A stretch of DNA of 64,000 bases. Origin: Fibrobacter sp. UWB2. GTDB lineage: Bacteria; Fibrobacterota; Fibrobacteria; Fibrobacterales; Fibrobacteraceae. Location: contig NZ_MWQK01000005.1 of assembly GCF_002210425.1 (NCBI RefSeq), forward strand, positions 310,001 through 374,000. Reading direction: 5' to 3'. The position numbers and the translations under genes are program-made. Positions 1 through 64,000 of this stretch are shown here, piece after piece; positions within the stretch are counted from its first letter, which is position 1, and each line of letters begins with the position of its first letter. The notes beneath the pieces are model-generated. The model was not told where the DNA came from. It worked only from the letters and a program-made list of their open reading frames with translations, and did no database searches.

Positions 1-987
1 CGGGACATCAAAATAGTAGCAGAAGAACGGATGGATAAGCCACATCGAGGTGCTCTGGCGGCCGAGATACCAAATTCCCTTTTTCAGGAGTTTAATGTGG
101 TTCAGCAAGTCCATGCTCGCCACCGTCAAAACCGGGATAAAGAACACGTCAAAAATATCACCCACTTCATTTTGGCGCATCACAATGACCATGCACCAGA
201 CGGCGATATCCACAAGCGGATTCAAAAGCTTATGTTGTTTCAACGATCCATGCAGGCGGTCAAAAAGCCCGTTACGGGCAACGATAGCGCCCATCCAGAA
301 GCATGCCGCATACGGAGCAATCTGGCAGAAAAAGCGGAGATACATGTGGCTATTGCCAAGCACTCCAAGCGCAGTCACTGTTTTAAGCCCAGGGAAAATA
401 TGCGCAAACAAGAGCGACACAATCACGATGATAAACAAATTGATTCTTGCCGAATAGCGGTCAATAACAGCCCTGATAAGCGGAAAAGAAATCAAGGCAA
501 ACACATAACTTATCAGGAACCACCATTCCCTGTTGTACGTCGAAGTAAATCCAAAGAAGTTCGAAAGCAGTTCTCTGGGCGAAAAAATCGCAAAACGAGA
601 ATAAATAAAAGGATCACTGCAATACGGAACTTGAGAAGAGAAAAACAGAAAACCAATCGGGACGAAAATAAGAAAGACTTTCCAGTATGCAAAATAAAGT
701 CTCTTGAGGCGTCCCACAATATCGTACGGTTTTCCGTAGCTGCTCTTGTAAACGCCATACCCGCCAAAGAAGAAGAACATCGGGACGCAGATTTTGCCAA
801 AAATTCCTACGTAAAGCGTCGCCGGAGAATTAAACAATGTGAGCAAGCCCACAACGCCGCCACCAGGGATTCGATTCGGGAAAAACCAAAGATGATGCAG
901 GAGCATGCAGATAATGGCAATCCCCTTCATAATTTTGGTATCGTCAGGTGTTAAAAAATTATCGATTTCGTTTGGACTTTTTTGCAT
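1..987 (-). CDS. Acyltransferase family 3 membrane protein (3' end outside window)
   Basis: The reading frame is open from an ATG at 987 to the window edge, giving 329 codons without a stop; the C-terminus is missing. The N-terminus reads MQKSPNEIDNFLTPDDTKIM, followed by a hydrophobic series of membrane helices (IAIICMLLHHLWFFP, FGKICVPMFFFFGGYGVY, WWFLISYVFALISFPLI and others). The H-H-L-W in the first helix, the PMFFFFGGYGVY segment and a late SMWLIHPFFCYYF segment are typical of acyltransferase 3 (OafA/WecH-like) integral membrane enzymes, which transfer acyl groups to surface glycans or other acceptors. The substrate cannot be told from sequence. It is divergent from another member of the same family at 1105, with a 117-bp shared upstream region. 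The Shine-Dalgarno sequence is weak (AAAAGAA). Confidence 0.8.
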   Translation of the reverse strand, partial: MQKSPNEIDNFLTPDDTKIMKGIAIICMLLHHLWFFPNRIPGGGVVGLLTLFNSPATLYVGIFGKICVPMFFFFGGYGVYKSSYGKPYDIVGRLKRLYFAYWKVFLIFVPIGFLFFSSQVPYCSDPFIYSRFAIFSPRELLSNFFGFTSTYNREWWFLISYVFALISFPLIRAVIDRYSARINLFIIVIVSLLFAHIFPGLKTVTALGVLGNSHMYLRFFCQIAPYAACFWMGAIVARNGLFDRLHGSLKQHKLLNPLVDIAVWCMVIVMRQNEVGDIFDVFFIPVLTVASMDLLNHIKLLKKGIWYLGRQSTSMWLIHPFFCYYFDVP

Positions 988-1104
988 AATATTCTTTTGC
1001 GTAAATTGATTTAGAAATTATAGAAATCTTTCGGGCGATTGCCTTTTACATTGTTCCTATTTTATAAATTTTCATGCTAGGAATTATAAAGGAGAAGGAG
1101 CATT

Positions 1105-2217
1105 ATGCCCGAAATAAAGAGCCTGGCGGCCAAAAATCATTCCATTGAACTCGTAAGAATCATTGCGTGCTTGCTTGTCATCATGGCACATAGCCAGCTC
1201 AGCGTTGTCGAAGAAAACGCCATTGTCAGCGGAAGACTCGCATTTTCAACCATTATCGCAGACGATGTTCCGCTATTTTTATTGGTGACCGGGTTCTTTC
1301 TCTTTGGGCGCATCAAATCCGACGCCGACATTATCCCGACTTTTCCCTACAAGGCAAAATCATTTCTCTCACGCGTTTACATCCCGACCCTCGTCTATAT
1401 CCTAATTAGCATTTTCTATCGCCACTTCACAGAGACGCAATTGCCTACTTCAAGTCTCGATTGGGATTATTTATGGCGTTTTATTTTCAGGCTCGCGCCA
1501 GGTGACCATCTGTGGTACATTTGTACTTACATGTCCTTCATTTTCTTTTTCCCTATGCTAGCGTTTGTCTGTCAAGACAACCCACAAAAGAACAAATTAA
1601 GGCGCACTTTACTTGCCATCGCCATTGCAGGCGCTGTAGTTAGCGACATTCAGTATTTTTTCAAGATGAGTATGTTTGAGCTCGACAAATTCCTTTGGGG
1701 TTACTGCACCATATTCCTCATTCTCGGGTACGAACTTTCGCTATTCATCCGCAAGTTTGACGATCGACAGAAAAAGCTTTTAGCGATGGGAATCGCAATT
1801 TACTTACTTGGATTTTTGATAAAGTTTGGACTGCAGAATTATATGTTCAGCCATTACGGATATGTCGACAACAAATTCCGTTGGCTCCAAAGCTCGCTAT
1901 GTTTTGTGACAGCAACGGGAATGTTCATGACCGTGTATGCACTCGGCACATGGATTAAGCAAAACAGCATCATCGCACGCATCATCAATTACATCGGTTC
2001 CTGCACATTTGCAATTTATCTTTTCCATATGCTAGTCCTTAACAGCACCTGGAACTTCCGCGGAATGCTTTGGAGAAACTTTCATTACACAATGACGCTT
2101 CCGAACATCACAGCATATTACATTGTCAATTCACTAGCGGTATTTGGCATAACGCTAGCGATTGCGATTGTTTTTAAATACGTTGTCGAAAAGCCCGTTG
2201 CAAAACTATTTAAATAA
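1105..2217 (+). CDS. Acyltransferase family 3 membrane protein
   Basis: This 370-residue protein has about ten hydrophobic helices. It opens with the family-typical pattern IELVRIIACLLVIMAHSQ (conserved R and H in helix 1), then VPLFLLVTGFFLFG, DHLWYICTYMSFIFFFPML, and a late helix with FAIYLFHMLVL. These features fit the acyltransferase 3 family, inner-membrane enzymes that acylate polysaccharides or other surface molecules; the acceptor is unknown. The start is fixed by a strong Shine-Dalgarno sequence (GGAGAAGGAG) 5 bp before the ATG. The gene is divergent from the partial family member at 1-987, so the two may be alternative modifying enzymes from one locus. A hairpin follows the stop codon. 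Family assignment is firm, function is not. Confidence 0.85.
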   Translation: MPEIKSLAAKNHSIELVRIIACLLVIMAHSQLSVVEENAIVSGRLAFSTIIADDVPLFLLVTGFFLFGRIKSDADIIPTFPYKAKSFLSRVYIPTLVYILISIFYRHFTETQLPTSSLDWDYLWRFIFRLAPGDHLWYICTYMSFIFFFPMLAFVCQDNPQKNKLRRTLLAIAIAGAVVSDIQYFFKMSMFELDKFLWGYCTIFLILGYELSLFIRKFDDRQKKLLAMGIAIYLLGFLIKFGLQNYMFSHYGYVDNKFRWLQSSLCFVTATGMFMTVYALGTWIKQNSIIARIINYIGSCTFAIYLFHMLVLNSTWNFRGMLWRNFHYTMTLPNITAYYIVNSLAVFGITLAIAIVFKYVVEKPVAKLFK

Positions 2218-2221
2218 AGGA

Positions 2222-2247
2222 GATGCCCGTTCAGCGACGGGCATGAC
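2222..2247. repeat. REP-like hairpin (GATGCCCG type) between convergent genes
   Basis: GATGCCCGT and ACGGGCAT flank a short TCAGCG loop and are followed by GACAGG. The same design (GATGCCCGC...GCGGGCATGAC) recurs at 19551, 39443 and, as a variant, 47362. It sits just after the + strand acyltransferase stop and before the convergent M18 gene end, so it could also act as a structured 3' end for both transcripts, although no T-run follows. Confidence 0.7.
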
Positions 2248-2268
2248 AGGCTTCGGCAAGCAAGACTA

Positions 2269-3615
2269 CTAGCAATACAAAGCTTCTACAAGCTTAATCA
2301 TGTCTTCGTGGTCGCTTGCGGCCATCATCTCGCGGATGCTGTGCATGCTGAGCATGGGCTCGCCGATATCGACCGTCGGGATTCCGAGATTTGCAGAAAC
2401 CGTCGGACCGACCGTCGAGCCGCAAGGCATGTCGTTTCGCATAATGAAAACTTGAAGTGGAATTCCCGCTTTTTCACAAAGCAAACGGAGCTGAGCAGAG
2501 CTCATCAGGTCACTCGCGTAACGCTTTTGTGAGTTTGTCTTGAGTACAATGCCCTTGCCCAACAGCGGAGCGTGATTCGGCTCGTGCTTTTCCGTGTGGT
2601 TCGGATGCTCGGCATGCGCCATGTCGATAGAGAGCGCGATGGACTCTGCAAGGTACGAAGTAAGAGGTCGGGCATGTCCCTTTGATGTAAAGGTTTCATG
2701 GATCCTATCGGGGCTTTGCCCCTCCAGGATGACATCCCTAACATTGTCATTCTGGAGCGAAGCGATAGAATCCAACACACTTTTCAAGAAGTTACCGGCA
2801 GCTCCTTCGCGCGTGTTGGAACCGACTTCTTCGTTGTTAAAGAAACACGCAACAAGGCAATCGTTTTCAGCGGATGTCGCAGACACCATCGCTTCGGCAA
2901 TGGCATGGCAGCTGCTCAAATTATCGAGCCTTCCAGAATAAATCCATTCGTCGTTAAAGCCGCCGCGATTTGCGGGCTGGGCATCAAATAGCTGCACGTC
3001 AAAATCAATCAATCGAGCGCCTTCCGGGAGTTCCTTTTCAAGCGCCTTCACAAACAAGTTCTTGCGGTTTTCAGAAGCACTACTGCCCGAGGCACCCGTC
3101 CACAACGCATTGAAATCTACCTGCGGATTCACCTTGAGGCCGTCCTGATTCACACCACGGTTCAGGTGGACCGCCAACTGCGGAATCCTGAAAAGTTTAT
3201 CACCGCGGAACAGTTTCGTCTTGAGCGTATTCGACTTGTCCGCCGAATCTACATACGCAAGCATCCCCGCATAGCCAAGGTCGCGATCAAGCCAGCTCGT
3301 GTAAAGCGGAGAACCGTAAACCTCCGTATGGAGCGTGCACACACCCGCATTCACGCCATCTGGATTCGGGGAAATCTTGAGCGTCGGGAAGTCCGTATGC
3401 GCAAGCGCAATCCTGAACTTCGACGTGTCACACCACTGTTTTGGCGTACGGAACGCAATGACCGAACCTTCGCGGCACACGAAATAGGCTTTTGCGGGTT
3501 CAAAATTTGCTGCGAGCCCGATTTCTGCAAAAGAATTTGCCTTAAAAAACGACTTCAAAGCGTCTACGGTATGGTACGGCGTTACAGCAGTATTCAAAAA
3601 ATCAAAAAATTCCAT
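2269..3615 (-). CDS. apeB: M18 family aminopeptidase (aspartyl aminopeptidase type)
   Basis: M18 enzymes are cytoplasmic di-zinc aminopeptidases that release N-terminal, often acidic, residues. All the expected ligands are visible: H in IALAHTDFP, D in SGRLDNLS, EE in FFNNEEVGS, D in ALSIDMAHA and H in LSMHSIREM. The long frame could begin at 3645, but an AGGAA sequence lies 5 bp before the ATG at 3615 and the protein then starts MEFFDFLNTAVTPYHTVD, as in the family; this gives 448 residues, slightly longer than usual. The excess lies between the EE and SID motifs, where the residues LDSIASLQNDN and DVILEGQSPDR are encoded by a repeat element (2699-2774). The gene is divergent from the MCE gene with 66 bp between starts. 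Confidence 0.9.
   Translation of the reverse strand: MEFFDFLNTAVTPYHTVDALKSFFKANSFAEIGLAANFEPAKAYFVCREGSVIAFRTPKQWCDTSKFRIALAHTDFPTLKISPNPDGVNAGVCTLHTEVYGSPLYTSWLDRDLGYAGMLAYVDSADKSNTLKTKLFRGDKLFRIPQLAVHLNRGVNQDGLKVNPQVDFNALWTGASGSSASENRKNLFVKALEKELPEGARLIDFDVQLFDAQPANRGGFNDEWIYSGRLDNLSSCHAIAEAMVSATSAENDCLVACFFNNEEVGSNTREGAAGNFLKSVLDSIASLQNDNVRDVILEGQSPDRIHETFTSKGHARPLTSYLAESIALSIDMAHAEHPNHTEKHEPNHAPLLGKGIVLKTNSQKRYASDLMSSAQLRLLCEKAGIPLQVFIMRNDMPCGSTVGPTVSANLGIPTVDIGEPMLSMHSIREMMAASDHEDMIKLVEALYC
2699..2774 (-). repeat. REP-like inverted repeat read in frame inside the M18 gene
   Basis: The stretch begins TGGATCCTATCG and ends CGATAGAATCCA, which are inverted copies of each other. The inner parts (GGGGCTTTGCCCC, CCAGGATGACAT, ATTGTCATTCTGG) match the intergenic repeat at 19585-19636, which reads GGATCC, then CTATCGCTACGCTCCAGG, then AGGATGACAC. 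Read on the minus strand it adds about 25 codons in frame without a stop. It lies between two conserved M18 motifs, in a region that is shorter in familiar M18 proteins, so it looks like an insertion tolerated as a surface loop. Confidence 0.75.
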
Positions 3616-3681
3616 ATTTCCTCGAAAAAAATCAATTAAATTCAATTTGACAATATAATCTATTTATATTTCACGAAAGCA

Positions 3682-4692
3682 ATGGTATTTCAAAAGATAA
3701 AACAGATCAACTGGATGGAAATGTCCGGCCTCCTGGTCGGCGTTGTCAGTACTGTTGCCGTCATGATTTTTTCGCTAGTGCTTTACCACTACCTTTACGA
3801 CAAGAACGTCGGTGTCATCAAGGATGAATACAAGCTTTACAGTACATTCGACAAGGCGCTGGGCCTTAAAAAAGGAACGAGTGTACAAATTAGCGGCGTC
3901 GATGTCGGTCGTGTAACCAACGTTTCTATCAAAAAAGATGCAGCGGGGGCCATATCCGATAGCGTGCTCATGGAATTCTCCATCGAGAAGAAATACCAAA
4001 ACCTCATTACCGACAGTGCAAAAGCTTACGCCATCCGCGACCAGAACCTGATTTCGGCCCGAGTCATCAATATCGACATTAAGAAAAATAAAGGCCACGT
4101 ACTTGAAGACAAAGGCATCTTATCGGCAGGCAAGGCTCAAGATATTGAAACCGTCATTCAAGCCGCAAACGATCTTTTGGCCCGCGTCAACCGACTTGTG
4201 GACGCCGCCGACGAACTCGTAGCCATGGCTCTTGACACAGGCACGACCATGGGCGCACTGTTTGGATCTCGCGCTCTTTACGACAACTTGAACCGCCAGC
4301 TTTACCGACTTGACGACATCACCTTACTCGGTAAGAACGTGCTGAAGAAGACTTCCTTCTTGCTCGACACAATGAATACCGGCGTTCCGACGCTCCTTAG
4401 CCGCGCAAACGAAGTCACAAACAACGTAGGCAACTTGCTCGACGACTTCAAGCCGCTACCGAGCCAGGTCACATCACTTTTAAATTCCATGGATTCTACC
4501 GTCGGACGTGTAGACCACCTCGTCACAGACTTCGGTACGGTCACAACCGGACTGCAAGACTTTATGAACACGACGGAATCCACATTGCAGAGTGCAGACG
4601 ACCTAATGAACGGCATGTCCAAGATGTGGCTTTTGAAAGGCAATGTTCCTAGGCATGATTCTGTGCCCTTTGTCGTGGAGACGCTATGGTAA
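3682..4692 (+). CDS. MCE/MlaD domain protein, single-pass membrane anchored
   Basis: MlaD-type proteins form the periplasmic lipid-binding ring of ABC lipid transporters such as Mla. This 336-residue protein has one N-terminal membrane helix (about residues 15-38, MSGLLVGVVSTVAVMIFSLV). It is followed by the MCE domain (about 42-125), with the typical LYSTFDKALGLKKGTSVQIS and VDVGRVTNVSI pattern, and then a long helical, coiled-coil-prone C-terminal part (about 135-310). The usual partners (permease MlaE, ATPase MlaF) are not next to it; the downstream neighbour is a secreted helical-repeat protein overlapping by 7 bp, which implies coupled expression. The TM-MCE-helical arrangement is also seen in bridge-type MCE proteins. 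The transported lipid is unknown. Confidence 0.8.
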   Translation: MVFQKIKQINWMEMSGLLVGVVSTVAVMIFSLVLYHYLYDKNVGVIKDEYKLYSTFDKALGLKKGTSVQISGVDVGRVTNVSIKKDAAGAISDSVLMEFSIEKKYQNLITDSAKAYAIRDQNLISARVINIDIKKNKGHVLEDKGILSAGKAQDIETVIQAANDLLARVNRLVDAADELVAMALDTGTTMGALFGSRALYDNLNRQLYRLDDITLLGKNVLKKTSFLLDTMNTGVPTLLSRANEVTNNVGNLLDDFKPLPSQVTSLLNSMDSTVGRVDHLVTDFGTVTTGLQDFMNTTESTLQSADDLMNGMSKMWLLKGNVPRHDSVPFVVETLW

Positions 4693-5462
4693 CGAAGGCT
4701 TTGAAAATCGCCCTTTGCGTAGCGCTTAGCGGAGTCACCGCATTCGCCACGGAATCCGGGAAGCTTGCCGGACGTGCGCAGAAGTCCATCAAGGCAGGGA
4801 ATTTTGCCAAGGGCTATTCGCAACTCGAACGCGCTCTTATTGCAAGCCGCAAGGAAGCGGACAGACGTTCTGAAGGCCGCATTATCATCGCCATGGGTCA
4901 AGTCCGCACAATGAGTCTGGACTATAGCATGGCCGATTCGCTCCTGAATTACGTCCAGAACGAAGGCATGGACCGTTCGACGAGAATAATGCTCGTCAAG
5001 GCCAAAATGGCTCTGAAAAATGCGACCGAAAAATACTCGGACGCTGTATCACTTTGTGAAAACGTCAAGGAAGACGAACTCAACGGAATTGACGACAACC
5101 TGCAGGGAGCTTTCTATTCGGAATGCGCCATCGCTTACGCAGGCGCCCACAACGACGAGAAAGCCAAACAGGCCCTCAAGATGGTCGGCAAGTGCACCGA
5201 CGATGACACAGGAATTTACTACTGGACGGACGCCCGTCTAACAGACCTGCAAGAGTCTGGCGATGCCGATGCCATTTACCGCAAGGCCGAAGCAAAATCC
5301 GTCGAAGCCAACACTCCCTACACGACCGCAAACATCCTTTATTACCGCGGAAAGTTCCTGAGCAAATCCAACCCGTCTGAAGCACGCAAGCTTTTCGACC
5401 GTTGCAAAACAGCCTTCGAACTGATGGGACTTGAGAAAAATTCCGCACGCTGCGGGAAATAA
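4686..5462 (+). CDS. Secreted helical-repeat (TPR-like) protein, function unknown
   Basis: The gene overlaps the end of the MCE gene by 7 bp, so translation is probably coupled. The 258-residue product starts with a cleavable-looking signal peptide (MVTKALKIALCVALSGVTAFA, cut near residue 21). The rest is alpha-helical with repeated A-rich helices (AQKSIKAGNFAKGYSQLERAL, YSDAVSLCENV, FYSECAIAYAGAHNDEKAKQAL) that resemble tetratricopeptide repeats without a clean consensus. Location is probably the periplasm. The tight link suggests that it helps the MCE protein, but nothing in the sequence shows how. Its stop lies 1 bp from the stop of the convergent gene at 5464. Confidence 0.65.
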   Translation: MVTKALKIALCVALSGVTAFATESGKLAGRAQKSIKAGNFAKGYSQLERALIASRKEADRRSEGRIIIAMGQVRTMSLDYSMADSLLNYVQNEGMDRSTRIMLVKAKMALKNATEKYSDAVSLCENVKEDELNGIDDNLQGAFYSECAIAYAGAHNDEKAKQALKMVGKCTDDDTGIYYWTDARLTDLQESGDADAIYRKAEAKSVEANTPYTTANILYYRGKFLSKSNPSEARKLFDRCKTAFELMGLEKNSARCGK

Positions 5463-5463
5463 T

Positions 5464-6303
5464 TTATTTCTTTTCTAAAGAATCCGCGACACTTACTTTA
5501 GCCGTATCCGCGGCGGAAGAATCTGCGGCAGGTTCTTCGACCTTTTTCATGGCCAGGAGACGGTTGTAAACGACAACCGGCGGGATGCGGCCATCAAGCA
5601 TGCCATCGACAAGGTATTTGACCTTCTGGTAATTTTCGTCCTTGTCGTAGTCGTTAATCAAGCCCTTGTAACCGAGAAGCTTGAGAATCTTCACATAAAA
5701 GCTTGCACGGAACTTCTTGAAACGCGGTTGCATCACGTCGTTCAAGATAGTTTCAAGCGCAGTCTCGGTCTGCATAGAGTCAAGTTCAAAGCTGCGGTAA
5801 ATCGTGCGAATGTGATCGGGAATCGTTGTATCTGGGCTATCGAAATACTTGCGCATCACGTTCGCGGCTTCGGTCCTGTTGGGGTACGGACCACGAGCGA
5901 GACGGAGTGCAAAGTAAAGCGAAAGGCGCCAGTTTTCAGGATAAACGCGAGTCGCACGGCGGAGTACCGAGAAGTCCGAAGTATCGGGAGCATCTACGGG
6001 CGTCACGCCACCGACAAAATAATACGGCGTGTAGAATAGCGAATCCAGGCTCGTCGAAAGTTCAGCGACATGGCCGAGATACGCATATTCCCTGCCGGTG
6101 AGGTAGCTTTCACCGAGTTCGGTGAGGCCCTTGATCCAGAAGAGCCCCGCTACCGAAGCGTCATGCCCTGCAGCTACATAGCGAACAGACGAAGCCTTCG
6201 GCAAGAAGGATTCGTCAAAGTTCGTGCCAGGCAACGGCTTGGCGTAATGGAACGCAAGCGCGATGATGGCAATAGCAGTTATAATAGCCGCAAGGAAACG
6301 CAT
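5464..6303 (-). CDS. Membrane-anchored or secreted helical protein, unknown function
   Basis: I do not recognise this family with certainty. The 279-residue product begins with one hydrophobic helix (RFLAAIITAIAIIALAFHYA) that may be an anchor or signal. The body is helical and shows a TPR-like architecture: ASVAGLFWIKGLTELGESYL, a stretch SVLRRATRVYPENWRLSLYFALRLA, and PDHIRTIYRSFEL. The C-terminus is an Ala/Asp/Ser-rich tail (EEPAADSSAADTAKVSVAD). It is the last gene of the ispA-dxs-methyltransferase-pyrF run, 7 bp after pyrF, so it is probably cotranscribed. No Shine-Dalgarno sequence is obvious, so the exact start is less secure. Confidence 0.6.
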   Translation of the reverse strand: MRFLAAIITAIAIIALAFHYAKPLPGTNFDESFLPKASSVRYVAAGHDASVAGLFWIKGLTELGESYLTGREYAYLGHVAELSTSLDSLFYTPYYFVGGVTPVDAPDTSDFSVLRRATRVYPENWRLSLYFALRLARGPYPNRTEAANVMRKYFDSPDTTIPDHIRTIYRSFELDSMQTETALETILNDVMQPRFKKFRASFYVKILKLLGYKGLINDYDKDENYQKVKYLVDGMLDGRIPPVVVYNRLLAMKKVEEPAADSSAADTAKVSVADSLEKK

Positions 6304-6310
6304 AAGTTAA

Positions 6311-7198
6311 TTAAAGCTGGCAAGCCTCTGCGAGTTTTTCGAGTGCATCGACGCAATCGTTCGCATAGTTTGCCGGCGTGTCGTTACGCTGCCAAGCAAA
6401 GTTCAGGCCACTGCTCGAGTTGAGCACATGGAACTTGCGCTTGCCGCCACCGTTTGCGATAGCGTTGAGCACGGTCTTTGCATCGCCGCCCTGGCCGCCC
6501 GGCACGCCCGGAATGGACACGCCTGGAATGAGGAACGGGATTTCGTGTTTGTGAGCAACGGTGTAAGCCGTAATCTTCTCAAGTTCTTCCGGGTGGGTTG
6601 CACCGACAACGGCACCAAGGTATCCCTTGTCAGCATCCCATTCCATAATCTTGTCCGCTACGGAATAGAACGCTTCGGCAACGTCGCGCGGATCGTCACT
6701 GCGAGTAACAGGCAAATCCTGGAAATCGTGAGCGCCCTTGTTGCTTGTGCGGAGGAGCACGTAGGCACCGTTTTCGCTATCTTCGCGAATGAACGGACCG
6801 ACGGAATCGGCACCCATCCACGGAGAGACGGTCACGGCGTCTGCACGGTAAACATCGTAAGCAGCGTTGGCGTAGGCGGCACTGGACTTGCCAATGTCAC
6901 CGCGCTTTGCATCCAAGATAACCGGAATGCCGGCGCTTCTGTAATCAGCAATGAGCTGCTGCAAAACGAGCATCGACTGCACGCTCACGCATTCGTAATA
7001 AGCGCTGTTCGGCTTTACGACAGCCGGCTGCACGTTACGCTTGAGGCAGCATTCCAAGATGTCGGAATAGAAGCGCTTGATGCGGTCTTCGGGAGTGCCT
7101 TCGAGCGGAATGAGCTTGAGCACAGGGTCCATGCCCATGCACACCGGGTTACCGCACTTTGCAATACGCTGTTCAAGGCGATCGTAAAAGCACGTCAT
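6311..7198 (-). CDS. pyrF: Orotidine 5'-phosphate decarboxylase (long, type 2)
   Basis: This enzyme performs the last step of UMP synthesis, decarboxylating OMP. The 295-residue length fits the longer PyrF subfamily rather than the roughly 230-residue E. coli type. The hallmark motif DAKRGDIG (about residues 93-100) carries the catalytic Lys and Asp; N-terminal CMGMDP, KPNSAYYE and C-terminal FLIPGVSIPGVPGGQGGDA are the expected substrate and phosphate-binding segments. The start codon overlaps the stop of the upstream RNA methyltransferase gene by 1 bp (TAATG), and an unknown gene follows 7 bp after its stop, so it belongs to the minus-strand operon starting at ispA. Confidence 0.95.
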   Translation of the reverse strand: MTCFYDRLEQRIAKCGNPVCMGMDPVLKLIPLEGTPEDRIKRFYSDILECCLKRNVQPAVVKPNSAYYECVSVQSMLVLQQLIADYRSAGIPVILDAKRGDIGKSSAAYANAAYDVYRADAVTVSPWMGADSVGPFIREDSENGAYVLLRTSNKGAHDFQDLPVTRSDDPRDVAEAFYSVADKIMEWDADKGYLGAVVGATHPEELEKITAYTVAHKHEIPFLIPGVSIPGVPGGQGGDAKTVLNAIANGGGKRKFHVLNSSSGLNFAWQRNDTPANYANDCVDALEKLAEACQL

Positions 7199-8445
7199 TA
7201 CTTCAATTCCTCCTGAATCTGAGCGGCTTCGTAAGAGAGAATGCCGTGTGCGACAGCCACATTCAGAGATTCAAGTTCACTGCTCATCGGGATCTTCACC
7301 GTTTCGTCGGCAAGTTCGATGAAGTACGGGTTCGTGCCAGCACCTTCGTTACCCACGAGGAAAGCCATCTTGCGGAGCTTGTGAGCCGGGATTTCGCGGA
7401 GGGACTGCTTAGCATGCAAATCCGTTGCGATGATGGTATAGCCCTTGCTACGGAGGAAGTTAATCTGGTCCACGAGATCCACGTCGAATTCAAACGGAAC
7501 GCGGAGGAACGTGCCCGAGGAACCACGAACGACCTTCGGGTTGAACGGGCTCACGGTACCACGACCGAGAATCATGCCCGAAGAATTGAAACCGAGGCTC
7601 GTGCGGAAAAGCGTGCCGAGGTTACCCGGATCCTGCACGGCGTCCACAAGCGTAAGCACGCTGCGGCTTGTTTCGTAGACCGGCTTCTTACTTGCGATGT
7701 TGCAGTAAGCAATGATGCCCTGCGTCGTCATCGTCGAAGAGAGGCGCTTCATCTGGTCTTCGGTAAGAGTGTGGAGCGTAATTTCAGCTTCGTTAATAGC
7801 TTCGATGAGTTCTTCGTTTTCAAAGCCTTCAACAACGTAAACAGAAATCACGAGTTCGCGGTGGTGCTTCACGAGTTCTTCGACAACGTGAACGCCTTCG
7901 CCAAGGAACTTGCCTTCGCGTTCGCGACCCTTTTCAGTCGTGCAAGCGATGAGGCGCTTGAACCACGGCGGTGTAGAGCCTGCATCTTCAACGGCTTCAA
8001 TCTGGGCGGCACGTGCTTCGAGTGCGGCTTCGTCCAAGTTCTCGTCAACGGCTTCCTTCTGTTCCGGACGCTGACGGTAGACCGGGGCGTTCATGGCACC
8101 GCGCGGTCCGCGGTTAAACGGCTTGTCGCCAAAGCGGCGCGGACGGCGGTCACGGTCAAAACGGCCACCACCACGGCGTTCTTCACGGTTGAACGGACGG
8201 CCTTCGCGGTTTTCATCGCGGTTGTCGCGGTCGAAACGGCGTTCACCACGGTCAAAGCGGCGGTCGCCGCGGTCGCGGTCAAAACGACGGTCGCCACGAT
8301 CCCCACGGAACGAGGGCTTGTCGCCAAAGGAACCGCGTTCGTCGTCGTTACGGCGAGGGCGGCGTTCAGGAGCTTCACTGACTCCGAATTTACGATCCAG
8401 CGTGATTCTTACAGTACGCTTCGGTTTGTTTTCTTCTTCACTCAT
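7198..8445 (-). CDS. TrmH/SpoU-family RNA 2'-O-methyltransferase with Arg-rich N-terminal tail
   Basis: The C-terminal half (about residues 150-415) is a SpoU/TrmH methyltransferase: a substrate-binding domain, then the knotted catalytic domain with LTLVDAVQDPGNLGTLFRTS (motif 1), FLVGNEGAG (motif 2) and IPMSSELESLNVAVAHGIL (motif 3), which bind S-adenosylmethionine. These enzymes methylate ribose in rRNA or tRNA; the target here is unknown. The first 120 residues are unusual: a low-complexity tail of repeated R-F-D-R-D-R-G-D units with RGG-like patches, likely disordered and RNA-binding. The gene overlaps dxs by 4 bp (ATGA) and pyrF by 1 bp. The matching large open frame on the other strand is a shadow of this biased codon use. 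Confidence 0.88.
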   Translation of the reverse strand: MSEEENKPKRTVRITLDRKFGVSEAPERRPRRNDDERGSFGDKPSFRGDRGDRRFDRDRGDRRFDRGERRFDRDNRDENREGRPFNREERRGGGRFDRDRRPRRFGDKPFNRGPRGAMNAPVYRQRPEQKEAVDENLDEAALEARAAQIEAVEDAGSTPPWFKRLIACTTEKGREREGKFLGEGVHVVEELVKHHRELVISVYVVEGFENEELIEAINEAEITLHTLTEDQMKRLSSTMTTQGIIAYCNIASKKPVYETSRSVLTLVDAVQDPGNLGTLFRTSLGFNSSGMILGRGTVSPFNPKVVRGSSGTFLRVPFEFDVDLVDQINFLRSKGYTIIATDLHAKQSLREIPAHKLRKMAFLVGNEGAGTNPYFIELADETVKIPMSSELESLNVAVAHGILSYEAAQIQEELK

Positions 8446-10310
8446 AGTTTTTCCATCAACTGTTTGGCGACGGATTCCCCGTCAATTTCTAAGATCTTGT
8501 AGAGAGCCTTGATTTCTCCCTGTTCAACGAATCTGTCCGGAAGACCAAACCGGTACAGCTTCTTGTCCGTATAGCCGAGATCGGACAAAAGTTCCGCAAT
8601 GGCTGAACCATAGCCACCCACCTTCGTATTGTCTTCGAGCGTCACAATGACATTGTGGCTGTCAAACAGCGAACGGTAGCATTCCTGGTCGAGCGGCTTA
8701 ATAAAACGGGCATCCACAAGCGTCGGGTTGTATCCGTTTTCACGAAGCACGGCGGCTGTTTTCTTGAGTTCATTTGTCATGAAGCCGGCGCCCAGAAGGA
8801 GTATGCCGGAGCCCTTCTCAAGAATCTTGGGGCTTTTATAGTCGAACGGTCCTTCCGAGGGGACAAGCTCTGCAGCAAGTGCAGTGCCTCTCGGGTAGCG
8901 GATAGCCACGACACCTTCCATATCGATGGCGGCAGTCAACATGTCGCGCAGTTCATTTTCGTTGGAGGGTGCCAAAATGGTCATTCCGGGAACAGTCCGC
9001 AAGAACGACAAGTCAAAGGCGCCATGATGCGTCGGACCGTCTGCACCGACAAGGCCGGCACGGTCGAGCACAAGCACCACATGCAAGTTCTGGAGTGCAA
9101 TGTCGTGGATAATCTGGTCGTAGGCGCGCTGCATGAACGACGAGTAAATCGCGACCACAGGCACAACGCCATCGCAAGCCATGCCCGCCGCAAACGTCAC
9201 GGCATGCTCTTCGGCAATGCCCACGTCAATCACGCGGTCCGGGAGTTCCTTTGCGACGATATCCATGCCGCAGCCCGTAGGCATTGCAGCCGTGATACCC
9301 ATGATGCGCTTATCCTTGCGGGCAAGCTGCAAAAGCGTATTGCCAAACACGCTCGTGAGAGACGGGTTCGGATTGCCCGGAGCAAGCGGGAGCCCGCTTT
9401 CAGGGTCAAATGCGCCGCAACCGTGATACTTCGTCGGATTCTTTTCGGCGGCGTCAAAACCGCGGCCCTTCTCGGTCAGCACGTGCACAAGGCACGGACC
9501 CTGCTGCTGCTTGACGCGTTCAAGAATCATCACAAGTTCATCGATGTCGTGACCATCAATCGGACCAAAGTAGCGGATGCCGAGGTCTTCAAAGAAGCGA
9601 CCTGGCTTCACGGCGTTCTTCGCCGCGTTCTCGACCTGCAAGAAAAGGTCACGGAAGCGGGAACCCAGAATGCCCGGCAAACGGTTCATCAGGCGATCCA
9701 GGTCGGTACGCATCTTGTTGTAAACCGGGTCCGAAATCACGCGGTTCAGGTACTTGCTAAAGCCACCAATGTTTGGGGCGATACTCATCTTGTTATCGTT
9801 CAAGATGATGGTCATGTTCTGCTTGGAGGCGCCAACGTTATTGATCGCCTCGTAAGCCATACCACCCGTCATGGAGCCATCTCCAATGACAGCGACCACG
9901 TTGTTGTTGCGGTTGAAATGGTCGCGCGCAACGGCAAAGCCGAGAGCCGCAGAAATAGACGTCGTGGCGTGGCCCGCCCCGAAGCAGTCGTAAACGCTTT
10001 CGTTCCTCTTGAGGAAGCCGGAAATGCCTCCCTGCTGGCGCAAAGTATCGAATCGGTCATAGCGGCCGGTCAATAGCTTGTGCACGTACGCCTGGTGCCC
10101 CACGTCCCACACGATCTTATCGTCGGGTGCGTTGAACACGTAGTGCAGCGCAAGAGTCAGTTCAACAACGCCAAGACTCGACGCCAAATGACCACCGTGC
10201 TTAGCCACTTGACCAATGATGGTCTCGCGGATCTGCGCGGCGAGATGGTTCAGTTCCTCGACGGAACAGTGCTTCAAGTCCTGAGGCGACTTAACGTCTT
10301 TCAGTTCCAT
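8442..10310 (-). CDS. dxs: 1-deoxy-D-xylulose-5-phosphate synthase
   Basis: DXS condenses pyruvate and glyceraldehyde 3-phosphate, using thiamine diphosphate, to start the MEP isoprenoid pathway. The 622-residue length is normal. Visible signatures are GHQAYVHKLLTGR near the N-terminus, GHATTSISAALGFA, the thiamine diphosphate motif GDGSMTGGMAYEA...NNVGA with NDN following (about residues 145-175), the transketolase region DVGIAEEHAVTFAAGMA (about 365-382), and the C-terminal transketolase domain. The start follows the ispA stop directly (0 bp gap), so prenyl synthase and DXS are made from one message. It ends in a 4-bp overlap with the methyltransferase gene. Confidence 0.97.
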   Translation of the reverse strand: MELKDVKSPQDLKHCSVEELNHLAAQIRETIIGQVAKHGGHLASSLGVVELTLALHYVFNAPDDKIVWDVGHQAYVHKLLTGRYDRFDTLRQQGGISGFLKRNESVYDCFGAGHATTSISAALGFAVARDHFNRNNNVVAVIGDGSMTGGMAYEAINNVGASKQNMTIILNDNKMSIAPNIGGFSKYLNRVISDPVYNKMRTDLDRLMNRLPGILGSRFRDLFLQVENAAKNAVKPGRFFEDLGIRYFGPIDGHDIDELVMILERVKQQQGPCLVHVLTEKGRGFDAAEKNPTKYHGCGAFDPESGLPLAPGNPNPSLTSVFGNTLLQLARKDKRIMGITAAMPTGCGMDIVAKELPDRVIDVGIAEEHAVTFAAGMACDGVVPVVAIYSSFMQRAYDQIIHDIALQNLHVVLVLDRAGLVGADGPTHHGAFDLSFLRTVPGMTILAPSNENELRDMLTAAIDMEGVVAIRYPRGTALAAELVPSEGPFDYKSPKILEKGSGILLLGAGFMTNELKKTAAVLRENGYNPTLVDARFIKPLDQECYRSLFDSHNVIVTLEDNTKVGGYGSAIAELLSDLGYTDKKLYRFGLPDRFVEQGEIKALYKILEIDGESVAKQLMEKL

Positions 10311-11198
10311 TTATTTCACTCGCGTGATGATGTATGCCGCTATAGAACGGAGGATGGTGGTATCGCATGTGAGGCCATCCAAAGCCTTGATGGATTCCTC
10401 GTAGAGTTCCCTAGCGCGTTCCCTAGACTTTTCCAGTCCAACGATGGACGGGTAAGTAGCCTTGCCCTTTTCGATATCAGACCCGGCATCCTTGCCGAGT
10501 TCTTCGGTCGTAGAGACAATGTCCAGAATATCATCCACAATCTGGAAGGCAAGCCCGATGGAGCGACCGTAGTTGCGGATGATTTCCATATCCTTTTCGC
10601 TTGCCTTTGCAAGCATTGCACCCACGAGGAGAGAGGCTTCGATGAGGGCCGCCGTCTTGTGGTAGTGAATGTAATCGACAATTTCGAGATCGACAGTCTT
10701 GCCTTCGCATTCGATGTCGGTCATTTCGCCACCGATCATGCCGTACGTGCCGAGCAAGTGAGCAAGGAGCTCAATCGCCTTTGCGTTACCGGTCTTGCCC
10801 ATCATCTCGAAGGCGTGGATGCAGAGGGCGTCACCTGCCATCACGGCAGTAGCTTCGCCAAACTTCTTGTGGCTTGTGAGCTTTCCACGGCGGTAGTCGT
10901 CGTTATCGACACACGGAAGGTCATCGTGGATAAGGCTGAACGTGTGGAGCATTTCGAGAGCGCTCGTTGCAAGCCAAATCTTTTCTCCCTTGCCGCCAAA
11001 CATGTCGAACGTGGCCTTAGCAAGTCCCGGACGCAAGCGCTTGCCGCCTGCGAACATGGAATAACGCATAGCCTCGTGCAAACGGCACGGACGGTCCTTT
11101 ACTGGGGGGAGATGTTCATCAAACTTCGCCTCGGCATCTTTTGCGATGCGGGCGAGATATTCCTGAGCAATTTTTGCTTCTGATTCAATAGACTGCAT
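10311..11198 (-). CDS. ispA: Polyprenyl (farnesyl/geranyl) diphosphate synthase
   Basis: This trans-prenyl transferase condenses isopentenyl diphosphate with allylic diphosphates. Both aspartate-rich motifs are present: LIHDDLPCVDNDDYRRG (first, DDxxxxD type with the two-residue insertion typical of bacterial FPP synthases) and FQIVDDILD (second). GGKRLRPGL binds the pyrophosphate. The ATG at 11198 is preferred over a GTG at 11228 because a good -7 box (TATCTTTG) ends 5 bp before it, and the protein then has the usual length (295 residues). It heads the minus-strand operon through dxs, the methyltransferase, pyrF and the unknown gene. Confidence 0.92.
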   Translation of the reverse strand: MQSIESEAKIAQEYLARIAKDAEAKFDEHLPPVKDRPCRLHEAMRYSMFAGGKRLRPGLAKATFDMFGGKGEKIWLATSALEMLHTFSLIHDDLPCVDNDDYRRGKLTSHKKFGEATAVMAGDALCIHAFEMMGKTGNAKAIELLAHLLGTYGMIGGEMTDIECEGKTVDLEIVDYIHYHKTAALIEASLLVGAMLAKASEKDMEIIRNYGRSIGLAFQIVDDILDIVSTTEELGKDAGSDIEKGKATYPSIVGLEKSRERARELYEESIKALDGLTCDTTILRSIAAYIITRVK

Positions 11199-11203
11199 GT
11201 GCA

Positions 11204-11234
11204 CAAAGATACTTAATTCGAGGCGCACTTAAAA
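11204..11234 (-). promoter_or_regulatory. Bacteroidota-type promoter of the ispA operon
   Basis: On the minus strand TATCTTTG (11211-11204) matches TAnnTTTG, and a TTTT element (11234-11231) lies 19 bp upstream, in the place of the -33 TTTG box. The -7 box ends 5 bp before the ispA ATG, implying a leader of nearly zero length. Confidence 0.6.
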
Positions 11235-11244
11235 GGTCTAATTT

Positions 11245-12873
11245 TTAGAAAAGAGCGCCATAAAGCACTATATCGTCCAGATAGAATTCTGTTCCATTTC
11301 TTACGAAGAAATGCAGCTGGCGGACATCGTCCTTGAGCGTATTCCAAGCGATATAGCAGTTGCTCACATCCTGGGCGGTATAGCACAGGTCATCGTATTT
11401 CACGACATAGCGCGTCCATTTCTGCGAATTCAGGTCCTTCCATTCCGAGGCGGCCTTGAGCGAGAGCCCAGCGACTTCGGATTCACGGGTCCAGTTTTCA
11501 AGAGACACGCGAATCTGGCCCGAGCCCTTGGCATAGAACGAAATAGAATCGAGCGTGGAGAGGTTCCAGCCTTCGTCGCGGAGGAACATGCCGGTCAAAA
11601 CCCAAGCGTAAATATTATTCGTTCCCACCAGGTTGTACTTTCCGTGGAACACCTTGGACTTGCGCTCGTTATCCGTATCGAACGACTTGGACAGAATCTT
11701 GGAGCCAACAGAATCCGTGCTAAAATACCAGTTTCCGGTATCCTTCACGTTTTCGAAGTTCTGCATCACGACATACGGGTAATCGAAATCAGCAGAGCCC
11801 TTGGAAGGCGCAATGCGCTTTGTTACATACAAGCTATCTTTAGTAGTGACAACATAGATATCGAGCGAATCATTCGTCGGGAGTGTCGGGAGTGTAAACG
11901 TTCCTTCTTCGTTCGTCTTCGTCAAGACGTCAAGGCCATAGACACCCACCCAGGCATACTTTTCACCGGCATGGAGCGTCACGCGGCTCATGTAATTTGC
12001 CGTCTCCTGGAGCTTAACCGTATCAAGCTCTGCAATCTGCTTTGCCGAAAGCACCTTGGAATAGGCGGCACCCGACTGCATCACCGTGAGGCGGTAATCG
12101 CCAGACTTCAAGGAATCAATGACAAAGAGACCATCCTTGTCAGCATAGGCGTCCGCTTCGGCAATGACGTTACTCACGTGCAGAGAATCGACACGGGCGT
12201 GAGCCTTGCGGATTGCAAGCGATGCATACGGAACAACCTTGCCATCTGCCACCGCCACAAACTTAACCTTCCCGGCGTACGGGTCCGGCTTTTCGGGCTG
12301 GAGGTCAATCATTTCCGTTTCGTTCGGCGAAAGCTTTACGGACAAGTCTTCATAGACCGTGTTGTCGTCACCGCGCAAGAAGTACACCTGCAACGAGTCG
12401 TTCGACGGCAACTGAGCGAGCATAAAGCGTCCCGTCGAATCGGAGCGCACAAGCACGTCCATGCCGCGCACGCCCACCCAGACGTAGTCGCATTCTTCAG
12501 GCACTTCGGCCAAGCCGCCAAGGGCTGCCGTCGGTTCAAGGTTCACACTACCCAAGGTCGTATCGCCCGAGTAAAGTCCTGTGTATGCCGAACCGCCATA
12601 CACGATCGTCAAGCGGTACTTGCCTTCCGGAGCCTCGAACGAGAAGTTACCGAGGGAATCCGCGTAGAAGTCCGCGTTCACAATTTCATTAGTAGCGCTA
12701 TCGGCCGTCGAAGTGTGATCAACACTCCTGACCGCCACACGAGCATAGGACGCCACAGCACCATTGCCCAAGTAGGCAATGCCGTTCGTCGTTTCGCTGC
12801 CGGGGCCTCCTGCGACCTTATCCGAGCAGCTCCAAAGCATAAGAGCTGAAAGTATGCAGGCTAGCCTTTTCAT
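11245..12873 (-). CDS. Lipoprotein with repeated regulatory-like beta domains and a CBM11-like C-terminus
   Basis: The N-terminus MKRLACILSALMLWSCSDKVAGG is a lipoprotein signal with the acceptor Cys at residue 16. The body has repeated carboxypeptidase-regulatory-like beta-sandwich units (YADSLGNFSFEAPEGKYRLTI, YADKDGLFVIDSLKSGDYRLTV), alternating with related units (YVWVGVRGMDVLVRSDSTGRF, YAWVGVYGLDVLTKTNEEGTF), so it appears to be a two-fold duplication. The last 170 residues (NFENVKDTGNWYF, LDSISFYAKGSGQIRVSLEN, FYLDDIVLYG) resemble CBM11-like carbohydrate-binding domains. The gene overlaps the TIGR02147 gene by 4 bp (ATGA). A cell-envelope polysaccharide-binding role is inferred, not shown. 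Confidence 0.75.
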   Translation of the reverse strand: MKRLACILSALMLWSCSDKVAGGPGSETTNGIAYLGNGAVASYARVAVRSVDHTSTADSATNEIVNADFYADSLGNFSFEAPEGKYRLTIVYGGSAYTGLYSGDTTLGSVNLEPTAALGGLAEVPEECDYVWVGVRGMDVLVRSDSTGRFMLAQLPSNDSLQVYFLRGDDNTVYEDLSVKLSPNETEMIDLQPEKPDPYAGKVKFVAVADGKVVPYASLAIRKAHARVDSLHVSNVIAEADAYADKDGLFVIDSLKSGDYRLTVMQSGAAYSKVLSAKQIAELDTVKLQETANYMSRVTLHAGEKYAWVGVYGLDVLTKTNEEGTFTLPTLPTNDSLDIYVVTTKDSLYVTKRIAPSKGSADFDYPYVVMQNFENVKDTGNWYFSTDSVGSKILSKSFDTDNERKSKVFHGKYNLVGTNNIYAWVLTGMFLRDEGWNLSTLDSISFYAKGSGQIRVSLENWTRESEVAGLSLKAASEWKDLNSQKWTRYVVKYDDLCYTAQDVSNCYIAWNTLKDDVRQLHFFVRNGTEFYLDDIVLYGALF

Positions 12874-13706
12874 TTTGACTTCTCCTGCAGTTTCTTAGTA
12901 AAAGCAAGCGGGAACAGCTGAACGTTCAGCTGGAACACCGTATCGTCACCCGTACCATCTTGAGAAAGACGCAGCAAGTCCGAGCGGAACTCCTTGATCT
13001 TTTCGCGAATGAGCTGGATATCGTTCATGTTGAACGTCATCGTCACCGTGCTGATATCGCGCAGAGGAGGCGCATGCCGTTCAAGCGATTCACCCGCGAG
13101 GCGAATCGTCTCCTTCTGGAATGTCCGAACCGCTTCGGATCTCCAGTTACCACCTGTACTCACAAATGTATCATTCACTTTCCAGTACCCGTCCTTACCC
13201 TCAGAAATCATGTTCAGGTCGTGCAGGAGCTTGATAGCATCCTTCGCCTGCTCCACCGTGATAGCCGGCGTGCAGCATTCGGCAAGACCTTCATAATCAT
13301 CTTTAAAATTACAAATACCAATTACAGAACGGATAGCGTTGTAGTACCAATGGCGGTAAAATTCAAGTTCTTTTTTGGCAAGGCGCTTTAAAGGGATGCC
13401 CTTCAGTGCCTGCATCTTCTCATAATGGTTCAATGCTTCCTGGTCGCTTTTCGCACGACCGAAGTACACAAGTTCCGACCAGTAGGCAGTTTCCTTCTCG
13501 TCAAGCTCGAAGAATTCGGCCATCGGCTTGATGAAGTTTACCGCGAGGTGGATCTTGCCCTGCGAAATACGGAGGAGGTTGCCGGGGTCTGCACCGAGCT
13601 TCATAGCCATGTATCGCCAGGATATGACGGTCTTACGCTTCTTGAAATCTTCAAAAGCATCCCTAATCCATTCGCGATAATCGGTATATTCAAAAATCGG
13701 TTTCAC
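12870..13706 (-). CDS. TIGR02147/DUF4423-type regulatory protein
   Basis: This is a member of the Fibrobacter paralogous family TIGR02147, related to DUF4423 proteins with a Cro/C1-like N-terminal helix-turn-helix. The start FEYTDYREWIRDAFEDFK and the HTH-like span SWRYMAMKLGADPGNLLRIS...GKIHLAV (about residues 24-50) are characteristic. The C-terminus (LRDISTVTMTFNMNDIQLIREKIKEF, then FQLNVQLFPL) matches the shared end of the family. The start is GTG, supported by GAGGAA about 6 bp upstream. Length 278. It overlaps the following lipoprotein gene by 4 bp, the same arrangement as in the other two cassettes (58373, 61853). DNA binding is an inference from the fold. Confidence 0.85.
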   Translation of the reverse strand: MKPIFEYTDYREWIRDAFEDFKKRKTVISWRYMAMKLGADPGNLLRISQGKIHLAVNFIKPMAEFFELDEKETAYWSELVYFGRAKSDQEALNHYEKMQALKGIPLKRLAKKELEFYRHWYYNAIRSVIGICNFKDDYEGLAECCTPAITVEQAKDAIKLLHDLNMISEGKDGYWKVNDTFVSTGGNWRSEAVRTFQKETIRLAGESLERHAPPLRDISTVTMTFNMNDIQLIREKIKEFRSDLLRLSQDGTGDDTVFQLNVQLFPLAFTKKLQEKSK

Positions 13707-13752
13707 AGAAATTCCTCACGGCGAGCTGCCGACACTAGACAATGCGGGCGGT

Positions 13753-13787
13753 TTGAACCTCTATAAAGATATCTATATATGGTTCAA
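13753..13787. promoter_or_regulatory. Inverted repeat TTGAACC-N21-GGTTCAA upstream of the TIGR02147 gene
   Basis: TTGAACC (13753-13759) and GGTTCAA (13781-13787) are perfect inverted 7-bp arms. The spacer contains TATCTTTA-like promoter sequence on the minus strand. The pair lies about 47-80 bp upstream of the GTG start of the regulator gene. This is the position expected for an operator that covers the promoter; it differs from the operator-like sites of the other two cassettes. Confidence 0.45.
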
Positions 13788-13804
13788 TAGGTTAGGGTCG
13801 CCCG

Positions 13805-14185
13805 CTATCGTTCGTTGTCGAATATTACAACGGGCGCCGAACCACCAGAGCAAGTCGCCTGCCATGTACATTCCGGGAAATCACGAAAACGGGTGTCGCC
13901 ACAGCGGCCATCAAAGGCAAGAGCGCCATTTTCATCCAGGAGGTAAATGACTTCGTAGGAGATTTCGACGAGCTTGGACTTGAGAACCATAGGGTCGCTC
14001 ATCACCTTCGACGTGATTTCAATCACACACTTGTCTTTCAGTTCTGACTGTTCGGCAGCATCGTCAATTGCACTCCAATGGAGCTGGACCTGCTTGAAGT
14101 TGTCCACTTCGGGGTGCTTGGTACACGAAACGAGCAGCAAGGCAAACGCGACAACAGCGACAGCAAAGAGCCAACGGCGAGCCAT
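13805..14185 (-). CDS. Small lipoprotein, unknown function
   Basis: The 126-residue product has a clear lipoprotein signal (RRWLFAVAVVAFALLLVSC, Cys at 21). The mature part contains four more cysteines (DKCVIEIT, GRCGD, PECTW, ATCSGG), which could form disulfides. I recognise no family. GAGG lies 8 bp before the ATG. It follows the diguanylate cyclase gene by 9 bp and is probably cotranscribed with it, so it could be an envelope partner of the sensor. A TIGR02147 cassette lies downstream on the same strand. Confidence 0.7.
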   Translation of the reverse strand: MARRWLFAVAVVAFALLLVSCTKHPEVDNFKQVQLHWSAIDDAAEQSELKDKCVIEITSKVMSDPMVLKSKLVEISYEVIYLLDENGALAFDGRCGDTRFRDFPECTWQATCSGGSAPVVIFDNER

Positions 14186-14194
14186 ATGAACCTC

Positions 14195-15526
14195 TTAATG
14201 GTTACGCCTGAACGTTGCAACCGTCACGCGGTTACGTCCATTTTCCTTCGAAGAGTAGAGCGCCTTGTCCGCACGAGCAATGAGGGATTTCGGGTCTTCG
14301 CCCGGCACCATCTCGGTCACGCCAAAGGAGCAAGTCACCTGCTGCTGCGTGATAAGCGTAGAGGCTTCAATAGCCTTGCGCAACTTTTCGGCGAGGAATG
14401 CGGCATTCTGGATGCTCGTATCGTCGCTCAAGATGACAAATTCTTCACCGCCCCAACGCACGAGCGAGTCCGTATTGCGGATCATGCCCTGCACGAGCTT
14501 TGCGAGGTTCACGAGGACTTCGTCACCGACGAGATGTCCGTAAGTGTCGTTCACGTTCTTGAAATGGTCGATATCGAAAATCATGAACGAGACCGGCGTA
14601 CCCGTGCGGTTCAGCTTTTCCTGTTCGCGGAGGAGCACGCCACTAAAGCCAGCGCGGTTGAGGCAGCCCGTGAGCGGGTCTTCCTTACTCGACTTTTCGT
14701 ATTCGCTCTTTTCGATTTCGAGAGCAATGAGGTTCTTCTTGAGTTCCTCTTGCTTCTTCCTGTTCATAGCACGTTCACGGCTATAGTCAAAGAACCTGAT
14801 AATCAAGATGATAAGGAAGGTGACAAACCAAAGGGCGACAAGCGTCGTCACGAGGTCCACCTGCGAAATCTTCTTGCCCTTGAAGCGGAGACCCTTGATC
14901 TCCCAACCGCCATAGCCAAGCGGAGCGTTTGTACCCGTCTGGATTTCAATGAGCGGGATGTTCGAAAGGTCTACACGGGCCTTGTGGACGTTGATTTCGT
15001 TCTGGGAGACCCACCAGCCTGCCACGCGGAATTCCTGCGGGACGAACACAGCCGGATACGGTTCCTTGGTCGGGATAAATTCGATTTCGTTGAACTTGAG
15101 GGAAGTTTCGTCGTTCTTGCGATAAAGGGCGCTATCGTAACCGCGCATGTAAAGGCGGACAGACCCCTCGTTACGCGGCTTGAGCCACACGAAAATGCTA
15201 TCGTAGTTGGAGAGGTCACGGCCCATGGTCTTGCCATCGCCGAGATAAACCTTGATACCCACATACGGGTAGGCATACCCCTCGCGGAGTTCGTACTCGA
15301 TAATGACAGAGCTATCGGTACGGGTCATGGATATAGCAGACGTACCCCCATCCACAGAGTCGGCACTAGCCACCACGTAAGGGTATTCGCCAAGATTGAT
15401 TTCGAGGACGTCGTCTAAGAAATGCCTATATGCAAACATGGCTACAGCTGTAACCACAAGGAGCACAATAATCAGGAAATTCATCCTGAAAAGGGCATAG
15501 ACTTTTCGCATAACTTTAGAAGACAT
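14195..15526 (-). CDS. Membrane-bound diguanylate cyclase (GGDEF)
   Basis: The enzyme makes cyclic di-GMP from two GTP. The N-terminal membrane helix (FLIIVLLVVTAVAMFAY) is followed by a periplasmic beta-rich sensor domain of about 200 residues, a second helix (LVTTLVALWFVTFLIILIIRFF), a coiled-coil linker (RERAMNRKKQEELKKNLIALE) and the GGDEF domain (about 285-440). The active site reads RWGGEEF. The inhibitory site RxxD (RNTD) lies five residues before it, so product feedback is expected. The periplasmic part (YVGIKVYLGDGKTMGRDLSNYDSI) resembles carbohydrate-binding modules, so it may sense a polysaccharide; that is inference. The start is the ATG at 15526; a GTG 6 bp upstream is possible. 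Confidence 0.9.
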   Translation of the reverse strand: MSSKVMRKVYALFRMNFLIIVLLVVTAVAMFAYRHFLDDVLEINLGEYPYVVASADSVDGGTSAISMTRTDSSVIIEYELREGYAYPYVGIKVYLGDGKTMGRDLSNYDSIFVWLKPRNEGSVRLYMRGYDSALYRKNDETSLKFNEIEFIPTKEPYPAVFVPQEFRVAGWWVSQNEINVHKARVDLSNIPLIEIQTGTNAPLGYGGWEIKGLRFKGKKISQVDLVTTLVALWFVTFLIILIIRFFDYSRERAMNRKKQEELKKNLIALEIEKSEYEKSSKEDPLTGCLNRAGFSGVLLREQEKLNRTGTPVSFMIFDIDHFKNVNDTYGHLVGDEVLVNLAKLVQGMIRNTDSLVRWGGEEFVILSDDTSIQNAAFLAEKLRKAIEASTLITQQQVTCSFGVTEMVPGEDPKSLIARADKALYSSKENGRNRVTVATFRRNH

Positions 15527-15557
15527 AATCACATATCCAATTTAGGGATCGTACGAT

Positions 15558-15590
15558 TAAATATACAAAAAAGGTTTTTCATGTCTCAAA
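15558..15590 (-). promoter_or_regulatory. Bacteroidota-type promoter of the diguanylate cyclase gene
   Basis: TATATTTA (15565-15558, minus strand) fits the -7 form TAnnTTTG with one change, and TTTG (15590-15587) lies 21 bp upstream. It is about 32 bp before the ATG. Confidence 0.5.
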
Positions 15591-15591
15591 A

Positions 15592-16641
15592 TTATCTCGA
15601 AAGCCATCGTCCAAGCCGGGCTATTATGGGCCTCAAGGTGTTCGCGAGCTCTTCCTGGGAATGGGTGTCGGGGTGGCCATGCAAGCCGACATTCGACGTA
15701 AGCACGTGTTTATACTCCAAATCCTTGTGACCGGACGCAATTTGAGCCTCGTAAATAGACTTTATGGTCGGAGCAAGGTCATCATTGGGCCATACTTTCG
15801 TAGAAACAAGCAAGAATTTCACGCCGGGGTGAGCCTTACGAAGCTTATCAAGCAATTTAGTGTACGCTTTCTTGAATTTTCCTTTATCTGCATACGGCGG
15901 ATTACCTTGAAAATCGTTGATTCCTTCGAAAATCACGATGACTTGCGGATGGAACTTTTCCAAATCCCAGCGTTCTGGTTTCGGATACGAGGTGACTGAG
16001 CCCATGACCGTGTAATCATAGAGGCGTTCGTACGTCCATTCGGGCACCATATTGTCGTAGTTGCGCACAAGGCCGCGTCCGCTGTAGGCATTCACCTGGT
16101 AGTCGGCATTAAAACCGCTAGCAAGGAGGTAGGCGTAGCTCTTGGAAGCGTTCGTCTTGTCGAACTCGGGAGCGTCTTCGGCGGAGGAGCCTTCGCAGCC
16201 ATAGCCTGCGGTAAAGGAATCGCCGATGAACTCGATGCGGCGACTGGACGGTTTGGGGGCTTCGCCAAATTCACCATCGACGGAAATGCCGTAAAACTTG
16301 ATTTCGGGAACGCCGCTTTCGCTAATTTTGATAAAGCGATACTTATGGAAATTGCCATCGTCCTCTACCTTGATCGCGCGTTCTTCCTTGGAATCGACTT
16401 CGAACTGTTCAACGGGCTTGCCGTCGCGGTCTAGGCGCCAGCGGGAATGACCTTCGACCGTAAACGTAATCTTTGAAGCCTTGGCGTTGAACGTGATGGA
16501 TGCGGCAGGCGCACTCGCACGGCTTACGCCGTTATCATGGGCCCAGCGGCCATTGAACAGAAGGTTTTCCATAGAAGAGGATGCTCCGAAAGAGTACGCG
16601 GCAAGCGCACCCAGGAAAAGGAATATGCGGACAAGATTCAT
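15592..16641 (-). CDS. Secreted CE2-type GDSL acetyl esterase
   Basis: The product has a signal peptide (MNLVRIFLFLGALAAYSFG), an N-terminal beta-sandwich domain (about residues 25-130; LLFNGRWAHDNGVSRA, SRWRLDRDGKPV) and a SGNH hydrolase domain. Catalytic features are IEFIGDSFTAGYGC (Ser), the GINDF block and GLHGHPDTHSQEELA (His). The two-domain layout is that of CE2 carbohydrate esterases, which deacetylate xylan or glucomannan side chains outside the cell. The ATG at 16641 is chosen over one 54 bp upstream because it begins the signal peptide directly. In this genus such an enzyme fits plant cell-wall degradation. Confidence 0.87.
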   Translation of the reverse strand: MNLVRIFLFLGALAAYSFGASSSMENLLFNGRWAHDNGVSRASAPAASITFNAKASKITFTVEGHSRWRLDRDGKPVEQFEVDSKEERAIKVEDDGNFHKYRFIKISESGVPEIKFYGISVDGEFGEAPKPSSRRIEFIGDSFTAGYGCEGSSAEDAPEFDKTNASKSYAYLLASGFNADYQVNAYSGRGLVRNYDNMVPEWTYERLYDYTVMGSVTSYPKPERWDLEKFHPQVIVIFEGINDFQGNPPYADKGKFKKAYTKLLDKLRKAHPGVKFLLVSTKVWPNDDLAPTIKSIYEAQIASGHKDLEYKHVLTSNVGLHGHPDTHSQEELANTLRPIIARLGRWLSR

Positions 16642-16667
16642 TGAAGGAATGATAGAAATAAAAAGGA

Positions 16668-16683
16668 GATGCCGGCATGACAA
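16668..16683. repeat. Minimal REP-like palindrome (GATGCCGGCATGACA)
   Basis: ATGCCGGCAT is a perfect palindrome followed by GACA. It looks like a repeat of the 2222/39443 type with the loop deleted. It lies between the esterase start and the stop of the next gene. Confidence 0.5.
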
Positions 16684-16715
16684 CACCCAAAACAAGGATG
16701 ACGGGAAGTTCGCAC

Positions 16716-18611
16716 TTACCCTTGCGGGGCGGCGGCTTTCTTGCTCAGGACCTTGATTTCTTGAATAAACGAAAGGTCGAGCGAGAACTTTTCTTCCTTG
16801 CCGCTTTCCTGGATTTCGACCATCGACGGGGATTTTGCGAGGTGGAGCGCATGCACGTAGAACATCTTTTCTTCGAGCTTTGCGTTTCGCTTGGTCTTGT
16901 CCATGATCTTGGCTGCAAGCGGAGTACCCACAGTCTTTGCGTAACGGAGAACCTTCACGAGGTCGAACGTGCTCAACTTCTGATAAACGCTACCGTACTT
17001 GGTAGAATCCATCGTCGCCTGGGCAGAAGCTTCGTCAGCTTCGTCGCGCAATTCGTAGTCAATCTTCTTTGCTTCGGGCCATGCAATCGAGAATTCAGCC
17101 TTCCATTCTTCTTGAGCGGCAGGCGTGCGGTTTTCGGTCGATTCTCCAGCATACGGGAAGAAGCCGTAGTTCTCGAGAATTTCGAAAGCACGAGATTCCA
17201 GTTCCGGATTCAAAATGAAGCCGTAACCCGGGATGTATTCCTCGGTGCATTCCATGAACTGCGGGAAGCGGGAAAGTTCGCTAAGGACTTCCTTGCTTTC
17301 GACCTTGAGGAGTCGGGCGGTGCGAACCTTGGCGCCGTAGAACGAGGCGTTCCATTCGGCAAGTGTCGAGGAGACGTTCTCAGGCGGCTTAAGCCAGCTG
17401 CGGAGATTTTCAACTTCGGATTCCGGGAAACCGCTCTTGAGGCCAGCGACGTACGTTTCTTTTTCGAGCGTGAAGCAGAGGAACGTTTCGTCGTTCTTGA
17501 CTTTTGCAAGGCATGCGAGGGAGTAGAGCACGCGCGGAGCCATGCCAGTCGAGACGACCAAGTCAAAGTTCGGGAGCGCGGTGAGGTTTGCTTCAGGAAT
17601 CGAAGCGATAGAGGTTTCGAGCCAGTCCTTGCCGGACTTGCTCACGACAACGGCAGTCACCTTGCCTTGAGCCATGCGGAAATCAACAAGGCCCAAAATC
17701 CAGAGTTCGCAAAGCGGGCGCGGCAGGAATTCCCACGGCAGCACCTTGTTCTTTTCTTGCAAGCGGTAGGACGGATCCATCACCCAGAAAAGTTGTGCGG
17801 CGTCAGCAGCGGAGAGGCCTTCGCCAATGCTAGTAAGCAAGCGAGCACAAAGGTCGCGGTCGCCATGGAAACGTTCCTTGATCCACCAGGAAATCACGTC
17901 TTGATGAAGACGGAAACCGTTCTTGTGGATAAAGTCAATAGCGGTTGCGGACGGGAGCAAGAAGGTGTTTTCGCGTTCGAGCCAGCCGTTCTGCACGAGG
18001 AAGCTGAAGATGAGCGAGATTTCCTGTTCGCAGGCCTTTTCAGAAGCGTGACGGGAAGCGGTAAACACTTCGGCGCAAATCTGGCGGCCACGGCGATGGA
18101 GCGTTCCGTTCGTGTTGATGCGGAGCTGCTTCTTTTTTGCGTTCGCGAGCACGACGCAAACATGCCAGTCCAATAGATTCTGGTAAGAAATCAGCGGAGA
18201 CGTTGTGTCGATTTCGCCTTCGGGCTTGATGTCAAAGCAACCAATAAAATCGCTAAAACCCATGTAAATTGGGGTGCCGCCCACGAAGGAGCGATAAAGC
18301 ACGTATTCACGGCACATCGTGAGGAGGAACGTCTGGAGTTCGCGGTTCTTGCTCACAGGAACCGTCAGTCGAAGTTCATTAAACGCAAGGCCTCTGGAGC
18401 CGCTATTATAAATCAAGTTCAGGCAGCGACGCTGCCACATTTCCATCTTGGAAAAGAGTCCCGCAACGCGTTCCTTGTCGGAATAGTAAGAGAGCGTTTC
18501 GGACTGGATGAGAGCATTGTTTAAAAGGCCCTTTTTGCCGAACGCCTTCGCGTGGGCGTTACGAAGCAAGGGCTTGGACATTCCATCAAAAAAAGCACTT
18601 AAATCAAACAT
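16716..18611 (-). CDS. Stand-alone XPB/Ssl2 N-terminal-like (Helicase_C_3) domain protein
   Basis: This 631-residue cytoplasmic protein lacks any helicase core motif (no Walker A, no DEAH). The central part (about residues 345-420: LTALPNFDLVVSTGMAPRVL, LACLAKVKNDETFLCFTLEK, then AGLKSGFPESEVENLRSWL) matches the pattern of the domain that precedes the helicase in XPB/Ssl2-like proteins. Winged-helix-like segments precede it (RCLNLIYNSGSRGLAFNELR, ISLIFSFLVQNGWLERENTF). Similar stand-alone proteins are known in actinobacteria and others, but their job is unclear. It may act in DNA repair or transcription with a separate helicase; the DinG-like helicase at 19716 is nearby but separated by another gene. 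The assignment rests on motif memory only. Confidence 0.55.
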   Translation of the reverse strand: MFDLSAFFDGMSKPLLRNAHAKAFGKKGLLNNALIQSETLSYYSDKERVAGLFSKMEMWQRRCLNLIYNSGSRGLAFNELRLTVPVSKNRELQTFLLTMCREYVLYRSFVGGTPIYMGFSDFIGCFDIKPEGEIDTTSPLISYQNLLDWHVCVVLANAKKKQLRINTNGTLHRRGRQICAEVFTASRHASEKACEQEISLIFSFLVQNGWLERENTFLLPSATAIDFIHKNGFRLHQDVISWWIKERFHGDRDLCARLLTSIGEGLSAADAAQLFWVMDPSYRLQEKNKVLPWEFLPRPLCELWILGLVDFRMAQGKVTAVVVSKSGKDWLETSIASIPEANLTALPNFDLVVSTGMAPRVLYSLACLAKVKNDETFLCFTLEKETYVAGLKSGFPESEVENLRSWLKPPENVSSTLAEWNASFYGAKVRTARLLKVESKEVLSELSRFPQFMECTEEYIPGYGFILNPELESRAFEILENYGFFPYAGESTENRTPAAQEEWKAEFSIAWPEAKKIDYELRDEADEASAQATMDSTKYGSVYQKLSTFDLVKVLRYAKTVGTPLAAKIMDKTKRNAKLEEKMFYVHALHLAKSPSMVEIQESGKEEKFSLDLSFIQEIKVLSKKAAAPQG

Positions 18612-18723
18612 TATGCACCTTAAAGCAGGGTGCCAAATATAATAAAAATCACGCGGTTAGTTAAGGGGCTACTCACGTGAACAGGTGTGAGAAATGGGGG
18701 AGGGTTCCGCCCTTAGGGGTATG

Positions 18724-19413
18724 TTAATCATTGTTCAAAGGTCCACAATGCAATTCAGGATTCTTTTCCTTTTTTTCCCAGCATTTTAGCAACTCAATTT
18801 TCTTTTTTACCCGAATTTCATCACCTCTGCATCTACCAGCGTACAAATCTTTTAGATACGCATAATAATCTTGTTCAGACCTAGGACTATAGTATATATT
18901 GCTGACAATAATGAAATCAAAATGTTTATTTTTCGAGGCCCCGTATTTTCCACGCCATAGCAACAATCTACCCATATATTCTCCTGTTACAGGTTTTTCA
19001 GCAGATTCTGCTATTAGTTTTTTCTCTAGGCTATCAATAATTTTTATTTGCTCTTCATTTAATTTTATATACGATTCACAATAATCAGACCATAGTATAT
19101 CACCACCAATTTTATTTTTCGAATAAATAAACGATTTACTACCATATAAATAAATCAACAAATCATCCTTTAAAGAAAAAGCACTATCATTAGCTGCATA
19201 AGTATTTAAGAAATCTTCTATTGCCACACCCATATAAAATTTGAAACGTTCTTTTTCATATTTGCAATATTCAGGCAAATCCCCTTTTGTAAAAAAGCCA
19301 TGTTCCTTGCACTCTTCGTTTAGAACCTCTACATCTTTTTCGCCACATCCAGCAACAAATAGAGAATTAAACAACATAACAATAAAGGCAAAAAGTCTAA
19401 CTGCATTCTTCAT
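18724..19413 (-). CDS. AT-rich lipoprotein, unknown function
   Basis: The 229-residue product begins with a lipoprotein signal (FIVMLFNSLFVAGC, Cys at about residue 23). The mature part is charged and helical (YCKYEKERFKFYMGVAIEDF, YIKLNEEQIKIIDSLEKK) and has scattered cysteines (EECKEH, YCESYI, RCRGDE, LKCWEK, LHCGPL). I recognise no family. The gene is clearly richer in A+T than its neighbours, with long A/T runs and non-preferred codons, and it is flanked by a repeat array; both suggest a recent arrival. A plausible start has GGATAGAAA upstream. Confidence 0.65.
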   Translation of the reverse strand: MKNAVRLFAFIVMLFNSLFVAGCGEKDVEVLNEECKEHGFFTKGDLPEYCKYEKERFKFYMGVAIEDFLNTYAANDSAFSLKDDLLIYLYGSKSFIYSKNKIGGDILWSDYCESYIKLNEEQIKIIDSLEKKLIAESAEKPVTGEYMGRLLLWRGKYGASKNKHFDFIIVSNIYYSPRSEQDYYAYLKDLYAGRCRGDEIRVKKKIELLKCWEKKEKNPELHCGPLNND

Positions 19414-19715
19414 TTTCTATCCACTTTAAATATTCAACTACTTTTTACACATTCATTTTAACAAATCAATATACAAAAATTCGTTTTTCCTACAAAAAAG
19501 GCGATGCCGCAACAAGTGCGGCATGACCGTGTTGTAAGAATGTGTATGCGAATGCCCGCGCGGCGGCGGGCATGACAATTCACTGGATCCTTCGACTTCC
19601 CCTATCGCTACGCTCCAGGGTTCGCTCAGGATGACACATTGCAAAGCAGTTCACTTCGGCGGGCTCAGTGAACTTGAAGCGCCCCCGGAACAAGTCCGGG
19701 GTGACAACGCAAGAT
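19414..19715. repeat. Gene-free stretch carrying an array of four REP-like hairpins
   Basis: No gene is seen here. The units are GATGCCGC...GCGGCATGAC (19503-19527), AATGCCCGC...GCGGGCATGAC (19551-19577), GGATCCTTCGAC...CAGGATGACAC (19585-19636) and GCCCCCGGAAC...TCCGGGGTGAC (19681-19708). Each is an imperfect inverted repeat ending in (G)ATGAC or GTGAC. The first 80 bp are AT-rich and include the upstream region of the lipoprotein gene. The array lies after the DinG gene stop and could protect or terminate its transcript. Confidence 0.7.
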
Positions 19716-22433
19716 TTACTTCACGAAGCGTTCGATGTCGGAGACGGAGCCTGCAATGCGGTTCTTGAAATTCCAAATGCGGGCGAAGGTCTTGCCGTAG
19801 CGTTCGAGGACAACGCGGTTGTCCAAGATGAGGACCTTGCCAGAATCGGAATCGGAACGCAAGAGGCGACCCATGCCCTGACGGAGTTCGATGTAGGCTT
19901 CCGGGATAAAGTAATCCTTAAAGAAGTTCTTGTTTGCAGCCTTCATCTCGTTCGTGAGTCCGGCGACAAGCGGATCGCTCGGGTTCGGGAACGGGAGCTT
20001 CGTAATGACGAGCAGCTTGAGCGCATCACCCGGGAAGTCCACGCCTTCCCAAAGGCTCTGGCAACCGAGCAAGCAAGCGCCGCGTTCCTTGCGGAACATC
20101 GCGACAAGCCCATCGAGCGAGCCATCGACATGCTGGCAGAGCAAAAGCTTGTTGCGTTCAGCAAATGCTGGGGCAAGCACAGCCTGCGCCTTCATCATCG
20201 TTGCGACACTTGTGAAGAGCACCATCGTGTTTTCTTCGACATTCGGGAGCACCTTCAAAAGCGTATCGTTCAAGGCATCGCCAAATTCCGGAGCCGAAGG
20301 CTTCGGGAGGAACTTCGCGACCATCACGGAGCGGCGTTCGTTCACGTCAGACTGTTCCGTATAAACGCGCACGAACGGCTGTTTGCCCAAGCGCAAATTG
20401 TCCATGCCCATCTTCTGCAAGAAGTACGTGAGGTCAGCCTGCACAGAAAGCGTTGCAGACGTAAACGTTGCAGACTTGATCCACGGATAGAACTTTTCTT
20501 TCCAGACGCTGCCGGAGTGGAGCGGGAGCGCATGCAGCTTGATGGTATGCGGGTTGAACGGTTCTTCCATGTAGAAGACCCAGTCGTTGCGACCCGCCTT
20601 TGTGACAAATTCAAAGTCAGAGATGAAGTGGCTGATTTCAGTCATGCGGCTATCGAGATCACTCACGATACCCTTGAGGCCGTCCATGTTCGCAGTAGCG
20701 GCAACGAGCTTTTCGGCAAAGCCACGTGCATTATTGTACTGCTCGAGGAACGTTGCCGGGTCCGCTTCGTATTCAGCGAGGATGCTGTTCGTGTACGTAA
20801 AGCCGCTACGGCCATTCTTCTGCTTGGCAAGCTTCTTACCGATTTTCATGAAGAAGCGGTGCAGAGCCTTTTCGGCTTCGCCAAGAGCTTCGGAGAGCTT
20901 GTCGCAGATTTCATGGAGTTCCGGCTGTTCTGCCGGGATACGGCTTGCGATTTCTGCAATGAGACCATCGCCACCCGCCTTGGAAGGTTCAAGCGTCTTC
21001 GCGATATTTCTGAATCCGAAGAACGAGATGGAACGGCCAAACACCTGGTTGCTGATTTCGGGCAAGCGGTGGGCTTCGTCAAACACGATGTGTTCGTAAG
21101 ATGGGAGCAATGCAAAATCGAGCTGCAGGTCCGAAAGGAAGAGCGAATGGTTCACAAGCACCATATTTGCATTCATGGCCTTGCGCTTTGCAATGAGCGC
21201 CGGGCAGTTTTCGTGATGCGAGTGGTTTTCGCCGTTGCAGCAAGAGGCGCTGCAAGAAAGCTTAGACCAAAGCACACGATTGCGGCTTTGGCTAAAGGAA
21301 TTGCATTCGTTGATGTCGCCCGTTTCGGTCGTGAGGACCCACGGAATGAGCGCCATAAAGGAATCGCGTTCTTCGGCGGAGAGGAGCGTCTGCGGGTGCA
21401 TCAGCAGTTCTTCGAACTTGCGGAGGCAAAGGTAGTTGTCACGGCCCTTCAAAATTGCCGGGCGGAGTTCTCCATTGTAAATCTTTGCAATCTGCGGGAT
21501 GGCTTCGGTCCAGAGCTGTTCCTGCAAGGTGCGCGTTGCCGTACTGATAAGCACGCGTTCACCCGTGATAGCCTTGTTTGCTGCGGTAATGAGGTAAGAC
21601 AGAGTCTTTCCAGAACCGGTCGGAGCTTCGAGCACGCAGAGGCCGCCCTTGTACATGTTGCGTTCCATGACCGAGGCAAAATCCTGCTGGTTGTGGCGCG
21701 GCTTGTAATCATCGACGACAAACGAGATGAATCCGCCTTCCTTGAAGAACTCGCTTACGCGCGGAGCCTTGGACTTGGGCAATGCTTCCAATGCAGGGGC
21801 TGTCGGCAACTTGTATTTCGGAGGAGTAAGTGTTTCGACGTTCGATGTGAAAAGCGTCTCATAGCCAGAACCCTTTGCCACCTTAGAAAGGGCATCGTAA
21901 ATCCACGGGTCCATCGTAGAAATCTTTTCGAGTGCCTTCACGAACAAGCGTCCGCAAGCATCGGCATCGGGCAAGGCGCGGTGGGCACGGCTACGTTCAA
22001 TGTTCAGTTCCTGCACGAGCGTATCGAGGCGATGGTTCGGCACATCCTGGAAAGCAATGCGCGAAAGCGTGAGCGAATCCCAGAACACATGGGAATCGTA
22101 AGAAATCCCGACCTTCGTAAACGTCTGCTTTAAGAACTTGGAATCGAAAACGGCATTGTGCGCGACAATCGGGAGGTCTCCGACAAAGGAGCAAACCTGG
22201 CCTGCAATCGTTGCAAAATCCGATGCGTTTTCCAGATCGGCCTTGTTAATGCCGGTAAGCGTTTCGATAAAGGGGCGGAGTTCCGCAGAAGAGGGTTTCA
22301 CCAGGAAATCGAGATTTTCCTTCGGTTCGCCATTTTCAAAGCGAACGAGCGCGACCTCAATGATTTCGTCTTTCTCGAAATCAAGACCTGTCGTTTCCAA
22401 GTCAAGCGCTACAAATGCGGGAATCTTTACCAT
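19716..22433 (-). CDS. dinG: DnaQ-like exonuclease fused to DinG-family Fe-S helicase
   Basis: The N-terminal domain (about residues 1-170) is a DEDD exonuclease: FVALDLETTG (first acidic pair), IVAHNAVFDSKFL and RAHRALPDADACG. The rest is an XPD/DinG superfamily 2 helicase: Walker A EAPTGSGKTLSYL, DEAH box IVFDEAHRLPE, motif V/VI region GCQSLWEGVDFPGDALK and RQGMGRLLRS. Between motifs I and II are clustered cysteines (CLRKF, SCSASCCNGEN, ENCPAL), which suggests a 4Fe-4S cluster. B. subtilis/S. aureus-type exonuclease-DinG proteins usually lack the cluster, so keeping both parts is of interest. Such enzymes resolve unusual nucleic acid structures and aid DNA damage survival. AAGGATGG supports the ATG. 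Length 905. Confidence 0.9.
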   Translation of the reverse strand: MVKIPAFVALDLETTGLDFEKDEIIEVALVRFENGEPKENLDFLVKPSSAELRPFIETLTGINKADLENASDFATIAGQVCSFVGDLPIVAHNAVFDSKFLKQTFTKVGISYDSHVFWDSLTLSRIAFQDVPNHRLDTLVQELNIERSRAHRALPDADACGRLFVKALEKISTMDPWIYDALSKVAKGSGYETLFTSNVETLTPPKYKLPTAPALEALPKSKAPRVSEFFKEGGFISFVVDDYKPRHNQQDFASVMERNMYKGGLCVLEAPTGSGKTLSYLITAANKAITGERVLISTATRTLQEQLWTEAIPQIAKIYNGELRPAILKGRDNYLCLRKFEELLMHPQTLLSAEERDSFMALIPWVLTTETGDINECNSFSQSRNRVLWSKLSCSASCCNGENHSHHENCPALIAKRKAMNANMVLVNHSLFLSDLQLDFALLPSYEHIVFDEAHRLPEISNQVFGRSISFFGFRNIAKTLEPSKAGGDGLIAEIASRIPAEQPELHEICDKLSEALGEAEKALHRFFMKIGKKLAKQKNGRSGFTYTNSILAEYEADPATFLEQYNNARGFAEKLVAATANMDGLKGIVSDLDSRMTEISHFISDFEFVTKAGRNDWVFYMEEPFNPHTIKLHALPLHSGSVWKEKFYPWIKSATFTSATLSVQADLTYFLQKMGMDNLRLGKQPFVRVYTEQSDVNERRSVMVAKFLPKPSAPEFGDALNDTLLKVLPNVEENTMVLFTSVATMMKAQAVLAPAFAERNKLLLCQHVDGSLDGLVAMFRKERGACLLGCQSLWEGVDFPGDALKLLVITKLPFPNPSDPLVAGLTNEMKAANKNFFKDYFIPEAYIELRQGMGRLLRSDSDSGKVLILDNRVVLERYGKTFARIWNFKNRIAGSVSDIERFVK

Positions 22434-22446
22434 CTTAATCCATCCT

Positions 22447-24216
22447 TTAAGGCAATGCCGGCAAATTCGGCATCAGTTGTTCTAAATCGTTTGCACCACT
22501 CTTGATTTTAAGTGTATCAAGCGGGGCTCGCCAAGCAGAACCAAATCTGAAGGGATTGAGCGATCCGCCATCAGGCAAATCGGTCCCTTTGTCTGCATAA
22601 TAATAGTCAATAATATAGCCGCCCTCAACGAGGTCGCTAAATGCGAAAGCCCCATAACGGGAGCACTTTGCATATTCAAACTTTCCGGTTTCGGCAGACT
22701 TGAGGCGGACAATAGCGCCTTCCTTTGCACCGGGAATACGGCCCACCATCGAGGCCAGTTTCAACTTAGAAATCGTCTCGAACGTAAGCTTGCTTTGATA
22801 CTTTGTCTCAATCACGGTATCGCGAACGCCATTGCTATCGGCCTTTGCCAAAGTCGTATCCTGATAGCCACGCAACAAGGAGAACTTAGAATCGGTTGGC
22901 CAGCGCTCGCTGCGTTTGACAACATAGCGAATCGGGTCAAGCTTATGGACGGATACCTGAGTCGTATCCTTGTTCTCGACGATAAAGAACATATCCTTCA
23001 GGGAATCGAGTACCGGCTTATTGTAAATCACGACAAGGGAATCATCCGGGAACGCATTTTTCGCCTTCCCCATGATCTTGACTGTCTGGATAGAAGGATC
23101 AAGTGTATCGCCTTCCATTTCCTTCCATTCGATTTCGGCATAGTTACGAGCCGTATCCAAAGCGCGGTTCAGGGAATCGTGAGCATTGAGGCATGTAAAC
23201 TTGTACAGGACCTCGTCCTTCGGCTTCGGGTCAAAGTAGAAACGCGGAGCGCTCGATGTTCCGAGATACACAAGTCGCGGATAAAGCGTATCGCCCGTGG
23301 ACGAAGAAAGGTAACAGTTGGACGTATCGGCAAACGCGGAATCGAAATACACACGGCGCGTAAAGTTTGCTTCGAGAATGTTTGCAAACGGCTGTGTGAC
23401 GTTATCCATTTCCAGGAGTGTCGTATCCTGGTCGGCAAGTGCAATCCACAAGGTATCCTGGGTAGATTCCTCAAGGTTCAAGTCCGATATCCACACGCCC
23501 GCAAGTTCCGACGAGGGTTCAATCTTGTGGTTGCCATTTCCATCGACAAAAGCGACAACGCGGTAACGCCCGGCCTTGAGGCCCGTAAACGTAAAGCTAC
23601 CGATGCTATCCGCTGCCGTGAGGTAAAGCGGCTCTTCCTTCGTGAGCATCGGGAGGGAATCGAGCACCTTCGTGGTCGTATCGCGATACTTTTCGAGATA
23701 GCGTTTGGACTCACGTTCAGGGCCCATCAGATAAAGGCCGACGCTCGGATAAGCTTTTTTGCGGACAAGGGAATCGCTCACCATCACGCGACCAGAAATA
23801 GAAAGCGAATCAATCGTAGCACCCGTCGAGAACACCACCTGGAAAGGCTTTGCAAGAGCGTTTCCGCGCAAGTCCTTGATACCACCCGCAAATGTCACGG
23901 TGTAAGTCGTACCGGTATCGAGTTCCGCACGCGAATAGACTTCAAGCGTCTTGCCGTGCACTTCGTAACGCAACTTCTTTTCGATCGGAGGCGAAATAGT
24001 TATGGCCCCACGCGGAATCGAAGCATTAATCCATTCGTCAAATTCAAGTTTCACATAAAGTTCATTCGGGTGGTTCGCCGTCTTCGGCGCAGGCAAGACT
24101 CCAGCCACACGCGGCGGGAGCTTATCTTCGGGACCGCCTGTCGGAGCCACTTGCGTTGCGCAAGCGGCAATCATCAGGCACGACGCCAAGAAATATGCCA
24201 CACTCGAAAACTTCAT
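22447..24216 (-). CDS. Lipoprotein with SbsA-type Ig-like (Big_5) domain
   Basis: The 589-residue product is a lipoprotein (signal MKFSSVAYFLASCLMIAAC, Cys at 19). Just after it comes TQVAPTGGPEDKLPPRVAG, a start typical of Bacteroidota envelope proteins with a Big_5 domain. The Ig-like domain follows (about 40-130; LYVKLEFDEWINA, YTVTFAGGIKDLRGNALAKPF), then a beta-rich region with FTGLKAGRYRVVAFVDGNGN, a carboxypeptidase-regulatory-like unit. The gene starts directly after the lepB stop (TAA-ATG), so the two are translated together, and dinG follows by 13 bp. Its role at the outer membrane or periplasm is unknown. Confidence 0.8.
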   Translation of the reverse strand: MKFSSVAYFLASCLMIAACATQVAPTGGPEDKLPPRVAGVLPAPKTANHPNELYVKLEFDEWINASIPRGAITISPPIEKKLRYEVHGKTLEVYSRAELDTGTTYTVTFAGGIKDLRGNALAKPFQVVFSTGATIDSLSISGRVMVSDSLVRKKAYPSVGLYLMGPERESKRYLEKYRDTTTKVLDSLPMLTKEEPLYLTAADSIGSFTFTGLKAGRYRVVAFVDGNGNHKIEPSSELAGVWISDLNLEESTQDTLWIALADQDTTLLEMDNVTQPFANILEANFTRRVYFDSAFADTSNCYLSSSTGDTLYPRLVYLGTSSAPRFYFDPKPKDEVLYKFTCLNAHDSLNRALDTARNYAEIEWKEMEGDTLDPSIQTVKIMGKAKNAFPDDSLVVIYNKPVLDSLKDMFFIVENKDTTQVSVHKLDPIRYVVKRSERWPTDSKFSLLRGYQDTTLAKADSNGVRDTVIETKYQSKLTFETISKLKLASMVGRIPGAKEGAIVRLKSAETGKFEYAKCSRYGAFAFSDLVEGGYIIDYYYADKGTDLPDGGSLNPFRFGSAWRAPLDTLKIKSGANDLEQLMPNLPALP

Positions 24217-25566
24217 TTACTTGATCAGGTCGATAATCTTGCCAATGCGGGTGAAACGGATACGGAACGGGATGCGCCACCAGGTGAGCGGATTTCCAAG
24301 GGCAAACTTCCCATCATCATTTTCAAACGAGAAGTAGATGACAAAAGCCTTTGCGCGGATGTTGCGGAGCGAGACCACGCCCCAGTAGCGGCTATCGGCA
24401 GAGTTGTCGCGGTTATCGCCCATCATGAAGAACTGCGGGTACTTCACGACATAGCGGTCAATCTTTTCGGAACCCAAATAAAGGCTGCGCTGGATTTCAA
24501 AATGGTTCTTTTCGACAACTTCAGCAGAATCCGTAGAATCCTGGACAGGCGTTACCGCATTCAAGCGCTTCACGTTGCCTTCGAGGTCCTGGAGGACGGA
24601 ACCTTCAAACGACACATAGCTTACCGGGCGCGTAAAGCCGCTATTCAACTGCGGATCGTGCGGGTCGATCAAAGGCAAAAAGCCAATCTTCGTAATTTCC
24701 CTAAAATAGCTGAACGGCATGGCGCCAGATAACGTATCGCCCTGCATAAAGCGCTGCTGGCGAACAGTCCTATTCCGGTCGTACATCGACTGCAACAAAA
24801 GACCGCGGTCATTTTCGACCGGGAACCTAAAGTCCGTAAACACGTAATTGTTGTTTTCGCGGCCATCGCGCAAAAGCGAAAGTTCCAGGCGCACAGAAGA
24901 ATCCGGATTTTCTTGTGCGACAAGCGAACGCAGCCACCAGAGCTTAATCATCGGGAGAGAATCGACGAACAGCGTATCGCCCACCGAGGGCACCACAAAT
25001 TCTTCGACCTCGTCACGCGGAGAAAACGTGCGCACACTGGCAGTCCACTTTCCGAATGCCGGGAGCGAATCCTGACGCTTGCCATTCAAGAAGAGCTTGC
25101 CGCCATGTACGGCAACAGTATCGCCACTCACGGCAACACAGCGCTTGATGTAATCCTTCGGGCCATCGCCGTAATGCACAATATGCGGCTGGCCATTTTC
25201 TGGAGAATGGTCCCAGTAATAATTGCCGAGCATGAGCGCATTGAACAAGTGCGTGTAGCGCTTGGGATTGTTATCGGGATATTCAGGCTCACCCGGATAG
25301 CGGAAGATAACGACATCGCCATGCTTGGGTTCGGCGTATCCCGGGAACTTCTGGTTCGAGAACGGAATCGGGGAACCATAAGTAAACTTGAGACCCAGCA
25401 AGAAGTCTCCCGTCTTGAGGGAATCTTCCATAGAACCGCTCGGAATCTGGAACGCCTGGATGACGTACTGGATAACGATTAGCGCAAGGACGACAGGGAC
25501 AATAACTTCACGCGTAAAAGATTTCAAAAACTTCTTTGCTGATTTTTTTTCAGGTATCTGTTCCAT
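24217..25566 (-). CDS. lepB: Signal peptidase I (long form)
   Basis: LepB removes signal peptides from exported proteins at the inner membrane. After one N-terminal helix (VIVPVVLALIVIQYVIQAF) come the Ser motif IPSGSMEDSL (nucleophile about residue 45), the general-base Lys in YIKRCVAVSGDTV, and box E GDNRDNSADSRYWG. The protein is 449 residues long, with an insertion of nearly 200 residues between the Lys region and box E; large insertions are common in Bacteroidota LepB. The ATG at 25566 is preferred over the TTG one codon upstream, with GGAG 5 bp before. The large number of secreted and lipoproteins here fits its importance. Confidence 0.95.
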   Translation of the reverse strand: MEQIPEKKSAKKFLKSFTREVIVPVVLALIVIQYVIQAFQIPSGSMEDSLKTGDFLLGLKFTYGSPIPFSNQKFPGYAEPKHGDVVIFRYPGEPEYPDNNPKRYTHLFNALMLGNYYWDHSPENGQPHIVHYGDGPKDYIKRCVAVSGDTVAVHGGKLFLNGKRQDSLPAFGKWTASVRTFSPRDEVEEFVVPSVGDTLFVDSLPMIKLWWLRSLVAQENPDSSVRLELSLLRDGRENNNYVFTDFRFPVENDRGLLLQSMYDRNRTVRQQRFMQGDTLSGAMPFSYFREITKIGFLPLIDPHDPQLNSGFTRPVSYVSFEGSVLQDLEGNVKRLNAVTPVQDSTDSAEVVEKNHFEIQRSLYLGSEKIDRYVVKYPQFFMMGDNRDNSADSRYWGVVSLRNIRAKAFVIYFSFENDDGKFALGNPLTWWRIPFRIRFTRIGKIIDLIK

Positions 25567-25578
25567 CAAAACTCCAAA

Positions 25579-26343
25579 TTACAGACTCTTAACAGTCTTT
25601 ACAAAATTTCGGCTCACCGTAATCTGCGTGCGATTCTTGTCACGCAATACGATGCACAGGCGGCCGCTATCCGTCTTGCGGATTTCGGCGATATAGTCAA
25701 TAGCCACCAGGTGCGCACGATGCACACGGACAAACTGGCGCGGGTCCAGACGCTTTTCGAGTTCCACAAGCGTCTGGTCAATCACATACTGCGATGTAGT
25801 CGTGTAAGCGGTCGTGTACTTTTCTTCGCTCTGGAAACGGATGACCTCGTCCATGTTCACAAGCAGAATGCGGTCGGACTGCTTGACCTGCAAGCGTTGC
25901 ATGTACAGTCCGCTTGCGCTCATCAGTTCCTTAAACTTGTCCCACGAGAAATCGGCAGGCACGCCCTGGCCGCTTTCGTGCGGCATACGCTTGCGGAGCT
26001 TGCCCATCGTCGCCTGCAGACGTTCGGGATCGATTGGCTTGAGGAGATAATCGACGACATTCTCTTCGTAAGCGCGGAGGGCAAAATTATCATACGCCGT
26101 CGTAAAAACGATGAGCGGGATATCATCTTCGTTGAGCGACTTCAGGACTTCGAACGCATCCATGTCGGGCATCTGGATATCCAGGAAAACGACATCCGGA
26201 TCGAGTTCGTGGATTTTCTGAATGGTCTGCGCACCGGAGGATGCTTCACCAAGAATTTCAATTTCGCCCGAATACGCTTCGAGCAGAGAACGCATGCGTA
26301 CGCGAGCTAGAGGTTCATCATCGGCAATCAGGGCAGTAAACAT
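25579..26343 (-). CDS. LytTR-family response regulator
   Basis: The N-terminal receiver domain (about residues 1-120) has the acidic pocket IADDEP, the phospho-acceptor Asp in VVFLDIQMPD, the T in IVFTTAY and the Lys in YLLKPID. The C-terminal LytTR DNA-binding domain (about 150-250) reads YTTAYTTTSQYVIDQTLVEL, FVRVHRAHLVAIDYI and ISRNFVKTVKSL-like. Such LytR/AgrA regulators usually work with a LytS-type sensor kinase; no kinase is encoded nearby, so its partner must be elsewhere. It lies 12 bp upstream of lepB on the same strand, which suggests cotranscription. Confidence 0.93.
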   Translation of the reverse strand: MFTALIADDEPLARVRMRSLLEAYSGEIEILGEASSGAQTIQKIHELDPDVVFLDIQMPDMDAFEVLKSLNEDDIPLIVFTTAYDNFALRAYEENVVDYLLKPIDPERLQATMGKLRKRMPHESGQGVPADFSWDKFKELMSASGLYMQRLQVKQSDRILLVNMDEVIRFQSEEKYTTAYTTTSQYVIDQTLVELEKRLDPRQFVRVHRAHLVAIDYIAEIRKTDSGRLCIVLRDKNRTQITVSRNFVKTVKSL

Positions 26344-26355
26344 ATTCTCTCGCTC

Positions 26356-26784
26356 TTACATCTTAATTTTTTTATAGAATCGGACTAGCACCGCTTTCAT
26401 GCCTTCGGCATCGCGGTACACGCTTCCAAACTTCATCAATGCCAAGTTCCCGACACGGTCGCGCTTGAAAGCCCATGCAGCATTATTTTCCGTGAGGGAA
26501 AGTTTCACGATGCTATCGGCATACACAAACGTCCCATGGAGCGTATCGACATGCAGGGAATCTTTCAAAACGGACTCAATAACCTGAGCGGAACCGTCAT
26601 TGAGCAAATCCATTTCCAGGACACGCTGCTTGCAGTCATCGCACGGCATTTTGCCCATATAATAGCCAAAGACATCCGCAGGGATTTCTACGGGAGGCAA
26701 GTCAGGAAGCGGTTCCTTTTTTTCTTCGGAACAACCCACAAAAAGACCGCAAAATATTGCGGCTAGCACATAGGCATATTTCAT
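26356..26784 (-). CDS. NlpE-like lipoprotein
   Basis: The product of about 142 residues has a lipoprotein signal (MKYAYVLAAIFCGLFVGC, Cys at 18). The mature part begins a domain like the NlpE N-terminal domain (PF04170), which carries a CxxC in the setting GYYMGKMPCDDCKQRVLEMDLLNDG. NlpE in E. coli is linked to copper handling and to surface and envelope stress sensing. The start is the ATG at 26784; the longer frame would use a TTG. It is 12 bp upstream of the LytTR regulator gene on the same strand, so an envelope signal and its regulator may share one transcript; this link is inferred. Confidence 0.75.
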   Translation of the reverse strand: MKYAYVLAAIFCGLFVGCSEEKKEPLPDLPPVEIPADVFGYYMGKMPCDDCKQRVLEMDLLNDGSAQVIESVLKDSLHVDTLHGTFVYADSIVKLSLTENNAAWAFKRDRVGNLALMKFGSVYRDAEGMKAVLVRFYKKIKM

Positions 26785-26830
26785 GTACAATAATCTAAAA
26801 AATTTCAGACAAGGCTAAAGGAACAGAACT

Positions 26831-27724
26831 TTAAAAACCGGTAGAATAGACCAGTCTAAAGCCAACCGTCACCTTGGACTGGGCAGGTGCGAGCTTTTCG
26901 CGTTCCTTTGGAGCAAGCGCGGTTACCTTGTCCGACCAGCCACCGCCACGGACAATGCGGTATTCGCCTGAATTTGGCCCTGTGTAGTTGTCGCTCTTGT
27001 TTTTCGGATAAGCGTCATACCAGTCGTTAACCCATTCGGCGACGTTTCCTGCCATGTCATAAAGGCCATAACCATTAGGCAACTTTTGAGCAACCTCATC
27101 AGGTCCGGCAGTTTGTCCATAATAAGCATACTTGGACGCCACATCGGTATCCCAGTAATAAGTTGTCGTGGTGCCGCCATGGGCCGCCACTTCCCATTCG
27201 TTTTCAGTCGGAAGCCTTACAGCTGCGGCCGAATAGTCAATCTTCAAGTCCACCAAGACGGAGTCCTTAGAGATGGACTTGTAAACGTAAGATGTATCAA
27301 GCCCGGCAAGCTTCGAGAACGCATTGCAAAACAGAACGGCATGGTACCAGTCCACGTTTGAAACGGGTCTATTCTCGCCTTCTTTCGACTGTTTCGGAAG
27401 CCCATTCATTACAAATTCATAGACTTTCTGGGTCACTTCGGTCGATGCAATGGCAAAGGAGTTTACTCCAAAGGAATTCACGCCACGCGTAATCGAAGAT
27501 TTGGGAATGCGCTTCCAGTCAAACATGCCAAAAATGATGGGGTCTACATCAGGCGCGATGGCGCTCGATGAATTTTTCGAATCGGAACTAGACGTCTTAT
27601 TTTTGTCTATCGGGAAAACGGCCTCGCTTTCGACAGCATCGCCACTTGCCGTGCACGCCACAAGCAGAACAGACGCACACAATGCAAGCACAAGGCCATT
27701 CAACAGATAAAGTCTACGATTCAT
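26831..27724 (-). CDS. SUMF1/formylglycine-generating-enzyme-like lipoprotein
   Basis: The 297-residue product has a lipoprotein signal (LLNGLVLALCASVLLVAC) followed by a Ser/Asp-rich linker (KTSSSDSKNSSSA). The SUMF1-like domain spans about residues 75-295. Its landmarks are FAIASTEVTQKVYEF, PVSNVDWYHAVLFCNAFSK, VRLPTENEWEVAAHGG, GYGLYDMAGNVAEWVNDWY, RIVRGGGWSD and VGFRLVYS. Most such bacterial envelope proteins are not active sulfatase modifiers; their roles vary and include binding and gliding-type functions. The ATG at 27724 is chosen because it begins the signal. It lies 33 bp after the M6-like gene on the same strand. Confidence 0.88.
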   Translation of the reverse strand: MNRRLYLLNGLVLALCASVLLVACTASGDAVESEAVFPIDKNKTSSSDSKNSSSAIAPDVDPIIFGMFDWKRIPKSSITRGVNSFGVNSFAIASTEVTQKVYEFVMNGLPKQSKEGENRPVSNVDWYHAVLFCNAFSKLAGLDTSYVYKSISKDSVLVDLKIDYSAAAVRLPTENEWEVAAHGGTTTTYYWDTDVASKYAYYGQTAGPDEVAQKLPNGYGLYDMAGNVAEWVNDWYDAYPKNKSDNYTGPNSGEYRIVRGGGWSDKVTALAPKEREKLAPAQSKVTVGFRLVYSTGF

Positions 27725-27757
27725 AACCACGTCCCCTTTAGGCTCTAAACGCAACCG

Positions 27758-30700
27758 CTAGCGGACAACGCCCACGCGGTAAAGTTTCTGCTTAGTCTTG
27801 CCGCTCTGGAACTTGACCTTCAGGCGGGCCGTATAAACGTCACTGCCGAGATTACGCAAGTCGAGATTGGCCTGGTTCTTGCCCGCAACGCCATCCGGGA
27901 TGTTCGTCTTGAAAACGCAGAGGCCCGTGATGTCATACAGTTCAAGCTTGATGGACTGCGGCTTTGCACCAAGTTCCATGCGCACCTTCGCATCGCCACC
28001 GCGCACCGGGTTCGGGTAAATGAAGAATTCCGAAATTTCGTCCCTCGACTTTATGGCGTTGATATCGCCAAGCTTGGAAGCATCGAAGAATCCCGTACGT
28101 TCGTTGCCACCCGCAGGGAGAGCCCATGCAGCTGCAGTCTTCTCGGCCCCGTTGGCAGCCTTGTCCAGACGGAACGCCGCCACGCTATTCCTGTGGAACG
28201 CATAAAGTTCAGGGCCCTTGGATTCCTTGACAGCATCCGTTACAAAGATGCTCATCGGCACAAGCTGCGAAAGTGAATCCGTCAACTCATAACTGCCAGC
28301 CGCAATCGGGAAGCGGTCAGACACACGCTTACCCGCACTTGTGTAAGCATAGACAAGGCCATTGTTCGACGGCACGAGAATCTCTGGAATTTTGTCGCCC
28401 GTGACATCGACAAGAAGCGGGTCGCTCTGGAATCCGAGAATCGGCGCACCACGGTTGATTGTCACCGGGAAGCCATCTAACGGCAAGCCAAAGCGGTCGA
28501 GCGCATAAACCAAATTATCACCGAGGAATACAATTTCCGGATAGCCGTCGTTGTTGATATCGCCAAGAGCAATGCCAGAATTTTCATCCGTGAGACCGTT
28601 CTTGCCAGAAGCGCCGCGCTTGTAATCGCGGACCCATTCTGCATTGAGCTTGTCGCCTTCAGAAAGCTTAAAGCTTGCAATAGTCCCACGAGAACCAAGC
28701 ATCACTGCCTCAACGGTTCCGTCGCGGTCCAAGTCCGTACAGGCCACGCGGAACTTTTCGCCACTGGCGACAGACAACTGCGCATAGCCCGCCTTCTGCT
28801 TGCTAAAGCTCGGGCGTTCATCGGCCTTGTCTTCGAGCGTAAACTTGCGCATGAAGATTTTGCCTTCATCGCCCACGACCACGCCAAAGTAATCCTTCTT
28901 GTCCACCTTGCAAAGAGCCATGTCCTGCGGACGAACGCCTTCCGTCGATGTAAACGTACGGGTCATTTCGTCGGTCAAGTTCACCGTCCAGAATCCCGAA
29001 TCAGAAGCAAAGAACAAGTGCGAGTTAGCCACAATCGGGCCGACCAATGCCGACTTGATTGCAGGGGCTCCCGAGACAGATTTCTGCAAGTCCATTACGT
29101 CTTGCATCGGGACACCGGCATTAAACGATGTGCGCACCAAGTACTTTTTATGCAACGAATAAACGCGTTCTCCGTCACCAGCAAGCCCGACAAGCGGACC
29201 ATAATTCGGCCCCACGCGATACAGCAGCTGCTCCACCTTGGCATTGTTCTTCGAGACCTGTTCTATCACGACAGACGTATCCGAGGCAAAGAGGGAATCG
29301 CCAAGAGCGTTCATCGCCTGGAGCGTTCCATCTTCGGAGGCAAATACAACAGCCTTGCCCGTTTCGTCATTTTCATAATTCACGAATACGGCGCCACGCA
29401 CAGCATTTGCAAGCCCGACGTTTTTCGGGAATTTCGAATTTTCGATACTGCCGTCATCGACGCTAATCGTCACGCGAATAATCGGAGCGGCAAAGTTATA
29501 CACGCTATCGCCCTTGAACGAGTTGGCGTTCCTTTCGATACGGGCATCCTTCGGGACCTCGACAGAAATCTTGATTCCCGTATGGCCGCCCAGCGTCGTA
29601 GCCGTATTGGCATAGCCCGTCGGGAGAATCGTCTTGACTGTATCCGTAGGTTTCTTGTCCTTTGAATAGCGGGCATGCGGGAGCAGGTCCGTACCGCCAC
29701 CAAAATCATAGGCATCTTCACCAATGGCATTCTTGAACGTCTTGCCAATGCTCAGCACGCCATCGGATTCCACAAGCGAAAGTCCAAACTGATGGTCGCG
29801 AAAATCATCACCACCCCAAAGGTTTGCGGCCCCGTACTGCACCGCTTCGCGCAAGTACCAGTCGTTCACCTTCCACACGGCAATACCGCTCGCCGGGAGA
29901 GCCGCATCAAAGCTGCTCACGCCAAGCACAAGCCCCTTCGCCATGTTCGTATTGCGCTTGCACTTGCCATCCGTGCAAAGGCTATCTTCAAAAACCGTAT
30001 TCAGGCTATCTGCAATGACCGAGCGCTTTTCGACATCGTTATTTTGCTTAGCCTCGCCAAGATAAACAGTCACCTTGCCATCTTTTTCCCAAGAGCGCTG
30101 ACGGTTCTCAATCAAGATGTATTCGTTTGCGCTCAAGGCGACCTTCACAATTTCGGTGCCGAGGCCGCTACCCGCAGCCGCAATATCAACCGTCACCGGA
30201 TGCCCTGCTGTCGGGTGTACTTCCTTGACAGCCGACCAACCCATGTAGGCACGTTCCCAAGCCGCCGGTAAAACCGGGAAGAATCCGTTACCCGTATTGT
30301 AGCCTGCAAAATCCATCACATCGAAATAGCCCAGGCGAGAAATTCCCTGAACACGGTCGTAGGTATCGGGCATGCCAAGTTCACGGCCAATCTGGTTCAC
30401 CACAATGCCGTTAATTCCCCAGTTCAGGCCATCCTGCGATGCCGTTTCGCTCACCACCATGATGCTCTTGAGCGTATCAATTGCAGAACCCTTCAGCACA
30501 AGGCCATTGTACAGGGAATCATCAGAAACAACAAGCTCCGGAAGCGAATCACTCTGCAGGTAAATCCAGTCCGGCCTTCCAATGTAAATATCCAGGAAAT
30601 CCCCCGGAGTATTTGCGCCCTTGGTCCCCATGCTGCCGCCATCGAGCAAGCGGTTAGCACCCGCATGCGCAATCATGAACGAACGTCTGGTATTCGGATT

Positions 30701-31189
30701 TTCGGAAAGCGGAATCTTGAACGGAGATCCATCTTCGGACTTGTGCGCGGCCATCACCGCGTCATAGACAAAACGCAAGTAGTCATGGCTGCGGGCTTCG
30801 TCATACGCAGCCGTCTTTTCGCCCTTCAGTTTCTGGGTTCGGTTATAGTCGATTATCGGCTTGTTGATTTCGTAAGCCGTCCCATTTTCAGGGAATATCG
30901 TCGTCTTGATGACGAGTTTGCCACCACTTGCCGCCTGGTAATAGGAATTCGCAAACTGCAAATGCTTTTCCCAGTAATACTTGTTCCCGCGGCTTTCGGA
31001 GGGGTCCAGGTTATACGTTGCCGTATCGGAGCCAAATCGCCCGGTACCCGTAGTGAGCGAGTTGTCCGGAGACTCCTTTTTAAACTGCACGCGCAGCACA
31101 AAAACTTCGAGCGTGTCCGCCGCATGCGTAAATGACGCAAAAGAGAGGACCCCCAAAAACAATGCGAAAATCTTGGCATTTAACTTCAT
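27758..31189 (-). CDS. Secreted M6-peptidase-like protein with degenerate active site and T9SS sorting domain
   Basis: This 1,143-residue protein has a signal peptide (LNAKIFALFLGVLSFASFTHA). The first part (about residues 24-390) follows the M6 (immune inhibitor A) fold: FVLRVQF, YYWEKHLQFANSYYQAASGG, GIVVNQIGRELGMPDTYD, GYFDVMDFAGY, AWERAYMGW and EYILIENRQ. The zinc motif HExxH is replaced by NQIGR, so catalysis is unlikely. The middle part has FG-GAP/VCBS-like repeats (IALGDINNDGYPEIVFLG, PLLVDVTGDKIPEILVP), probably a beta-propeller. The last 85 residues (FFIYPNPVRGGDAKVRMEL, IKLELYDITG, LDLRNLGSDVYTARLKV) are a type A type IX secretion signal. Surface location is expected; the function is not known. 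An AAGTTCT repeat lies 18 bp upstream. Confidence 0.85.
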   Translation of the reverse strand: MKLNAKIFALFLGVLSFASFTHAADTLEVFVLRVQFKKESPDNSLTTGTGRFGSDTATYNLDPSESRGNKYYWEKHLQFANSYYQAASGGKLVIKTTIFPENGTAYEINKPIIDYNRTQKLKGEKTAAYDEARSHDYLRFVYDAVMAAHKSEDGSPFKIPLSENPNTRRSFMIAHAGANRLLDGGSMGTKGANTPGDFLDIYIGRPDWIYLQSDSLPELVVSDDSLYNGLVLKGSAIDTLKSIMVVSETASQDGLNWGINGIVVNQIGRELGMPDTYDRVQGISRLGYFDVMDFAGYNTGNGFFPVLPAAWERAYMGWSAVKEVHPTAGHPVTVDIAAAGSGLGTEIVKVALSANEYILIENRQRSWEKDGKVTVYLGEAKQNNDVEKRSVIADSLNTVFEDSLCTDGKCKRNTNMAKGLVLGVSSFDAALPASGIAVWKVNDWYLREAVQYGAANLWGGDDFRDHQFGLSLVESDGVLSIGKTFKNAIGEDAYDFGGGTDLLPHARYSKDKKPTDTVKTILPTGYANTATTLGGHTGIKISVEVPKDARIERNANSFKGDSVYNFAAPIIRVTISVDDGSIENSKFPKNVGLANAVRGAVFVNYENDETGKAVVFASEDGTLQAMNALGDSLFASDTSVVIEQVSKNNAKVEQLLYRVGPNYGPLVGLAGDGERVYSLHKKYLVRTSFNAGVPMQDVMDLQKSVSGAPAIKSALVGPIVANSHLFFASDSGFWTVNLTDEMTRTFTSTEGVRPQDMALCKVDKKDYFGVVVGDEGKIFMRKFTLEDKADERPSFSKQKAGYAQLSVASGEKFRVACTDLDRDGTVEAVMLGSRGTIASFKLSEGDKLNAEWVRDYKRGASGKNGLTDENSGIALGDINNDGYPEIVFLGDNLVYALDRFGLPLDGFPVTINRGAPILGFQSDPLLVDVTGDKIPEILVPSNNGLVYAYTSAGKRVSDRFPIAAGSYELTDSLSQLVPMSIFVTDAVKESKGPELYAFHRNSVAAFRLDKAANGAEKTAAAWALPAGGNERTGFFDASKLGDINAIKSRDEISEFFIYPNPVRGGDAKVRMELGAKPQSIKLELYDITGLCVFKTNIPDGVAGKNQANLDLRNLGSDVYTARLKVKFQSGKTKQKLYRVGVVR

Positions 31190-31207
31190 GTTTATAATTT
31201 ACTAAAA

Positions 31208-31238
31208 TAGAACTTAGAACTTAGAACTTAGAACTTAG
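31208..31238. repeat. Heptamer tandem repeat (TAGAACT)x4 upstream of the M6-like gene
   Basis: Four perfect copies of TAGAACT plus TAG run from 31208 to 31238, 18 bp before the start codon of the surface protein gene. A T-run follows. Copy changes would alter the spacing of upstream promoter elements by 7 bp, as in phase-variable surface genes. Confidence 0.85.
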
Positions 31239-31322
31239 TTTTTTTAATTTAAAGTCTACTTAGTAGGACAACTGCGTAAGGCGAGTGAAGCGAAAGTACA
31301 AGTAGAACGGAAAAAACGCTAG

Positions 31323-32111
31323 TTATTCGCCAATGCGCTGGTAGCTTCTCGGGATATTGAGGCGCCAGGTGCCCATGCCAAATTTCTTTCCGTGGTCGAC
31401 TTTGCGCACACGAATTTCGAGGAATGTCGTTTCGTCACGAATAAAGGAAATTTTAGAAGGAGTCTTTACACCGGAAAATTCCTTGTATTCCTCGATGACA
31501 AGTGTTTCATCTTTGCCATCGCGGCCAAGCGTCTGTAGCCAAAGCACTTCGCCATCCTTTTCGGCGTAGGTATAGTGGCGCGTCAGGACATCGCGGGCTT
31601 CGTGAATTTTCACAACGGAGGAATCAGAACTCCCGACGCCAACAATCACAGAATCGCGCACCGAGATTTCTTCGACTTTCTCGGGAACCACATGACCTTC
31701 AAAAAGTCCTGCCACCTGGTGGATATGCACTAGCGGGAGCGACGGATCGTTCAGAAGGCCAACCATGTAGCCCACGCCCTGCATGTAAAGCTTTTCAGTC
31801 GGGAAAACCATCTGCCAGCCTTCAGGGAGCCACAAGAGCGAGGCCACTCCAATGCCTAGCGAGCCCGTAAGTTCCATACGGTAGCGCTTGCCAGGCACAG
31901 AAAACAGCACGGCATCCAATTCCTGTGATTTTCCATCCTGCGAATAAATCGTAAGGGTGAATTTTGCACGCAAGCTATCGGCAGGGGCTTCAACATTCTG
32001 CGAAGCAGGATCGGTCGCCGGCTTTCCACCGGTGCAGCCAATCAAAAAGAGGCTAAACAAAAGGAGTAAAAAAAGTCCCCGCAAAAAGGCGCCGCACTTA
32101 GCCACGGTCAT
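31323..32111 (-). CDS. Lipoprotein resembling DUF4292/LolB-like envelope proteins
   Basis: The product of about 262 residues has a lipoprotein signal (FLRGLFLLLLFSLFLIGC). The mature part is beta-rich (FTLTIYSQDGKSQELDAVLF, RYRMELTGSLGIGVASLLWL, GWQMVFPTEKLYMQGVGYM), a pattern like lipoprotein-binding beta-barrel folds (LolB, DUF4292) found in Bacteroidota envelopes. The start is either the ATG at 32111 or a GTG at 32117 adjoining the upstream stop; ATG is preferred. It lies within a run of envelope genes (TPR lipoprotein, PASTA protein), so it may act in outer-membrane assembly, which is inference. Confidence 0.65.
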   Translation of the reverse strand: MTVAKCGAFLRGLFLLLLFSLFLIGCTGGKPATDPASQNVEAPADSLRAKFTLTIYSQDGKSQELDAVLFSVPGKRYRMELTGSLGIGVASLLWLPEGWQMVFPTEKLYMQGVGYMVGLLNDPSLPLVHIHQVAGLFEGHVVPEKVEEISVRDSVIVGVGSSDSSVVKIHEARDVLTRHYTYAEKDGEVLWLQTLGRDGKDETLVIEEYKEFSGVKTPSKISFIRDETTFLEIRVRKVDHGKKFGMGTWRLNIPRSYQRIGE

Positions 32112-32117
32112 AAGCAC

Positions 32118-34034
32118 CTACTTCTTTTTGCCAAAGAACTTCAATGCATCCGGGTGCTTCGGGTTCAGCTTCAGCAATTTCCGGTAAGACTTGCGGGCTT
32201 CTTTCTTAAGGCCAAGAGCGTCCTGGATGGCAGCCATGTGTTCCCAGAAAACGTCATCACGGCTCATTTTCTTGCTGTCAATCAGCTGCATGGCCTCATA
32301 AGCTTCATCAAAGCGGCCCATGCGGTAGAGCCCCCAAGCCTTGGAATCGAGGTAAGCGTCTTTCGATTCGCCATCCTTTTCCAGAGCGAGCGCTTCGAGC
32401 ACGAGCTTGTAACCCTTCTCGACTTCTGCCGTCGAGCGGTTCAATTCGATGAGCGAATAGCCGTAATAGTTGAGCGTCGAAGCCCTTTCATGTGGGCTGA
32501 ACTCGTTTTTCTTTATCAAAAATTCGAAATGGCGGAACGATTCGTCATAGCGCTTGAGGCGTTCCAGGTTCATCGCCATCGAGAGGCGCACGCGATTGTA
32601 CGAGGAATCCTTCGCAAAGAACTTTTCGAGCATGGCCTCGGCGCGGGTGCGATTGTTCGTAGCACGGGCCTTCTTGGCTGAATCTGCCTTCAAGTCCTTT
32701 TCGAGGTCCAAGGCCTCGCCGATAAGCGCTCTTGAATAGATATCCAAAACCTGCAAATACTTGATTTGCGCCTCGTTCTTCATCTGTACTAAATTCACAG
32801 AATCCACAACGCCCGGGAGCGGCTTCCAGTTCTCCCAGAAATTCATAAGCGAATCAAGCAAGGGGAACGCCTTTTCGTACTTGTCTGCAAGAGCATACAC
32901 AGAAGCAAGCAGCATTCGGGTATCGCCGTTCGATACAGAATCGGACTTTTCGGCATACTTTATCGCTTCAGGAAAATTCTGTTCGCTCGCAAAGATATTC
33001 ACAAGACCAAGGAATGCACGGTTTGCATACTTCGGCTGGCCCTGCAACTTATCGACGGACTGCAACAGGTGAACCTTAGCACTATCGCGCATGTCGACGT
33101 CATATTCGTACTGGCCGATAAAACACAAAATGGCAGGCGTCTTAACGCCGTCTTCAAAGTACTTCTTGCGTGCAAAAGCGTAGGCGCTGTCCCCCGGCAT
33201 CGAAGAAAGCACCATAATTGTCATTTCTTCGTCTTCGGTTTTTGCACTCGTAAGGGTGTCAACAATGGCGGCCGCTTCCTTGAAGCGCTTCATTGCCATA
33301 AGGCCGCGCACCTTCTGCAAAAGCATCTGCTTGTCGCCCGTTGCCTCGTGCGCCTTGCCAAAAAGTTCAACAACAGCGGAATCACGACCAAGATCCAGGA
33401 GGAGCGAAAGCTGGCGCTGGAACAAGGTCGAGATGTAGTTGACCTTCGGCAAAAGCAAGTCGTAAATGCGGACAAGTTCCTTTTCGTCACGGACCGCTTC
33501 GAGGAAAAGGCTATAGTCATAAAGCAAAGCCATGTCCTGATAGCGCGAGGAATCAAGTCCCATCACAAAATACTTGCGGCAAGAATCGGCTTCGCTCACC
33601 TTCACGTAGAGTCGGGCAAGCAATGCATACTGGGCTGCCGTGCGCTTGCCCTTGAGTTGCGATGCCTTTTTCGCTTCGACGAGAGCCAAGGAATCTTCGC
33701 CTGCAGCCACCAGGCGTTCAGCGACACCAAAGCCTAAGTAACGGCTCGTTGGGTCGGCCTTGTAGGCCTGCTTCCAGAAGAAATCCGCCTCACGCTGGTC
33801 GCCACGCATTTCCATGTTTTTGGCAAGGAAGAAAAATTCATGGGCCGCTTCAAGGTCCACTTCGACCTTGGAAGTCTTTCCGGCCGTATCTTCAACCACC
33901 TTCTGGACCAAGGCGGAATCAGCGGCCGTCAGGGATTTCGCGGCATCATCCGTCTTTTTCGCAGGGGCAGAACTGCAGGCGCACAAAGCGGCCACACCCA
34001 AAGAAAGCACCCATGGAAAAAAGACATGACGCAT
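32118..34034 (-). CDS. TPR-repeat lipoprotein
   Basis: A strong GGGAG stands 7 bp before the ATG at 34034. The 638-residue product begins with a lipoprotein signal (HVFFPWVLSLGVAALCAC). The mature part consists of tetratricopeptide-like helical pairs along its whole length (AADSALVQKVVEDTAGK, AAQYALLARLYVKVSEADSC, YANRAFLGLVNIFASEQNF, and at the C-terminus YRKLLKLNPKHPDALKFF). Such lipoproteins serve as scaffolds in the periplasm or at the outer membrane. The downstream gene begins at the stop codon or 6 bp after it, and the PASTA gene ends 20 bp upstream. The partner proteins are unknown. Confidence 0.82.
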   Translation of the reverse strand: MRHVFFPWVLSLGVAALCACSSAPAKKTDDAAKSLTAADSALVQKVVEDTAGKTSKVEVDLEAAHEFFFLAKNMEMRGDQREADFFWKQAYKADPTSRYLGFGVAERLVAAGEDSLALVEAKKASQLKGKRTAAQYALLARLYVKVSEADSCRKYFVMGLDSSRYQDMALLYDYSLFLEAVRDEKELVRIYDLLLPKVNYISTLFQRQLSLLLDLGRDSAVVELFGKAHEATGDKQMLLQKVRGLMAMKRFKEAAAIVDTLTSAKTEDEEMTIMVLSSMPGDSAYAFARKKYFEDGVKTPAILCFIGQYEYDVDMRDSAKVHLLQSVDKLQGQPKYANRAFLGLVNIFASEQNFPEAIKYAEKSDSVSNGDTRMLLASVYALADKYEKAFPLLDSLMNFWENWKPLPGVVDSVNLVQMKNEAQIKYLQVLDIYSRALIGEALDLEKDLKADSAKKARATNNRTRAEAMLEKFFAKDSSYNRVRLSMAMNLERLKRYDESFRHFEFLIKKNEFSPHERASTLNYYGYSLIELNRSTAEVEKGYKLVLEALALEKDGESKDAYLDSKAWGLYRMGRFDEAYEAMQLIDSKKMSRDDVFWEHMAAIQDALGLKKEARKSYRKLLKLNPKHPDALKFFGKKK

Positions 34035-34054
34035 TAAAATCTCCCAAGACAACT

Positions 34055-34816
34055 CTAGTCAGCAATAATAAAGTTCACGCGTGCACCCGGCTTGAGGTAG
34101 TCGCCGTACTTCGGAGACGTTTCGATCACTGAACCAGGACGAGCACCGTCTTCGCTTTTTTGGCGCTTCACAGAACCCACCTTGAAACCAAGCCTATCCA
34201 TCTGCGGATAAACTTCGTCCATCAGGATTCCTTCAAAATTGGGGAGCAATGTTCTACCGCTCGTAGCGCCCGCAGAAATCACGACCTTCACCGTATCGCC
34301 CACGCGGACGGTATCGCCAGCAAGCGGGATTGTACGGATAACGGCACCGCGCGGGATGCTCTGGTGTGCGCCCTGGATTGTACCGCCGTTGACAAGTCCA
34401 GCTCGGACAAGCGAGATATCGGCCTGCTTCTGGCTCTTGCCGCGCAAATCCGGAATAATCACTTTGCGAAGTCCGAGGCTCTTCGTAAGCCTTACTGTAC
34501 GGCCAATCTTTGCCGTGCGGCCTGCTTTCGGCATCTGCACGAGCACCATGCCTGCCGGCACCTGCGAACTATAGCGGCCTTCCTTGACCCATTCGAACTT
34601 GAAGCCAGCCTCGGTCAAAGCCGTTTCGGCGGCCTTTTCTGAGAGGCCTTCGAGATTCGGCACCTCGCCCGTCTTGGCAAAAGCCCCTGCAAATGCAGGC
34701 ATCAAAAGCTTATCGACCATAAAGACAAGCACGATAACGACAACAATCCAAATGACGAAAGCCTTGAAAATGGCAGTCTGCCTAACCTTGTTCCAAAGCG
34801 ACTTTATTTTATTCAT
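34055..34816 (-). CDS. Membrane-anchored triple-PASTA-domain protein
   Basis: The product has an N-terminal membrane helix (FKAFVIWIVVVIVLVFMVD) and three PASTA domains of about 65 residues each: VPNLEGLSEKAAETALTEAG, IIPDLRGKSQKQADISLVRAG and LLPNFEGILMDEVYPQMDRLG mark their beginnings. PASTA domains bind peptidoglycan or lipid II fragments, usually at the end of PBPs or of Ser/Thr kinases; here they stand alone on a short anchor, a form common in Bacteroidota. The ATG at 34816 is preferred since it leaves a 16-bp gap to the Crp-family gene, while the longer frame would overlap it. A cell-wall sensing or binding role is inferred. Confidence 0.88.
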   Translation of the reverse strand: MNKIKSLWNKVRQTAIFKAFVIWIVVVIVLVFMVDKLLMPAFAGAFAKTGEVPNLEGLSEKAAETALTEAGFKFEWVKEGRYSSQVPAGMVLVQMPKAGRTAKIGRTVRLTKSLGLRKVIIPDLRGKSQKQADISLVRAGLVNGGTIQGAHQSIPRGAVIRTIPLAGDTVRVGDTVKVVISAGATSGRTLLPNFEGILMDEVYPQMDRLGFKVGSVKRQKSEDGARPGSVIETSPKYGDYLKPGARVNFIIAD

Positions 34817-34832
34817 AACAATTCTTTTGGAA

Positions 34833-35543
34833 TTAACCCTTAGTTGCTTTTTCCTGGAGCATGTCTTCGTCAAAGATGACGATATCCTTGCCGGTCATTG
34901 CTATTGCGTTTGTACGCACCAGCAAGGAACAGATACGGCTTACCGTTTCACGTGTCGTGCCCGACATATCGGCGAGCTGCTGCTGCGTTGGACGGTTGTG
35001 GATAACAGTCACCATGTTTCCGTTATCCGTATGGATACGGACGCCACGTTCCTGCATCAAGTTGAGGAGCGTCCCTGCCACACGGCCAGAGACAGACATG
35101 GTCGAAAGAGAGCCTATCTGCTTATTCGCCTTGCGGAGTCTCTTGCAAAGTTCGCTCATGAGAGCCATTGCAATTTCGGGTGACTTGCGAAGCAAGCTAA
35201 GGAAAGATTCACGGTGGATGACGAGAAGTTTGGCGTCAGTCACCGTACGGACGGAGGCAGACCGGGGTTCGCCGTCAATCAGCGACATTTCCCCGAAAAA
35301 GTCCCCGCGTTCAAGGAAGGACAAAATGGTTTCACGTCCGTCGATGCCTGTCATGTAGACTTGCACGGAACCAGTGGCGATCAAGTACAGAGCCTGCACA
35401 GAATCATCACCTTCCAGGACCACAGTCTCATCACGATTGTAGTTCTTGACGATTACCAGATTGGCAATCATCCCCAACTGTTCTTCGTTCAACTCCGAAA
35501 AGAGCTCGACGCCCTTCAGCAAATCAACTGTGGATGTATCCAT
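34833..35543 (-). CDS. Crp/Fnr-family transcription regulator
   Basis: The 236-residue protein has an N-terminal cyclic-nucleotide-binding domain (about residues 8-125), with RGDFFGEMSLIDGEPRSASV as the phosphate-binding cassette; the Glu and the Arg-Ser in this cassette resemble those of cAMP-binding Crp. A dimer helix follows, then a Crp-type winged helix (about 155-225) with TQQQLADMSGTTRETVSRIC as recognition helix region. No cysteine cluster for an Fnr-type Fe-S centre is seen at the N-terminus. Shine-Dalgarno GGAAGGA supports the ATG. It follows purA by 20 bp on the same strand. The effector and the regulon cannot be told from sequence. Confidence 0.93.
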   Translation of the reverse strand: MDTSTVDLLKGVELFSELNEEQLGMIANLVIVKNYNRDETVVLEGDDSVQALYLIATGSVQVYMTGIDGRETILSFLERGDFFGEMSLIDGEPRSASVRTVTDAKLLVIHRESFLSLLRKSPEIAMALMSELCKRLRKANKQIGSLSTMSVSGRVAGTLLNLMQERGVRIHTDNGNMVTVIHNRPTQQQLADMSGTTRETVSRICSLLVRTNAIAMTGKDIVIFDEDMLQEKATKG

Positions 35544-35563
35544 TTTTCCTTCCCCTTTTTATT

Positions 35564-36847
35564 TTAGTCGAGATCAACAATGATGCTCTGGTCGCGCTTA
35601 GCACCGATAGAAATCATACCGATCTTCACGCCGACAAGTTCAGCCATGCGTTCGAGATACTTGCGAGCGTTAGCCGGCAATTCTTCGAGCTTACGGCACT
35701 TGGTGGTATCGCACTTCCAGCCCGGCATTTCTTCGTAAACCGGCACGCAACGTCCGACCTTGGAAAGCTGGTTCGGGAAGTTTTCGATCTTTTCACCGTC
35801 GCATTCATAGTGAGTGCAAATCTTGATGGTGTCGAACGTGTCGAGCACGTCGAGCTTCGTGATGGCGAGGTGCGTAAGGCCATTCACCACGGCAGCCTTG
35901 CGGACCACCGGAGCGTCGAACCAACCGCAGCGGCGGTTACGACCGGTCGTTGCACCGTATTCGTTACCGATCTTGCGGAGCGTGTCGCCCGTTTCGTCCA
36001 AAAGTTCGGTCGGGAACGGACCGTTACCCACGCGGGTCGTGTAAGCCTTGACGACACCGACAACCTGGTCGATAGCCGTGGGGCCAATGCCTGCGCCGCA
36101 GCTTGCGTAACCGGCAACAGTGTTGCTGGAGGTCACGAACGGGTAAGTACCCTGGTCGACGTCAAGGATAGTACCCTGAGCACCTTCGAACACGAGGCGC
36201 TTGCCTTCCTTCACTGCCTTGTAGAGCATTTCGCTCACGTCGGCAACGAACGGCTTGATCTTCTGGCCGAGTTCGAGGTAGTCCTTGATGACCACTTCCG
36301 GATCGATTTCCGGAACATCGTACATCACCTTAAATTCTTCGTTGTGGACCTTGGCCATGGCTTCGACGCGCGGACGGAGTTCGCGTTCGTCCATGAGGTC
36401 ACCCACGCGGACACCGATGCGGTTCACCTTGTCGCTATAGCACGGACCGATACCGCGACCCGTAGTACCGATAGCGGCCTTGCCGGCCTTCTTTTCCTTG
36501 GCGCGGTCCAAGGTGGAGTGGTACGGGAGCACGACGTGTGCGTTGTTAGCGATGAACAGACGGCCTTCCGGGTTGATGCCCTTCGTGTGGAGGTCTGCAA
36601 TTTCGTTCAGAGTCTGGATCGGGTCGAGCACGACACCGTTACCGATGACGCAAATCTTGTCCGGGTGCATAATGCCCGAGGGAATAAGGTGGAAGACGAA
36701 CTTCTTGTCGCCAACTTCCACAGTGTGACCGGCGTTAGCGCCGCCCTGGAAACGCACGATATAGTCTGCATCGAGCGTTAAGAAATCTACAACCTTGGCT
36801 TTTCCTTCGTCACCCCACTGGGAGCCGATAACAACACGATTTGCCAT
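35564..36847 (-). CDS. purA: Adenylosuccinate synthetase
   Basis: PurA joins IMP and aspartate with GTP in AMP synthesis. The 427-residue length is normal. The P-loop region reads GSQWGDEGKAKVVD, where the usual sequence has KGK; the Ala is a small departure. Other signatures are FQGGANAGHTVEVG, the IMP loop AIGTTGRGIGPCYSDK, EGAQGTILDVDQGTYPFVTSSNT and TTGRNRRCGWFD (base and aspartate-binding region). AAGGATTT supports the ATG. A candidate -7 box (TATCTTTA) lies about 80 bp upstream in the 211-bp region shared with the + strand gene at 37059. The Crp-family gene follows. Confidence 0.97.
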   Translation of the reverse strand: MANRVVIGSQWGDEGKAKVVDFLTLDADYIVRFQGGANAGHTVEVGDKKFVFHLIPSGIMHPDKICVIGNGVVLDPIQTLNEIADLHTKGINPEGRLFIANNAHVVLPYHSTLDRAKEKKAGKAAIGTTGRGIGPCYSDKVNRIGVRVGDLMDERELRPRVEAMAKVHNEEFKVMYDVPEIDPEVVIKDYLELGQKIKPFVADVSEMLYKAVKEGKRLVFEGAQGTILDVDQGTYPFVTSSNTVAGYASCGAGIGPTAIDQVVGVVKAYTTRVGNGPFPTELLDETGDTLRKIGNEYGATTGRNRRCGWFDAPVVRKAAVVNGLTHLAITKLDVLDTFDTIKICTHYECDGEKIENFPNQLSKVGRCVPVYEEMPGWKCDTTKCRKLEELPANARKYLERMAELVGVKIGMISIGAKRDQSIIVDLD

Positions 36848-37046
36848 AAATCCTTCGTTTTATTTCTTTGACAACCGAAACGGTTTCCCCAAGGTACTTC
36901 CCTGGAGCCCTTTTTCGCCATAAAGATAGTAAGAGCTACCATAAAAAGCGAACTTTACGCCCAAAATTAACTCACAATTTACCCCTAAAAACGAGGTCAA
37001 ATCAAGGCGTTTCATTTTTGCGCGCTCCCGTAAAATACAAATTTCT

Positions 37047-37054
37047 TATCTTTA
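37047..37054 (+). promoter_or_regulatory. Candidate -7 box four bases before a start codon
   Basis: TATCTTTA ends 4 bp before the ATG at 37059. It resembles the TAnnTTTG boxes before ispA and the two FISUMP cassette regulators and suggests a leaderless message. No convincing -33 element at the expected distance was found. Confidence 0.4.
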
Positions 37055-37058
37055 GGCC

Positions 37059-37526
37059 ATGCCAGAAGAAATTACATCGCAAATCAAGAGGCTCGCGCCG
37101 CTTCTCGAAGAAGATTCCGAAGTTTTTCGCGAACTCACTACGTTCTTTGGCAAGAATGCCAAAATCGAGATGCACCACGGCGACCTTTCCAAGTTCCTTC
37201 AGGACAACAGAACGTTCGAAGTCGTGCGCGTGAGCGGCAAGAGCTACAAGGACTGCGTTTACGAGCTTGTGGACAACTATCCCGAAATGATGGACAGCAT
37301 CGGCATGTTGCGCTACTACAAGGCGCCAACCGGGAATATCAAGTGGGAAGAAGTCGAAGCCGCCGAAATTGCGATGGGCAATGAACTCACGATGAACGCC
37401 TACGGGTGGGCTCCTGACGCCTGGACGATTTTCGAAAACAACGCATTCGACGAAGCCACCGCGCCAGAGGACAAAAAAGGCGACTACAGCCTCGTGGCAA
37501 TAGTCGCGCTAGATTCGTTGCTGTAG
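37059..37526 (+). CDS. Small cytoplasmic protein of unknown function
   Basis: The 155-residue product has no signal or membrane segment. It is acidic, with EEDSEVFRELTTFFGKNAKIE near the start, and Trp-containing segments near the end (NIKWEEVEAAEIAMGN, MNAYGWAPDAWTIFENNAF). I recognise no family. Coding signs are good: codon use resembles its neighbours and the frame is closed by a stop followed by a hairpin (37547-37560). No Shine-Dalgarno sequence is present before the ATG, but a promoter-like box is 4 bp away. Confidence 0.6.
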   Translation: MPEEITSQIKRLAPLLEEDSEVFRELTTFFGKNAKIEMHHGDLSKFLQDNRTFEVVRVSGKSYKDCVYELVDNYPEMMDSIGMLRYYKAPTGNIKWEEVEAAEIAMGNELTMNAYGWAPDAWTIFENNAFDEATAPEDKKGDYSLVAIVALDSLL

Positions 37527-37546
37527 CGGTTTTGGGGTATGAGCTC

Positions 37547-37560
37547 GGAGCTAAAGCTCC
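37547..37560. repeat. Hairpin GGAGCTAAAGCTCC
   Basis: GGAGCT and AGCTCC flank AA, a 6-bp stem with a tiny loop, followed by TTTG. A longer hairpin with the same core (AGAGCTAAAGCTCT) is at 39325. It stands between the 37059 gene and the decayed hydrolase, and may end the former's transcript. Confidence 0.45.
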
Positions 37561-37578
37561 TTTGAGGTATGGGCAATT

Positions 37579-38098
37579 TCATTCAGAATTTTCACTCACA
37601 CCCCATGCCTTTACTTCTTGGGCTTATTCAATCAAAGTTCGACGATGACCAAATCGTTTATTTTTATTCCAAGTTCTATCACCAAGTTCTACAGCATTGT
37701 TCTTGGAACTGTTTCTTGTATTAGAAAACGCACGCCAATTATAAACATAAGAATTGCGAACATAATCATAACCAGCATTCCATTTAGGTTCTTCCAAAAT
37801 ATTATGCGAAATCCATCTTGTCACACGATCATCAGACGTATAGCCACCCATGGTAGCAGCACCCATACGATCATGGAACATTACCAGAATCAGGGTCAGC
37901 TGCAAGTCTTTCTGAAAGCAAAGCAAACGCATCATCTACCGAACTTGCGCATCTTTCAATAAAACCACTAGAAGAATCAGCTGCACCATGAACAAGGACC
38001 ACATTGTACTTCGTTACGGATTCCATCGGTTGCGGAAGCAATGCCCATAAATCAGAAAGAAAACAGAAAAGAACAAGAACAGCGTATAAACGTTTCAT
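37579..38098 (-). pseudogene. Decayed secreted alpha/beta-hydrolase-like gene (frameshift plus nonsense)
   Basis: The first frame gives a signal peptide (MKRLYAVLVLFCFLSDLWA) and the motif YNVVLVHGAADSSSGF, then ends with a stop at 37871. The adjoining frame continues the protein (MFHDRMGAATMGGYTSDDRV, ISHNILEEPKW, YVYNWRAFSNT, GDRTWNKNKRF, GHRRTLIE) to a stop at 37624, after which AQEVKAWGVSENSE is still readable. The natural join is near 37885-37890 and needs one base change, and a second defect (stop at 37624) follows. The gene overlaps the lipoprotein gene at 38095 by 4 bp (ATGA), so it was once the second gene of a coupled pair. Confidence 0.7.
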
Positions 38099-39069
38099 AA
38101 TCTTCCTTCCACGACATACAAATCATCGTCAACATCGTATTTTATTTCCGAACCCACAGAATCAATAAATGACGAGTATATTTTATCCATTCTTATCATA
38201 GGAGTAACAGGATTTAATGGATTGATTATATTAAGAGTCCAACCATTCAAAGGGTTTGATTTTCCATCCAGAAGCCGAGTCGGATGATCGAGCAAAAACC
38301 ATTTTCCACCGATAATTTTCACGTTATCCTCCGACACTATAGACCAATTTGCATTTTCCCAAACCAGAGAATCCGTTTTACGTCCATTCTTATAGAGCCT
38401 AACCCCATAACGTCCATCTTCGTATATAGCCTTCAAACATATTTCATCTCCATCCAAATAAGTCGCATCCTCACATTCATCGAGCCATGCGTATTCACCA
38501 TCCATCGTAAGTTGATTCACATTTCCTGTTGATGTATCCAAAACTGCATAGTCACACCCCTTAGTCCCAATCAAGAGAACATTTCCATTTTTCCATGGTC
38601 TAAAACGAGTGTGCTTAGCCCCATCATATCCGTTACAAGGAGCAACCCATTTTAAACTCTTTACATTTGTCGGTTTTTCACCAATTTTCCAAAACCCAAA
38701 TTTACGCTTGTCATCCATCAAAAAAATAACGGAAGAATCTCTGAAAAATCCTCTCATAAAACTCACAGAGTAATCCAAGGTATCCCCCCAATAAATAGGT
38801 TGTTTTTTTCTATAATTTGCGAGATACAAGCCATCGTTGCTCCCACCTTCAATACAGTCATCATAGCCCAAGGGTCCAACACCTTCATCACATTTTTTAT
38901 AGGACCTACGATTATAAAGCAGCGCAAGAGAATCATCTACAAGCGAAACAACTCTTGGAGCCGAACGATCTTCCCACTTAAAAGTTGTATTATCCCCACA
39001 CCCCCACACGCCTATGCAAGCAAGTAGGGCAACTAACGCCACTTGAAACTTTTTCATTCCACCCTTCAT
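38095..39069 (-). CDS. Lipoprotein, possibly beta-propeller-like, unknown function
   Basis: A strong GGGAGGAA lies 5 bp before the ATG at 39069, giving a 324-residue product rather than the longer frame. It has a lipoprotein signal (KKFQVALVALLACIGVWGC). The mature part is beta-rich with repeated short strands and values-like text (VVSLVDDSLALLYNRRSYKK, NGNVLLIGTKGCDYAVLDTS, DGEYAWLDECEDATYLDGDE, DGRYGVRLYKNGRKTDSLVW), which fits a propeller, but I recognise no named family. The gene is richer in A+T than most here. It overlaps the decayed hydrolase gene at its end. Confidence 0.65.
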   Translation of the reverse strand: MKGGMKKFQVALVALLACIGVWGCGDNTTFKWEDRSAPRVVSLVDDSLALLYNRRSYKKCDEGVGPLGYDDCIEGGSNDGLYLANYRKKQPIYWGDTLDYSVSFMRGFFRDSSVIFLMDDKRKFGFWKIGEKPTNVKSLKWVAPCNGYDGAKHTRFRPWKNGNVLLIGTKGCDYAVLDTSTGNVNQLTMDGEYAWLDECEDATYLDGDEICLKAIYEDGRYGVRLYKNGRKTDSLVWENANWSIVSEDNVKIIGGKWFLLDHPTRLLDGKSNPLNGWTLNIINPLNPVTPMIRMDKIYSSFIDSVGSEIKYDVDDDLYVVEGRL

Positions 39070-39509
39070 AAAATTCCTCCCTTGTCGCTGCAAACCGACA
39101 AGAAAACAAATATCCAAAGTAAATATAAATAATGATTCGAACAAAATTAAATAAGAGATTTTGCCGACAGCCCATCCCAACCAAATGCAAGTTCATCTAT
39201 GTTTAAAATTTTCAAAGATGAATTTATATAAAATTTCTTATAACTTTAAGATGCATTGTCCAAGTAGATGACAGCATGTATAAAAGCAAAGACAAAGGCG
39301 AAGCCGTCCCCATCCGCGGATCATGACCACATAAGAGCTAAAGCTCTAAGTGGTCAAAGACAACAAGTGCGGCATGACAGAGCAATAAACAAAATTTAAC
39401 CGGATCCTTCACCCTTTGGGTTCAGGATGACGTCAAAAAGGCGATGCCCGCTTAGTGGCGGGCATGACAAAGTGCAACCGGCTATCAACTAATAACCAAT
39501 GACTAACAG
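39070..39509. repeat. 440-bp gene-free stretch: AT-rich segment plus REP-like hairpins
   Basis: No gene is seen. The part next to the lipoprotein gene is AT-rich and must hold its promoter. Then come a 31-bp hairpin GACCAC...GTGGTC with inner AGAGCT/AGCTCT (39325-39355), a half unit AAGTGCGGCATGAC (39366-39378), GGATCCTTCACCCTTTGGG with TTCAGGATGAC (39402-39431), and GATGCCCGC...GCGGGCATGAC (39443-39468). These match the families at 19503-19636 and 47288-47389. They lie downstream of the dacB stop. Confidence 0.65.
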
Positions 39510-41660
39510 CTAATGCTGTATAAACTTGAAGAACGTGACGCCGGGGACTTTACGAGTCTGCAAGTATTCGGCGAGCGGAACTTCAACAACCTGCTTCCTT
39601 TGCGATGACGCATGGCGCAGTATCGGCTTTTGCCCCGGATTGAAAATTACAAATCCCGTATGCGTGAGGTCAATCTTGTCCGACGTTCCGACAATTCCCA
39701 CGCCAAGAACTTTCATTGTACCCTTGTACGTTTTCTTCGCCATTTCAATCGCCTTGTCCAAAGGCATGTAGCGCACTTTAACAGGCGTTTCCTTGCCCGT
39801 GTATTTCAGGTTATGGTTGCTGAAGAATTCCCTCTTGGGCATCGTGCGTTCGACCGAAACTTCGTTTTCCATCGGAATGACCTTGGCATACTTGCCTTCG
39901 CCAATCCAGTCGTCGAGCAGGTAGTGTTTGCGATTGAGGTAACTCACCTTGCCTCCTTTGTAGCGGAGGCGTTGTAACTGGCGATACAGAGACTTTTCGC
40001 TCTTGGCCATCGCAAGGGCAACGACATGTTCCAAATACGTCACGCAATCGACAGAGTCCAGATAAACTAGCGGCTTATCTTCAACCGTATCCAAATGGCC
40101 TTCGCCCATCGGGCCAAGCTTGTAAGGAGTTCCAATCAATCGCTTCGAGAAATAATCCAAGCGCTTGTTGAGTCCGCTAACACCTTGGGCATCGAGCCAC
40201 AAAGTCTTCATTTGCAAAAGCGACTTGTAATTATTGTTGGTGTAGCTGATAAGGCGCATCCAGAGCGTATCGAGAACATCCTTGCTCTTGTAATCCGGAT
40301 TGGTATTGGTGCCGTTCAGGTACATGGCCGCCGTCAGCGTGTCACCATCCATCGTGTAGATGTAGCCGACCAATGCATGGACTTCTGCGATGTAGCCCGT
40401 CTTGAATCGAGTAAGCCACGGGGCTTCAAAATCGATCATTCGCTTTGCACCGGAACCCACGCCCGGACTTGCAAAACTATTGATATAGTAGGCGCCCTTC
40501 GGGTGGCGAGCCATCTTTGCAAGCAATCTCGTGACCGTCGACGGTTTCACCTTGTTTTCAGGAGAAAGTCCACTGCCATCCCAGACATCAAAATCGGACT
40601 GCTTAATGCCCATATCCTGGAGGAACCTGCGTTCTGCCTTGCGACCACCTTCGACACTACCTTCGCCTGCGATTTGCGCCCCGAGATTGCGCAACAGCGT
40701 TTCGGCATGGAAATTCTGGCTGCGCTGATTGATTTCATCGAGGATGCTCAAGAGAGGCGCCGCCGAATACGAGAACTTTTTCAGTTCAGTATTGGAAGCA
40801 ATCGTTGCATCTTCTTTAAAGACAACGCCACGGTCCTTGAGCGCGTACATAAACGCCGCCCTGAAATATCCAATCGGATTACGGATGGGGAGCACCATAC
40901 TTGCAGAATCGATATCTTCGCCAATTGTTCCGCCCAGCGTAATGATGGACTTGTCGGGGTCAATGGAATACACCCACTTTTTCTTGAGACCCTTGACGGT
41001 CTTTAAGTTGTTCACAACCTTGACATAGCCCACATCGGGCTGTAACGACACGACCGCCGTATCGCCACGGAAATAGCCCGGCCAGAATCGGACAGTCACG
41101 CAGTTGTCATTGAATCCAAGCGGGCCAATTTCGGCACCGTACCAGGAATCGTAATAATTGCGGCGCCAATTTTCCGCTTTCCACGGACCGGTATAATAAC
41201 TTGTATCCAAGTCAATCCGCCCGACAATCGTATCAATGCCCATCGCACGGATGGAATCCGCCATGTTATTCAAGACGTAAAACGGATCGTCGTAATATCT
41301 CGCCGAAATGTTCGGGTCACCCTCGCCGCGGATTTTTAGCGAGCCCGTCAGCGTGTGCCTTTTGGCATTAACATCGCCAAACACCGTCATTTCGGTTTTC
41401 GGCTCGTAATCAAGCGGCAAAAAATGGATTGCGGCAGCAGTCGTCAAGGTTTTAAGCGTACTTGCAGGCGTAAACATTTCATTTCCGTTTACGTTGCCAA
41501 TTTCCTTGCCCATCTTTACAGAGCGCAAAGACATCCCAAAAGTCGTCCCCGGCAAAAGCGAATCGACATAGCTTTTATAAGAGGCCACGTTGACATGTGC
41601 AAAAAGCGGTGCCACAAGGAACGGCAACAAACGGGAAGTCATTTTAAACAACTTATTCAT
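39510..41660 (-). CDS. dacB: D-alanyl-D-alanine carboxypeptidase (PBP4/S13) fused to a DUF1460 amidase-like domain
   Basis: The N-terminal part (about residues 1-450) is an S13 penicillin-binding protein: signal peptide, SxxK as S67-T-L-K70 in FTPASTLKTL, SxN as S314-Q-N, and KTG at 420-422. It trims or cleaves peptide cross-links in peptidoglycan. The C-terminal part (about 485-716) matches DUF1460, an N-acetylmuramoyl-L-alanine amidase-like family, with Cys539 in YLDSVDCVTYLEHVVALA and conserved HTGFVIF. At 716 residues it is far longer than ordinary DacB. Two peptidoglycan activities in one periplasmic chain would couple cross-link cleavage with a second cut. It follows the solute-binding protein gene by 9 bp and aroA before that. 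Confidence 0.88.
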   Translation of the reverse strand: MNKLFKMTSRLLPFLVAPLFAHVNVASYKSYVDSLLPGTTFGMSLRSVKMGKEIGNVNGNEMFTPASTLKTLTTAAAIHFLPLDYEPKTEMTVFGDVNAKRHTLTGSLKIRGEGDPNISARYYDDPFYVLNNMADSIRAMGIDTIVGRIDLDTSYYTGPWKAENWRRNYYDSWYGAEIGPLGFNDNCVTVRFWPGYFRGDTAVVSLQPDVGYVKVVNNLKTVKGLKKKWVYSIDPDKSIITLGGTIGEDIDSASMVLPIRNPIGYFRAAFMYALKDRGVVFKEDATIASNTELKKFSYSAAPLLSILDEINQRSQNFHAETLLRNLGAQIAGEGSVEGGRKAERRFLQDMGIKQSDFDVWDGSGLSPENKVKPSTVTRLLAKMARHPKGAYYINSFASPGVGSGAKRMIDFEAPWLTRFKTGYIAEVHALVGYIYTMDGDTLTAAMYLNGTNTNPDYKSKDVLDTLWMRLISYTNNNYKSLLQMKTLWLDAQGVSGLNKRLDYFSKRLIGTPYKLGPMGEGHLDTVEDKPLVYLDSVDCVTYLEHVVALAMAKSEKSLYRQLQRLRYKGGKVSYLNRKHYLLDDWIGEGKYAKVIPMENEVSVERTMPKREFFSNHNLKYTGKETPVKVRYMPLDKAIEMAKKTYKGTMKVLGVGIVGTSDKIDLTHTGFVIFNPGQKPILRHASSQRKQVVEVPLAEYLQTRKVPGVTFFKFIQH

Positions 41661-41669
41661 GAACGAGAT

Positions 41670-43262
41670 CTACTTTTTTCTTCTTCTAAAGCAAGTGACG
41701 AGAACGCAAATCACCAAAATTCCTGCGCCAACCGAAATGAGCAAATACTTAGATGTATCAAGCCAATCCTTGAATTCATCTGCCGAAGGGTGTTCGTTAC
41801 GGCCAATGATATTCGCTACATTTTTCGGATAAATTTCCTTGTGTTCATAAAGGAAGAACTGCTGGGCCCAATGCATACGCTCCGAGCCCTCTAAAGTATC
41901 GGGATAGCTGAGCAACGCATTGATCTTGGCGTTGGCGTCATAAACCAGTTTTGCAAGGGAGGCGCTTCGTTGTTTTTTGTGTTTCGTATTCACAAACAAC
42001 GCCCCCATGCTGTTCGAAAGGTCAATCAGGACTTTTTCGACCTCGCCCCATTCCGGGATATTCGGGAAACTGCGGCTATGCTCGAGTTCCGCAACAATCT
42101 TGGAATAGCGCGAGTCGCGATTCCAGATGTGGAGAATGCTGCGGTCTGCAGGCAAGAACCCGACCTGGCGCGAAAACGCATCGATGTTGTCGGCACGGAG
42201 CATGTAGGCAAGCAGCTGTTCGGCAAGAGCATACTTGGACGTATCCTTCTTGTTGCCAAGAGCCAAGTGACTTCCGCCCATGAAAGAGAACCTTCCGAAA
42301 GGCCCGGTGGGTAAAACCATCACCTTGATTCCATCTTTTGCAATCGAGGAATTTGCAAGGCCGCCCGCCTGTTCCGGGAATTCCAGTTGCTTAATCAATT
42401 CGGATGTACCGTAATGGAACACGCGCTCCGAACGCACAAAGCCTTCGGCATTGTCCGAGGAGTTTTCGTACAAGCTATGAGGCGCCATCTGCGCATCGCC
42501 CATAATCTTTGCATAAAGCGCAAGCCCGACAAGCGTGTTTGAATCCAAAAGCGCACTGCGGTAGCCCTTGTCTGAAGGCACCACGAAATCACCACCATGG
42601 CTCCAGATAAACGGTGCCATGCACTGTTGGCCCGCCCAGTCGTCTTTACCAGGGAGCGCAATCGGAGTCACCTTGACTCCACTTTCCGTCTTCATGTCCG
42701 ATTTAGCAATCGTCTTCAGCACGCCAAGGAACTGCGGGTACGAATCGATATCGGAATCTTCAAAACCGAGTTCGCTCCAAATCCTTTCGTTCACAAAAAA
42801 GCCACGAACGTCAATAAACCAAGGCACCGCATACGTTTCGGGCTTTCCAGAAATATGCGTACTACGAAGGCCCTCGCCTAAGAATCGAGCCGTATCGATT
42901 TTCGAAATCAAGTCGTCAATAGGACGGATGGCTCCAGTCGCCGCAAAGTGCGGGACCCACGTCGAACCAAGCTGGATTACGTCAGGAGCGACATCATTTG
43001 AATCGGCAAATGCGAAAGTGATTTTTCTGAATGCTTCGCCCCAGCTAAGCGATGTAAGCTTCACCGGGATTCCCGTTTCGCGATAGAACTTTTTCACAAG
43101 GCGCTTCATCGCATTTTTCGAGCCAAGACCATTGTCCATGACCCAAATCGAGAGCGTATCCGCCGCCGTAGCGGGGGCAGCAAGAGCGCCAAACACGAGG
43201 CAGGCGCAAAGCGCGAGCCGAGCAAAACTTGTGGCAACTATCTTCGAGGCGAGGCTTATCAT
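41670..43262 (-). CDS. Family 1 extracellular solute-binding protein with C-terminal membrane anchor
   Basis: The 530-residue product has a signal peptide (SFARLALCACLVFGALAAPATAA) and then the sugar-binding family 1 fold: TLSIWVMDNGLGSKNAMKRL, FYRETGIPVKLTSLSWGEAF, DVIQLGSTWVPHFAATGAI, and later LAYMLRADNIDAFSRQVGFL. These proteins deliver sugars or peptides to ABC importers. Unusually, it ends in a membrane helix and basic tail (LLISVGAGILVICVLVTCFRRRKK) and there are no permease or ATPase genes beside it. The start overlaps the aroA stop by 4 bp (ATGA) and dacB follows by 9 bp. It may be a tethered receptor or scavenger; the ligand is unknown. Confidence 0.83.
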   Translation of the reverse strand: MISLASKIVATSFARLALCACLVFGALAAPATAADTLSIWVMDNGLGSKNAMKRLVKKFYRETGIPVKLTSLSWGEAFRKITFAFADSNDVAPDVIQLGSTWVPHFAATGAIRPIDDLISKIDTARFLGEGLRSTHISGKPETYAVPWFIDVRGFFVNERIWSELGFEDSDIDSYPQFLGVLKTIAKSDMKTESGVKVTPIALPGKDDWAGQQCMAPFIWSHGGDFVVPSDKGYRSALLDSNTLVGLALYAKIMGDAQMAPHSLYENSSDNAEGFVRSERVFHYGTSELIKQLEFPEQAGGLANSSIAKDGIKVMVLPTGPFGRFSFMGGSHLALGNKKDTSKYALAEQLLAYMLRADNIDAFSRQVGFLPADRSILHIWNRDSRYSKIVAELEHSRSFPNIPEWGEVEKVLIDLSNSMGALFVNTKHKKQRSASLAKLVYDANAKINALLSYPDTLEGSERMHWAQQFFLYEHKEIYPKNVANIIGRNEHPSADEFKDWLDTSKYLLISVGAGILVICVLVTCFRRRKK

Positions 43263-44587
43263 TGAGCGAGTCTTCCGAAATCTTCAAAGAATTGGGGATA
43301 AGTCTTGTTCACACACGCAGGGTCGAGAATCTTGATGGGCACGCCACCGAGCGAGACAAGGCTAAAGCACATTGCCATGCGGTGGTCATTGTAAGTTTCA
43401 ATTGTTGCCGGTTGCAGTTCCTTCGGCGGTTCAATCGTAATCGAATCCATGTCAGAGGAGACGGTCGCACCCACTTTGCGGAGTTCTGCCACCATGGCCG
43501 CAATGCGGTCGGTCTCTTTCACGCGCCAGCTGCCAATGCCGCGAATCGTCGTCGGAGCATCTGCAAACAAGGCAAGCACGGCAAGCGTCATTGCTGCATC
43601 AGGAATTTCAACAGCACTAAAATCGCCAAGGCTGCGCAAGCGACGGTCTTTAGGTCCCTTGCAGATAATGCACTTTTCGCCACTGGGTTCTACACTCGGG
43701 ATAACTTCTGCACCCATGCGCTTCAGGACATCGATAAAGGCGATATCGCCCTGGATACTGTCTTCACTAATTCCAAGGACCTTCACTTCACCACCAGAAA
43801 TCGCGGCAGCGGCAAGGGGGTAAGTGGCTGAGCTTGCATCGCCCTCGACATAATAGTCACCGGGGCTCTGGTACACGCCCTGCGGCACGTAGAAGTCCGT
43901 CAGGTCGTTGTGGCGCACGTTCACGCCAAAGCACTTCATCACATCGAGCGTGAGTTCGATGTACGGTGCAGAAATAAGCTCGCCTTCCACATGGATGTGG
44001 AGCGGGGTCTTACAGTACGGAGCGCAAATCAAAAGGGCCGTGAGGTACTGGCTCGAAATGTTACCGCGAACGCTCACATCGCCGCCCTTGAGGCCATCGG
44101 CCTTGATGCGGACCGGCGGGTAGCCTTCGGATTCCAGATACTTGATATCGGCACCAAGCGTACTGAGCGCATCGACCAAGTCGCGAATCGGGCGTTCGCC
44201 CATGCGTTCTTCACCGCGCAAAATGAACTTGCCCCAGCCAAGCGAAAGAGCGGCCGTCAAGGAACGCATCGCCGTACCGGCGTTCCCGAGATAAAGCTCC
44301 ACCGGGAAATTGCCAGCATCAAACGGTTTACCATGGCCTTCAACCACAGCATCCGTATAATCAGCCGAAAAATCGACCTTCACGCCAAGACGTTTTAAAG
44401 CCTCGCCCATATAGCGGGTATCGTCGCTACGCAGCAGGTTGTGCAAGCGAGTTGTCCCGTTAGCAATTGCCGAGATCAAAAGCACACGATTGGTAATGCT
44501 TTTGGACCCCGGAACACGGATAGAACCATTAAATGAATGATAAGCGTCAAGCTGTTTAAAACTAGGGCGAAATTGAGAGTCGTTCAT
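43259..44587 (-). CDS. aroA: 3-phosphoshikimate 1-carboxyvinyltransferase (EPSP synthase)
   Basis: AroA joins phosphoenolpyruvate to shikimate 3-phosphate in aromatic amino acid synthesis. Signatures are VPGSKSITNRVLL (PEP site), LRSDDTRYM, LGNAGTAMRSLTA, and the C-terminal GSWRVKETDR with DHRMAMCFSL. The frame could start at 44656, but the ATG at 44587 gives the expected N-terminus (MNDSQFRPSFKQLDAYHSFN) and 442 residues, so this start is preferred. A possible promoter with TATAAT/TAATTTTT lies between it and the divergent thioesterase gene. The gene is followed, with a 4-bp overlap, by the solute-binding protein. Confidence 0.96.
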   Translation of the reverse strand: MNDSQFRPSFKQLDAYHSFNGSIRVPGSKSITNRVLLISAIANGTTRLHNLLRSDDTRYMGEALKRLGVKVDFSADYTDAVVEGHGKPFDAGNFPVELYLGNAGTAMRSLTAALSLGWGKFILRGEERMGERPIRDLVDALSTLGADIKYLESEGYPPVRIKADGLKGGDVSVRGNISSQYLTALLICAPYCKTPLHIHVEGELISAPYIELTLDVMKCFGVNVRHNDLTDFYVPQGVYQSPGDYYVEGDASSATYPLAAAAISGGEVKVLGISEDSIQGDIAFIDVLKRMGAEVIPSVEPSGEKCIICKGPKDRRLRSLGDFSAVEIPDAAMTLAVLALFADAPTTIRGIGSWRVKETDRIAAMVAELRKVGATVSSDMDSITIEPPKELQPATIETYNDHRMAMCFSLVSLGGVPIKILDPACVNKTYPQFFEDFGRLAQ

Positions 44588-44676
44588 ACAAGAAAAATTA
44601 TACATTATTATCATACCGTGTTTTTTCGCAGGCGTCCAAAGCGAGTCGAAAATCACACAACCACGTGAGGAATATC

Positions 44677-45423
44677 ATGGAACCGGAAGTCACCACCAAA
44701 AATTTTGAAGTGCGTTTCTCGGACTGCGACCACCACAGCCGACTCAAGCTTTCAAATCTCTTCTTGTTCATGGAAGAAACCGCCATCGCCGATGCCGAAC
44801 AGAACGGCTTTGGGATATGGAAGATGATGAAGGCAGGCTACACCACGGTCATCACGCGACTGAAGATTCGCCTGTTGCACCACCCGGTCTGGGGCGAAAA
44901 GCTTTCCATCTCGACGTGGGCAAAGGACATCATCAAGGACAAAGTTTGTCTTAAGGATTATTCCATCCTCGATGCGCAGGGGCATTCCATCGCGCAGGCG
45001 ACTTCTTCGTGGCTCTTGGTGAACATGAAGACCGGCAAAGCAGAAAACCCGGCCAACGCACCGTACCCGATTCCGCTCATTCAGGGCAAGAACGCGCTCC
45101 CCGAAATGATGGATATTTTGGACCCGCAAGTTGACCCGCAAATTGTAGCGACAGAAATTGCAAAGTATAGTGACTTGGACATGAACAAGCATGTGAACCA
45201 CTGCCGCTATGTGGACTGGGTGACAAACTCGCTCGACCCGCAGGAACTCAAGAGCCGCAGAATCCGTTCAATACAGATAAATTACATTTCGCAGATTCCG
45301 CTCGGCGGCAAGGTGAACATTGTGCGTTTCAAGAATACAAACCACCATGCGTATATTTTCGGGACGAACGCTGACGACATGACGCAATGCCACTTCCAGG
45401 CGCGCATCGGTTTCGCTGATTAG
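44677..45423 (+). CDS. Acyl-ACP thioesterase (FatA/FatB family)
   Basis: The enzyme releases fatty acids from acyl-carrier protein. The 248-residue product is a double hot-dog: the first half contains FEVRFSDCDHHSRLKLSNLF and MEETAIADAEQNGFGIWKMM, the second half contains YSDLDMNKHVNHCRYVDW, the conserved N/H catalytic motif, and IQINYISQIPLGG. The ATG at 44677 is chosen because GTGAGGAAT (Shine-Dalgarno) precedes it, rather than the GTG at 44665. Divergent from aroA, with 89 bp between starts. It is convergent with the nitronate monooxygenase-like gene, 42 bp apart, where a stray repeat-like CGAAGCGAAGCG stretch is seen. Confidence 0.9.
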   Translation: MEPEVTTKNFEVRFSDCDHHSRLKLSNLFLFMEETAIADAEQNGFGIWKMMKAGYTTVITRLKIRLLHHPVWGEKLSISTWAKDIIKDKVCLKDYSILDAQGHSIAQATSSWLLVNMKTGKAENPANAPYPIPLIQGKNALPEMMDILDPQVDPQIVATEIAKYSDLDMNKHVNHCRYVDWVTNSLDPQELKSRRIRSIQINYISQIPLGGKVNIVRFKNTNHHAYIFGTNADDMTQCHFQARIGFAD

Positions 45424-45465
45424 TCATCCTCGAAGCGAAGCGTAGGGGAACCATTATTTCTTGTT

Positions 45466-47226
45466 TTACAACAGCGCATTTTTCAGCAAGCGTTCTTCGA
45501 CCTCGAAGGCGCTTGGTTTGCCTTTGGGCGTAAGGCGCTTGCCTGTGCCGTAGAGGTGCTGCATCATTTCTAGAAGCGTGTATTCGCGGTCGAAATAGCC
45601 GATGTCCGGGTTCGGGCAAATGGTAACCGGTTCGCGAGTGCGAGCGGGCTGCGAGCCACGAGCGACGGCGACACATTCCGGCTGGTAATGGAGCGATGGG
45701 CTCTTCTCGCGGATTTCTTCGCGACCAGCATTTCCGAGAAATCGGCAGATGCATTCACGCGAAAGCGTGACGCGACGAAGCTTGTCGTACTTTCGACGGA
45801 TGGAAGATTCAAGCGAGTCGAATTCCTGCGAGATTTTTTCGTGCACAACCGGTTGCGACTGTTCAACATCCGCATTATACGGATGCATTTTACAGGCCTC
45901 AAGGTCCTCTTTTTCCAAAGCATCAATTTCGGCTAGGCGGTGCATCACGTACTCGCGAGACGCCATGCAAACAGGATGGTCAAAGCCGGGGATATTTTGG
46001 CAAAGGTAATGCTGACGGCACGGGAATCCGGGTTTCAGTTCAGGGCTTCCAGATTTTTCTGATTCTGGAGCAAAGTATTCCTGAATTTTCTGCTCACAAA
46101 TTCTTGCCGCCGTCGATGTTTGCAGATTCACGAACGGGATGCCAAGAGGCGATGCATGACTAATGCAAACATCTTCGGGCTTTGCGCTCGCGAGCAATCG
46201 GCGCGTTTCCTTATCGACGCTAGTCGCCTGCGGTACAAGCAAAAACGGAGTCCCGACACCTACGCCATCTATCCCGAGCGACAAGACTTGAGCAATATCT
46301 TCGGGAGCGCAAAGCCCACCCTGCGCGGTAATCCGCGCAGGCGACGGCGGCGGGAGAATTCCTTGCACCGGGACGGTCGCATCATTGTCCCCCGCATCAC
46401 AAGAATCAGCGAACTTCGCAATCATCGAGCACGTAGTTTCAAAAAGTTCTTTGCGCTTTTCGACAAATTCCCGGACCACATCAAGCAATAACTTCTTGGA
46501 TTCAAAAAACGCATGACCGCCGCAGTTCACGCCAGATTCAATGCGGTATTCGTAAACTTCCAAGCCCTTCTTTGCCAAATAGCGACCCTGAACGAGCGCC
46601 GAACGATAATCCGAAACTTTCAGGATAATCTTCTTTTTCGGAGGTCTTGTACCCGTCCTGTAAAAATCCTTGCACTTTGCAATTTCTTCGAAGACGGACA
46701 AGTTCACGCCTGCACTGAGCACAAGCGCCCCCGCCACTTTCGAAGCGGCAAAGCCGCGAACGGCATCAAACGCAGCCTCGTCATGATTCAAGCCAACCAT
46801 GATGTTAGCCTGGATTTCGCCCGGTTCCATTTTTTCGGTGAGGGCGGCCTCAGCCGCAATGCGGGCAAGACCCGTCTTTGCAAAAATGCCATCGTATTCT
46901 ACGCGAAGCCTGGAATCCAGCGGGAGCATTAAGAAATAAAGGTCCTTGTCGCTACCGCCATCAAAGCGGCACGCACAAAGACGTGTAAACTTGCGCTCTA
47001 CTTCGTCTGCAATAAAGTCCAAATACGAACGGATGCGCCCAATGCGGGTTGTCTGCGGAGAACCCAAATCAAGGCCCAAGCGTTCTGCATAAGCCATACG
47101 GTATTCTTCGAGGAGGCCATCATCCACAAGCGAAATCACAGACGTGATTCCCAAATGCGCTACACGAATCGGCGTATCCGCCGTATAGCAAATGCCCATC
47201 ACCGGAATGTGAATTTTGTGAACCAT
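45466..47226 (-). CDS. Nitronate monooxygenase-like FMN TIM-barrel protein with Cys-rich C-terminal extension
   Basis: The first 360 residues look like a nitronate monooxygenase/FabK-type FMN barrel: KIHIPVMGICYTA at the start, and PARITAQGGLCAPEDIAQVL with SLGIDGVGVGTPFLLVPQA near the end of the barrel, the phosphate-binding loops. Related long proteins occur in Bacteroidota. The C-terminal 200 residues are unusual: CRQHYLCQNIPGF, HPVCMASREYV and SRECICRFLGNAG hold clustered cysteines that could bind metal or an Fe-S centre. GAGGGTT supports the ATG at 47226. The substrate is unknown; oxidative detoxification of nitroalkanes is the family's known activity. Confidence 0.65.
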   Translation of the reverse strand: MVHKIHIPVMGICYTADTPIRVAHLGITSVISLVDDGLLEEYRMAYAERLGLDLGSPQTTRIGRIRSYLDFIADEVERKFTRLCACRFDGGSDKDLYFLMLPLDSRLRVEYDGIFAKTGLARIAAEAALTEKMEPGEIQANIMVGLNHDEAAFDAVRGFAASKVAGALVLSAGVNLSVFEEIAKCKDFYRTGTRPPKKKIILKVSDYRSALVQGRYLAKKGLEVYEYRIESGVNCGGHAFFESKKLLLDVVREFVEKRKELFETTCSMIAKFADSCDAGDNDATVPVQGILPPPSPARITAQGGLCAPEDIAQVLSLGIDGVGVGTPFLLVPQATSVDKETRRLLASAKPEDVCISHASPLGIPFVNLQTSTAARICEQKIQEYFAPESEKSGSPELKPGFPCRQHYLCQNIPGFDHPVCMASREYVMHRLAEIDALEKEDLEACKMHPYNADVEQSQPVVHEKISQEFDSLESSIRRKYDKLRRVTLSRECICRFLGNAGREEIREKSPSLHYQPECVAVARGSQPARTREPVTICPNPDIGYFDREYTLLEMMQHLYGTGKRLTPKGKPSAFEVEERLLKNALL

Positions 47227-47287
47227 AACCCTCGAAAACCTCGCGATTACCCAAAATGCGAATCAAATAGTAATATAAAAAATAACT

Positions 47288-47389
47288 GGATCCTTCAGTC
47301 ACTTCGTTCCTTCAGGATGACGAATGCGGAATGACATGCACATTCAGGATGACGAGATGGCGATTCCCGCTCGGTGGCGGGAATGACAC
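47288..47389. repeat. Pair of REP-like hairpins
   Basis: GGATCCTTCAG...CCTTCAGGATGACG (47288-47321) and GATTCCCGC...GCGGGAATGACAC (47362-47389) match the two repeat families seen at 19503-19636 and 39402-39468. They lie between the start of the nitronate monooxygenase-like gene and the stop of the ComEC-like gene. Confidence 0.7.
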
Positions 47390-47395
47390 ATCCCC

Positions 47396-48235
47396 CTACG
47401 GTACAAGTACGCCCATGCTCGGCGAGAGTTCAAAGCGGATGGAGCCTTGCAAATCAGTACGGTAAAGTCTCGTAGAATCCCCAAGCACCAAATTTAGTTT
47501 ACGGACAACAGATGGCGCGGGATGCCCATAGCGGTTCTCCGCACCGACGCTCACAAAAGCATACTTCGGCGAGACCTGCGACAAGAAACTTAACGTATTG
47601 CTCCCCGCCGAACCGTGATGCGCCACCTGCAAAAGCTCCGCCGAAAGTGTCGGATTCATCTCAAGCAAATGGCGTTCGCCCACCGAATCCAGGTCTCCCG
47701 TCAAAAGCATTTTGCTGGCGCCAAACTTTCCGAGCAGCACCAGACTCGCACGATTCTCGCCCACGCGCCAATAGCTCGCCGGCCACAGCACTTCAAAGCC
47801 ATTAGCCCCACCCCCAAAACTTACGTTCTCGCCTCGCAATAGCGTATCCACCGGCGTTCCAAGCGATCTCGCTACCCGCAACACGCTATCGCGATAAAAG
47901 TCGCCCGCCGTATCCGGCCCCACGTACAACCGCCGCACAAAAACGCCCCGCCCCGCAAGTTCCAAAAATCCGCCAATATGGTCCCGATGGTTATGGCTTA
48001 GCACCACCCACTCAAGCGTATCGACTCCGCGCGCCAAAAGCGAATCCACCACGCCGACCGAATCGGGCCCAAAGTCATACATCGCATAGCGACCGCCATA
48101 TTCGAGGAGAACCGCAAGCCCCTGCCCCACGTCAATCGCCGTAACGTGTACCGGAGTTTCGCCCTCCGCCGACCCGCTCACGTACATGCAGCCGTTAATC
48201 ACCGCCGCGACAACCAAAATCCAAAAAAGCCTCAT
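47396..48235 (-). CDS. Secreted ComEC-type metallo-beta-lactamase-fold protein
   Basis: The 279-residue product begins with a lipoprotein or secretion signal (RLFWILVVAAVINGC). The domain matches the metallo-beta-lactamase part of ComEC/Rec2: VTAIDVGQGLAVLLEYGG, the zinc motif SHNHRDHIGG (HxHxDH), MLLTGDLDSVGERHLL, LLQVAHHGSAGSNTLSFL, and the end SPKYAFVSVGAENRYGHPAP. In ComEC this domain is thought to be a nuclease that degrades the non-transported DNA strand; here it stands alone without the channel part. AAGGACG supports the ATG. Its substrate is unknown. Confidence 0.85.
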   Translation of the reverse strand: MRLFWILVVAAVINGCMYVSGSAEGETPVHVTAIDVGQGLAVLLEYGGRYAMYDFGPDSVGVVDSLLARGVDTLEWVVLSHNHRDHIGGFLELAGRGVFVRRLYVGPDTAGDFYRDSVLRVARSLGTPVDTLLRGENVSFGGGANGFEVLWPASYWRVGENRASLVLLGKFGASKMLLTGDLDSVGERHLLEMNPTLSAELLQVAHHGSAGSNTLSFLSQVSPKYAFVSVGAENRYGHPAPSVVRKLNLVLGDSTRLYRTDLQGSIRFELSPSMGVLVP

Positions 48236-48345
48236 AAGCGTCCTTTTTTTAAATGTTCCTACTTATATAACACGCTTTTTTCGCGAATTTGGCCCATTTC
48301 GAGCCTCACAAAATCCAAAATTTTTACAAAAACGGCGATTTTTAT

Positions 48346-48353
48346 TATCTTTA
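48346..48353 (+). promoter_or_regulatory. Candidate -7 box of the small Zn-finger gene
   Basis: TATCTTTA resembles TAnnTTTG and lies 18 bp before the ATG at 48372, with a TTTTT element about 20 bp upstream at 48321-48325. Confidence 0.45.
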
Positions 48354-48371
48354 CTACTAATTGAGGTCTCT

Positions 48372-48728
48372 ATGCAATTACCTAAGTACAAAAAGAAGAA
48401 ACGCATCAAGCTCAAAGTCTGCCAGGAACCCGGCTGCGGCCGTGAATTCTGGGGTCACCCGATCGCGAAGTACTGCGAACTGCACCGCGACATCAAGCAG
48501 CGCCAAAAGCAAAAGAAGGATATCGAGAACATCGAGTCCAAGAACATCATTTTCCGCCACAACTACTCGGAAGCCATGGACTTGGAATTCAAGTGCTGCC
48601 TCGAAGGCTGCAACAACACGTTCACGATCCGTATGTTCCCGAAGCAGTACGTGTACCCGCGCTTCTGCATGGAACACAGAAACGACTTCAAGCGTGCAAA
48701 TTTCCTCCGAATCATGCAGAAAAAGTAG
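48372..48728 (+). CDS. Small basic protein with two CX4C...CxxH zinc-finger-like motifs
   Basis: The 118-residue product begins MQLPKYKKKKRIKLKVCQEP. Two similar motifs follow: CQEPGCGREFWGHPIAKYC then ELH (about residues 17-38), and CCLEGCNNTFTIRMF up to YPRFCMEHR (about 75-103). Each has CX4C, a spacer of about 12-17 residues and CxxH, so each can bind one zinc. The linker is very basic and helical (RDIKQRQKQKKDIENIES). GAGG lies 5 bp before the ATG. It looks like a nucleic-acid-binding protein; I know no family name. A terminator follows at 48770. Confidence 0.75.
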   Translation: MQLPKYKKKKRIKLKVCQEPGCGREFWGHPIAKYCELHRDIKQRQKQKKDIENIESKNIIFRHNYSEAMDLEFKCCLEGCNNTFTIRMFPKQYVYPRFCMEHRNDFKRANFLRIMQKK

Positions 48729-48769
48729 TCGTAGCGCGCTAAAAACAAATTTTTTAGAAAAAAGTGTTT

Positions 48770-48800
48770 GCCATCCCTTGAAATTTGGGATGGCTTTTTT
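48770..48800 (+). terminator. Rho-independent terminator after the Zn-finger gene
   Basis: GCCATCCC and GGGATGGC form an 8-bp perfect stem around a 9-base loop, followed by TTTTTT. Its T-run meets the tRNA-His promoter box. Confidence 0.9.
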
Positions 48801-48807
48801 ATATTTG
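48800..48807 (+). promoter_or_regulatory. -7 box (TATATTTG) of tRNA-His
   Basis: TATATTTG is a perfect match to the Bacteroidota -7 consensus TAnnTTTG and lies 12 bp before the mature tRNA 5' end. It begins at the last base of the terminator T-run. Confidence 0.7.
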
Positions 48808-48819
48808 GTCTCGCTACAT

Positions 48820-48894
48820 GGTGGATGTAGCTCAATTGGTTAGAGTCCCAGATTGTGATTCTGGATGTTGCCGGTTCGAGTCCGGTCATCCACC
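48820..48894 (+). tRNA. tRNA-His (anticodon GTG)
   Basis: The acceptor arms GTGGATG and CATCCAC pair, the anticodon stem CCAGA/TCTGG holds loop TTGTGAT with GTG at its centre, and the T arm is CCGGTTCGAGTCCGG. G-1 (48820) faces the C73 discriminator (48894), both hallmarks of bacterial tRNA-His. The CCA end is not encoded. Confidence 0.97.
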
Positions 48895-48900
48895 CGAAAA

Positions 48901-48927
48901 AGACCTTGCGAAAGCAAGGTCTTTTTT
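48901..48927 (+). terminator. Terminator after tRNA-His
   Basis: AGACCTTGC and GCAAGGTCT form a 9-bp stem with the loop GAAA, followed by TTTTT. Confidence 0.93.
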
Positions 48928-48960
48928 CATTTACCGACATGCGCGCATTCCGTGCCAAAG

Positions 48961-49013
48961 ATGTCATGCCCGCCGGAGCCTGTGCTGAGCGCAGTCGAAG
49001 TAAGCGGGCACCT
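48961..49013. repeat. REP-like element (reverse orientation)
   Basis: GTCATGCCCGCC on the left and AAGCGGGCA on the right are inverted relative to the units at 19551 and 39443. The middle (GTGCTGAGCGCAGTCGAAG) shares the CTGAGC...GTCGAAG core of the GGATCC-family unit, so two families appear merged here. Confidence 0.55.
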
Positions 49014-49036
49014 CCTTTTCTGCACACATTCTCGAA

Positions 49037-50950
49037 TTAAGTTTTATCACCGCCCACGAACTTGAGCGCGAGCATGGTAATGTCGTCGAACTGCGGAGCG
49101 TCGCCCACAAATTCATCAATCTTGGATTTCACGAACGGGCAAATTTCGGCAGGTTCGCGGTTGCCCGCATCGCGGAGCGTCTTGAGCAGCCGCTCGTCAC
49201 CAAACAGATTCTCGTTCGCATCCGTCGCCTCGGTCACGCCGTCCGTGTACAAGAAGATTGTATCGCCCGGATTCAGCTTGAGCGTCTGGCGCTTGTAACG
49301 GGTCCCTTCCATCGCGGCAATCACAAGACCGGGCTTGCTCTTTGCAAACTCGACCGTACCGTCCGCACGGCGGATAGCCGGCGGGTTATGCCCTGCACAT
49401 ACAAATTCCACTTCGCCCGTCCGCAAGTCGAGAACGCCCATCCAGACCGTGACGAACATATTGAGGTAGTTGCGGAACGCCAGGCGGTCATTCACAACGT
49501 TGAATGTGTCTACAACCGAAGTGCCCGCAAGCAAGACGCTCTTGAGCATCGAGCGCGCCGACATCATGAGGAGCGCCGCCGGAACGCCCTTGCCCGACAC
49601 GTCTGCGATCAAGAAGGCAAGCCTGTCATTATCCACCTTGCAGAAATCATAGAAGTCACCACCCACCGCCTTTGCAGGTAAAATAAACGGAGAAAGCAAA
49701 TGGCGGGCATCCTTTACGCCCTCGTCATCATCGCTACGCGCAAGCAACCCAAGCTGGATCTTGCGTGCCATCTCCAGTTCGCTCGCCACACGTTCGGCGC
49801 CCTTCTGCTTTTCAATATTTTCCTTGAGCGAATCACGCATGCGGCCAAACGCATCTGCAAATTCCGCAATTTCGTCCTTGCCATCAACCGGTGGAATCTC
49901 CACGTCAAAGTCGCCCTGGCCCAAACGCTTCGCCACCCCTGCAAGCGCCTTGAGCGGTCGCGTCACACGACTCGAAATCACAAGCACAAGTACAATCATC
50001 ATGATGTAGCTAGCGAGGCCAAGGATGCCGAGAACCGACGCCATCTTACGTTGTTTTGCAAAGAATTCATCCGCAGGCCAAACGACGCCGAACACCCAGC
50101 CGTCCACCTTCATGTGCGAAAAATAGATGCAAGCCTTTTCGCCGCTAAAAGTCTTGCCAAGTAAAAGCCCGCTGTGCAAATTGCGTACCGCCGTCTCGAA
50201 ATTAGACAAGCCCGCTTCATGGCCTTTTGCAAGCGAATGGAGCGATTCCTTGAAAATCCAGTCATCACGCGGATGCGCCACAAACCTGTTTTCGGCAGAG
50301 AGGATAAACGCATATCCCGAGTTTTCAATATTTATCGAGGAGACCGCATCGCGCAAGAACGAGACAAAAATATCAAGCCCGACAACGCCCTTGAATTTCT
50401 TAGAACCATCGGGGAGCGTCTGGTAAAAAGGCATCGCAAAAAGCGCCACCGGCTGGTCCGCATAAACGCCAATAAACGGTTCGTACCACTGGCCCTTGCC
50501 CGTTTCGATGGACTGTTTGTACCAAGGCATTTCGCGGTAGTCCTTCACTTCCATGACCGTGTCCTCGAGGCCGTGCCCCGTAATGCGCATGAACTCGCGG
50601 CCATTCCGTTCGGGCTCGTAGGCGATAAACAACGCAGACGCAATCGGATTTTTCTCATGGGTGCGCACGTATTCCGCCGGCAAAAACTCCTCGATATCCT
50701 TCTTGTTCAAGTCGCCACGTTCGAGCATCGCCACAATGTTTTTTACAACCGCAGCGTTATCTTCAAAGATATTGTCGATGGAAGACACGTGCTTTTCACT
50801 GATTTCCTGACCACGTGCCATGATGAGTTCCGACATCCTCGAGCTGACCTGCTGCTGAAGCATAAAAATCATCGCGACAAAGATCACCGTGATGCCGAGC
50901 AATATCAAAACAGTCTGTTTAAACGCAAGACTGTGAAAATTCAATTTCAT
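49037..50950 (-). CDS. Membrane sensor with Cache and HAMP domains and a SpoIIE-type (PP2C) phosphatase
   Basis: The ATG at 50950 has GAGGGG 6 bp upstream and gives 637 residues. The order is: membrane helix (FKQTVLILLGITVIFVAMIFML), a periplasmic dCache-like domain (about residues 35-295; PWYKQSIETGKGQWYEPFIG, GVVGLDIFVSFLRDAV), a second helix (VLGILGLASYIMMIVLVLVI), HAMP (RVTRPLKALAGVAKRLGQGD), coiled coil, then the phosphatase (about 420-637) with GGDFYDF, IADVSGKGVPAALLM, YTDGVTEA and FDDITML, which bind the two metal ions. Such enzymes act on anti-sigma antagonists in partner-switching pathways. No antagonist or anti-sigma gene is nearby. Confidence 0.93.
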   Translation of the reverse strand: MKLNFHSLAFKQTVLILLGITVIFVAMIFMLQQQVSSRMSELIMARGQEISEKHVSSIDNIFEDNAAVVKNIVAMLERGDLNKKDIEEFLPAEYVRTHEKNPIASALFIAYEPERNGREFMRITGHGLEDTVMEVKDYREMPWYKQSIETGKGQWYEPFIGVYADQPVALFAMPFYQTLPDGSKKFKGVVGLDIFVSFLRDAVSSINIENSGYAFILSAENRFVAHPRDDWIFKESLHSLAKGHEAGLSNFETAVRNLHSGLLLGKTFSGEKACIYFSHMKVDGWVFGVVWPADEFFAKQRKMASVLGILGLASYIMMIVLVLVISSRVTRPLKALAGVAKRLGQGDFDVEIPPVDGKDEIAEFADAFGRMRDSLKENIEKQKGAERVASELEMARKIQLGLLARSDDDEGVKDARHLLSPFILPAKAVGGDFYDFCKVDNDRLAFLIADVSGKGVPAALLMMSARSMLKSVLLAGTSVVDTFNVVNDRLAFRNYLNMFVTVWMGVLDLRTGEVEFVCAGHNPPAIRRADGTVEFAKSKPGLVIAAMEGTRYKRQTLKLNPGDTIFLYTDGVTEATDANENLFGDERLLKTLRDAGNREPAEICPFVKSKIDEFVGDAPQFDDITMLALKFVGGDKT

Positions 50951-50986
50951 CAAAACCCCTCGAATACCCCAATGAGAACCTTTAAG

Positions 50987-51017
50987 TAAACATATATTTT
51001 TTGAGGGGAATATCAAC
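50987..51017 (-). promoter_or_regulatory. Candidate promoter of the phosphatase gene
   Basis: TATGTTTA (50994-50987) fits TAnnTTTG with one change, with TTG (51017-51015) about 20 bp upstream. It is 37 bp before the ATG. Confidence 0.45.
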
Positions 51018-51049
51018 CCATGATTTTAAGCCATGGGAGCTATATCACA

Positions 51050-51086
51050 TAAAAAAAGACCCGCAGGCTATTTAACCCACGGATCT
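51050..51086 (-). terminator. Terminator after the GLUG-repeat gene
   Basis: On the minus strand GATCCGTGGG pairs (with G-U pairs) to CCTGCGGGTC, followed by a T7 run (51057-51051). It lies about 30 bp after the stop of the GLUG gene. Confidence 0.8.
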
Positions 51087-51115
51087 ATCGAATCGTCAAT
51101 CAAAAAATTAGAGAA

Positions 51116-54100
51116 CTATTTTTTCAGGAGCATCACATTTTCGGTCGCCATGCCGCCCACTTGCAGCACGCCAACATAGCGGCCCCGGGCAATTTCTCCA
51201 GCATTAAGTGTTTCGAAATGCACACCCGTTGCTCGGCGACCAAGATCAAACACCCGCACCACTCGACCTTGCATGTCGATGAGCGAGAACTTCACCGCAG
51301 CCGCTGCAGGGATTTCAAAACGCACGGCGATGTCACCGCCTTGGAACACAGCACCGAGGGAAGCATTACGAACAACCACCTTTTCGCTAAAGCGAACGCT
51401 CGTCGGAGATTCAACGCGAAGTTCCATCGTAGAAGCCTTGCCCCAAAGCGTATCGTTCTCGACAAGCACGCCTACACGGTAAAGCACGTTGAACGTTCCA
51501 GAAGGTGCATTTGCATTTTCCAAAGAATCCAGCAAAGCCTCGCTTGCAGAATCCAGCTTGAGCACCTTTTTCGCAGACGAATCCATCACGAAAGCGTCGT
51601 CCAGCAGTTTGCCGCGAACGTTTTTCGCAAGCGACTTGTTGTCTTTGTACGAAACATTTTCACTTGCGGCAACAGGCGGATTCGGCAAACCGCGAAGCAG
51701 CGGATAGCTCACGCCTTCTTGCATGTACCACACAGAATCGAAGTCAAATTCCTTGAAAGAGTTCTTCAACATCATTTGTACGTTAGTCAAGCCTTTGCCC
51801 GACATTGTAGAGTCGCTACAAGCATCGGCAAGGTAGTAGAATTCATCCGAAGGTTGCGATTTCGCAGGCAAGCCGGTGCAAAAACGGATTCCGTCTTTAA
51901 CTGATTTTCCAGAAGCGTACCCCCTCACCTTCGTATCGTTACCATTGACCCCGACAAAACCAAAGCCATAAAACTCTTCTACTGCCGACATATCACCCGT
52001 CGAATAGCAGTCTTCAATTACAGCTTGATTGTTATTGACAAAGTTGCCCGTACTCTCTACATTTCCTGTAGAATAGGATCGCTTGATAGTTCCATCATTT
52101 TCGCCAACAAAACCGGCAGCCGCGTTTGCATTTCCCATCGCAAACGAGCGTTCGATCAAACCTTCGTTCTTGCCGACAAATGCACCAGAATAACTAAAAA
52201 TGCCCGTGCCCTTGGCACTTCCGGTAGCATAGCTTTCAGAAATAGTAGTTTGATTCAAAGCAGCAAAGCTGCCGACATAACTCGAACCCACAACATCGAC
52301 GGATGCATGCAAACCTTTCAATTCCTTGCCATAAGCTTTACCAATCAGGCCACCGATATAGTTGAGGTTTTTCGCATCAATAATGCCTGTTGCCGTAGAG
52401 TTCGTGACCGTTCCGCTATCGACCGCGACAAGGCCAGCAATGCCTTCAATGACATAATACTCCGAGATTTCGCCACCATCTTCGTAAGAAAAGGATAAAT
52501 CACCCCTAGACGATTCTTGACCAGACACATTGACATTCGCTTTGCTTTCGCTGATAGTTCCGGCAGCTGTGTTCAGGGCAGCAATACCGCCCATGAAACC
52601 GCTACTCCCCTTTAGGGTCGCATTAACGGTCGCTTTCTCGATGGATCCCTTGTTCAGCACGGCAACACCAGCAGCGCACCATCCCCCCTCCCATCGCATA
52701 TCGACTTCGGCACCGACAATGTTTCCGTAATTCACAAGTGCAATTCCAGAAACGTTGTTGCTATTATTAACCTTCCCTTTGACCGATACATTTTCGATAG
52801 AGCCATAGTTTCTGAACACGAAGCCTGCACTTTGATAAATGCTATCCATCAAGACATCGACATTCACATTACGAATCGTTCCTTTATTCACAGTGGCAAC
52901 ACCGCCAATTTTCAATTCACGATTGCGACCAATAGAATACCCCTTGAAAGACAAACTATCTACGATTGCAGACTGCGCAACAGTATCGATAAATCCAATT
53001 GCCTTATGATCCTTATCCCAAAATCCCGTAAACAAGCTGTCGATGCTATGACCGCCACCATGGAATTCGCCGGTAAAAGCACCGGTATCCTGTTTTGCGT
53101 AACCGCCAAGGACAACACCGTAACAGTTGCAGAATTCTTCCAACACATCGTACTTACCAATAGGCTTGAATCCTGTTCCACCGACAGCAAAACGTTCATC
53201 CGTCCTGGAAGCAGTGGCATCGATATCGTTGGCCAAGCGATAAACGGCCGACAACTTGTATTTTCCGAATCCGATTGATTTCAAGTCTCCGTAGGTCTTG
53301 ATCAAGAACGGGTCTTTTTCCGTACCGGAACCGGCCATTTTCATCATGGTCTGATCCACAGCCTGATTCGGATAAATCTTTTCCTTCATTGTCTTGGATA
53401 TATAGTAAGGCTTAGTCAGCCACGACAGATAGGGATAAGTCGAATCTGCTGCGATCTTCCAGGTTGAATCGAAATCCCAGCCTTCGTAGTTTTCCTTCTT
53501 GACCATCTCTGTTGTATTGCGGAGATCCCCCGCAGCCGTCGTATTAACATACCAGAGTGTCGTATCATAATAGACCGAGGTGTAGGTCGACTTGTTGTCA
53601 GAGCCCGCAAGGCCACCCCATTTAGAATCGCCCGTAACTTGACCTGCGGCAAACGAGTTCTTCACAGTCGCATTGTCCGAATAGCCCGCCAAGCCGCCGA
53701 CATTCTTTGTTCCCACGACATTTGCAATCGAATAGCAGTCCGCGACACTCGCCTCGCCCAAAAAGCCCACGAGACCGCCCACGTTTTCCTTGCCCGAGAC
53801 CAGGAATCTAGACGCGCTCCTCACGACAGAGCCGGCAGATTTCTTACCGGCAAGAGAGCCAACGTAATTTTCGCCGGCAACATCATACTTGATAAAGATG
53901 TTTTCGACCGTAGCACCATTATCGACACCGGCCAGGACGCCGACATAGTCCTTACCACGGATGGCACCCCTAGTATTCGCAGGCCCATACGAATAGCTTT
54001 CTCCAAGATACGAAGCCGTATCAAAGACAACATTGCTTACCTTGGCACCCTTCGCCAGAGCCCGGAAAAGTCCCACCGAATCTTCGTCGGGGCGATTGAT

Positions 54101-56875
54101 ATTCAAGCCCGCAATTATCTTGTTGTTACCGATAAAGACACCGCTGAATTTTCCAATCGGTTCAAAGCCCTTACATACAGTACTGTCGGCATTGCAATTT
54201 TCCTTGAACGAGACCGTAGCATTGATATTGCCCATGAGTTTGTAGTATGCATCAAGGCCGTATTCGTATTTGCCAATATACTTGAGATCATCGTAATTAT
54301 AAATTTTATAGGGGTTCGTTGCAGTCCCCGCTCCGGCAAGCACATTGACCGTCCCGTCATCCTTGAGCGTTCCCGGAAGCAGAGGTTCCATCCCCTTGAA
54401 ATACGGATAAGAAACGCCTTCCTGGATAGTCCATACATTTACAAAGTCATAGCCCTGGAACGTTCCCTGTTTCAGCATCTCCGCGGTTGTCTTGCCATTT
54501 CTATCATAATCAGCAAGAGAGCTATCGAAGAAGCAAGTGTTTGAATCCAAGGAACTGGAAAGCGAAAAGCCGGCAAATCCCCGTCCATCCGAAGCCTTGA
54601 TCATACTCGCAGAATAGACACGATAGATGCTTGGCGAATAGGAATCGACGAAACCGACAACGCCACCGACACGTTCATATCCCTTAATGACATTGATAGA
54701 AAAACCGTTTTCCAACCTAGTAGAAGCATCGCCTATCAAGCCGCCAACATACGTTGTTCCCTTAATGTTTCCAGTAGTGCCAACGACATTAATGCTATCA
54801 CCTACAGCCACCCCAATCAAGCCGCCAACAGACGACTCACCTTTGACATCGCCATTGAACGACACGACATTATGGATTAAAGACAAGCGTGCTTCGCCAG
54901 CCAAGGCGCCCACACACCAAGAGCCGACCACCTTCGTATTTTGCAGAGTCAAGTTTCGGACTGTCGCACCTTCCATATAACCGAACATTCCCGTAAAGTC
55001 GCGATTCGGCTCATCAATCGTCAGATTCTTGATAACATGATTTTTACCGTCAAACGAGCCCGTAAAAGCACGTACGCTGTCGCCAATCGGTTCAAATTTC
55101 AAACCCGAAGCATCGATATCCTTTGTCAATTCGTAATTAGCTATTAGCGGATAGGCAATGTCATTTCCGATTTTCTGGAGTTCAGCAAAAGTCGAGATTT
55201 CAATCTTGTTGGGAACTGCCATATAACTTGAAGTCCCCCAAACCGTATCGCCCTTGTTTACGACACCAATTCGGTAACCGAAATAGAGCGAATCTCTCCT
55301 AAGCGTCTTGCCATTCTCAGTAGAATCTATATTATCGCTCCATCTCGCCCAGCCAAGCCATTTACCGACAAGTTCGCCCTCCACATCGAAAAGCGAAGCA
55401 ATCTTCGGAGTCTCTTGCCATTTCGGGGCTGATGTCGGAACCGCAACCGGAATCGGAGATTTTTTCATAAAAGGATTATTCACCAAGTAGGGGAACGATT
55501 TACCTTCATCAATGTTCCAATAGCGAATAAATTTCCCTGTAGGGCTATAGCAATAACCTAAATGCACATAGTAGTCGCAAGTGTCAGTACCGTCAATGAC
55601 ATATTCATCATAACCTAAAGTATCCCAGCCCGCAAACGACGCAAATTTCATCATTTTTGCGGTCGTTAAGCCTGTGCCACCCGCACTCGTATCAAGTCCC
55701 GAAATCTCGGTATTCCAGTATGAACCCACAACCGCATCGGATGCACTTCCGACAAGTCCACCAACGTGGCTATTTCCCTGAACGACATTTGCCGCATATG
55801 AATATTGAGCCGTTCCGTTACCCACAAGGCCACCCACATATTCATCGCCACGAACCGCACCCATCGCAAAAGAGTTTGCCACCCCGCTACTTCCGCCAAT
55901 ACCGCCAACATAACGTTCGCCTTCGACGGATCCAAGTGCATAAGAAGCGTTTACAAAGCCGCCATTGCCGACAATTCCACCTACTTTATCACCAAAGTAA
56001 TAAAAACCATAATGCATCAAGTCCATTGTCGAAACACATTCATTGATATCGCCTTTGGAATATCCGACAATACCGCCGACATCATCTACGTCATCCTCCC
56101 AAGGAACAATCGTACCACTAGAACGCGACTGATAAACATTACCGGTCAAATATCCGACAATACCACCCACATCCTGATCCAAAATAATGATATTCACATC
56201 GGCTTCTGCATGGGCAACATCCATATCTGTTTCACCGACAATGCCGCCAACTCTTTGCGAGCCCTTGATGTCACCTTGGAACGAGACATCTTTGAGAACA
56301 GCTTTATCATTGTAGCGTTTCGTACCCTGACCGACAATACCACCCACATAATTTTGCCCTTGGACAAAGCCGTTCGTCACATGCACATTCTTGATAGAGC
56401 CCATCTGCTTGGCGGCAACACTTGCCACAAAATTCGATTCTGTTACGCGACCGGTCACATGAATACGGTCGAATTTCAAGTTAGAAACAGAACCACCCAA
56501 ATAAGAGATAAATGCAACATCATTTTCACACGGGAGCCAAATGGTCAAGTTGTTAATGGTATGGTTCTTTCCGTCGATATTACCCCAGAATATAATGCTA
56601 TCGGCGGCATCCTTGTTTTTTCCGATGGGAATGAATCCATTGCAGCCGTCTTCGTTGCACATCTCGTTTTTCGAAGCCGAAGCGTCGATATCCTTCGTCA
56701 AGACGTAATCCGAAGAATAGAGATAAGCGCCCTTGCCTATCGCCTTGAGGTCTTCGTAGTCTTCGATTTGGAACGGTTTACTTGCGGAACCGTCGCCTTT
56801 CATGGTGCCGTTAGCCGCAAAAGAGTGAATCGCAAATAGCGATAAAACAACAGTAAAAATGAATTGCGGTTTCAT
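51116..56875 (-). CDS. Giant GLUG-repeat surface protein with C-terminal secretion-type domain
   Basis: The ATG at 56875 is preceded by GAGGAA and starts a signal peptide (KPQFIFTVVLSLFAIHSFA); the product has 1,919 residues. The body holds four similar blocks. Each opens with a line such as QIEDYEDLKAIGKGAYLYSS, a LTKDIDASAS-type strand and a GNIDGKNHTINNLTI-type strand, and then has many GLUG repeats (VGGLVG, VGGIVGYSKGD, GGLVGFLGEASVADCYS). GLUG repeats build beta-helix passengers in adhesins. The last 90 residues (FEIPAAAAVKFSLIDMQGRV, VLQVGGMATENVMLL) look like a type IX sorting domain. It is the third gene of the cassette that begins at 59242, 35 bp after the FISUMP lipoprotein gene. 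A surface adhesin role is likely; the target is unknown. Confidence 0.85.
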   Translation of the reverse strand: MKPQFIFTVVLSLFAIHSFAANGTMKGDGSASKPFQIEDYEDLKAIGKGAYLYSSDYVLTKDIDASASKNEMCNEDGCNGFIPIGKNKDAADSIIFWGNIDGKNHTINNLTIWLPCENDVAFISYLGGSVSNLKFDRIHVTGRVTESNFVASVAAKQMGSIKNVHVTNGFVQGQNYVGGIVGQGTKRYNDKAVLKDVSFQGDIKGSQRVGGIVGETDMDVAHAEADVNIIILDQDVGGIVGYLTGNVYQSRSSGTIVPWEDDVDDVGGIVGYSKGDINECVSTMDLMHYGFYYFGDKVGGIVGNGGFVNASYALGSVEGERYVGGIGGSSGVANSFAMGAVRGDEYVGGLVGNGTAQYSYAANVVQGNSHVGGLVGSASDAVVGSYWNTEISGLDTSAGGTGLTTAKMMKFASFAGWDTLGYDEYVIDGTDTCDYYVHLGYCYSPTGKFIRYWNIDEGKSFPYLVNNPFMKKSPIPVAVPTSAPKWQETPKIASLFDVEGELVGKWLGWARWSDNIDSTENGKTLRRDSLYFGYRIGVVNKGDTVWGTSSYMAVPNKIEISTFAELQKIGNDIAYPLIANYELTKDIDASGLKFEPIGDSVRAFTGSFDGKNHVIKNLTIDEPNRDFTGMFGYMEGATVRNLTLQNTKVVGSWCVGALAGEARLSLIHNVVSFNGDVKGESSVGGLIGVAVGDSINVVGTTGNIKGTTYVGGLIGDASTRLENGFSINVIKGYERVGGVVGFVDSYSPSIYRVYSASMIKASDGRGFAGFSLSSSLDSNTCFFDSSLADYDRNGKTTAEMLKQGTFQGYDFVNVWTIQEGVSYPYFKGMEPLLPGTLKDDGTVNVLAGAGTATNPYKIYNYDDLKYIGKYEYGLDAYYKLMGNINATVSFKENCNADSTVCKGFEPIGKFSGVFIGNNKIIAGLNINRPDEDSVGLFRALAKGAKVSNVVFDTASYLGESYSYGPANTRGAIRGKDYVGVLAGVDNGATVENIFIKYDVAGENYVGSLAGKKSAGSVVRSASRFLVSGKENVGGLVGFLGEASVADCYSIANVVGTKNVGGLAGYSDNATVKNSFAAGQVTGDSKWGGLAGSDNKSTYTSVYYDTTLWYVNTTAAGDLRNTTEMVKKENYEGWDFDSTWKIAADSTYPYLSWLTKPYYISKTMKEKIYPNQAVDQTMMKMAGSGTEKDPFLIKTYGDLKSIGFGKYKLSAVYRLANDIDATASRTDERFAVGGTGFKPIGKYDVLEEFCNCYGVVLGGYAKQDTGAFTGEFHGGGHSIDSLFTGFWDKDHKAIGFIDTVAQSAIVDSLSFKGYSIGRNRELKIGGVATVNKGTIRNVNVDVLMDSIYQSAGFVFRNYGSIENVSVKGKVNNSNNVSGIALVNYGNIVGAEVDMRWEGGWCAAGVAVLNKGSIEKATVNATLKGSSGFMGGIAALNTAAGTISESKANVNVSGQESSRGDLSFSYEDGGEISEYYVIEGIAGLVAVDSGTVTNSTATGIIDAKNLNYIGGLIGKAYGKELKGLHASVDVVGSSYVGSFAALNQTTISESYATGSAKGTGIFSYSGAFVGKNEGLIERSFAMGNANAAAGFVGENDGTIKRSYSTGNVESTGNFVNNNQAVIEDCYSTGDMSAVEEFYGFGFVGVNGNDTKVRGYASGKSVKDGIRFCTGLPAKSQPSDEFYYLADACSDSTMSGKGLTNVQMMLKNSFKEFDFDSVWYMQEGVSYPLLRGLPNPPVAASENVSYKDNKSLAKNVRGKLLDDAFVMDSSAKKVLKLDSASEALLDSLENANAPSGTFNVLYRVGVLVENDTLWGKASTMELRVESPTSVRFSEKVVVRNASLGAVFQGGDIAVRFEIPAAAAVKFSLIDMQGRVVRVFDLGRRATGVHFETLNAGEIARGRYVGVLQVGGMATENVMLLKK

Positions 56876-56910
56876 ATTTTTCCTCATAGGTTCAAATAAC
56901 ATAAAAGCTC

Positions 56911-58389
56911 CTAGTTTTTAAGGCAACGGACTGAAAATCCGTTATTCTTCGGAAATTTTTTCACAGAAACGGTACCGTCGTTTCCAAAATAAATGGCGTA
57001 TGCAGCATTCTCGCTAGCCTCTGAATATTCAGCGGAACTCCAGATATAAGCTTTAAGCCCCTCGGAATCGAAGGAGCCGCTACGATACCATTCGCCATCG
57101 GCGACAGCTGAAAAACCGTAATCGTTCGTGCCATCCAAAGCATCCCAGCCAAATTGCGACTTGAGCACGGCAGCGGCCTTGGCCACTCCGCCAGCCACAG
57201 CAATCAAGGTATTCCACGATGTCGTATCCGGCAAGCGGTAGCCATCAGGACAAAGCGAATCTTTTGCCACATTCCAAGTGTAAAGACGGCCCATCAGGCT
57301 GCACTTTTCGGGATTGTTGTCATAGCACCACATATTCCCTTTCAATTCCGGCATTTTTACGTCATCAGCATAGTTCAAGTTCTGGGCCATCCAAACTTGT
57401 TCGCCGATTTTTACGGTTTTATAAACTTGTCCATCGCGGTTATCGACAATGGAATCGTACTGCACTTGCGGATTTAGAAAAGATTCCCGTGTCAAGCTTT
57501 CGCCAAAGCGTTCCACATACGTTTCGAACGCAGGAATCTCGCTTGCATAATTCAAGCCTTCGAGGTTTTGGCGAATTTTTTCAATTTGACCGTTTTCTTT
57601 TGCGGTGGCTACCCATTCCGCGACTTCCGACTTCGTTTCGTCATCGTCCCACAAACCGTTTTTCGCAATGGCAGAGCTGACTTCGTTTGTACGTTCTTCA
57701 AGCTTTGCTACATCCGCATCGGCTTGCATCAGCACGCTCACCGCAAGGAGTGCCGCGTTTCCGTCGCCTTTTTCGAAGATGTTCAAGTTTTCAAATTCAT
57801 CAACGTTATTCGCAATATCAAACGATGTGAGCACTTCGCGTTCCGCTTGGGCTTTCGCCGCCGCAAAGTCCATTTTCTCAACCGTCACAAGGTGCTTTAG
57901 GCGCTCGTATTCCAAGTGCGTGAGCAAGTTGACGTTCACAGTTTTTCGAACGCTAAGGTCGGTCAGAGCCTTGAGCGAGAGCTTATCCGAAGACTCTTTT
58001 CCGGTCACTTCGTTGAGGTAATAACCCGTCACTTCGAACAACGCACACGAAGATTTGAGATTGACGCCATCTATAGCAAAGTCGCCCTTGTCGCTTTTTA
58101 CGTTGCCTGTAAATTTTTCGTCAGTCAGCTCAAACGTCTTGCAATCCACGCCCTGCACGCTCACAACAGAACCCGTCACAAACGGTCCCTTCTGCGAAAC
58201 GCCCGCCACATCCAAATTCTTGACGGCGTAAATGCCGGCATCGTCCGAAGAACCGCCTGCAACCTCGGAATTCGAACATGCGACAAAGACGCACGAAATC
58301 AACGCAAGCAAAAGAATCATCAACTTTCGAAAACCGTTGATTTGAACTTTTCCAGTACAACCCGCCAAACCATTAACGTCGCATTTCAT
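56911..58389 (-). CDS. FISUMP-domain lipoprotein (one domain)
   Basis: The 492-residue product has a lipoprotein signal (LMILLLALISCVFVAC). The N-terminal 250 residues (VKNLDVAGVSQKGPFVTGSV, TVNVNLLTHLEYERLKHLV) are shared with the paralogue at 59425. The C-terminal domain (about 305-492) is a Fibrobacter succinogenes major paralogous (FISUMP) domain: YDSIVDNRDGQVYKTVKIG, VWMAQNLNYADD, YTWNVAKDSLCPDGYRLPD and YIWSSAEY...VRCLKN. Function of the family is unknown. The ATG at 58389 is chosen with GGAG about 10 bp upstream. It overlaps the TIGR02147 gene by 17 bp. Confidence 0.85.
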   Translation of the reverse strand: MKCDVNGLAGCTGKVQINGFRKLMILLLALISCVFVACSNSEVAGGSSDDAGIYAVKNLDVAGVSQKGPFVTGSVVSVQGVDCKTFELTDEKFTGNVKSDKGDFAIDGVNLKSSCALFEVTGYYLNEVTGKESSDKLSLKALTDLSVRKTVNVNLLTHLEYERLKHLVTVEKMDFAAAKAQAEREVLTSFDIANNVDEFENLNIFEKGDGNAALLAVSVLMQADADVAKLEERTNEVSSAIAKNGLWDDDETKSEVAEWVATAKENGQIEKIRQNLEGLNYASEIPAFETYVERFGESLTRESFLNPQVQYDSIVDNRDGQVYKTVKIGEQVWMAQNLNYADDVKMPELKGNMWCYDNNPEKCSLMGRLYTWNVAKDSLCPDGYRLPDTTSWNTLIAVAGGVAKAAAVLKSQFGWDALDGTNDYGFSAVADGEWYRSGSFDSEGLKAYIWSSAEYSEASENAAYAIYFGNDGTVSVKKFPKNNGFSVRCLKN

Positions 58390-59242
58390 TTTCACCAACT
58401 CCACTTACTTTATTTTCTTCACATTTGTCAAGCCGTTCACTTATCGGGAATAGTTGCAAATTCAAACGGTACACGCGCTGCGTCTTGTTACTTTCCGTAG
58501 CAATCGCAATAACACGGCGACGGCATTCCAAAAGTTCCTTCTTGATTTTTTCGTAAGAATCCTGCGTCAGCCCCACGACAACTCCCGACATAGAGCGTTC
58601 TGCAAGTGGCAAGTCCAACGCCTTCACGGCAAGCTCACCCATCTGGCGCTGTAAATCTTTCGCGGCAATCGGCACCGCATCCACGGAGCCCATCGATATG
58701 GACTTGTCCGTCTGCACATAATTCCCATTTCGGTCTTTTTTCAGGAGATTCGCATCTTCCAAAAACTCAAGCGTTTCAACAGCTTCCGCTGTAGAAATTT
58801 TCGGTTTGCACGCACGGGCCATTTCGGCAGGCCTTGCACCAGGCATATGCGGGGCAAGTTCACGGAGCAACGGATTTTTCCAAGACTTGTAGTAATCGAA
58901 TTCTTCGCCACCGAGCACACGAATCTTATGCGCTCTAGCCAACGCACAGCGTTTTTCGAACGCCGCCATTTTGGCCTCGTCCCCTTTGGCATGGGCGTAC
59001 GTCACCATCAAAACAAAATACGTCTTTTCGAATCCGGCAAGGCCCATGGCGTTCGCAACAGAACTTGCGGCACTAACGCTCAGATTCTTTTTCCCTTCAG
59101 CAACATACTTCAAAAAAATTGCCGACGTGAAACCGGCATTCTGAGCAAACTCACGCCAAGTAAAAGCGGAGTCGCGCTTGCGTTCATCGTAGTAATCCTG
59201 GATGAACTTGCGATAATCTGTATATTCAAGAATCGCCTTCAT
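58373..59242 (-). CDS. TIGR02147/DUF4423-type regulator of the GLUG cassette
   Basis: The 289-residue product starts MKAILEYTDYRKFIQDYYDE and carries the HTH-like span TWREFAQNAGFTSAIFLKYV...GKKNLSVSAASSVANAM (about residues 28-65). The C-terminal half has SISMGSVDAVPIAAKDLQRQ and MGELAVKALDLPLAERSMSG; the end is YRLNLQLFPISERLDK. It is closely related to the gene at 61853 across its whole length, which indicates duplication of the cassette. It overlaps the lipoprotein gene by 17 bp. The ATG is 5 bp after a TATATTTG box. Regulation of its own operon is proposed from the shared palindromes upstream. Confidence 0.85.
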   Translation of the reverse strand: MKAILEYTDYRKFIQDYYDERKRDSAFTWREFAQNAGFTSAIFLKYVAEGKKNLSVSAASSVANAMGLAGFEKTYFVLMVTYAHAKGDEAKMAAFEKRCALARAHKIRVLGGEEFDYYKSWKNPLLRELAPHMPGARPAEMARACKPKISTAEAVETLEFLEDANLLKKDRNGNYVQTDKSISMGSVDAVPIAAKDLQRQMGELAVKALDLPLAERSMSGVVVGLTQDSYEKIKKELLECRRRVIAIATESNKTQRVYRLNLQLFPISERLDKCEENKVSGVGENEMRR

Positions 59243-59247
59243 GATTA

Positions 59248-59255
59248 CAAATATA
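59248..59255 (-). promoter_or_regulatory. -7 box of the GLUG cassette
   Basis: TATATTTG on the minus strand (perfect TAnnTTTG) ends 5 bp before the ATG of the regulator gene. The message should be almost leaderless. Confidence 0.65.
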
Positions 59256-59271
59256 GTTTTTAAACATTATT

Positions 59272-59373
59272 GGAATACAAAAATTGCCGTTTTTAGCCTA
59301 ATTTTTACGTTTTTAGTCATTTTTAAACGAGTTTGCAAAATTTTAGAACACAAGTTGTATCCCTGGGATACAA
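59272..59373 (-). promoter_or_regulatory. Operator-like region: palindrome and half-sites upstream of the GLUG cassette
   Basis: TTGTATCCCTGGGATACAA (59355-59373) is a perfect 19-bp palindrome centred 122 bp before the start codon. Further half-sites are GAACACAA (59346-59353) and GGAATACAAAAA (59272-59283). The same elements with almost the same spacing precede the sister cassette at 62769-62867. The region between them is AT-rich. Confidence 0.65.
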
Positions 59374-59400
59374 AAAAAGACCTCGCCGTGAATAGCGAGG
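59374..59400 (-). terminator. Terminator after the double-FISUMP lipoprotein gene
   Basis: On the minus strand CCTCGC and GCGAGG form a stem with an 8-base loop (59400-59381), followed by TCTTTTT. The last T bases touch the palindrome at 59373. Confidence 0.88.
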
Positions 59401-59424
59401 CCTCGGGATGATGAGAACGAAAAA

Positions 59425-60982
59425 TTAGTCCTTCACGCAGCGGACACTTTGTCCATAAGTTTTTGAGCCTTGGTACAAATAGAATTTGGTATAAATGTTG
59501 TTTATATTCGAATACTGGGCTTCATACGCATCCTCTTCTTCGGAGGTCCAATAATAGACATTAGAACCAATGTTGCTCCAGTTAGTTTCAGAGATTCTTC
59601 GTCCAGTCGGGAGTGCCGTAAATCCATAGGCATCCACACCGTTATTGTCTTCTGTTCCGGCATAATCCCATCCGGTCAAAGCCTTGAGGGTATCGCCGGC
59701 CACGCCAGCATTCCCTAAGTACACGCTCAACCAGCCCCATTCATCACGAACCGGCAAGTGCCAACCGTCAGGACAAATTCCCTGTATCTGGCGATTAAGT
59801 CCACAAGTTTTGCCATAACCGCAATTCAATGGGTCCTTAGGATCATTTGCTAGCGCAACTGAATCAATCGCCGCAGCCCAAGTGTAATAGCGACCGCTCA
59901 CCTCGCAATATTTCGTGGTATCGTGGTAGCACCAGCTATTGCCCTTCAAACTCGGAGTCTTCACGCTATCGGCGTAGTTCAGATTCTCCGCCATCCACAC
60001 CTTTGAATAATCCCTTTCTTTCACTTCGATTTTCACAACTTTATACACACGCTTATCGCGAGGGTCAACCATTGAGTCGTATTTGATATTCGGATTAAAA
60101 CGCAATTCCTTAGGCACGTCCCAGCTCCAGCCGGAAGGAACTACAGAACTGCTACTCATTTTTACTTGACTACTGCTAGACACAACCACACTGCTACTCG
60201 ATTTTGCAGAACTGCTGCTAGACTTCGTTTCGCCAACACTAGAACTTGAAGAAGATTTAATCGCTGCAGTCGAAGGATCACCCTTGATGCAACGTACACT
60301 CTGTCCATATTTTTTTGAACCTTGGAACAAATAGAATTTAGTATAAATGTTGTTTATATTCGAATATCGCGCTTCATACGTACCATCCTCTTCGGAACTC
60401 CAATAATAAACATTAGAACCAACATTGCTCCAGCTAGATGTAGAAACCATCCTTCCGGTCGGAAGCGCCGCAAATCCATAGGCATCTACGCCGTTATTGT
60501 CAGCCGTTCCGGCGTAATCCCAGCCAGTCAGCGCCTTGAGGCTATCTCCGGCCACGCCAGCGTTCCCCAGAGCTACGCTCAACAATCCCCATTCATGGAG
60601 CGTCGGCAAATGCCAGCCGTCAGGGCAAATTCCCTGCACTCCGCGATTAATTCCACACGTCTTGCCATAACCGCAATTCAGCGGATTCTTTGAATCGTTT
60701 GCCAAAGCCACAGAGTCTATCGCCGCCGCCCAAGTGTAATAGCGACCGCTTACCTTACAATTTTTCTCATCATTATTGTAGCACCAGTTTTGGCCTTTCA
60801 AGCTCAGCGTCTTGACGCTATCGGCATAGTTCAAGTTTTCGGCCATCCACACTTGTGAATAATCATGCTCCTTCACTTCGATTTTTACAACTTTGTACAC
60901 TTGCTTGTCGCGCGGGTCGATTATCGAGTCGTACTTGATATTCGGATTCAGGCGAGCGGACTGCGGCACATCCCAGCTCCAC
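59425..60982 (-). repeat. Tandem FISUMP domain duplication, copies offset by 852 bp
   Basis: Three anchor points all give the same offset: ATAAATGTTG at 59491 and 60343, AGTGTAATAG at 59881 and 60733, CCAGCTCC at 60121 and 60973. Each copy is about 700 bp and carries one whole FISUMP domain; the remaining 150 bp encode the poly-Ser linker. 852 bp equals 284 codons, so the frame is kept. Confidence 0.85.
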
Positions 60983-61872
60983 CCATCTGTCTTGACGCTG
61001 TCGCTATTTTTTTCCTTTGAAACATTAGTAGCAAACGCATCGACCGCCGTTTCAAAATCGGGAACTTCATTTGCGAATCCCCAATTTTCCATATTCTTAC
61101 GAATGGAATCCATCACGGCTTTAGCCACGGCATTCGCAATCCAGTCGGTAATCGCTTTTTTCGTATCATCATCGTTCCACTTGCCGCTTTCTGCAAAGGA
61201 ATCATTGAATTTATCCAGACGTTTCGCAAGCGTTTTCACATCGGCATCGCCTTGCATCAACACGCTTATAGCAAGGAGCGTCGCATCCGCATCGCTTGTT
61301 CCAAAAATATCCAAATCTTCAAATTCGGCCGATTCACCAGCCATCCCGAATGCGGCAAGCACTTCCCTTTCAGCCAATTCCTTAGCCTCGTCGAAAGTCT
61401 TGCCCTTTTCAGTCACATAGTACATCACGCGCTCGTATTCCAAGTTCGTAAGCAAGTTGACATTCACATGCGTACGATCCTTAAGATTCGTTAACGCACG
61501 GAGCGTCATTTTATCCGAGACTTTTTTTCCCGTCATTTCGCTACGGTATTCGCCTGTCACTGCAACAACAGCACAAGTCGTAGACAAGTTCACCTTTTCA
61601 ACAACAAATTCACCCATGTTATTTTTGACTTCACCCTCAAAAACTTCATCCGTGAATTCCATTGTCTTGCAGTCGATTCCCTGCACCGTCACCGCGGAGC
61701 CCTTCACGAACGGGCCCTTTTGGGAAACGCCAGCAATATCTAGATTCTTGATGGCAAGCCCCGCATCTTCGGTAATGCCGCCCGCAACTTTATCTTCAGA
61801 ACAAGCAGCGAACATTCCTGCCGAAACAATGGCCATCCATAAAGTAAATGATTTACTTATGAGTTTTTTCAC
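59425..61872 (-). CDS. FISUMP-domain lipoprotein with two tandem FISUMP domains and a poly-Ser linker
   Basis: A near-perfect Shine-Dalgarno sequence (AAGGAGAAGG) stands just before the GTG at 61872, giving 815 residues and a 20-bp overlap with the regulator gene. The signal ends in IVSAGMFAAC. The N-terminal 290 residues (IKNLDIAGVSQKGPFVKGSA) match the paralogue at 56911. FISUMP domain 1 spans about residues 294-525, then a Ser-rich linker (SSSSSSVGETKSSSSSAKSS...), then domain 2 (about 581-815). The two domains are nearly identical in DNA, offset by 852 bp. Landmarks in both are NPNIKYDS, VWMAENLNYADSVKT, ICPDGWHLP and VYYWSSEE or VYYWTSEE. Function of the family is unknown; an outer-membrane surface location is likely. 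Confidence 0.88.
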   Translation of the reverse strand: MKKLISKSFTLWMAIVSAGMFAACSEDKVAGGITEDAGLAIKNLDIAGVSQKGPFVKGSAVTVQGIDCKTMEFTDEVFEGEVKNNMGEFVVEKVNLSTTCAVVAVTGEYRSEMTGKKVSDKMTLRALTNLKDRTHVNVNLLTNLEYERVMYYVTEKGKTFDEAKELAEREVLAAFGMAGESAEFEDLDIFGTSDADATLLAISVLMQGDADVKTLAKRLDKFNDSFAESGKWNDDDTKKAITDWIANAVAKAVMDSIRKNMENWGFANEVPDFETAVDAFATNVSKEKNSDSVKTDGWSWDVPQSARLNPNIKYDSIIDPRDKQVYKVVKIEVKEHDYSQVWMAENLNYADSVKTLSLKGQNWCYNNDEKNCKVSGRYYTWAAAIDSVALANDSKNPLNCGYGKTCGINRGVQGICPDGWHLPTLHEWGLLSVALGNAGVAGDSLKALTGWDYAGTADNNGVDAYGFAALPTGRMVSTSSWSNVGSNVYYWSSEEDGTYEARYSNINNIYTKFYLFQGSKKYGQSVRCIKGDPSTAAIKSSSSSSVGETKSSSSSAKSSSSVVVSSSSQVKMSSSSVVPSGWSWDVPKELRFNPNIKYDSMVDPRDKRVYKVVKIEVKERDYSKVWMAENLNYADSVKTPSLKGNSWCYHDTTKYCEVSGRYYTWAAAIDSVALANDPKDPLNCGYGKTCGLNRQIQGICPDGWHLPVRDEWGWLSVYLGNAGVAGDTLKALTGWDYAGTEDNNGVDAYGFTALPTGRRISETNWSNIGSNVYYWTSEEEDAYEAQYSNINNIYTKFYLYQGSKTYGQSVRCVKD

Positions 61873-62737
61873 TTTCCTTCTCCTTTTTAAACACAAGTCC
61901 TTTATTTTTATCATCACAATCGCCAAGTCGTTCGCTCAGCGGGAACAACTGCAAATTCAGGCGGTACACCTGTTCCGTCTCGTCATCCTCACTCGCAATC
62001 GCCACAATGCGGCGGCGAAAATCCGCGATTTCCTTCCTGATTTTTTCGTAAGCACGGCGCGTGAGCCCCATGGTAAGCCCCGACATGTCACGTTCCGAAA
62101 GCGGCAAGTCCAAAGCCTTCACCGCAAATTCCCCCATCTGGCGCTGCATATCACGAGCCGCCACAGGCACCGCATCGACCGATCCCATCGAAAGGGATTT
62201 GTCTGTCTGTTCGTAGTTTCCGCTCTTGTCCTTCTTCAAGAGCTTCGCGCGCACCAAAAAGTCTAGTGTCTCGGAGACCTCCGCCGCAGAAATCTGCGGC
62301 TTGCACTTACGAGCCATGTCAAGAGGCTTGGCACCAGGCATGTGCGGAGCAATCTCGCGCAGCACCGGATTCTTCCACGACTTGAAATAATCGAATTCCT
62401 CGTTCCCGAGCACACGCACCTTGTGGGCATGCGCGAGCGCACAGCGTTCTTCGAACGCGGCTCGTCTCGCCTTGTCATCTTTCGCATGCGCATACGAAAC
62501 CATCAGAACAAAGTACGTCTGTTCGAACCCGGCAAGCCCCATCGCCGCAGCAACGGACCCTGCCGACCCTACACTCAGATTCTTTTTGCCCTCGCAAACG
62601 TACTTCAAATACACAGCCGACGAAAATCCTGCATCACGCGCAAAATCACGCCACGTAAAAGCCGAGCTGCGCTTGCGTTCATCGTAGTAATCCTGGATGA
62701 ACTTGCGGTAGTCTGTGTATTCTACAATCTCCTTCAT
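61853..62737 (-). CDS. TIGR02147/DUF4423-type regulator of the double-FISUMP cassette
   Basis: The ATG at 62737 is chosen because a TATATTTG box ends 5 bp before it; the longer frame would start inside the promoter. The 294-residue product begins MKEIVEYTDYRKFIQDYYDE, with HTH-like TWRDFARDAGFSSAVYLKYV and GKKNLSVGSAGSVAAAMGLA. The C-terminal half has SLSMGSVDAVPVAARDMQRQ and MGEFAVKALDLPLSERDMSG, and ends near YRLNLQLFPLSERLGD. It is a close paralogue of the 58373 gene and more distant from 12870. It overlaps the lipoprotein gene by 20 bp, which implies translational coupling. Confidence 0.87.
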   Translation of the reverse strand: MKEIVEYTDYRKFIQDYYDERKRSSAFTWRDFARDAGFSSAVYLKYVCEGKKNLSVGSAGSVAAAMGLAGFEQTYFVLMVSYAHAKDDKARRAAFEERCALAHAHKVRVLGNEEFDYFKSWKNPVLREIAPHMPGAKPLDMARKCKPQISAAEVSETLDFLVRAKLLKKDKSGNYEQTDKSLSMGSVDAVPVAARDMQRQMGEFAVKALDLPLSERDMSGLTMGLTRRAYEKIRKEIADFRRRIVAIASEDDETEQVYRLNLQLFPLSERLGDCDDKNKGLVFKKEKESEKTHK

Positions 62738-62742
62738 GTGTA

Positions 62743-62750
62743 CAAATATA
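62743..62750 (-). promoter_or_regulatory. -7 box of the double-FISUMP cassette
   Basis: TATATTTG on the minus strand matches TAnnTTTG exactly and ends 5 bp before the ATG at 62737. Confidence 0.65.
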
Positions 62751-62768
62751 GACATTTATACACTTTTC

Positions 62769-62867
62769 GGAATACAAAAATGGCGTTTTTAGCCAAATTT
62801 TACCAATTTTGCATAATTTACGCAAATTTTAGCAATTCAGAACACAAACTGCGTATTCCAGGAACAC
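62769..62867 (-). promoter_or_regulatory. Operator-like region upstream of the double-FISUMP cassette
   Basis: An imperfect palindrome GTATTCC-A-GGAACAC (62853-62867) is centred 123 bp before the start; half-sites GAACACAA (62840-62847) and GGAATACAAAAA (62769-62780) follow. Layout and spacing match those at 59272-59373. Confidence 0.6.
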
Positions 62868-62902
62868 AAAAAAGACCTCGCCAGCGTTTCGCCAGCGAGA
62901 TC
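62868..62902 (-). terminator. Terminator after the partial FISUMP gene
   Basis: On the minus strand CTCGCTGGCG and CGCTGGCGAG (with a two-base mismatch) form a stem around AAA, followed by GTCTTTTTT. It sits in the same place relative to the next cassette's palindrome as the terminator at 59374. Confidence 0.8.
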
Positions 62903-62933
62903 CGTTTTCCTCCTTACTCCCCCTCCAAACTAA

Positions 62934-64000
62934 TTAGTTTTTCACACAACGTACGCGAGCTATTTTTCTAGGTTCAGAGATAGTCCTAGCATAACCGATA
63001 GAAATTTCGAACGTCGAGAGATCCGGTAGCCTGTAATTTCGATAGTTGTCAAGGTAAGAACGAACCCAATTTTCTTCGCCATGACTATCTTCTCCATAAT
63101 AGTTCCACAACGAATCCAATTCTGCCTCGATATTTTCGCCAAAAGACTTATTCGAGTAGGTGTGGTAATAGAGTTCGAGATACCTCTTGTCCATTGGTTC
63201 AAGATTAAAGTCAAACTTATTGTAGAACACGCCCATCAAATCCTTTCCAAAAGCGGCATACCTATCCGTTCTCCAGGTTTCGTCAAGCAGATTGTTGATG
63301 CCACCGACATAAGCGATTAACGCCTCCCAATCCTTGCTACTGGAGATATGCCAGCCGTCAGGACAGATGCCTTGATGGACCGTTTTAATCACGACATCAT
63401 CAACAGGTTCCTTCATATACTTTTGATCAATTCGCATCGCGGTAGTCCAGCTATAAAGACCATTTTCAACGTAATTACCTGTCATAATACTACCCGGCGA
63501 ATACGCGGACACAGAGTACTCGAGATCTTCGGCCATCCACTCATAACTTTTCCCGCCAAATTCAAAACTTACGGTCTTGTATTCCTTGCCATCTCGCGGG
63601 TCTGTCATGGTCCCCGATCCATGCTCAATCTTCATCTTGAGGGAATCCAAATAACCTTTCGTCTCCATTTTCCAAGAGTAGCCATTGCAAAGGACATATC
63701 CCGAATCCGAAACTTTATATTCACCGGCGTCGAGATCGTAATATCTGATAGGCCTATTGAACGTTCTATACTCGCCCCAAAGGTCTTCTGTACAAAGTTC
63801 TACATTCCAGTAATTCAGCAAGAATAACTTGCTAAAATCATATTGCTTCTTCATAATCGTAAGAATGTCATACGACCCAGGGTCCGCATCTTCCTTTGCC
63901 CTCATGCCAGCTTCGCTTACACCTTCCATGTGGCTATAAGCTCTAGCCGTTGAATAAGCATAACTTGCGATGTTCATCATAATGGAGTCCCCAAGTTCAC
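62934..64000 (-). CDS. FISUMP-domain protein (5' end outside window)
   Basis: The frame is open to the window edge; six more codons (ELGDSI) are readable upstream of the first internal Met at 63980, so the start lies outside. The visible 355 residues end in a FISUMP domain: MTDPRDGKEYKTVSFEFGGK, YEWMAEDLEYS, YSWTTAMRIDQKYM, ICPDGWHISSSKDWEAL, then IARVRCVKN at the C-terminus. A long helical/charged stretch precedes it (YSTARAYSHMEGVSEAGMRA). This FISUMP domain is more divergent than those at 56911 and 59425. A terminator follows. Confidence 0.8.
   Translation of the reverse strand, partial: ELGDSIMMNIASYAYSTARAYSHMEGVSEAGMRAKEDADPGSYDILTIMKKQYDFSKLFLLNYWNVELCTEDLWGEYRTFNRPIRYYDLDAGEYKVSDSGYVLCNGYSWKMETKGYLDSLKMKIEHGSGTMTDPRDGKEYKTVSFEFGGKSYEWMAEDLEYSVSAYSPGSIMTGNYVENGLYSWTTAMRIDQKYMKEPVDDVVIKTVHQGICPDGWHISSSKDWEALIAYVGGINNLLDETWRTDRYAAFGKDLMGVFYNKFDFNLEPMDKRYLELYYHTYSNKSFGENIEAELDSLWNYYGEDSHGEENWVRSYLDNYRNYRLPDLSTFEISIGYARTISEPRKIARVRCVKN

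Follow-up and report, generated by a model that had tools for sequence, protein, structure and literature searches.

The 76-bp segment at positions 2699–2774 of a 64,000-nucleotide stretch of the genome of Fibrobacter sp. UWB2 (the window) consists of two REP-type repeat units joined head to head, and lies in frame within an intact gene for an M18 aminopeptidase; the repeat is TGTC-tagged, forms hairpins, and is dispersed in the genome. It is very probable that such REP units are mobile DNA that enters permissive loops, is translated there as a tolerated linker, and is then turned over and exchanged between species.

Table 1. Repeat units and associated features in the window (positions counted from its first letter).
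Feature	Positions	Strand	Basis or description
M18 aminopeptidase CDS (aspartyl aminopeptidase-like), insert-bearing	2269..3615	(-)	ORF; Pfam PF02127 E=1.8e-109
In-frame palindromic insert, head-to-head REP dimer encoding LDSIASLQNDNVRDVILEGQSPDRI	2699..2774	(-)	
REP unit 1, 36 bp: TGTCATCCTGGAGGGGCAAAGCCCCGATAGGATCCA	2699..2734	(-)	TGTC head inward, CCA tail outward
10-bp spacer separating both heads	2735..2744		
REP unit 2, 30 bp: TGTCATTCTGGAGCGAAGCGATAGAATCCA	2745..2774	(+)	
Remaining variable M18 loop and start of next conserved block (HETFTSKGHARPLTSYLAESIALSID...)	2623..2698	(-)	
Intergenic composite REP	19582..19638	(+)	Sister-family ends TGGATCCTTCGACTT...CGCTCAGGATGACA, M18-type repeat core piece nested inside

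The insert is built from a hairpin repeat of 30–38 bp with the form TGTCATYCTGGAG-X-CGATAGRATCCA, present in two facing copies. Read on the plus strand, its layout is TGGATCCTATCGGGGCTTTGCCCCTCCAGGATGACA-TCCCTAACAT-TGTCATTCTGGAGCGAAGCGATAGAATCCA. The minus strand reads TGGATTCTATCGCTTCGCTCCAGAATGACA-ATGTTAGGGA-TGTCATCCTGGAGGGGCAAAGCCCCGATAGGATCCA, in which the TGTC heads of the two units, both of one repeat, face inward. The terminal 12 bp are inverted repeats in which 11 of 12 bases match. The 76-nt insert strand folds with z = -4.9 relative to shuffles, and 0 matches to the insert motif are expected by chance in shuffles of the window. No known RNA family was found over the insert, a sub-threshold tfoR match being present nearby only. 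The encoded peptide, LDSIASLQNDNVRDVILEGQSPDRI, occupies residues 280–304 (about 25 residues) of a 447-residue translation that begins one residue past the likely ATG, and lies between the NNEE active-site motif and the SIDMAH motif, with the catalytic residues of both invariant. An earlier reading of the letters alone (the original prediction) had proposed a REP-like element with inverted ends, in frame on the coding strand between two conserved motifs, and the analysis bears this out.

The host gene is, as judged from its sequence, otherwise intact and functional. It is a 458-codon minus-strand ORF with the likely ATG at 3613–3615 and the stop at 2269; the Peptidase_M18 profile and the metal and active-site motifs are present, H72, D74, D230, E261, E262, D330, and H424 being invariant in the alignment. 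In the comparison of the core with the nearest relative, dS is 0.59, dN is 0.036, and dN/dS is 0.06; the enzyme is thus under purifying selection while bearing the insert. This ratio and the absence of stops rule out a pseudogene, and an assembly artefact is ruled out by the occurrence of the insert in an independent assembly (L099). The insert is presumably translated into protein. An AlphaFold2 model made from a 27-sequence alignment (pTM 0.81) has pLDDT below 50 at residues 289–313, and the insert is predicted to be a disordered loop following a helix. Convergent with the M18 gene is an ORF at 1105–2217 (+) for a multi-pass membrane acyltransferase-like protein, and an intergenic TGTC hairpin lies directly 3' of it.

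The repeat is dispersed in the genome. Searched with the segment, the genome (3.53 Mb in 15 contigs) yielded 16 places, counting the segment itself; the 15 others are arm matches at E<=0.01, and the closest of them agrees with REP unit 1 at 35 of 35 nt and lies within tilS (G000:C1:143791). Genome-wide numbers rest on a sample of 20 stretches together with searches. Stem analysis was carried out on 17 distinct units, all from the same genome, which have in common a TGTC head, a CCA tail, and a two-part stem consisting of a 5-bp outer part, an internal loop, and an inner stem of 2–6 bp. The unpaired CCA tail is found in 17/17 units, as is the TGTC head, the latter partly by construction because the head was in the search pattern. 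Stem position 1 is A-T in 14 of the 17, and position 2 is T-A in 13 and C-G in 4. The sequence of the stem varies while its pairing is kept: the base occurs as ATCCT/AGGAT, ATTCT/AGAAT, ACTCT/AGAGT, or ACCCT/AGGGT, and the inner stem as GGGGC/GCCCC, GGCAC/GTGCC, or GGGTTC/GAACCC. In the 17-unit alignment 93.3% of cells are paired and 28 cells are altered on both sides, a level of pairing reached by 0 of 500 shuffles, and slid partners pair at 28–44%. Chance similarity is ruled out by the dispersed genomic copies, the shuffles (0 expected), and the stem covariation. In M18 and CobA the units stand head-to-head and in tilS they stand tail-to-tail, with singles elsewhere. The original prediction had also matched the inner sequences of the insert to an intergenic repeat at 19585–19636; this match is right in part, since a piece of the repeat core does lie there, but the outer ends are those of a sister family. 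This composite suggests exchange of a unit within a unit. Between genes of the window there are also TGTC-tagged hairpins of other families, at 2216–2248, 39437–39469, 47356–47388, and 19684–19706 (GCCCGC..GCGGGCATGACA, CCCGG..CCGGG).

M18 was present in 49 of 49 Fibrobacter genomes searched, and 31 loci were taken from named records; the comparison set includes many MAGs, and G044, G046 (9–10 contigs), and G000 are of high quality. Since MAFFT aligns the loop without leaving gapped columns, the M18 inserts were judged by direct inspection and by a concatenated-query search. From the NFL(K/R)S helix to LSIDMAH there are 16–31 residues in most orthologues versus 50 here, and 31–54 residues in most other orthologues with recognisable repeats. 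The nearest solved relative, Pseudomonas M18 aminopeptidase 2 (3wt4, ApeB of Pseudomonas aeruginosa), has about 11 residues where UWB2 has 38 (residues 283–320). The element is thus absent as such from most orthologues and from ApeB, and the segment was not found in distant M18 homologues that do not carry the repeat elsewhere. These lengths bear on a rival view, in which the M18 loop is ancient, native, and functional and the segment resembles an intergenic repeat by chance or convergence. The VLDS(I) codons beside the insert do occur in species without the repeat. The codons L-D-S-I come from the complement of the CCA tail of REP unit 2, and CTGGATTCT is present at the same codons in the non-repeat species L037 and L039, and TGGATTCTATCG in L041, so that part of the insert "tail" may be native sequence. 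A native loop is nevertheless scarcely credible for the segment, which holds two complete units in a palindromic array (0 expected in shuffles); the dispersed copy identical over 35 nt and the existence of insert-free orthologues jointly refute it.

In other Fibrobacter species, the same loop holds other repeat families. SLRSAQND is found at the loop position in L022, L029, and L113, and HPGVREHDRAQ in L019 and L020; the loop of L021 has FDLAQDD and VILEGQSPNRI, that of L024 has TSLRGNAEAIS and KVGEPVGP, and that of L034 has KVGEPVEP. Some loops carry satellite-like NSEFRTPNS or LSSRLSSS stretches. The concatenated inserts of L024, L029, and L019 matched 16–34 places per genome in 8 Fibrobacter genomes, which indicates that in those genomes, too, the three tested inserts belong to dispersed repeats. 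Units also appear to have been swapped within the clade of the host species: L021 keeps the right unit next to a left unit of the sister family, L023 keeps the right unit alone, and L019 and L020 have a different right unit. In the M18 tree, differing inserts are scattered across clades.

The M18 gene is not the only one affected, as the original prediction had proposed looking for. Searches and sampled stretches revealed the same or sister repeats in frame in TilS (five units), a CobA-HemD fusion, L-asparaginase (three units), and a U32 peptidase, as well as in the Ser-rich linker of a Fib_succ_major lipoprotein. The asparaginase, U32, and lipoprotein cases come from 18 stretches that were not selected by hits and that cover a tenth of the genome (360 kb), and from these three cases a rough estimate is that a few dozen genes per genome carry in-gene repeats. 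The insert-free TilS of G003 and G005 reads KALQEAAENCDAIVTAHHAG, and the asparaginase frame is 308 aa long in G008 and G013 versus 383 in UWB2. Insert runs of orthologues matched repeats of the UWB2 genome more often than core segments of the same length did, in TilS (51% vs 11%) and in CobA-HemD (58% vs 7%), and with a weaker contrast in asparaginase (40% vs 14%) and U32 (22% vs 9%). These sequence comparisons support recurrent, genus-wide insertion of repeats of several families into at least five genes. In a Fib_succ_major lipoprotein at L082:14631-15842 (minus strand), the linker peptides IIPASSANR, DAGTESGMT, and VIPASSGNL look repeat-encoded, and one of them fits the regex for the GCGGGAATC family.

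Several repeat-bearing loops are younger than the genes around them. In three species pairs the DNA of the M18 loop is 97–99% identical and flanking third positions are 54–66% identical. Third-position differences number 3/50 in the loop versus 55/160 in the flank for L017/L018 (p=2e-5), 3/45 versus 74/160 for L029/L113 (p=2e-7), and 1/25 versus 59/160 for L019/L020 (p=4e-4); a fourth pair, L025/L108, has a weaker contrast (p=0.011). As the pairs were chosen after inspection, these p-values are descriptive. No such excess was found in M18 loops without a repeat (p 0.19–0.84), and no clear one in satellite-like NSEFRTPNS loops (p 0.08–0.25). The loop part of the sequence that follows the insert (2623–2698) is likewise almost identical in the sister species, and a similar contrast is seen in TilS (GVAGLASEAPLEGVMEDRATG) and CobA-HemD (DERTLVNSLQTKDE). 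The DNA of the TilS insert GVAGLASEAPLEGVMEDRATG is 93–100% identical among L138, L149, L151, L153, and L154, with tilS third positions at 46–63%. Near-identical loops in diverged flanks indicate that the loops moved recently, and the simplest reading is that this probably occurred by short-tract recombination between species. A leader of about 45 codons located 5' of the likely CobA-HemD start is also near-identical across species (L160; L161, L171, L175) while the gene has diverged; no Rfam family matches it, and it is possibly a regulatory leader.

Two other readings of the near-identical loops have to be weighed. That one repeat was inserted independently at a favoured site, with no transfer of the loop, would fit the common end sequence TGGATTCT at the target codons; this is unlikely, since the non-repeat remainder of the loop is also identical in L029/L113 and L017/L018, and an identical stretch that takes in non-repeat codons points to transfer of the loop as a block. 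Alternatively, the insert may have been domesticated, a selected function (regulation, oligomer contacts, or an mRNA hairpin) explaining both the kept frame and the near-identical loop DNA. The conservation of the loop far above its flanks in the three pairs and the strong hairpin are consistent with such a function, yet elsewhere the loop is replaced wholesale by unrelated families or satellite-like sequence, or the linker is short, the insert residues are predicted to be disordered, and unrelated enzymes behave alike, which leaves domestication quite improbable.

As for how the units get into genes, MITEs are marked by terminal inverted repeats together with a target-site duplication. The insert has 12-bp inverted ends, and inspection of L033/L034 and other loci gave no clean empty site from which a duplication could be read; insertion may have been by transposition, or by recombination or slippage. 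The repeats could have been moved by a RAYT, as is thought for GTAG-REPs, that was supplied earlier or by relatives. The occurrence of the hairpin units as dimers and of Y1 transposase genes in 16 of 50 Fibrobacter genomes would agree with this, but the UWB2 genome (99.99% complete) has 0 matches to PF01797 (Y1/RAYT), the tag is TGTC and not GTAG, and CGTC repeats have been reported without a dedicated transposase (PMC3733652). None of 12 Y1 loci in relatives is closely flanked by the repeats, one unit of any family lying 1.1 kb off. With its own genome free of a Y1 transposase and the Y1 loci of relatives not flanked by these repeats, a RAYT is given a low probability as the agent.

The best-known in-gene palindromic repeats are those of Rickettsia, an obligate intracellular bacterium. 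The Rickettsia palindromic elements (RPEs; Ogata et al. 2000, reviewed in PMC2229807 and PMC10969869) resemble the Fibrobacter repeats, as originally proposed, in being palindromic, dispersed, and in frame in many unrelated housekeeping genes that tolerate the extra residues. In-frame insertion in conserved genes, by which RPEs are recognised, is found for M18, TilS, CobA-HemD, asparaginase, and the U32 peptidase. RPEs are about 105–150 bp long and specific to Rickettsia, whereas the Fibrobacter units are 30–38 bp, the dimer 76 bp; unlike RPEs, several families entered the same loops in different species, and the host is a gut bacterium. The CGTC/TGTC-tagged REPs (Di Nocera et al. 2013, PMC3733652) are similar in the TGTC head variant, the CCA tail, the presence of some copies in coding regions, and the lack of a dedicated transposase. 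Their complementary A-T pairs at stem positions 1 and 2 and their predominantly head-to-head dimers are found in part of the Fibrobacter units. Families 1–4 of that study have an 8–9 bp stem and a 4–5 nt loop, in contrast to the two-part Fibrobacter stem (5 bp, internal loop, 2–6 bp), and because of this difference the Fibrobacter unit is placed in none of the four published CGTC families. Use of about the same site by related species is described there for recB of two Xanthomonas only, and Fibrobacter is not mentioned. GTAG-REPs with RAYTs (summarised in PMC3733652) are also short hairpins and often dimers, with a different tag and with a RAYT/Y1 gene that the UWB2 genome lacks. ERIC/RU-1 and Correia elements in ORFs (PMC2229807) are likewise small open-frame repeats fused to genes; they differ as MITEs with TSDs, IS-like ends, and lengths of about 100–200 bp. 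A word and sequence-string search of the literature found no description of in-gene repeats or REPs in Fibrobacter, in keeping with the original prediction, nor was a description found of genus-wide shared hot-spots of in-gene REPs. In-gene REPs are already known; what sets the present case apart is that hot-spots span the genus and involve several families, and that loops appear to be exchanged.

Based on these comparisons, REP units would behave as small, non-autonomous mobile DNA that gets into genes. Insertions into coding sequence would mostly be lost, and the survivors would be stop-free, frame-keeping units in permissive surface loops, persisting as a tolerated, translated, disordered linker, by which selfish DNA would become protein. 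An entered loop would keep changing, as units are exchanged for sister-family units that share the end sequence and as linker residues are lost, and whole loops may pass between species via short-tract homologous recombination. A broader and more tentative proposal is that the same surface loops of essential enzymes are undergoing continuing, genus-wide colonisation by several unrelated palindromic families, the loops serving as exchangeable cassettes traded via very short recombination tracts for which the repeats possibly supply the homology.

Annotators should be aware that SLRSAQND, VILEGQSPDRI, and KVGEPVEP in Fibrobacter enzymes are repeat-derived, and the multi-family hot-spots and apparent loop exchange merit a dedicated survey. 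In these rumen and gut bacteria, the short palindromic repeats are normally intergenic. Within enzymes, however, one and the same loop is occupied by different repeats from species to species, so that the repeats would keep supplying new protein sequence. Fibrobacter, a free-living gut genus, comprises dozens of species, and its several repeat families and five or more shared loop hot-spots offer replicate natural experiments on the passage of selfish DNA into protein: which loops are permissive, at what rate the insert turns over, and by what route it spreads.

Follow-up and report, generated by a model that had tools for sequence, protein, structure and literature searches.

Helix–operator co-variation points to autoregulation of regulator–lipoprotein cassettes by TIGR02147 proteins in Fibrobacter

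Introduction

Fibrobacter is a main degrader of cellulose in the rumen. How its cellulases are controlled at the level of transcription is called an unanswered question in passages of its genome paper (PMC3079729), which finds only a handful of regulators near them. The stretch of Fibrobacter sp. UWB2 DNA analysed here, 64,000 nucleotides long and referred to as the window, contains two cassettes in which a TIGR02147 regulator gene is followed by a FISUMP lipoprotein gene, and the two promoters carry the same arrangement of short sites. Which protein binds these sites, and what does it control? Apart from one, all the Fibrobacteres genomes compared in PMC4704652 encode 17–119 copies of FISUMP, there called a putative cellulose-binding protein; the excerpts of that paper describe no regulation of these genes. 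As for the regulators, the open-licence literature yielded no mention of TIGR02147, and DUF4423 only in an excerpted Bdellovibrio proteome table. An earlier note on this DNA held that no operator had been described for the family, and our search of that literature, with preprints outside its scope, agrees; nor was the layout reported below found there. Of 150 sampled genomes of the phylum, 140 contain TIGR02147/DUF4423; 14 control genomes gave no match to TIGR02147.

The two cassettes and their partner genes

The features are collected in Table 1. Both regulators match the TIGR02147 (Fsuc_second) profile over positions 1–271 of 272 (cut-off 50 bits) and DUF4423 (PF14394) at 98.2 and 104.3 bits (gathering cut-off 30), and both lipoproteins lie well above the TIGR02145 cut-off of 41.65 bits. 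The overlaps reported previously between regulator and lipoprotein genes are correct for an ATG start at 58389 and a GTG start at 61872. The GLUG-repeat gene is probably the third gene of the cassette 1 operon. Upstream of a further TIGR02147 gene in the window, L005, no operator was recognised.

The genome contains 34 full TIGR02147 genes, and the next gene is lipoprotein-like at 33 of the 34 loci. A simple lipobox pattern found a signal peptide with its Cys in 29 of the 34 neighbours, although in some of these its match falls on a Cys ahead of the likely one; four more were recognised by eye, and the neighbour of L017 has none. Two lipoprotein genes without an adjoining regulator carry a like layout of sites. 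These observations favour one of the two roles suggested earlier for the lipoprotein, that of co-transcribed output. For the other, that of sensor, we found no supporting evidence and no demonstrated route from the lipoprotein to the cytoplasmic regulator.

Table 1. Coordinates of genes and promoter elements in the window
Feature	Position	Strand	Remarks
Cassette 1 regulator (L015), TIGR02147/DUF4423	58373..59242	−	TIGR02147 303.4 bits; PF14394
Cassette 1 FISUMP lipoprotein	56911..58389	−	TIGR02145 177.7 bits; ATG start; 17 bp overlap with regulator
Large GLUG-repeat protein	51116..56902	−	PF07581; starts 8 bp past cassette 1 lipoprotein gene
Cassette 2 regulator (L008), TIGR02147/DUF4423	61853..62737	−	TIGR02147 333.8 bits
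Cassette 2 lipoprotein, two FISUMP domains	59425..61872	−	TIGR02145 351.2 bits, two stretches; GTG start; 20 bp overlap with regulator
Third TIGR02147 gene (L005), divergent clade	12870..13706	−	lipoprotein-like gene next
Cassette 1 perfect palindrome TTGTATCCCAGGGATACAA	59355-59373	−	left arm of dyad joined to an additional inward half-site; sole exact genome match
Cassette 1 distal dyad GGGATACA-ACT-TGTGTTCT, predicted operator	59345-59363	−	read directly; recurs in relatives
Cassette 1 half-site TTGTGTTCT	59345-59353	−	read directly
Cassette 1 A/T-run spacer, DNA predicted to be curved	59284..59344	−	10–10.5 bp periodicity as class property
Cassette 1 proximal half-site TTTTTGTATTCC, at −35 position	59272-59283	−	read directly
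Cassette 1 TATATTTG, −10/−7-like element	59248-59255	−	5 bp, then ATG at 59242
Cassette 2 palindrome TTGTGTTCCTGGAATACGC	62851-62869	−	read directly
Cassette 2 half-site TGTGTTCT	62839-62846	−	read directly
Cassette 2 distal dyad GGAATACG-CAGTT-TGTGTTCT, predicted operator	62839-62859	−	read directly; like layout in co-orthologues
Cassette 2 spacer with A/T runs	62781..62838	−	read directly; periodicity a class property
Cassette 2 proximal half-site TTTTTGTATTCC	62769-62780	−	read directly
Cassette 2 TATATTTG, −10/−7-like element	62743-62750	−	5 bp, then ATG at 62737

Predicted fold of the regulator

The earlier description of the regulator as HTH-type has its basis in a predicted fold, an AlphaFold model; the family annotation contains no HTH, and DUF4423 is the only Pfam family above its cut-off. 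Over residues 1–100 of either regulator no Pfam family, HTH or other, was matched at E ≤ 1. The AlphaFold model is of moderate confidence (mean pLDDT 70, pTM 0.42), with a block of pLDDT 90–93 in residues 31–80. In this model, residues 7–90 align with HigA and P22 c2 (Z up to 8.1; for HigA, residues 8–89 at Z 8.1 and rmsd 2.7–2.8), and comparison with the DdrO HTH (6rnz_A) gives an rmsd of 1.7 over 61 columns (E 0.51). Residues of about 113–185 align with MarR/DtxR winged HTH domains at Z of about 7, a range (7–8) in which only a common arrangement may be shared; strands are predicted at 167–169 and 175–177 in the wing region, and a match to HTH_45 is weak and under cut-off (E 0.12). Foldseek with the model returned nothing at E ≤ 0.001, and a sequence search of the PDB gave a single match at E 0.57. 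The prediction for the regulator is a Cro/CI-like HTH at the N-terminus and, as a second such domain, a winged HTH.

Sites in the two promoters

Both promoters carry the sites previously described, with palindrome centres 122 and 123 bp from the ATG in cassettes 1 and 2, respectively. From the position of TATATTTG, 5 bp before the ATG, the mRNAs may be leaderless. The palindrome proposed as the site unit is present, but the unit that recurs in relatives and paralogues is a dyad made of the palindrome's right half and the adjacent "half-site", in the form GGGATACA-ACT-TGTGTTCT or GGAATACG-N5-TGTGTTCT; the left TTGTATCCC of the palindrome is an additional inward half-site. The 3.53-Mb genome contains a single exact copy of the cassette 1 palindrome. 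Allowing up to two mismatches adds cassette 2 and two other places, and a reversed-pattern control gives none.

Conservation was assessed in 31 upstream regions of the L015 lineage, a set that predates duplicate removal and in which the cassette's own sequence appears two times. At each position the share of the most frequent base was taken; its mean is 0.97 in TATATTTG, 0.85 in the proximal site, 0.75 in the dyad region, 0.71 in the spacer, 0.61 between the proximal site and −10, and 0.49 in the 5′ flank, so that the dyad is better conserved than the flank and hardly better than the spacer. These values bear on the idea that the palindromes are parts of terminators, recombination sites or RNA elements. 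The distal palindrome does abut the T-run of a terminator-like hairpin of the preceding gene; however, the dyad region is kept while the flank upstream changes, a third copy at a fixed distance is left without explanation, and Rfam at its gathering threshold places no family in 58000–64000. We regard this explanation as extremely improbable.

A shared layout across paralogue lineages

Five further paralogue lineages have the same layout, in which a half-site H and its inverse form a dyad, rc(H)-N3-H (with N3 or N5 between the halves in the L015 lineage), and a third H sits at or just upstream of −35. Within a search range of 76–92 bp, the distance from dyad to proximal H is 83.9 ± 1.4 bp in 95 high-scoring rows, or about eight helical turns. 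The intervening spacer contains A/T runs phased at 10.5 bp; averaged over 102 spacers from six lineages, the A/T periodicity of 10–10.5 bp is about 4 times that of shuffled sequence. The letters of H vary by lineage (TGTATTCC, TGTAGCATA, TGTATAATA, TGTACTATA, TGTTTCATA), and the earlier proposal of GGRAYACAA as an operator for the whole family is not supported.

A layout score of at least 18 was reached by 119 of 256 upstream regions, some genomes being counted twice (112 of 238 once duplicate sequences were removed), compared with 5 of 1280 dinucleotide-shuffled sequences. In the L022 lineage direct repeats replace the dyad, and none of its 26 sequences reaches 18. Within the UWB2 genome, 6 of the 34 paralogues (L004, L016, L018, L019, L021 and L026) reach the mark; when variants are allowed, partly by eye, the layout is recognised in 12, leaving 22 with no full layout recognised. 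A joint test on single sequences gave p ≤ 0.05 for 10 of the 34, not all at the expected place. Unrestricted sharing of 9-mers between the distal and proximal parts of the promoters was not significant, 1499 of 20,000 permutations reaching the observed value, and layout-based tests took the place of this one. The window's cassettes themselves score 13.6 and 14.2, and nine unrelated places in the window reach 18; the case for their sites rests on their orthologues and the wider family.

When dyad and proximal site were each located independently, they agreed in 5.24 of 6 variable letters (104 sequences, five lineages) against 3.81 for pairs taken between lineages; of the 120 ways to pair the lineages, the true one ranks first. 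A caution for the reading as a whole is that the lineages share ancestry. An independent dyad core was absent in 10 of 114 sequences. In the L004 lineage the proximal sites match L026 dyads (5.25) better than they match the lineage's own average dyad (4.74). The L016 lineage shows no gain (4.67 for its own pairs versus 4.69 with members having another H).

The position of the third H raises the possibility that the bound protein is a class II-like activator, its half-site replacing or adjoining −35 and the protein touching sigma. The half-site of the L015 lineage coincides with −35, a median of 26 bp separating TGT from TATATT, and TTG(A/C/T)(C/A/T) is found 6–24 nt past TGT in only 12 of 31 upstream regions, as an activator would have it. 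In the L018, L019 and L026 lineages, however, TTGNN follows TGT in 77 of 79 upstream regions (26/27, 29/29 and 22/23, with some genomes counted twice), and inspection by eye often reveals TTGAC about 17 bp before TATATT, resembling a strong promoter in need of repression. Activation is somewhat less likely than not.

Operator letters co-vary with the predicted recognition helix

The letters of H track the start of the predicted recognition helix of the neighbouring regulator, a relation read from the sequences themselves. In a set of 211 distinct regulators, those with Pro or Ala at helix residue 3 have TGTA or TGTG in 141 of 147 cases, and those with Ser, Gly or Cys have TGTT in 56 of 58. Taken by residue against base 4, Pro goes with A (100/108), Ala with A or G (38/39), Ser/Gly/Cys with T, and Asp with TATG (6/6). 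The exceptions are Pro with T (five), Pro with G (three), Ser with G (two) and Ala with TATG (one, L163). A second correlation links KVV at helix positions 7–9 with G at base 5, found in 27 of 32 rows with KVV and 0 of 172 without, as counted before duplicates were cleared; the KVV rows belong to the L019 lineage and to L268–L270 of the L004 lineage.

Parsimony on a 211-row tree, built with the helix masked and with base classes taken from the DNA alone, requires 8 residue changes, 13 base changes and 14 joint changes, so that 7 coincide; in 3000 simulations of independent base evolution at most 6 did so. A first version with 222 rows gave 8, 12 and 13, with at most 5 in simulations, and was circular for one change, since six Asp rows had been given the TATG class by their Asp. 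These results can be set against the view that the distal and proximal sites resemble one another through recent duplication and AT-rich composition only. The non-significant 9-mer test, the A/T-richness of the regions and the sub-threshold scores of the window's cassettes are in its favour, but it fits poorly with the rarity of the layout in shuffled sequence and with the coincidence of seven of eight helix changes with base changes, and we consider it very unlikely.

We likewise think it unlikely that one other, global regulator owns the sites, with the TIGR02147 genes mere members of its regulon. The TTTTGT frame and near-equal spacing common to the lineages would suit such a factor; however, a single factor would not predict letters of H that are lineage-specific and change with the helix of the adjoining gene. 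Because the operator letters co-vary with the regulator's own predicted recognition helix, the TIGR02147 protein is most likely the one that binds here and so governs the operon to which its gene belongs, as the earlier note proposed.

Composition of the sequence sets

Four rows without a start motif (L172, L177, L197 and L220) were omitted from all tests. Of 13 rows classed as weak, six with CGTATAATA (L026, L102, L105, L106, L108 and L109) were added to the trees manually, and L097, L126, L150, L162, L174, L175 and L200 were left out; L150 has Ala yet TATG-like distal sites. Seven rows whose proximal site is unclear or falls out of register (L104, L163, L171, L173, L176, L190 and L213) are absent from the 222-row tree, the conservation figures and the KVV counts and are included in the 211-row test, five with the register reread by eye. 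The sites of L013, L014, L020, L021, L025 and L027 in the UWB2 genome were read by eye. Some genomes occur in both of the collections used (L043 is the window's own cassette), and 18 duplicates were removed for the 211-row test; in the 256-upstream scores, TTGNN and KVV counts, conservation figures and 222-row tree some genomes are counted twice. Row corrections shifted the counts little.

Proposed mechanism

Overall, each cassette is probably an autoregulated operon in which a surface lipoprotein is encoded together with a one-component regulator of the cytoplasm, with dyad, curved spacer, −35 half-site and addresses set by the helix. A regulator dimer would occupy the distal dyad, rc(H)-N3/5-H, and the phased, probably curved spacer of near eight turns would allow the bound protein also to reach the single H at or next to −35, where it would decide whether RNA polymerase fires. 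We lean towards repression by default, lifted by a signal that the DUF4423 part may read.

If the letters of H are dictated by the opening residues of the recognition helix, duplicated cassettes would thereby gain different addresses and be partly insulated. Paralogues with like helices (L004/L026, L022/L027 and L008/L015) have letters in common and could cross-talk. Like sites also accompany some lipoprotein and adhesin genes that have no adjoining regulator, among them TGTTGCATA, the predicted address of regulator L020; candidate L020 sites precede the orphan lipoprotein genes at C1:272700 and C2:424310. The regulators are best read as putative autoregulators whose operators are partly private, with some targets that are shared or orphan. 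We suggest tentatively, as something short of probable, that tens of lipoprotein-linked one-component switches per genome, combining the helix–operator code with the eight-turn curved layout, provide a combinatorial choice of surface proteins, in which orphan lipoproteins, and perhaps a fibro-slime adhesin, share addresses such as TGTTGCATA.

Control of surface and adhesion proteins is a candidate role for the TIGR02147 family, and the helix–operator co-variation gives this family a first testable function. A readable specificity code would turn anonymous TIGR02147 genes into regulons predicted from sequence alone, and the family is a natural test bed for insulation between duplicated regulators.

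Comparison with known systems

Both regulators are full-length members of TIGR02147/DUF4423, a family without function in the libraries searched; to it the present proposal adds an operator with its layout and a specificity code. HigA antitoxins and phage repressors have a short dyad operator near their own promoter. The cassettes resemble these Cro/CI (XRE) and HigA systems in having a putative operator of this kind and in the predicted N-terminal HTH fold, and differ in the predicted extra winged HTH and in the third half-site about eight turns away. LysR- and AraC-type regulators combine a distal site with one beside −35, bend or loop the DNA and control their own promoters. The arrangement proposed here would be alike on all three counts; unlike those families, the two regulators match no LysR- or AraC-type profile in Pfam or NCBIfam, and their sites lie about 84 bp apart over phased A/T runs. 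The kind of evidence is that of a study of MerR regulators, in which residues of the DNA-binding domain are reported to correlate with operator bases (PMC5045206); unlike that case, the present family is one for which we found no described operator, and its members adjoin lipoprotein genes.

Promoter layout and conservation

Cassettes 1 and 2 comprise the regulators L015 (58373..59242, minus strand) and L008 (61853..62737, minus strand), each with a lipoprotein gene, and direct reading of the sequence agreed to the base with the layout of the two promoters claimed in the earlier note. The perfect palindrome of cassette 1 is present as a single copy in the genome (3.53 Mb); when as many as two mismatches were tolerated, the scan also located it in cassette 2, in one coding-region interior and 5' of a LamG-domain lipoprotein gene. 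Of 61 genomes from the genus, 37 (its own included) yielded matches with the 58373 product as query; upstream regions were taken from 30 of the 37, one locus apiece. Most of these, judged by eye, contain the palindrome, a half-site, a spacer, the proximal half-site and TATATTTG at nearly constant distances. The mean top-base frequency in the L015 lineage (31 upstreams, the own upstream counted twice) is 0.97 for TATATTTG, 0.85 for the proximal site, 0.75 for the dyad region, 0.71 for the spacer, 0.61 from the proximal site to the -10 element and 0.49 for the 5' flank.

Upstream regions were compared in six further paralogue lineages (L019, L026, L018, L016, L022 and L004), all lineages compared belonging to one genus. 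Five of the six have a dyad of the half-site H, rc(H)-N3-H with the centre ACA NNN TGT, and a third H downstream; in the L022 lineage, TTTGTTTTATA-like letters recur as direct repeats and TTTTTGTTTT stands at the proximal position. The distance from dyad start to proximal site is 83.9 ± 1.4 bp (95 high-scoring rows from six lineages, L004 being represented by its own-genome member alone), and since the search range was 76–92 bp, the evidence lies in the narrow spread and not in the mean alone. For A/T runs in 102 spacers, the ratio of power to that of shuffled sequence is 4.0 for a period of 10.5 bp but 1.1 for 8 bp and 0.6 for 13–14 bp, as would be expected of curved DNA. The phasing of these runs, together with the spacing, leads us to infer that the DNA between distal dyad and proximal site would loop or bend.

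A layout score of at least 18 was reached by 119 of 256 upstreams (112 of 238 distinct) versus 5 of 1280 shuffled sequences, and by nine places on the two strands of the 64-kb window, neither cassette among them; the two cassettes score 13.6 and 14.2. The full layout was not recognised in 22 of the 34 own-genome paralogues, 15 of these 22 lying in the divergent clade that includes L005.

Agreement between dyad and proximal site

When the two sites were located independently of each other, 104 of 114 sequences were testable. Dyads agree with their own proximal sites at 5.24 of 6 variable letters, against 3.81 between lineages; of 120 pairings of the lineages, the true one scores highest. Inside a lineage, a sequence's own dyad and proximal site match more closely than sites taken from members with a different H; this is true of L004, L018 and L019 and, by a small margin, of L026, but not of L016. 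Proximal sites of L004 match L026 dyads better than the average L004 dyad because the two have letters in common. Joint changes are seen in L082, whose two arms and proximal site all read GTATCATA inside the GTAGCATA lineage, in L127–L130, with GTATAGTA at the proximal site and one arm, and in L195 and others, which carry GTATCATT inside the GTACTATA lineage. L083, also of the GTAGCATA lineage, has GTATCATA on one arm.

Regulator family and likely output

The genome contains 35 TIGR02147 matches, 34 full and one a fragment close to a contig end; all 61 genomes searched within the genus have the family, as do 140 of 150 sampled across the phylum. A long open frame with a lipoprotein-like N-terminus (29 by a simple lipobox pattern, four by eye) starts between -74 and +18 bp from the regulator end at 33 of the 34 loci, L017 being the sole exception. 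The lipoprotein, proposed in the earlier note as output or sensor, is likely to be the output of its cassette; nothing was found in support of a sensor.

At the L017 locus, a pectate-lyase-like gene (match below its cut-off) converges on the regulator, and a second large secreted-protein gene lies upstream in divergent orientation. The own-genome lipoproteins, otherwise unlike, frequently share a pattern near the N-terminus, behind the Cys, approximately (V/T)AG, then E(T/E), N, IA, possibly a sorting or export signal. Four cassettes, L009–L012, stand in tandem (G000:C5:152486-163567, G000 being the own genome and C its contigs); their operators were not clearly recognised, L011 perhaps excepted. 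A 73% identical regulator (L153, CADCIQ010000185.1) lies on a contig binned as Bacteroidales, probably a misplaced Fibrobacter contig.

In the L018, L019 and L026 lineages, 77 of 79 upstreams have TTGNN 3' of the half-site, which suggests strong, repressed promoters. In the L015 lineage, where TTGNN occurs in 12 of 31 upstreams, the half-site occupies the -35 place, an arrangement that would suit an activator. TATATT, found in 101 of 110 upstreams of these four lineages, ends a median of 7–8 bp before the ATG, so that the mRNA is probably leaderless.

Shared letters and orphan sites

The predicted operators are not fully private, L004/L026, L022/L027 and L008/L015 having common letters. Allowing no more than one mismatch, a genome scan for a generic dyad pattern gave 12 places, versus 4 for a reversed control. 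Five of the 12 are at TIGR02147 promoters, among them the three perfect matches; of the other seven, six were examined (all but C11:6163), and two of these six overlap open reading frames. The lipoprotein genes at L271 and L272 carry the letters predicted for the regulator L020 (helix TSSSYMKVV; predicted address TGTTGCATA) and are candidate trans targets; at the promoter of L020 itself, TGTTGCATA is present in weak form only. C runs of 11 (L027) and 9 (L029) just 5' of the site region are possible slippage tracts for phase variation.

Loci and orphan sites in the own genome
Place	Region	Context	Sites
L280 (L017 locus)	G000:C7:60000-68000	no lipoprotein gene behind regulator	
C1:272700 (L271)	G000:C1:270000-275500	5' of lipoprotein gene without adjoining TIGR02147 gene	dyad; 7/9 proximal copy at 83 bp
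C2:424310 (L272)	G000:C2:421500-427000	5' of lipoprotein gene without adjoining TIGR02147 gene	dyad; 7/9 proximal copy at 83 bp
C7:107027 (L273)	G000:C7:104000-110500	5' of fibro-slime (TIGR02148) gene with T9SS-type tail	dyad TATGCAACA-CAA-TGTTGCATT; proximal match 6/9 only
C1:565564 (within L274)		5' of secreted-protein gene	dyad pattern; no fitting proximal copy found
L275	G000:C6:238000-243000	5' of LamG-domain lipoprotein gene	GTATCAT-type half-site cluster
L274	G000:C1:563000-568500	5' of secreted-protein gene	GTATCAT-type half-site cluster

Co-variation of helix residues and bases

Residues of the predicted recognition helix were compared with bases of H by simple counts, which contain related sequences (kinship is allowed for in the tree count alone). 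Among 211 distinct rows, residue 3 tracks base 4, P pairing with A (100/108), A with A or G (38/39), S, G or C with T (56/58) and D with TATG (6/6). KVV at positions 7–9 pairs with G at base 5 (27 of 32 with KVV versus 0 of 172 without), and bases 5–6 are TA in 40 of 45 cases of N at residue 4. KVV with TGTAG, as in the L019 lineage, recurs in three L004-lineage members. On a tree made with the helix residues masked and base classes assigned from DNA alone, parsimony gives 8 changes of residue class, 13 of base class and 14 of the joint state, so that seven of the residue changes fall together with a base change; in 3000 simulations with bases evolving independently, such coincidences never exceeded six. 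Layout, conservation and co-variation are seen directly, and the simplest cause of the residue–base co-variation would be binding of the regulator to the sites. In the AlphaFold model, the segment past 'GF' runs into helix 43–48, which we take as the recognition helix of the predicted N-terminal HTH, a motif that aligns with those of HigA and P22 c2.
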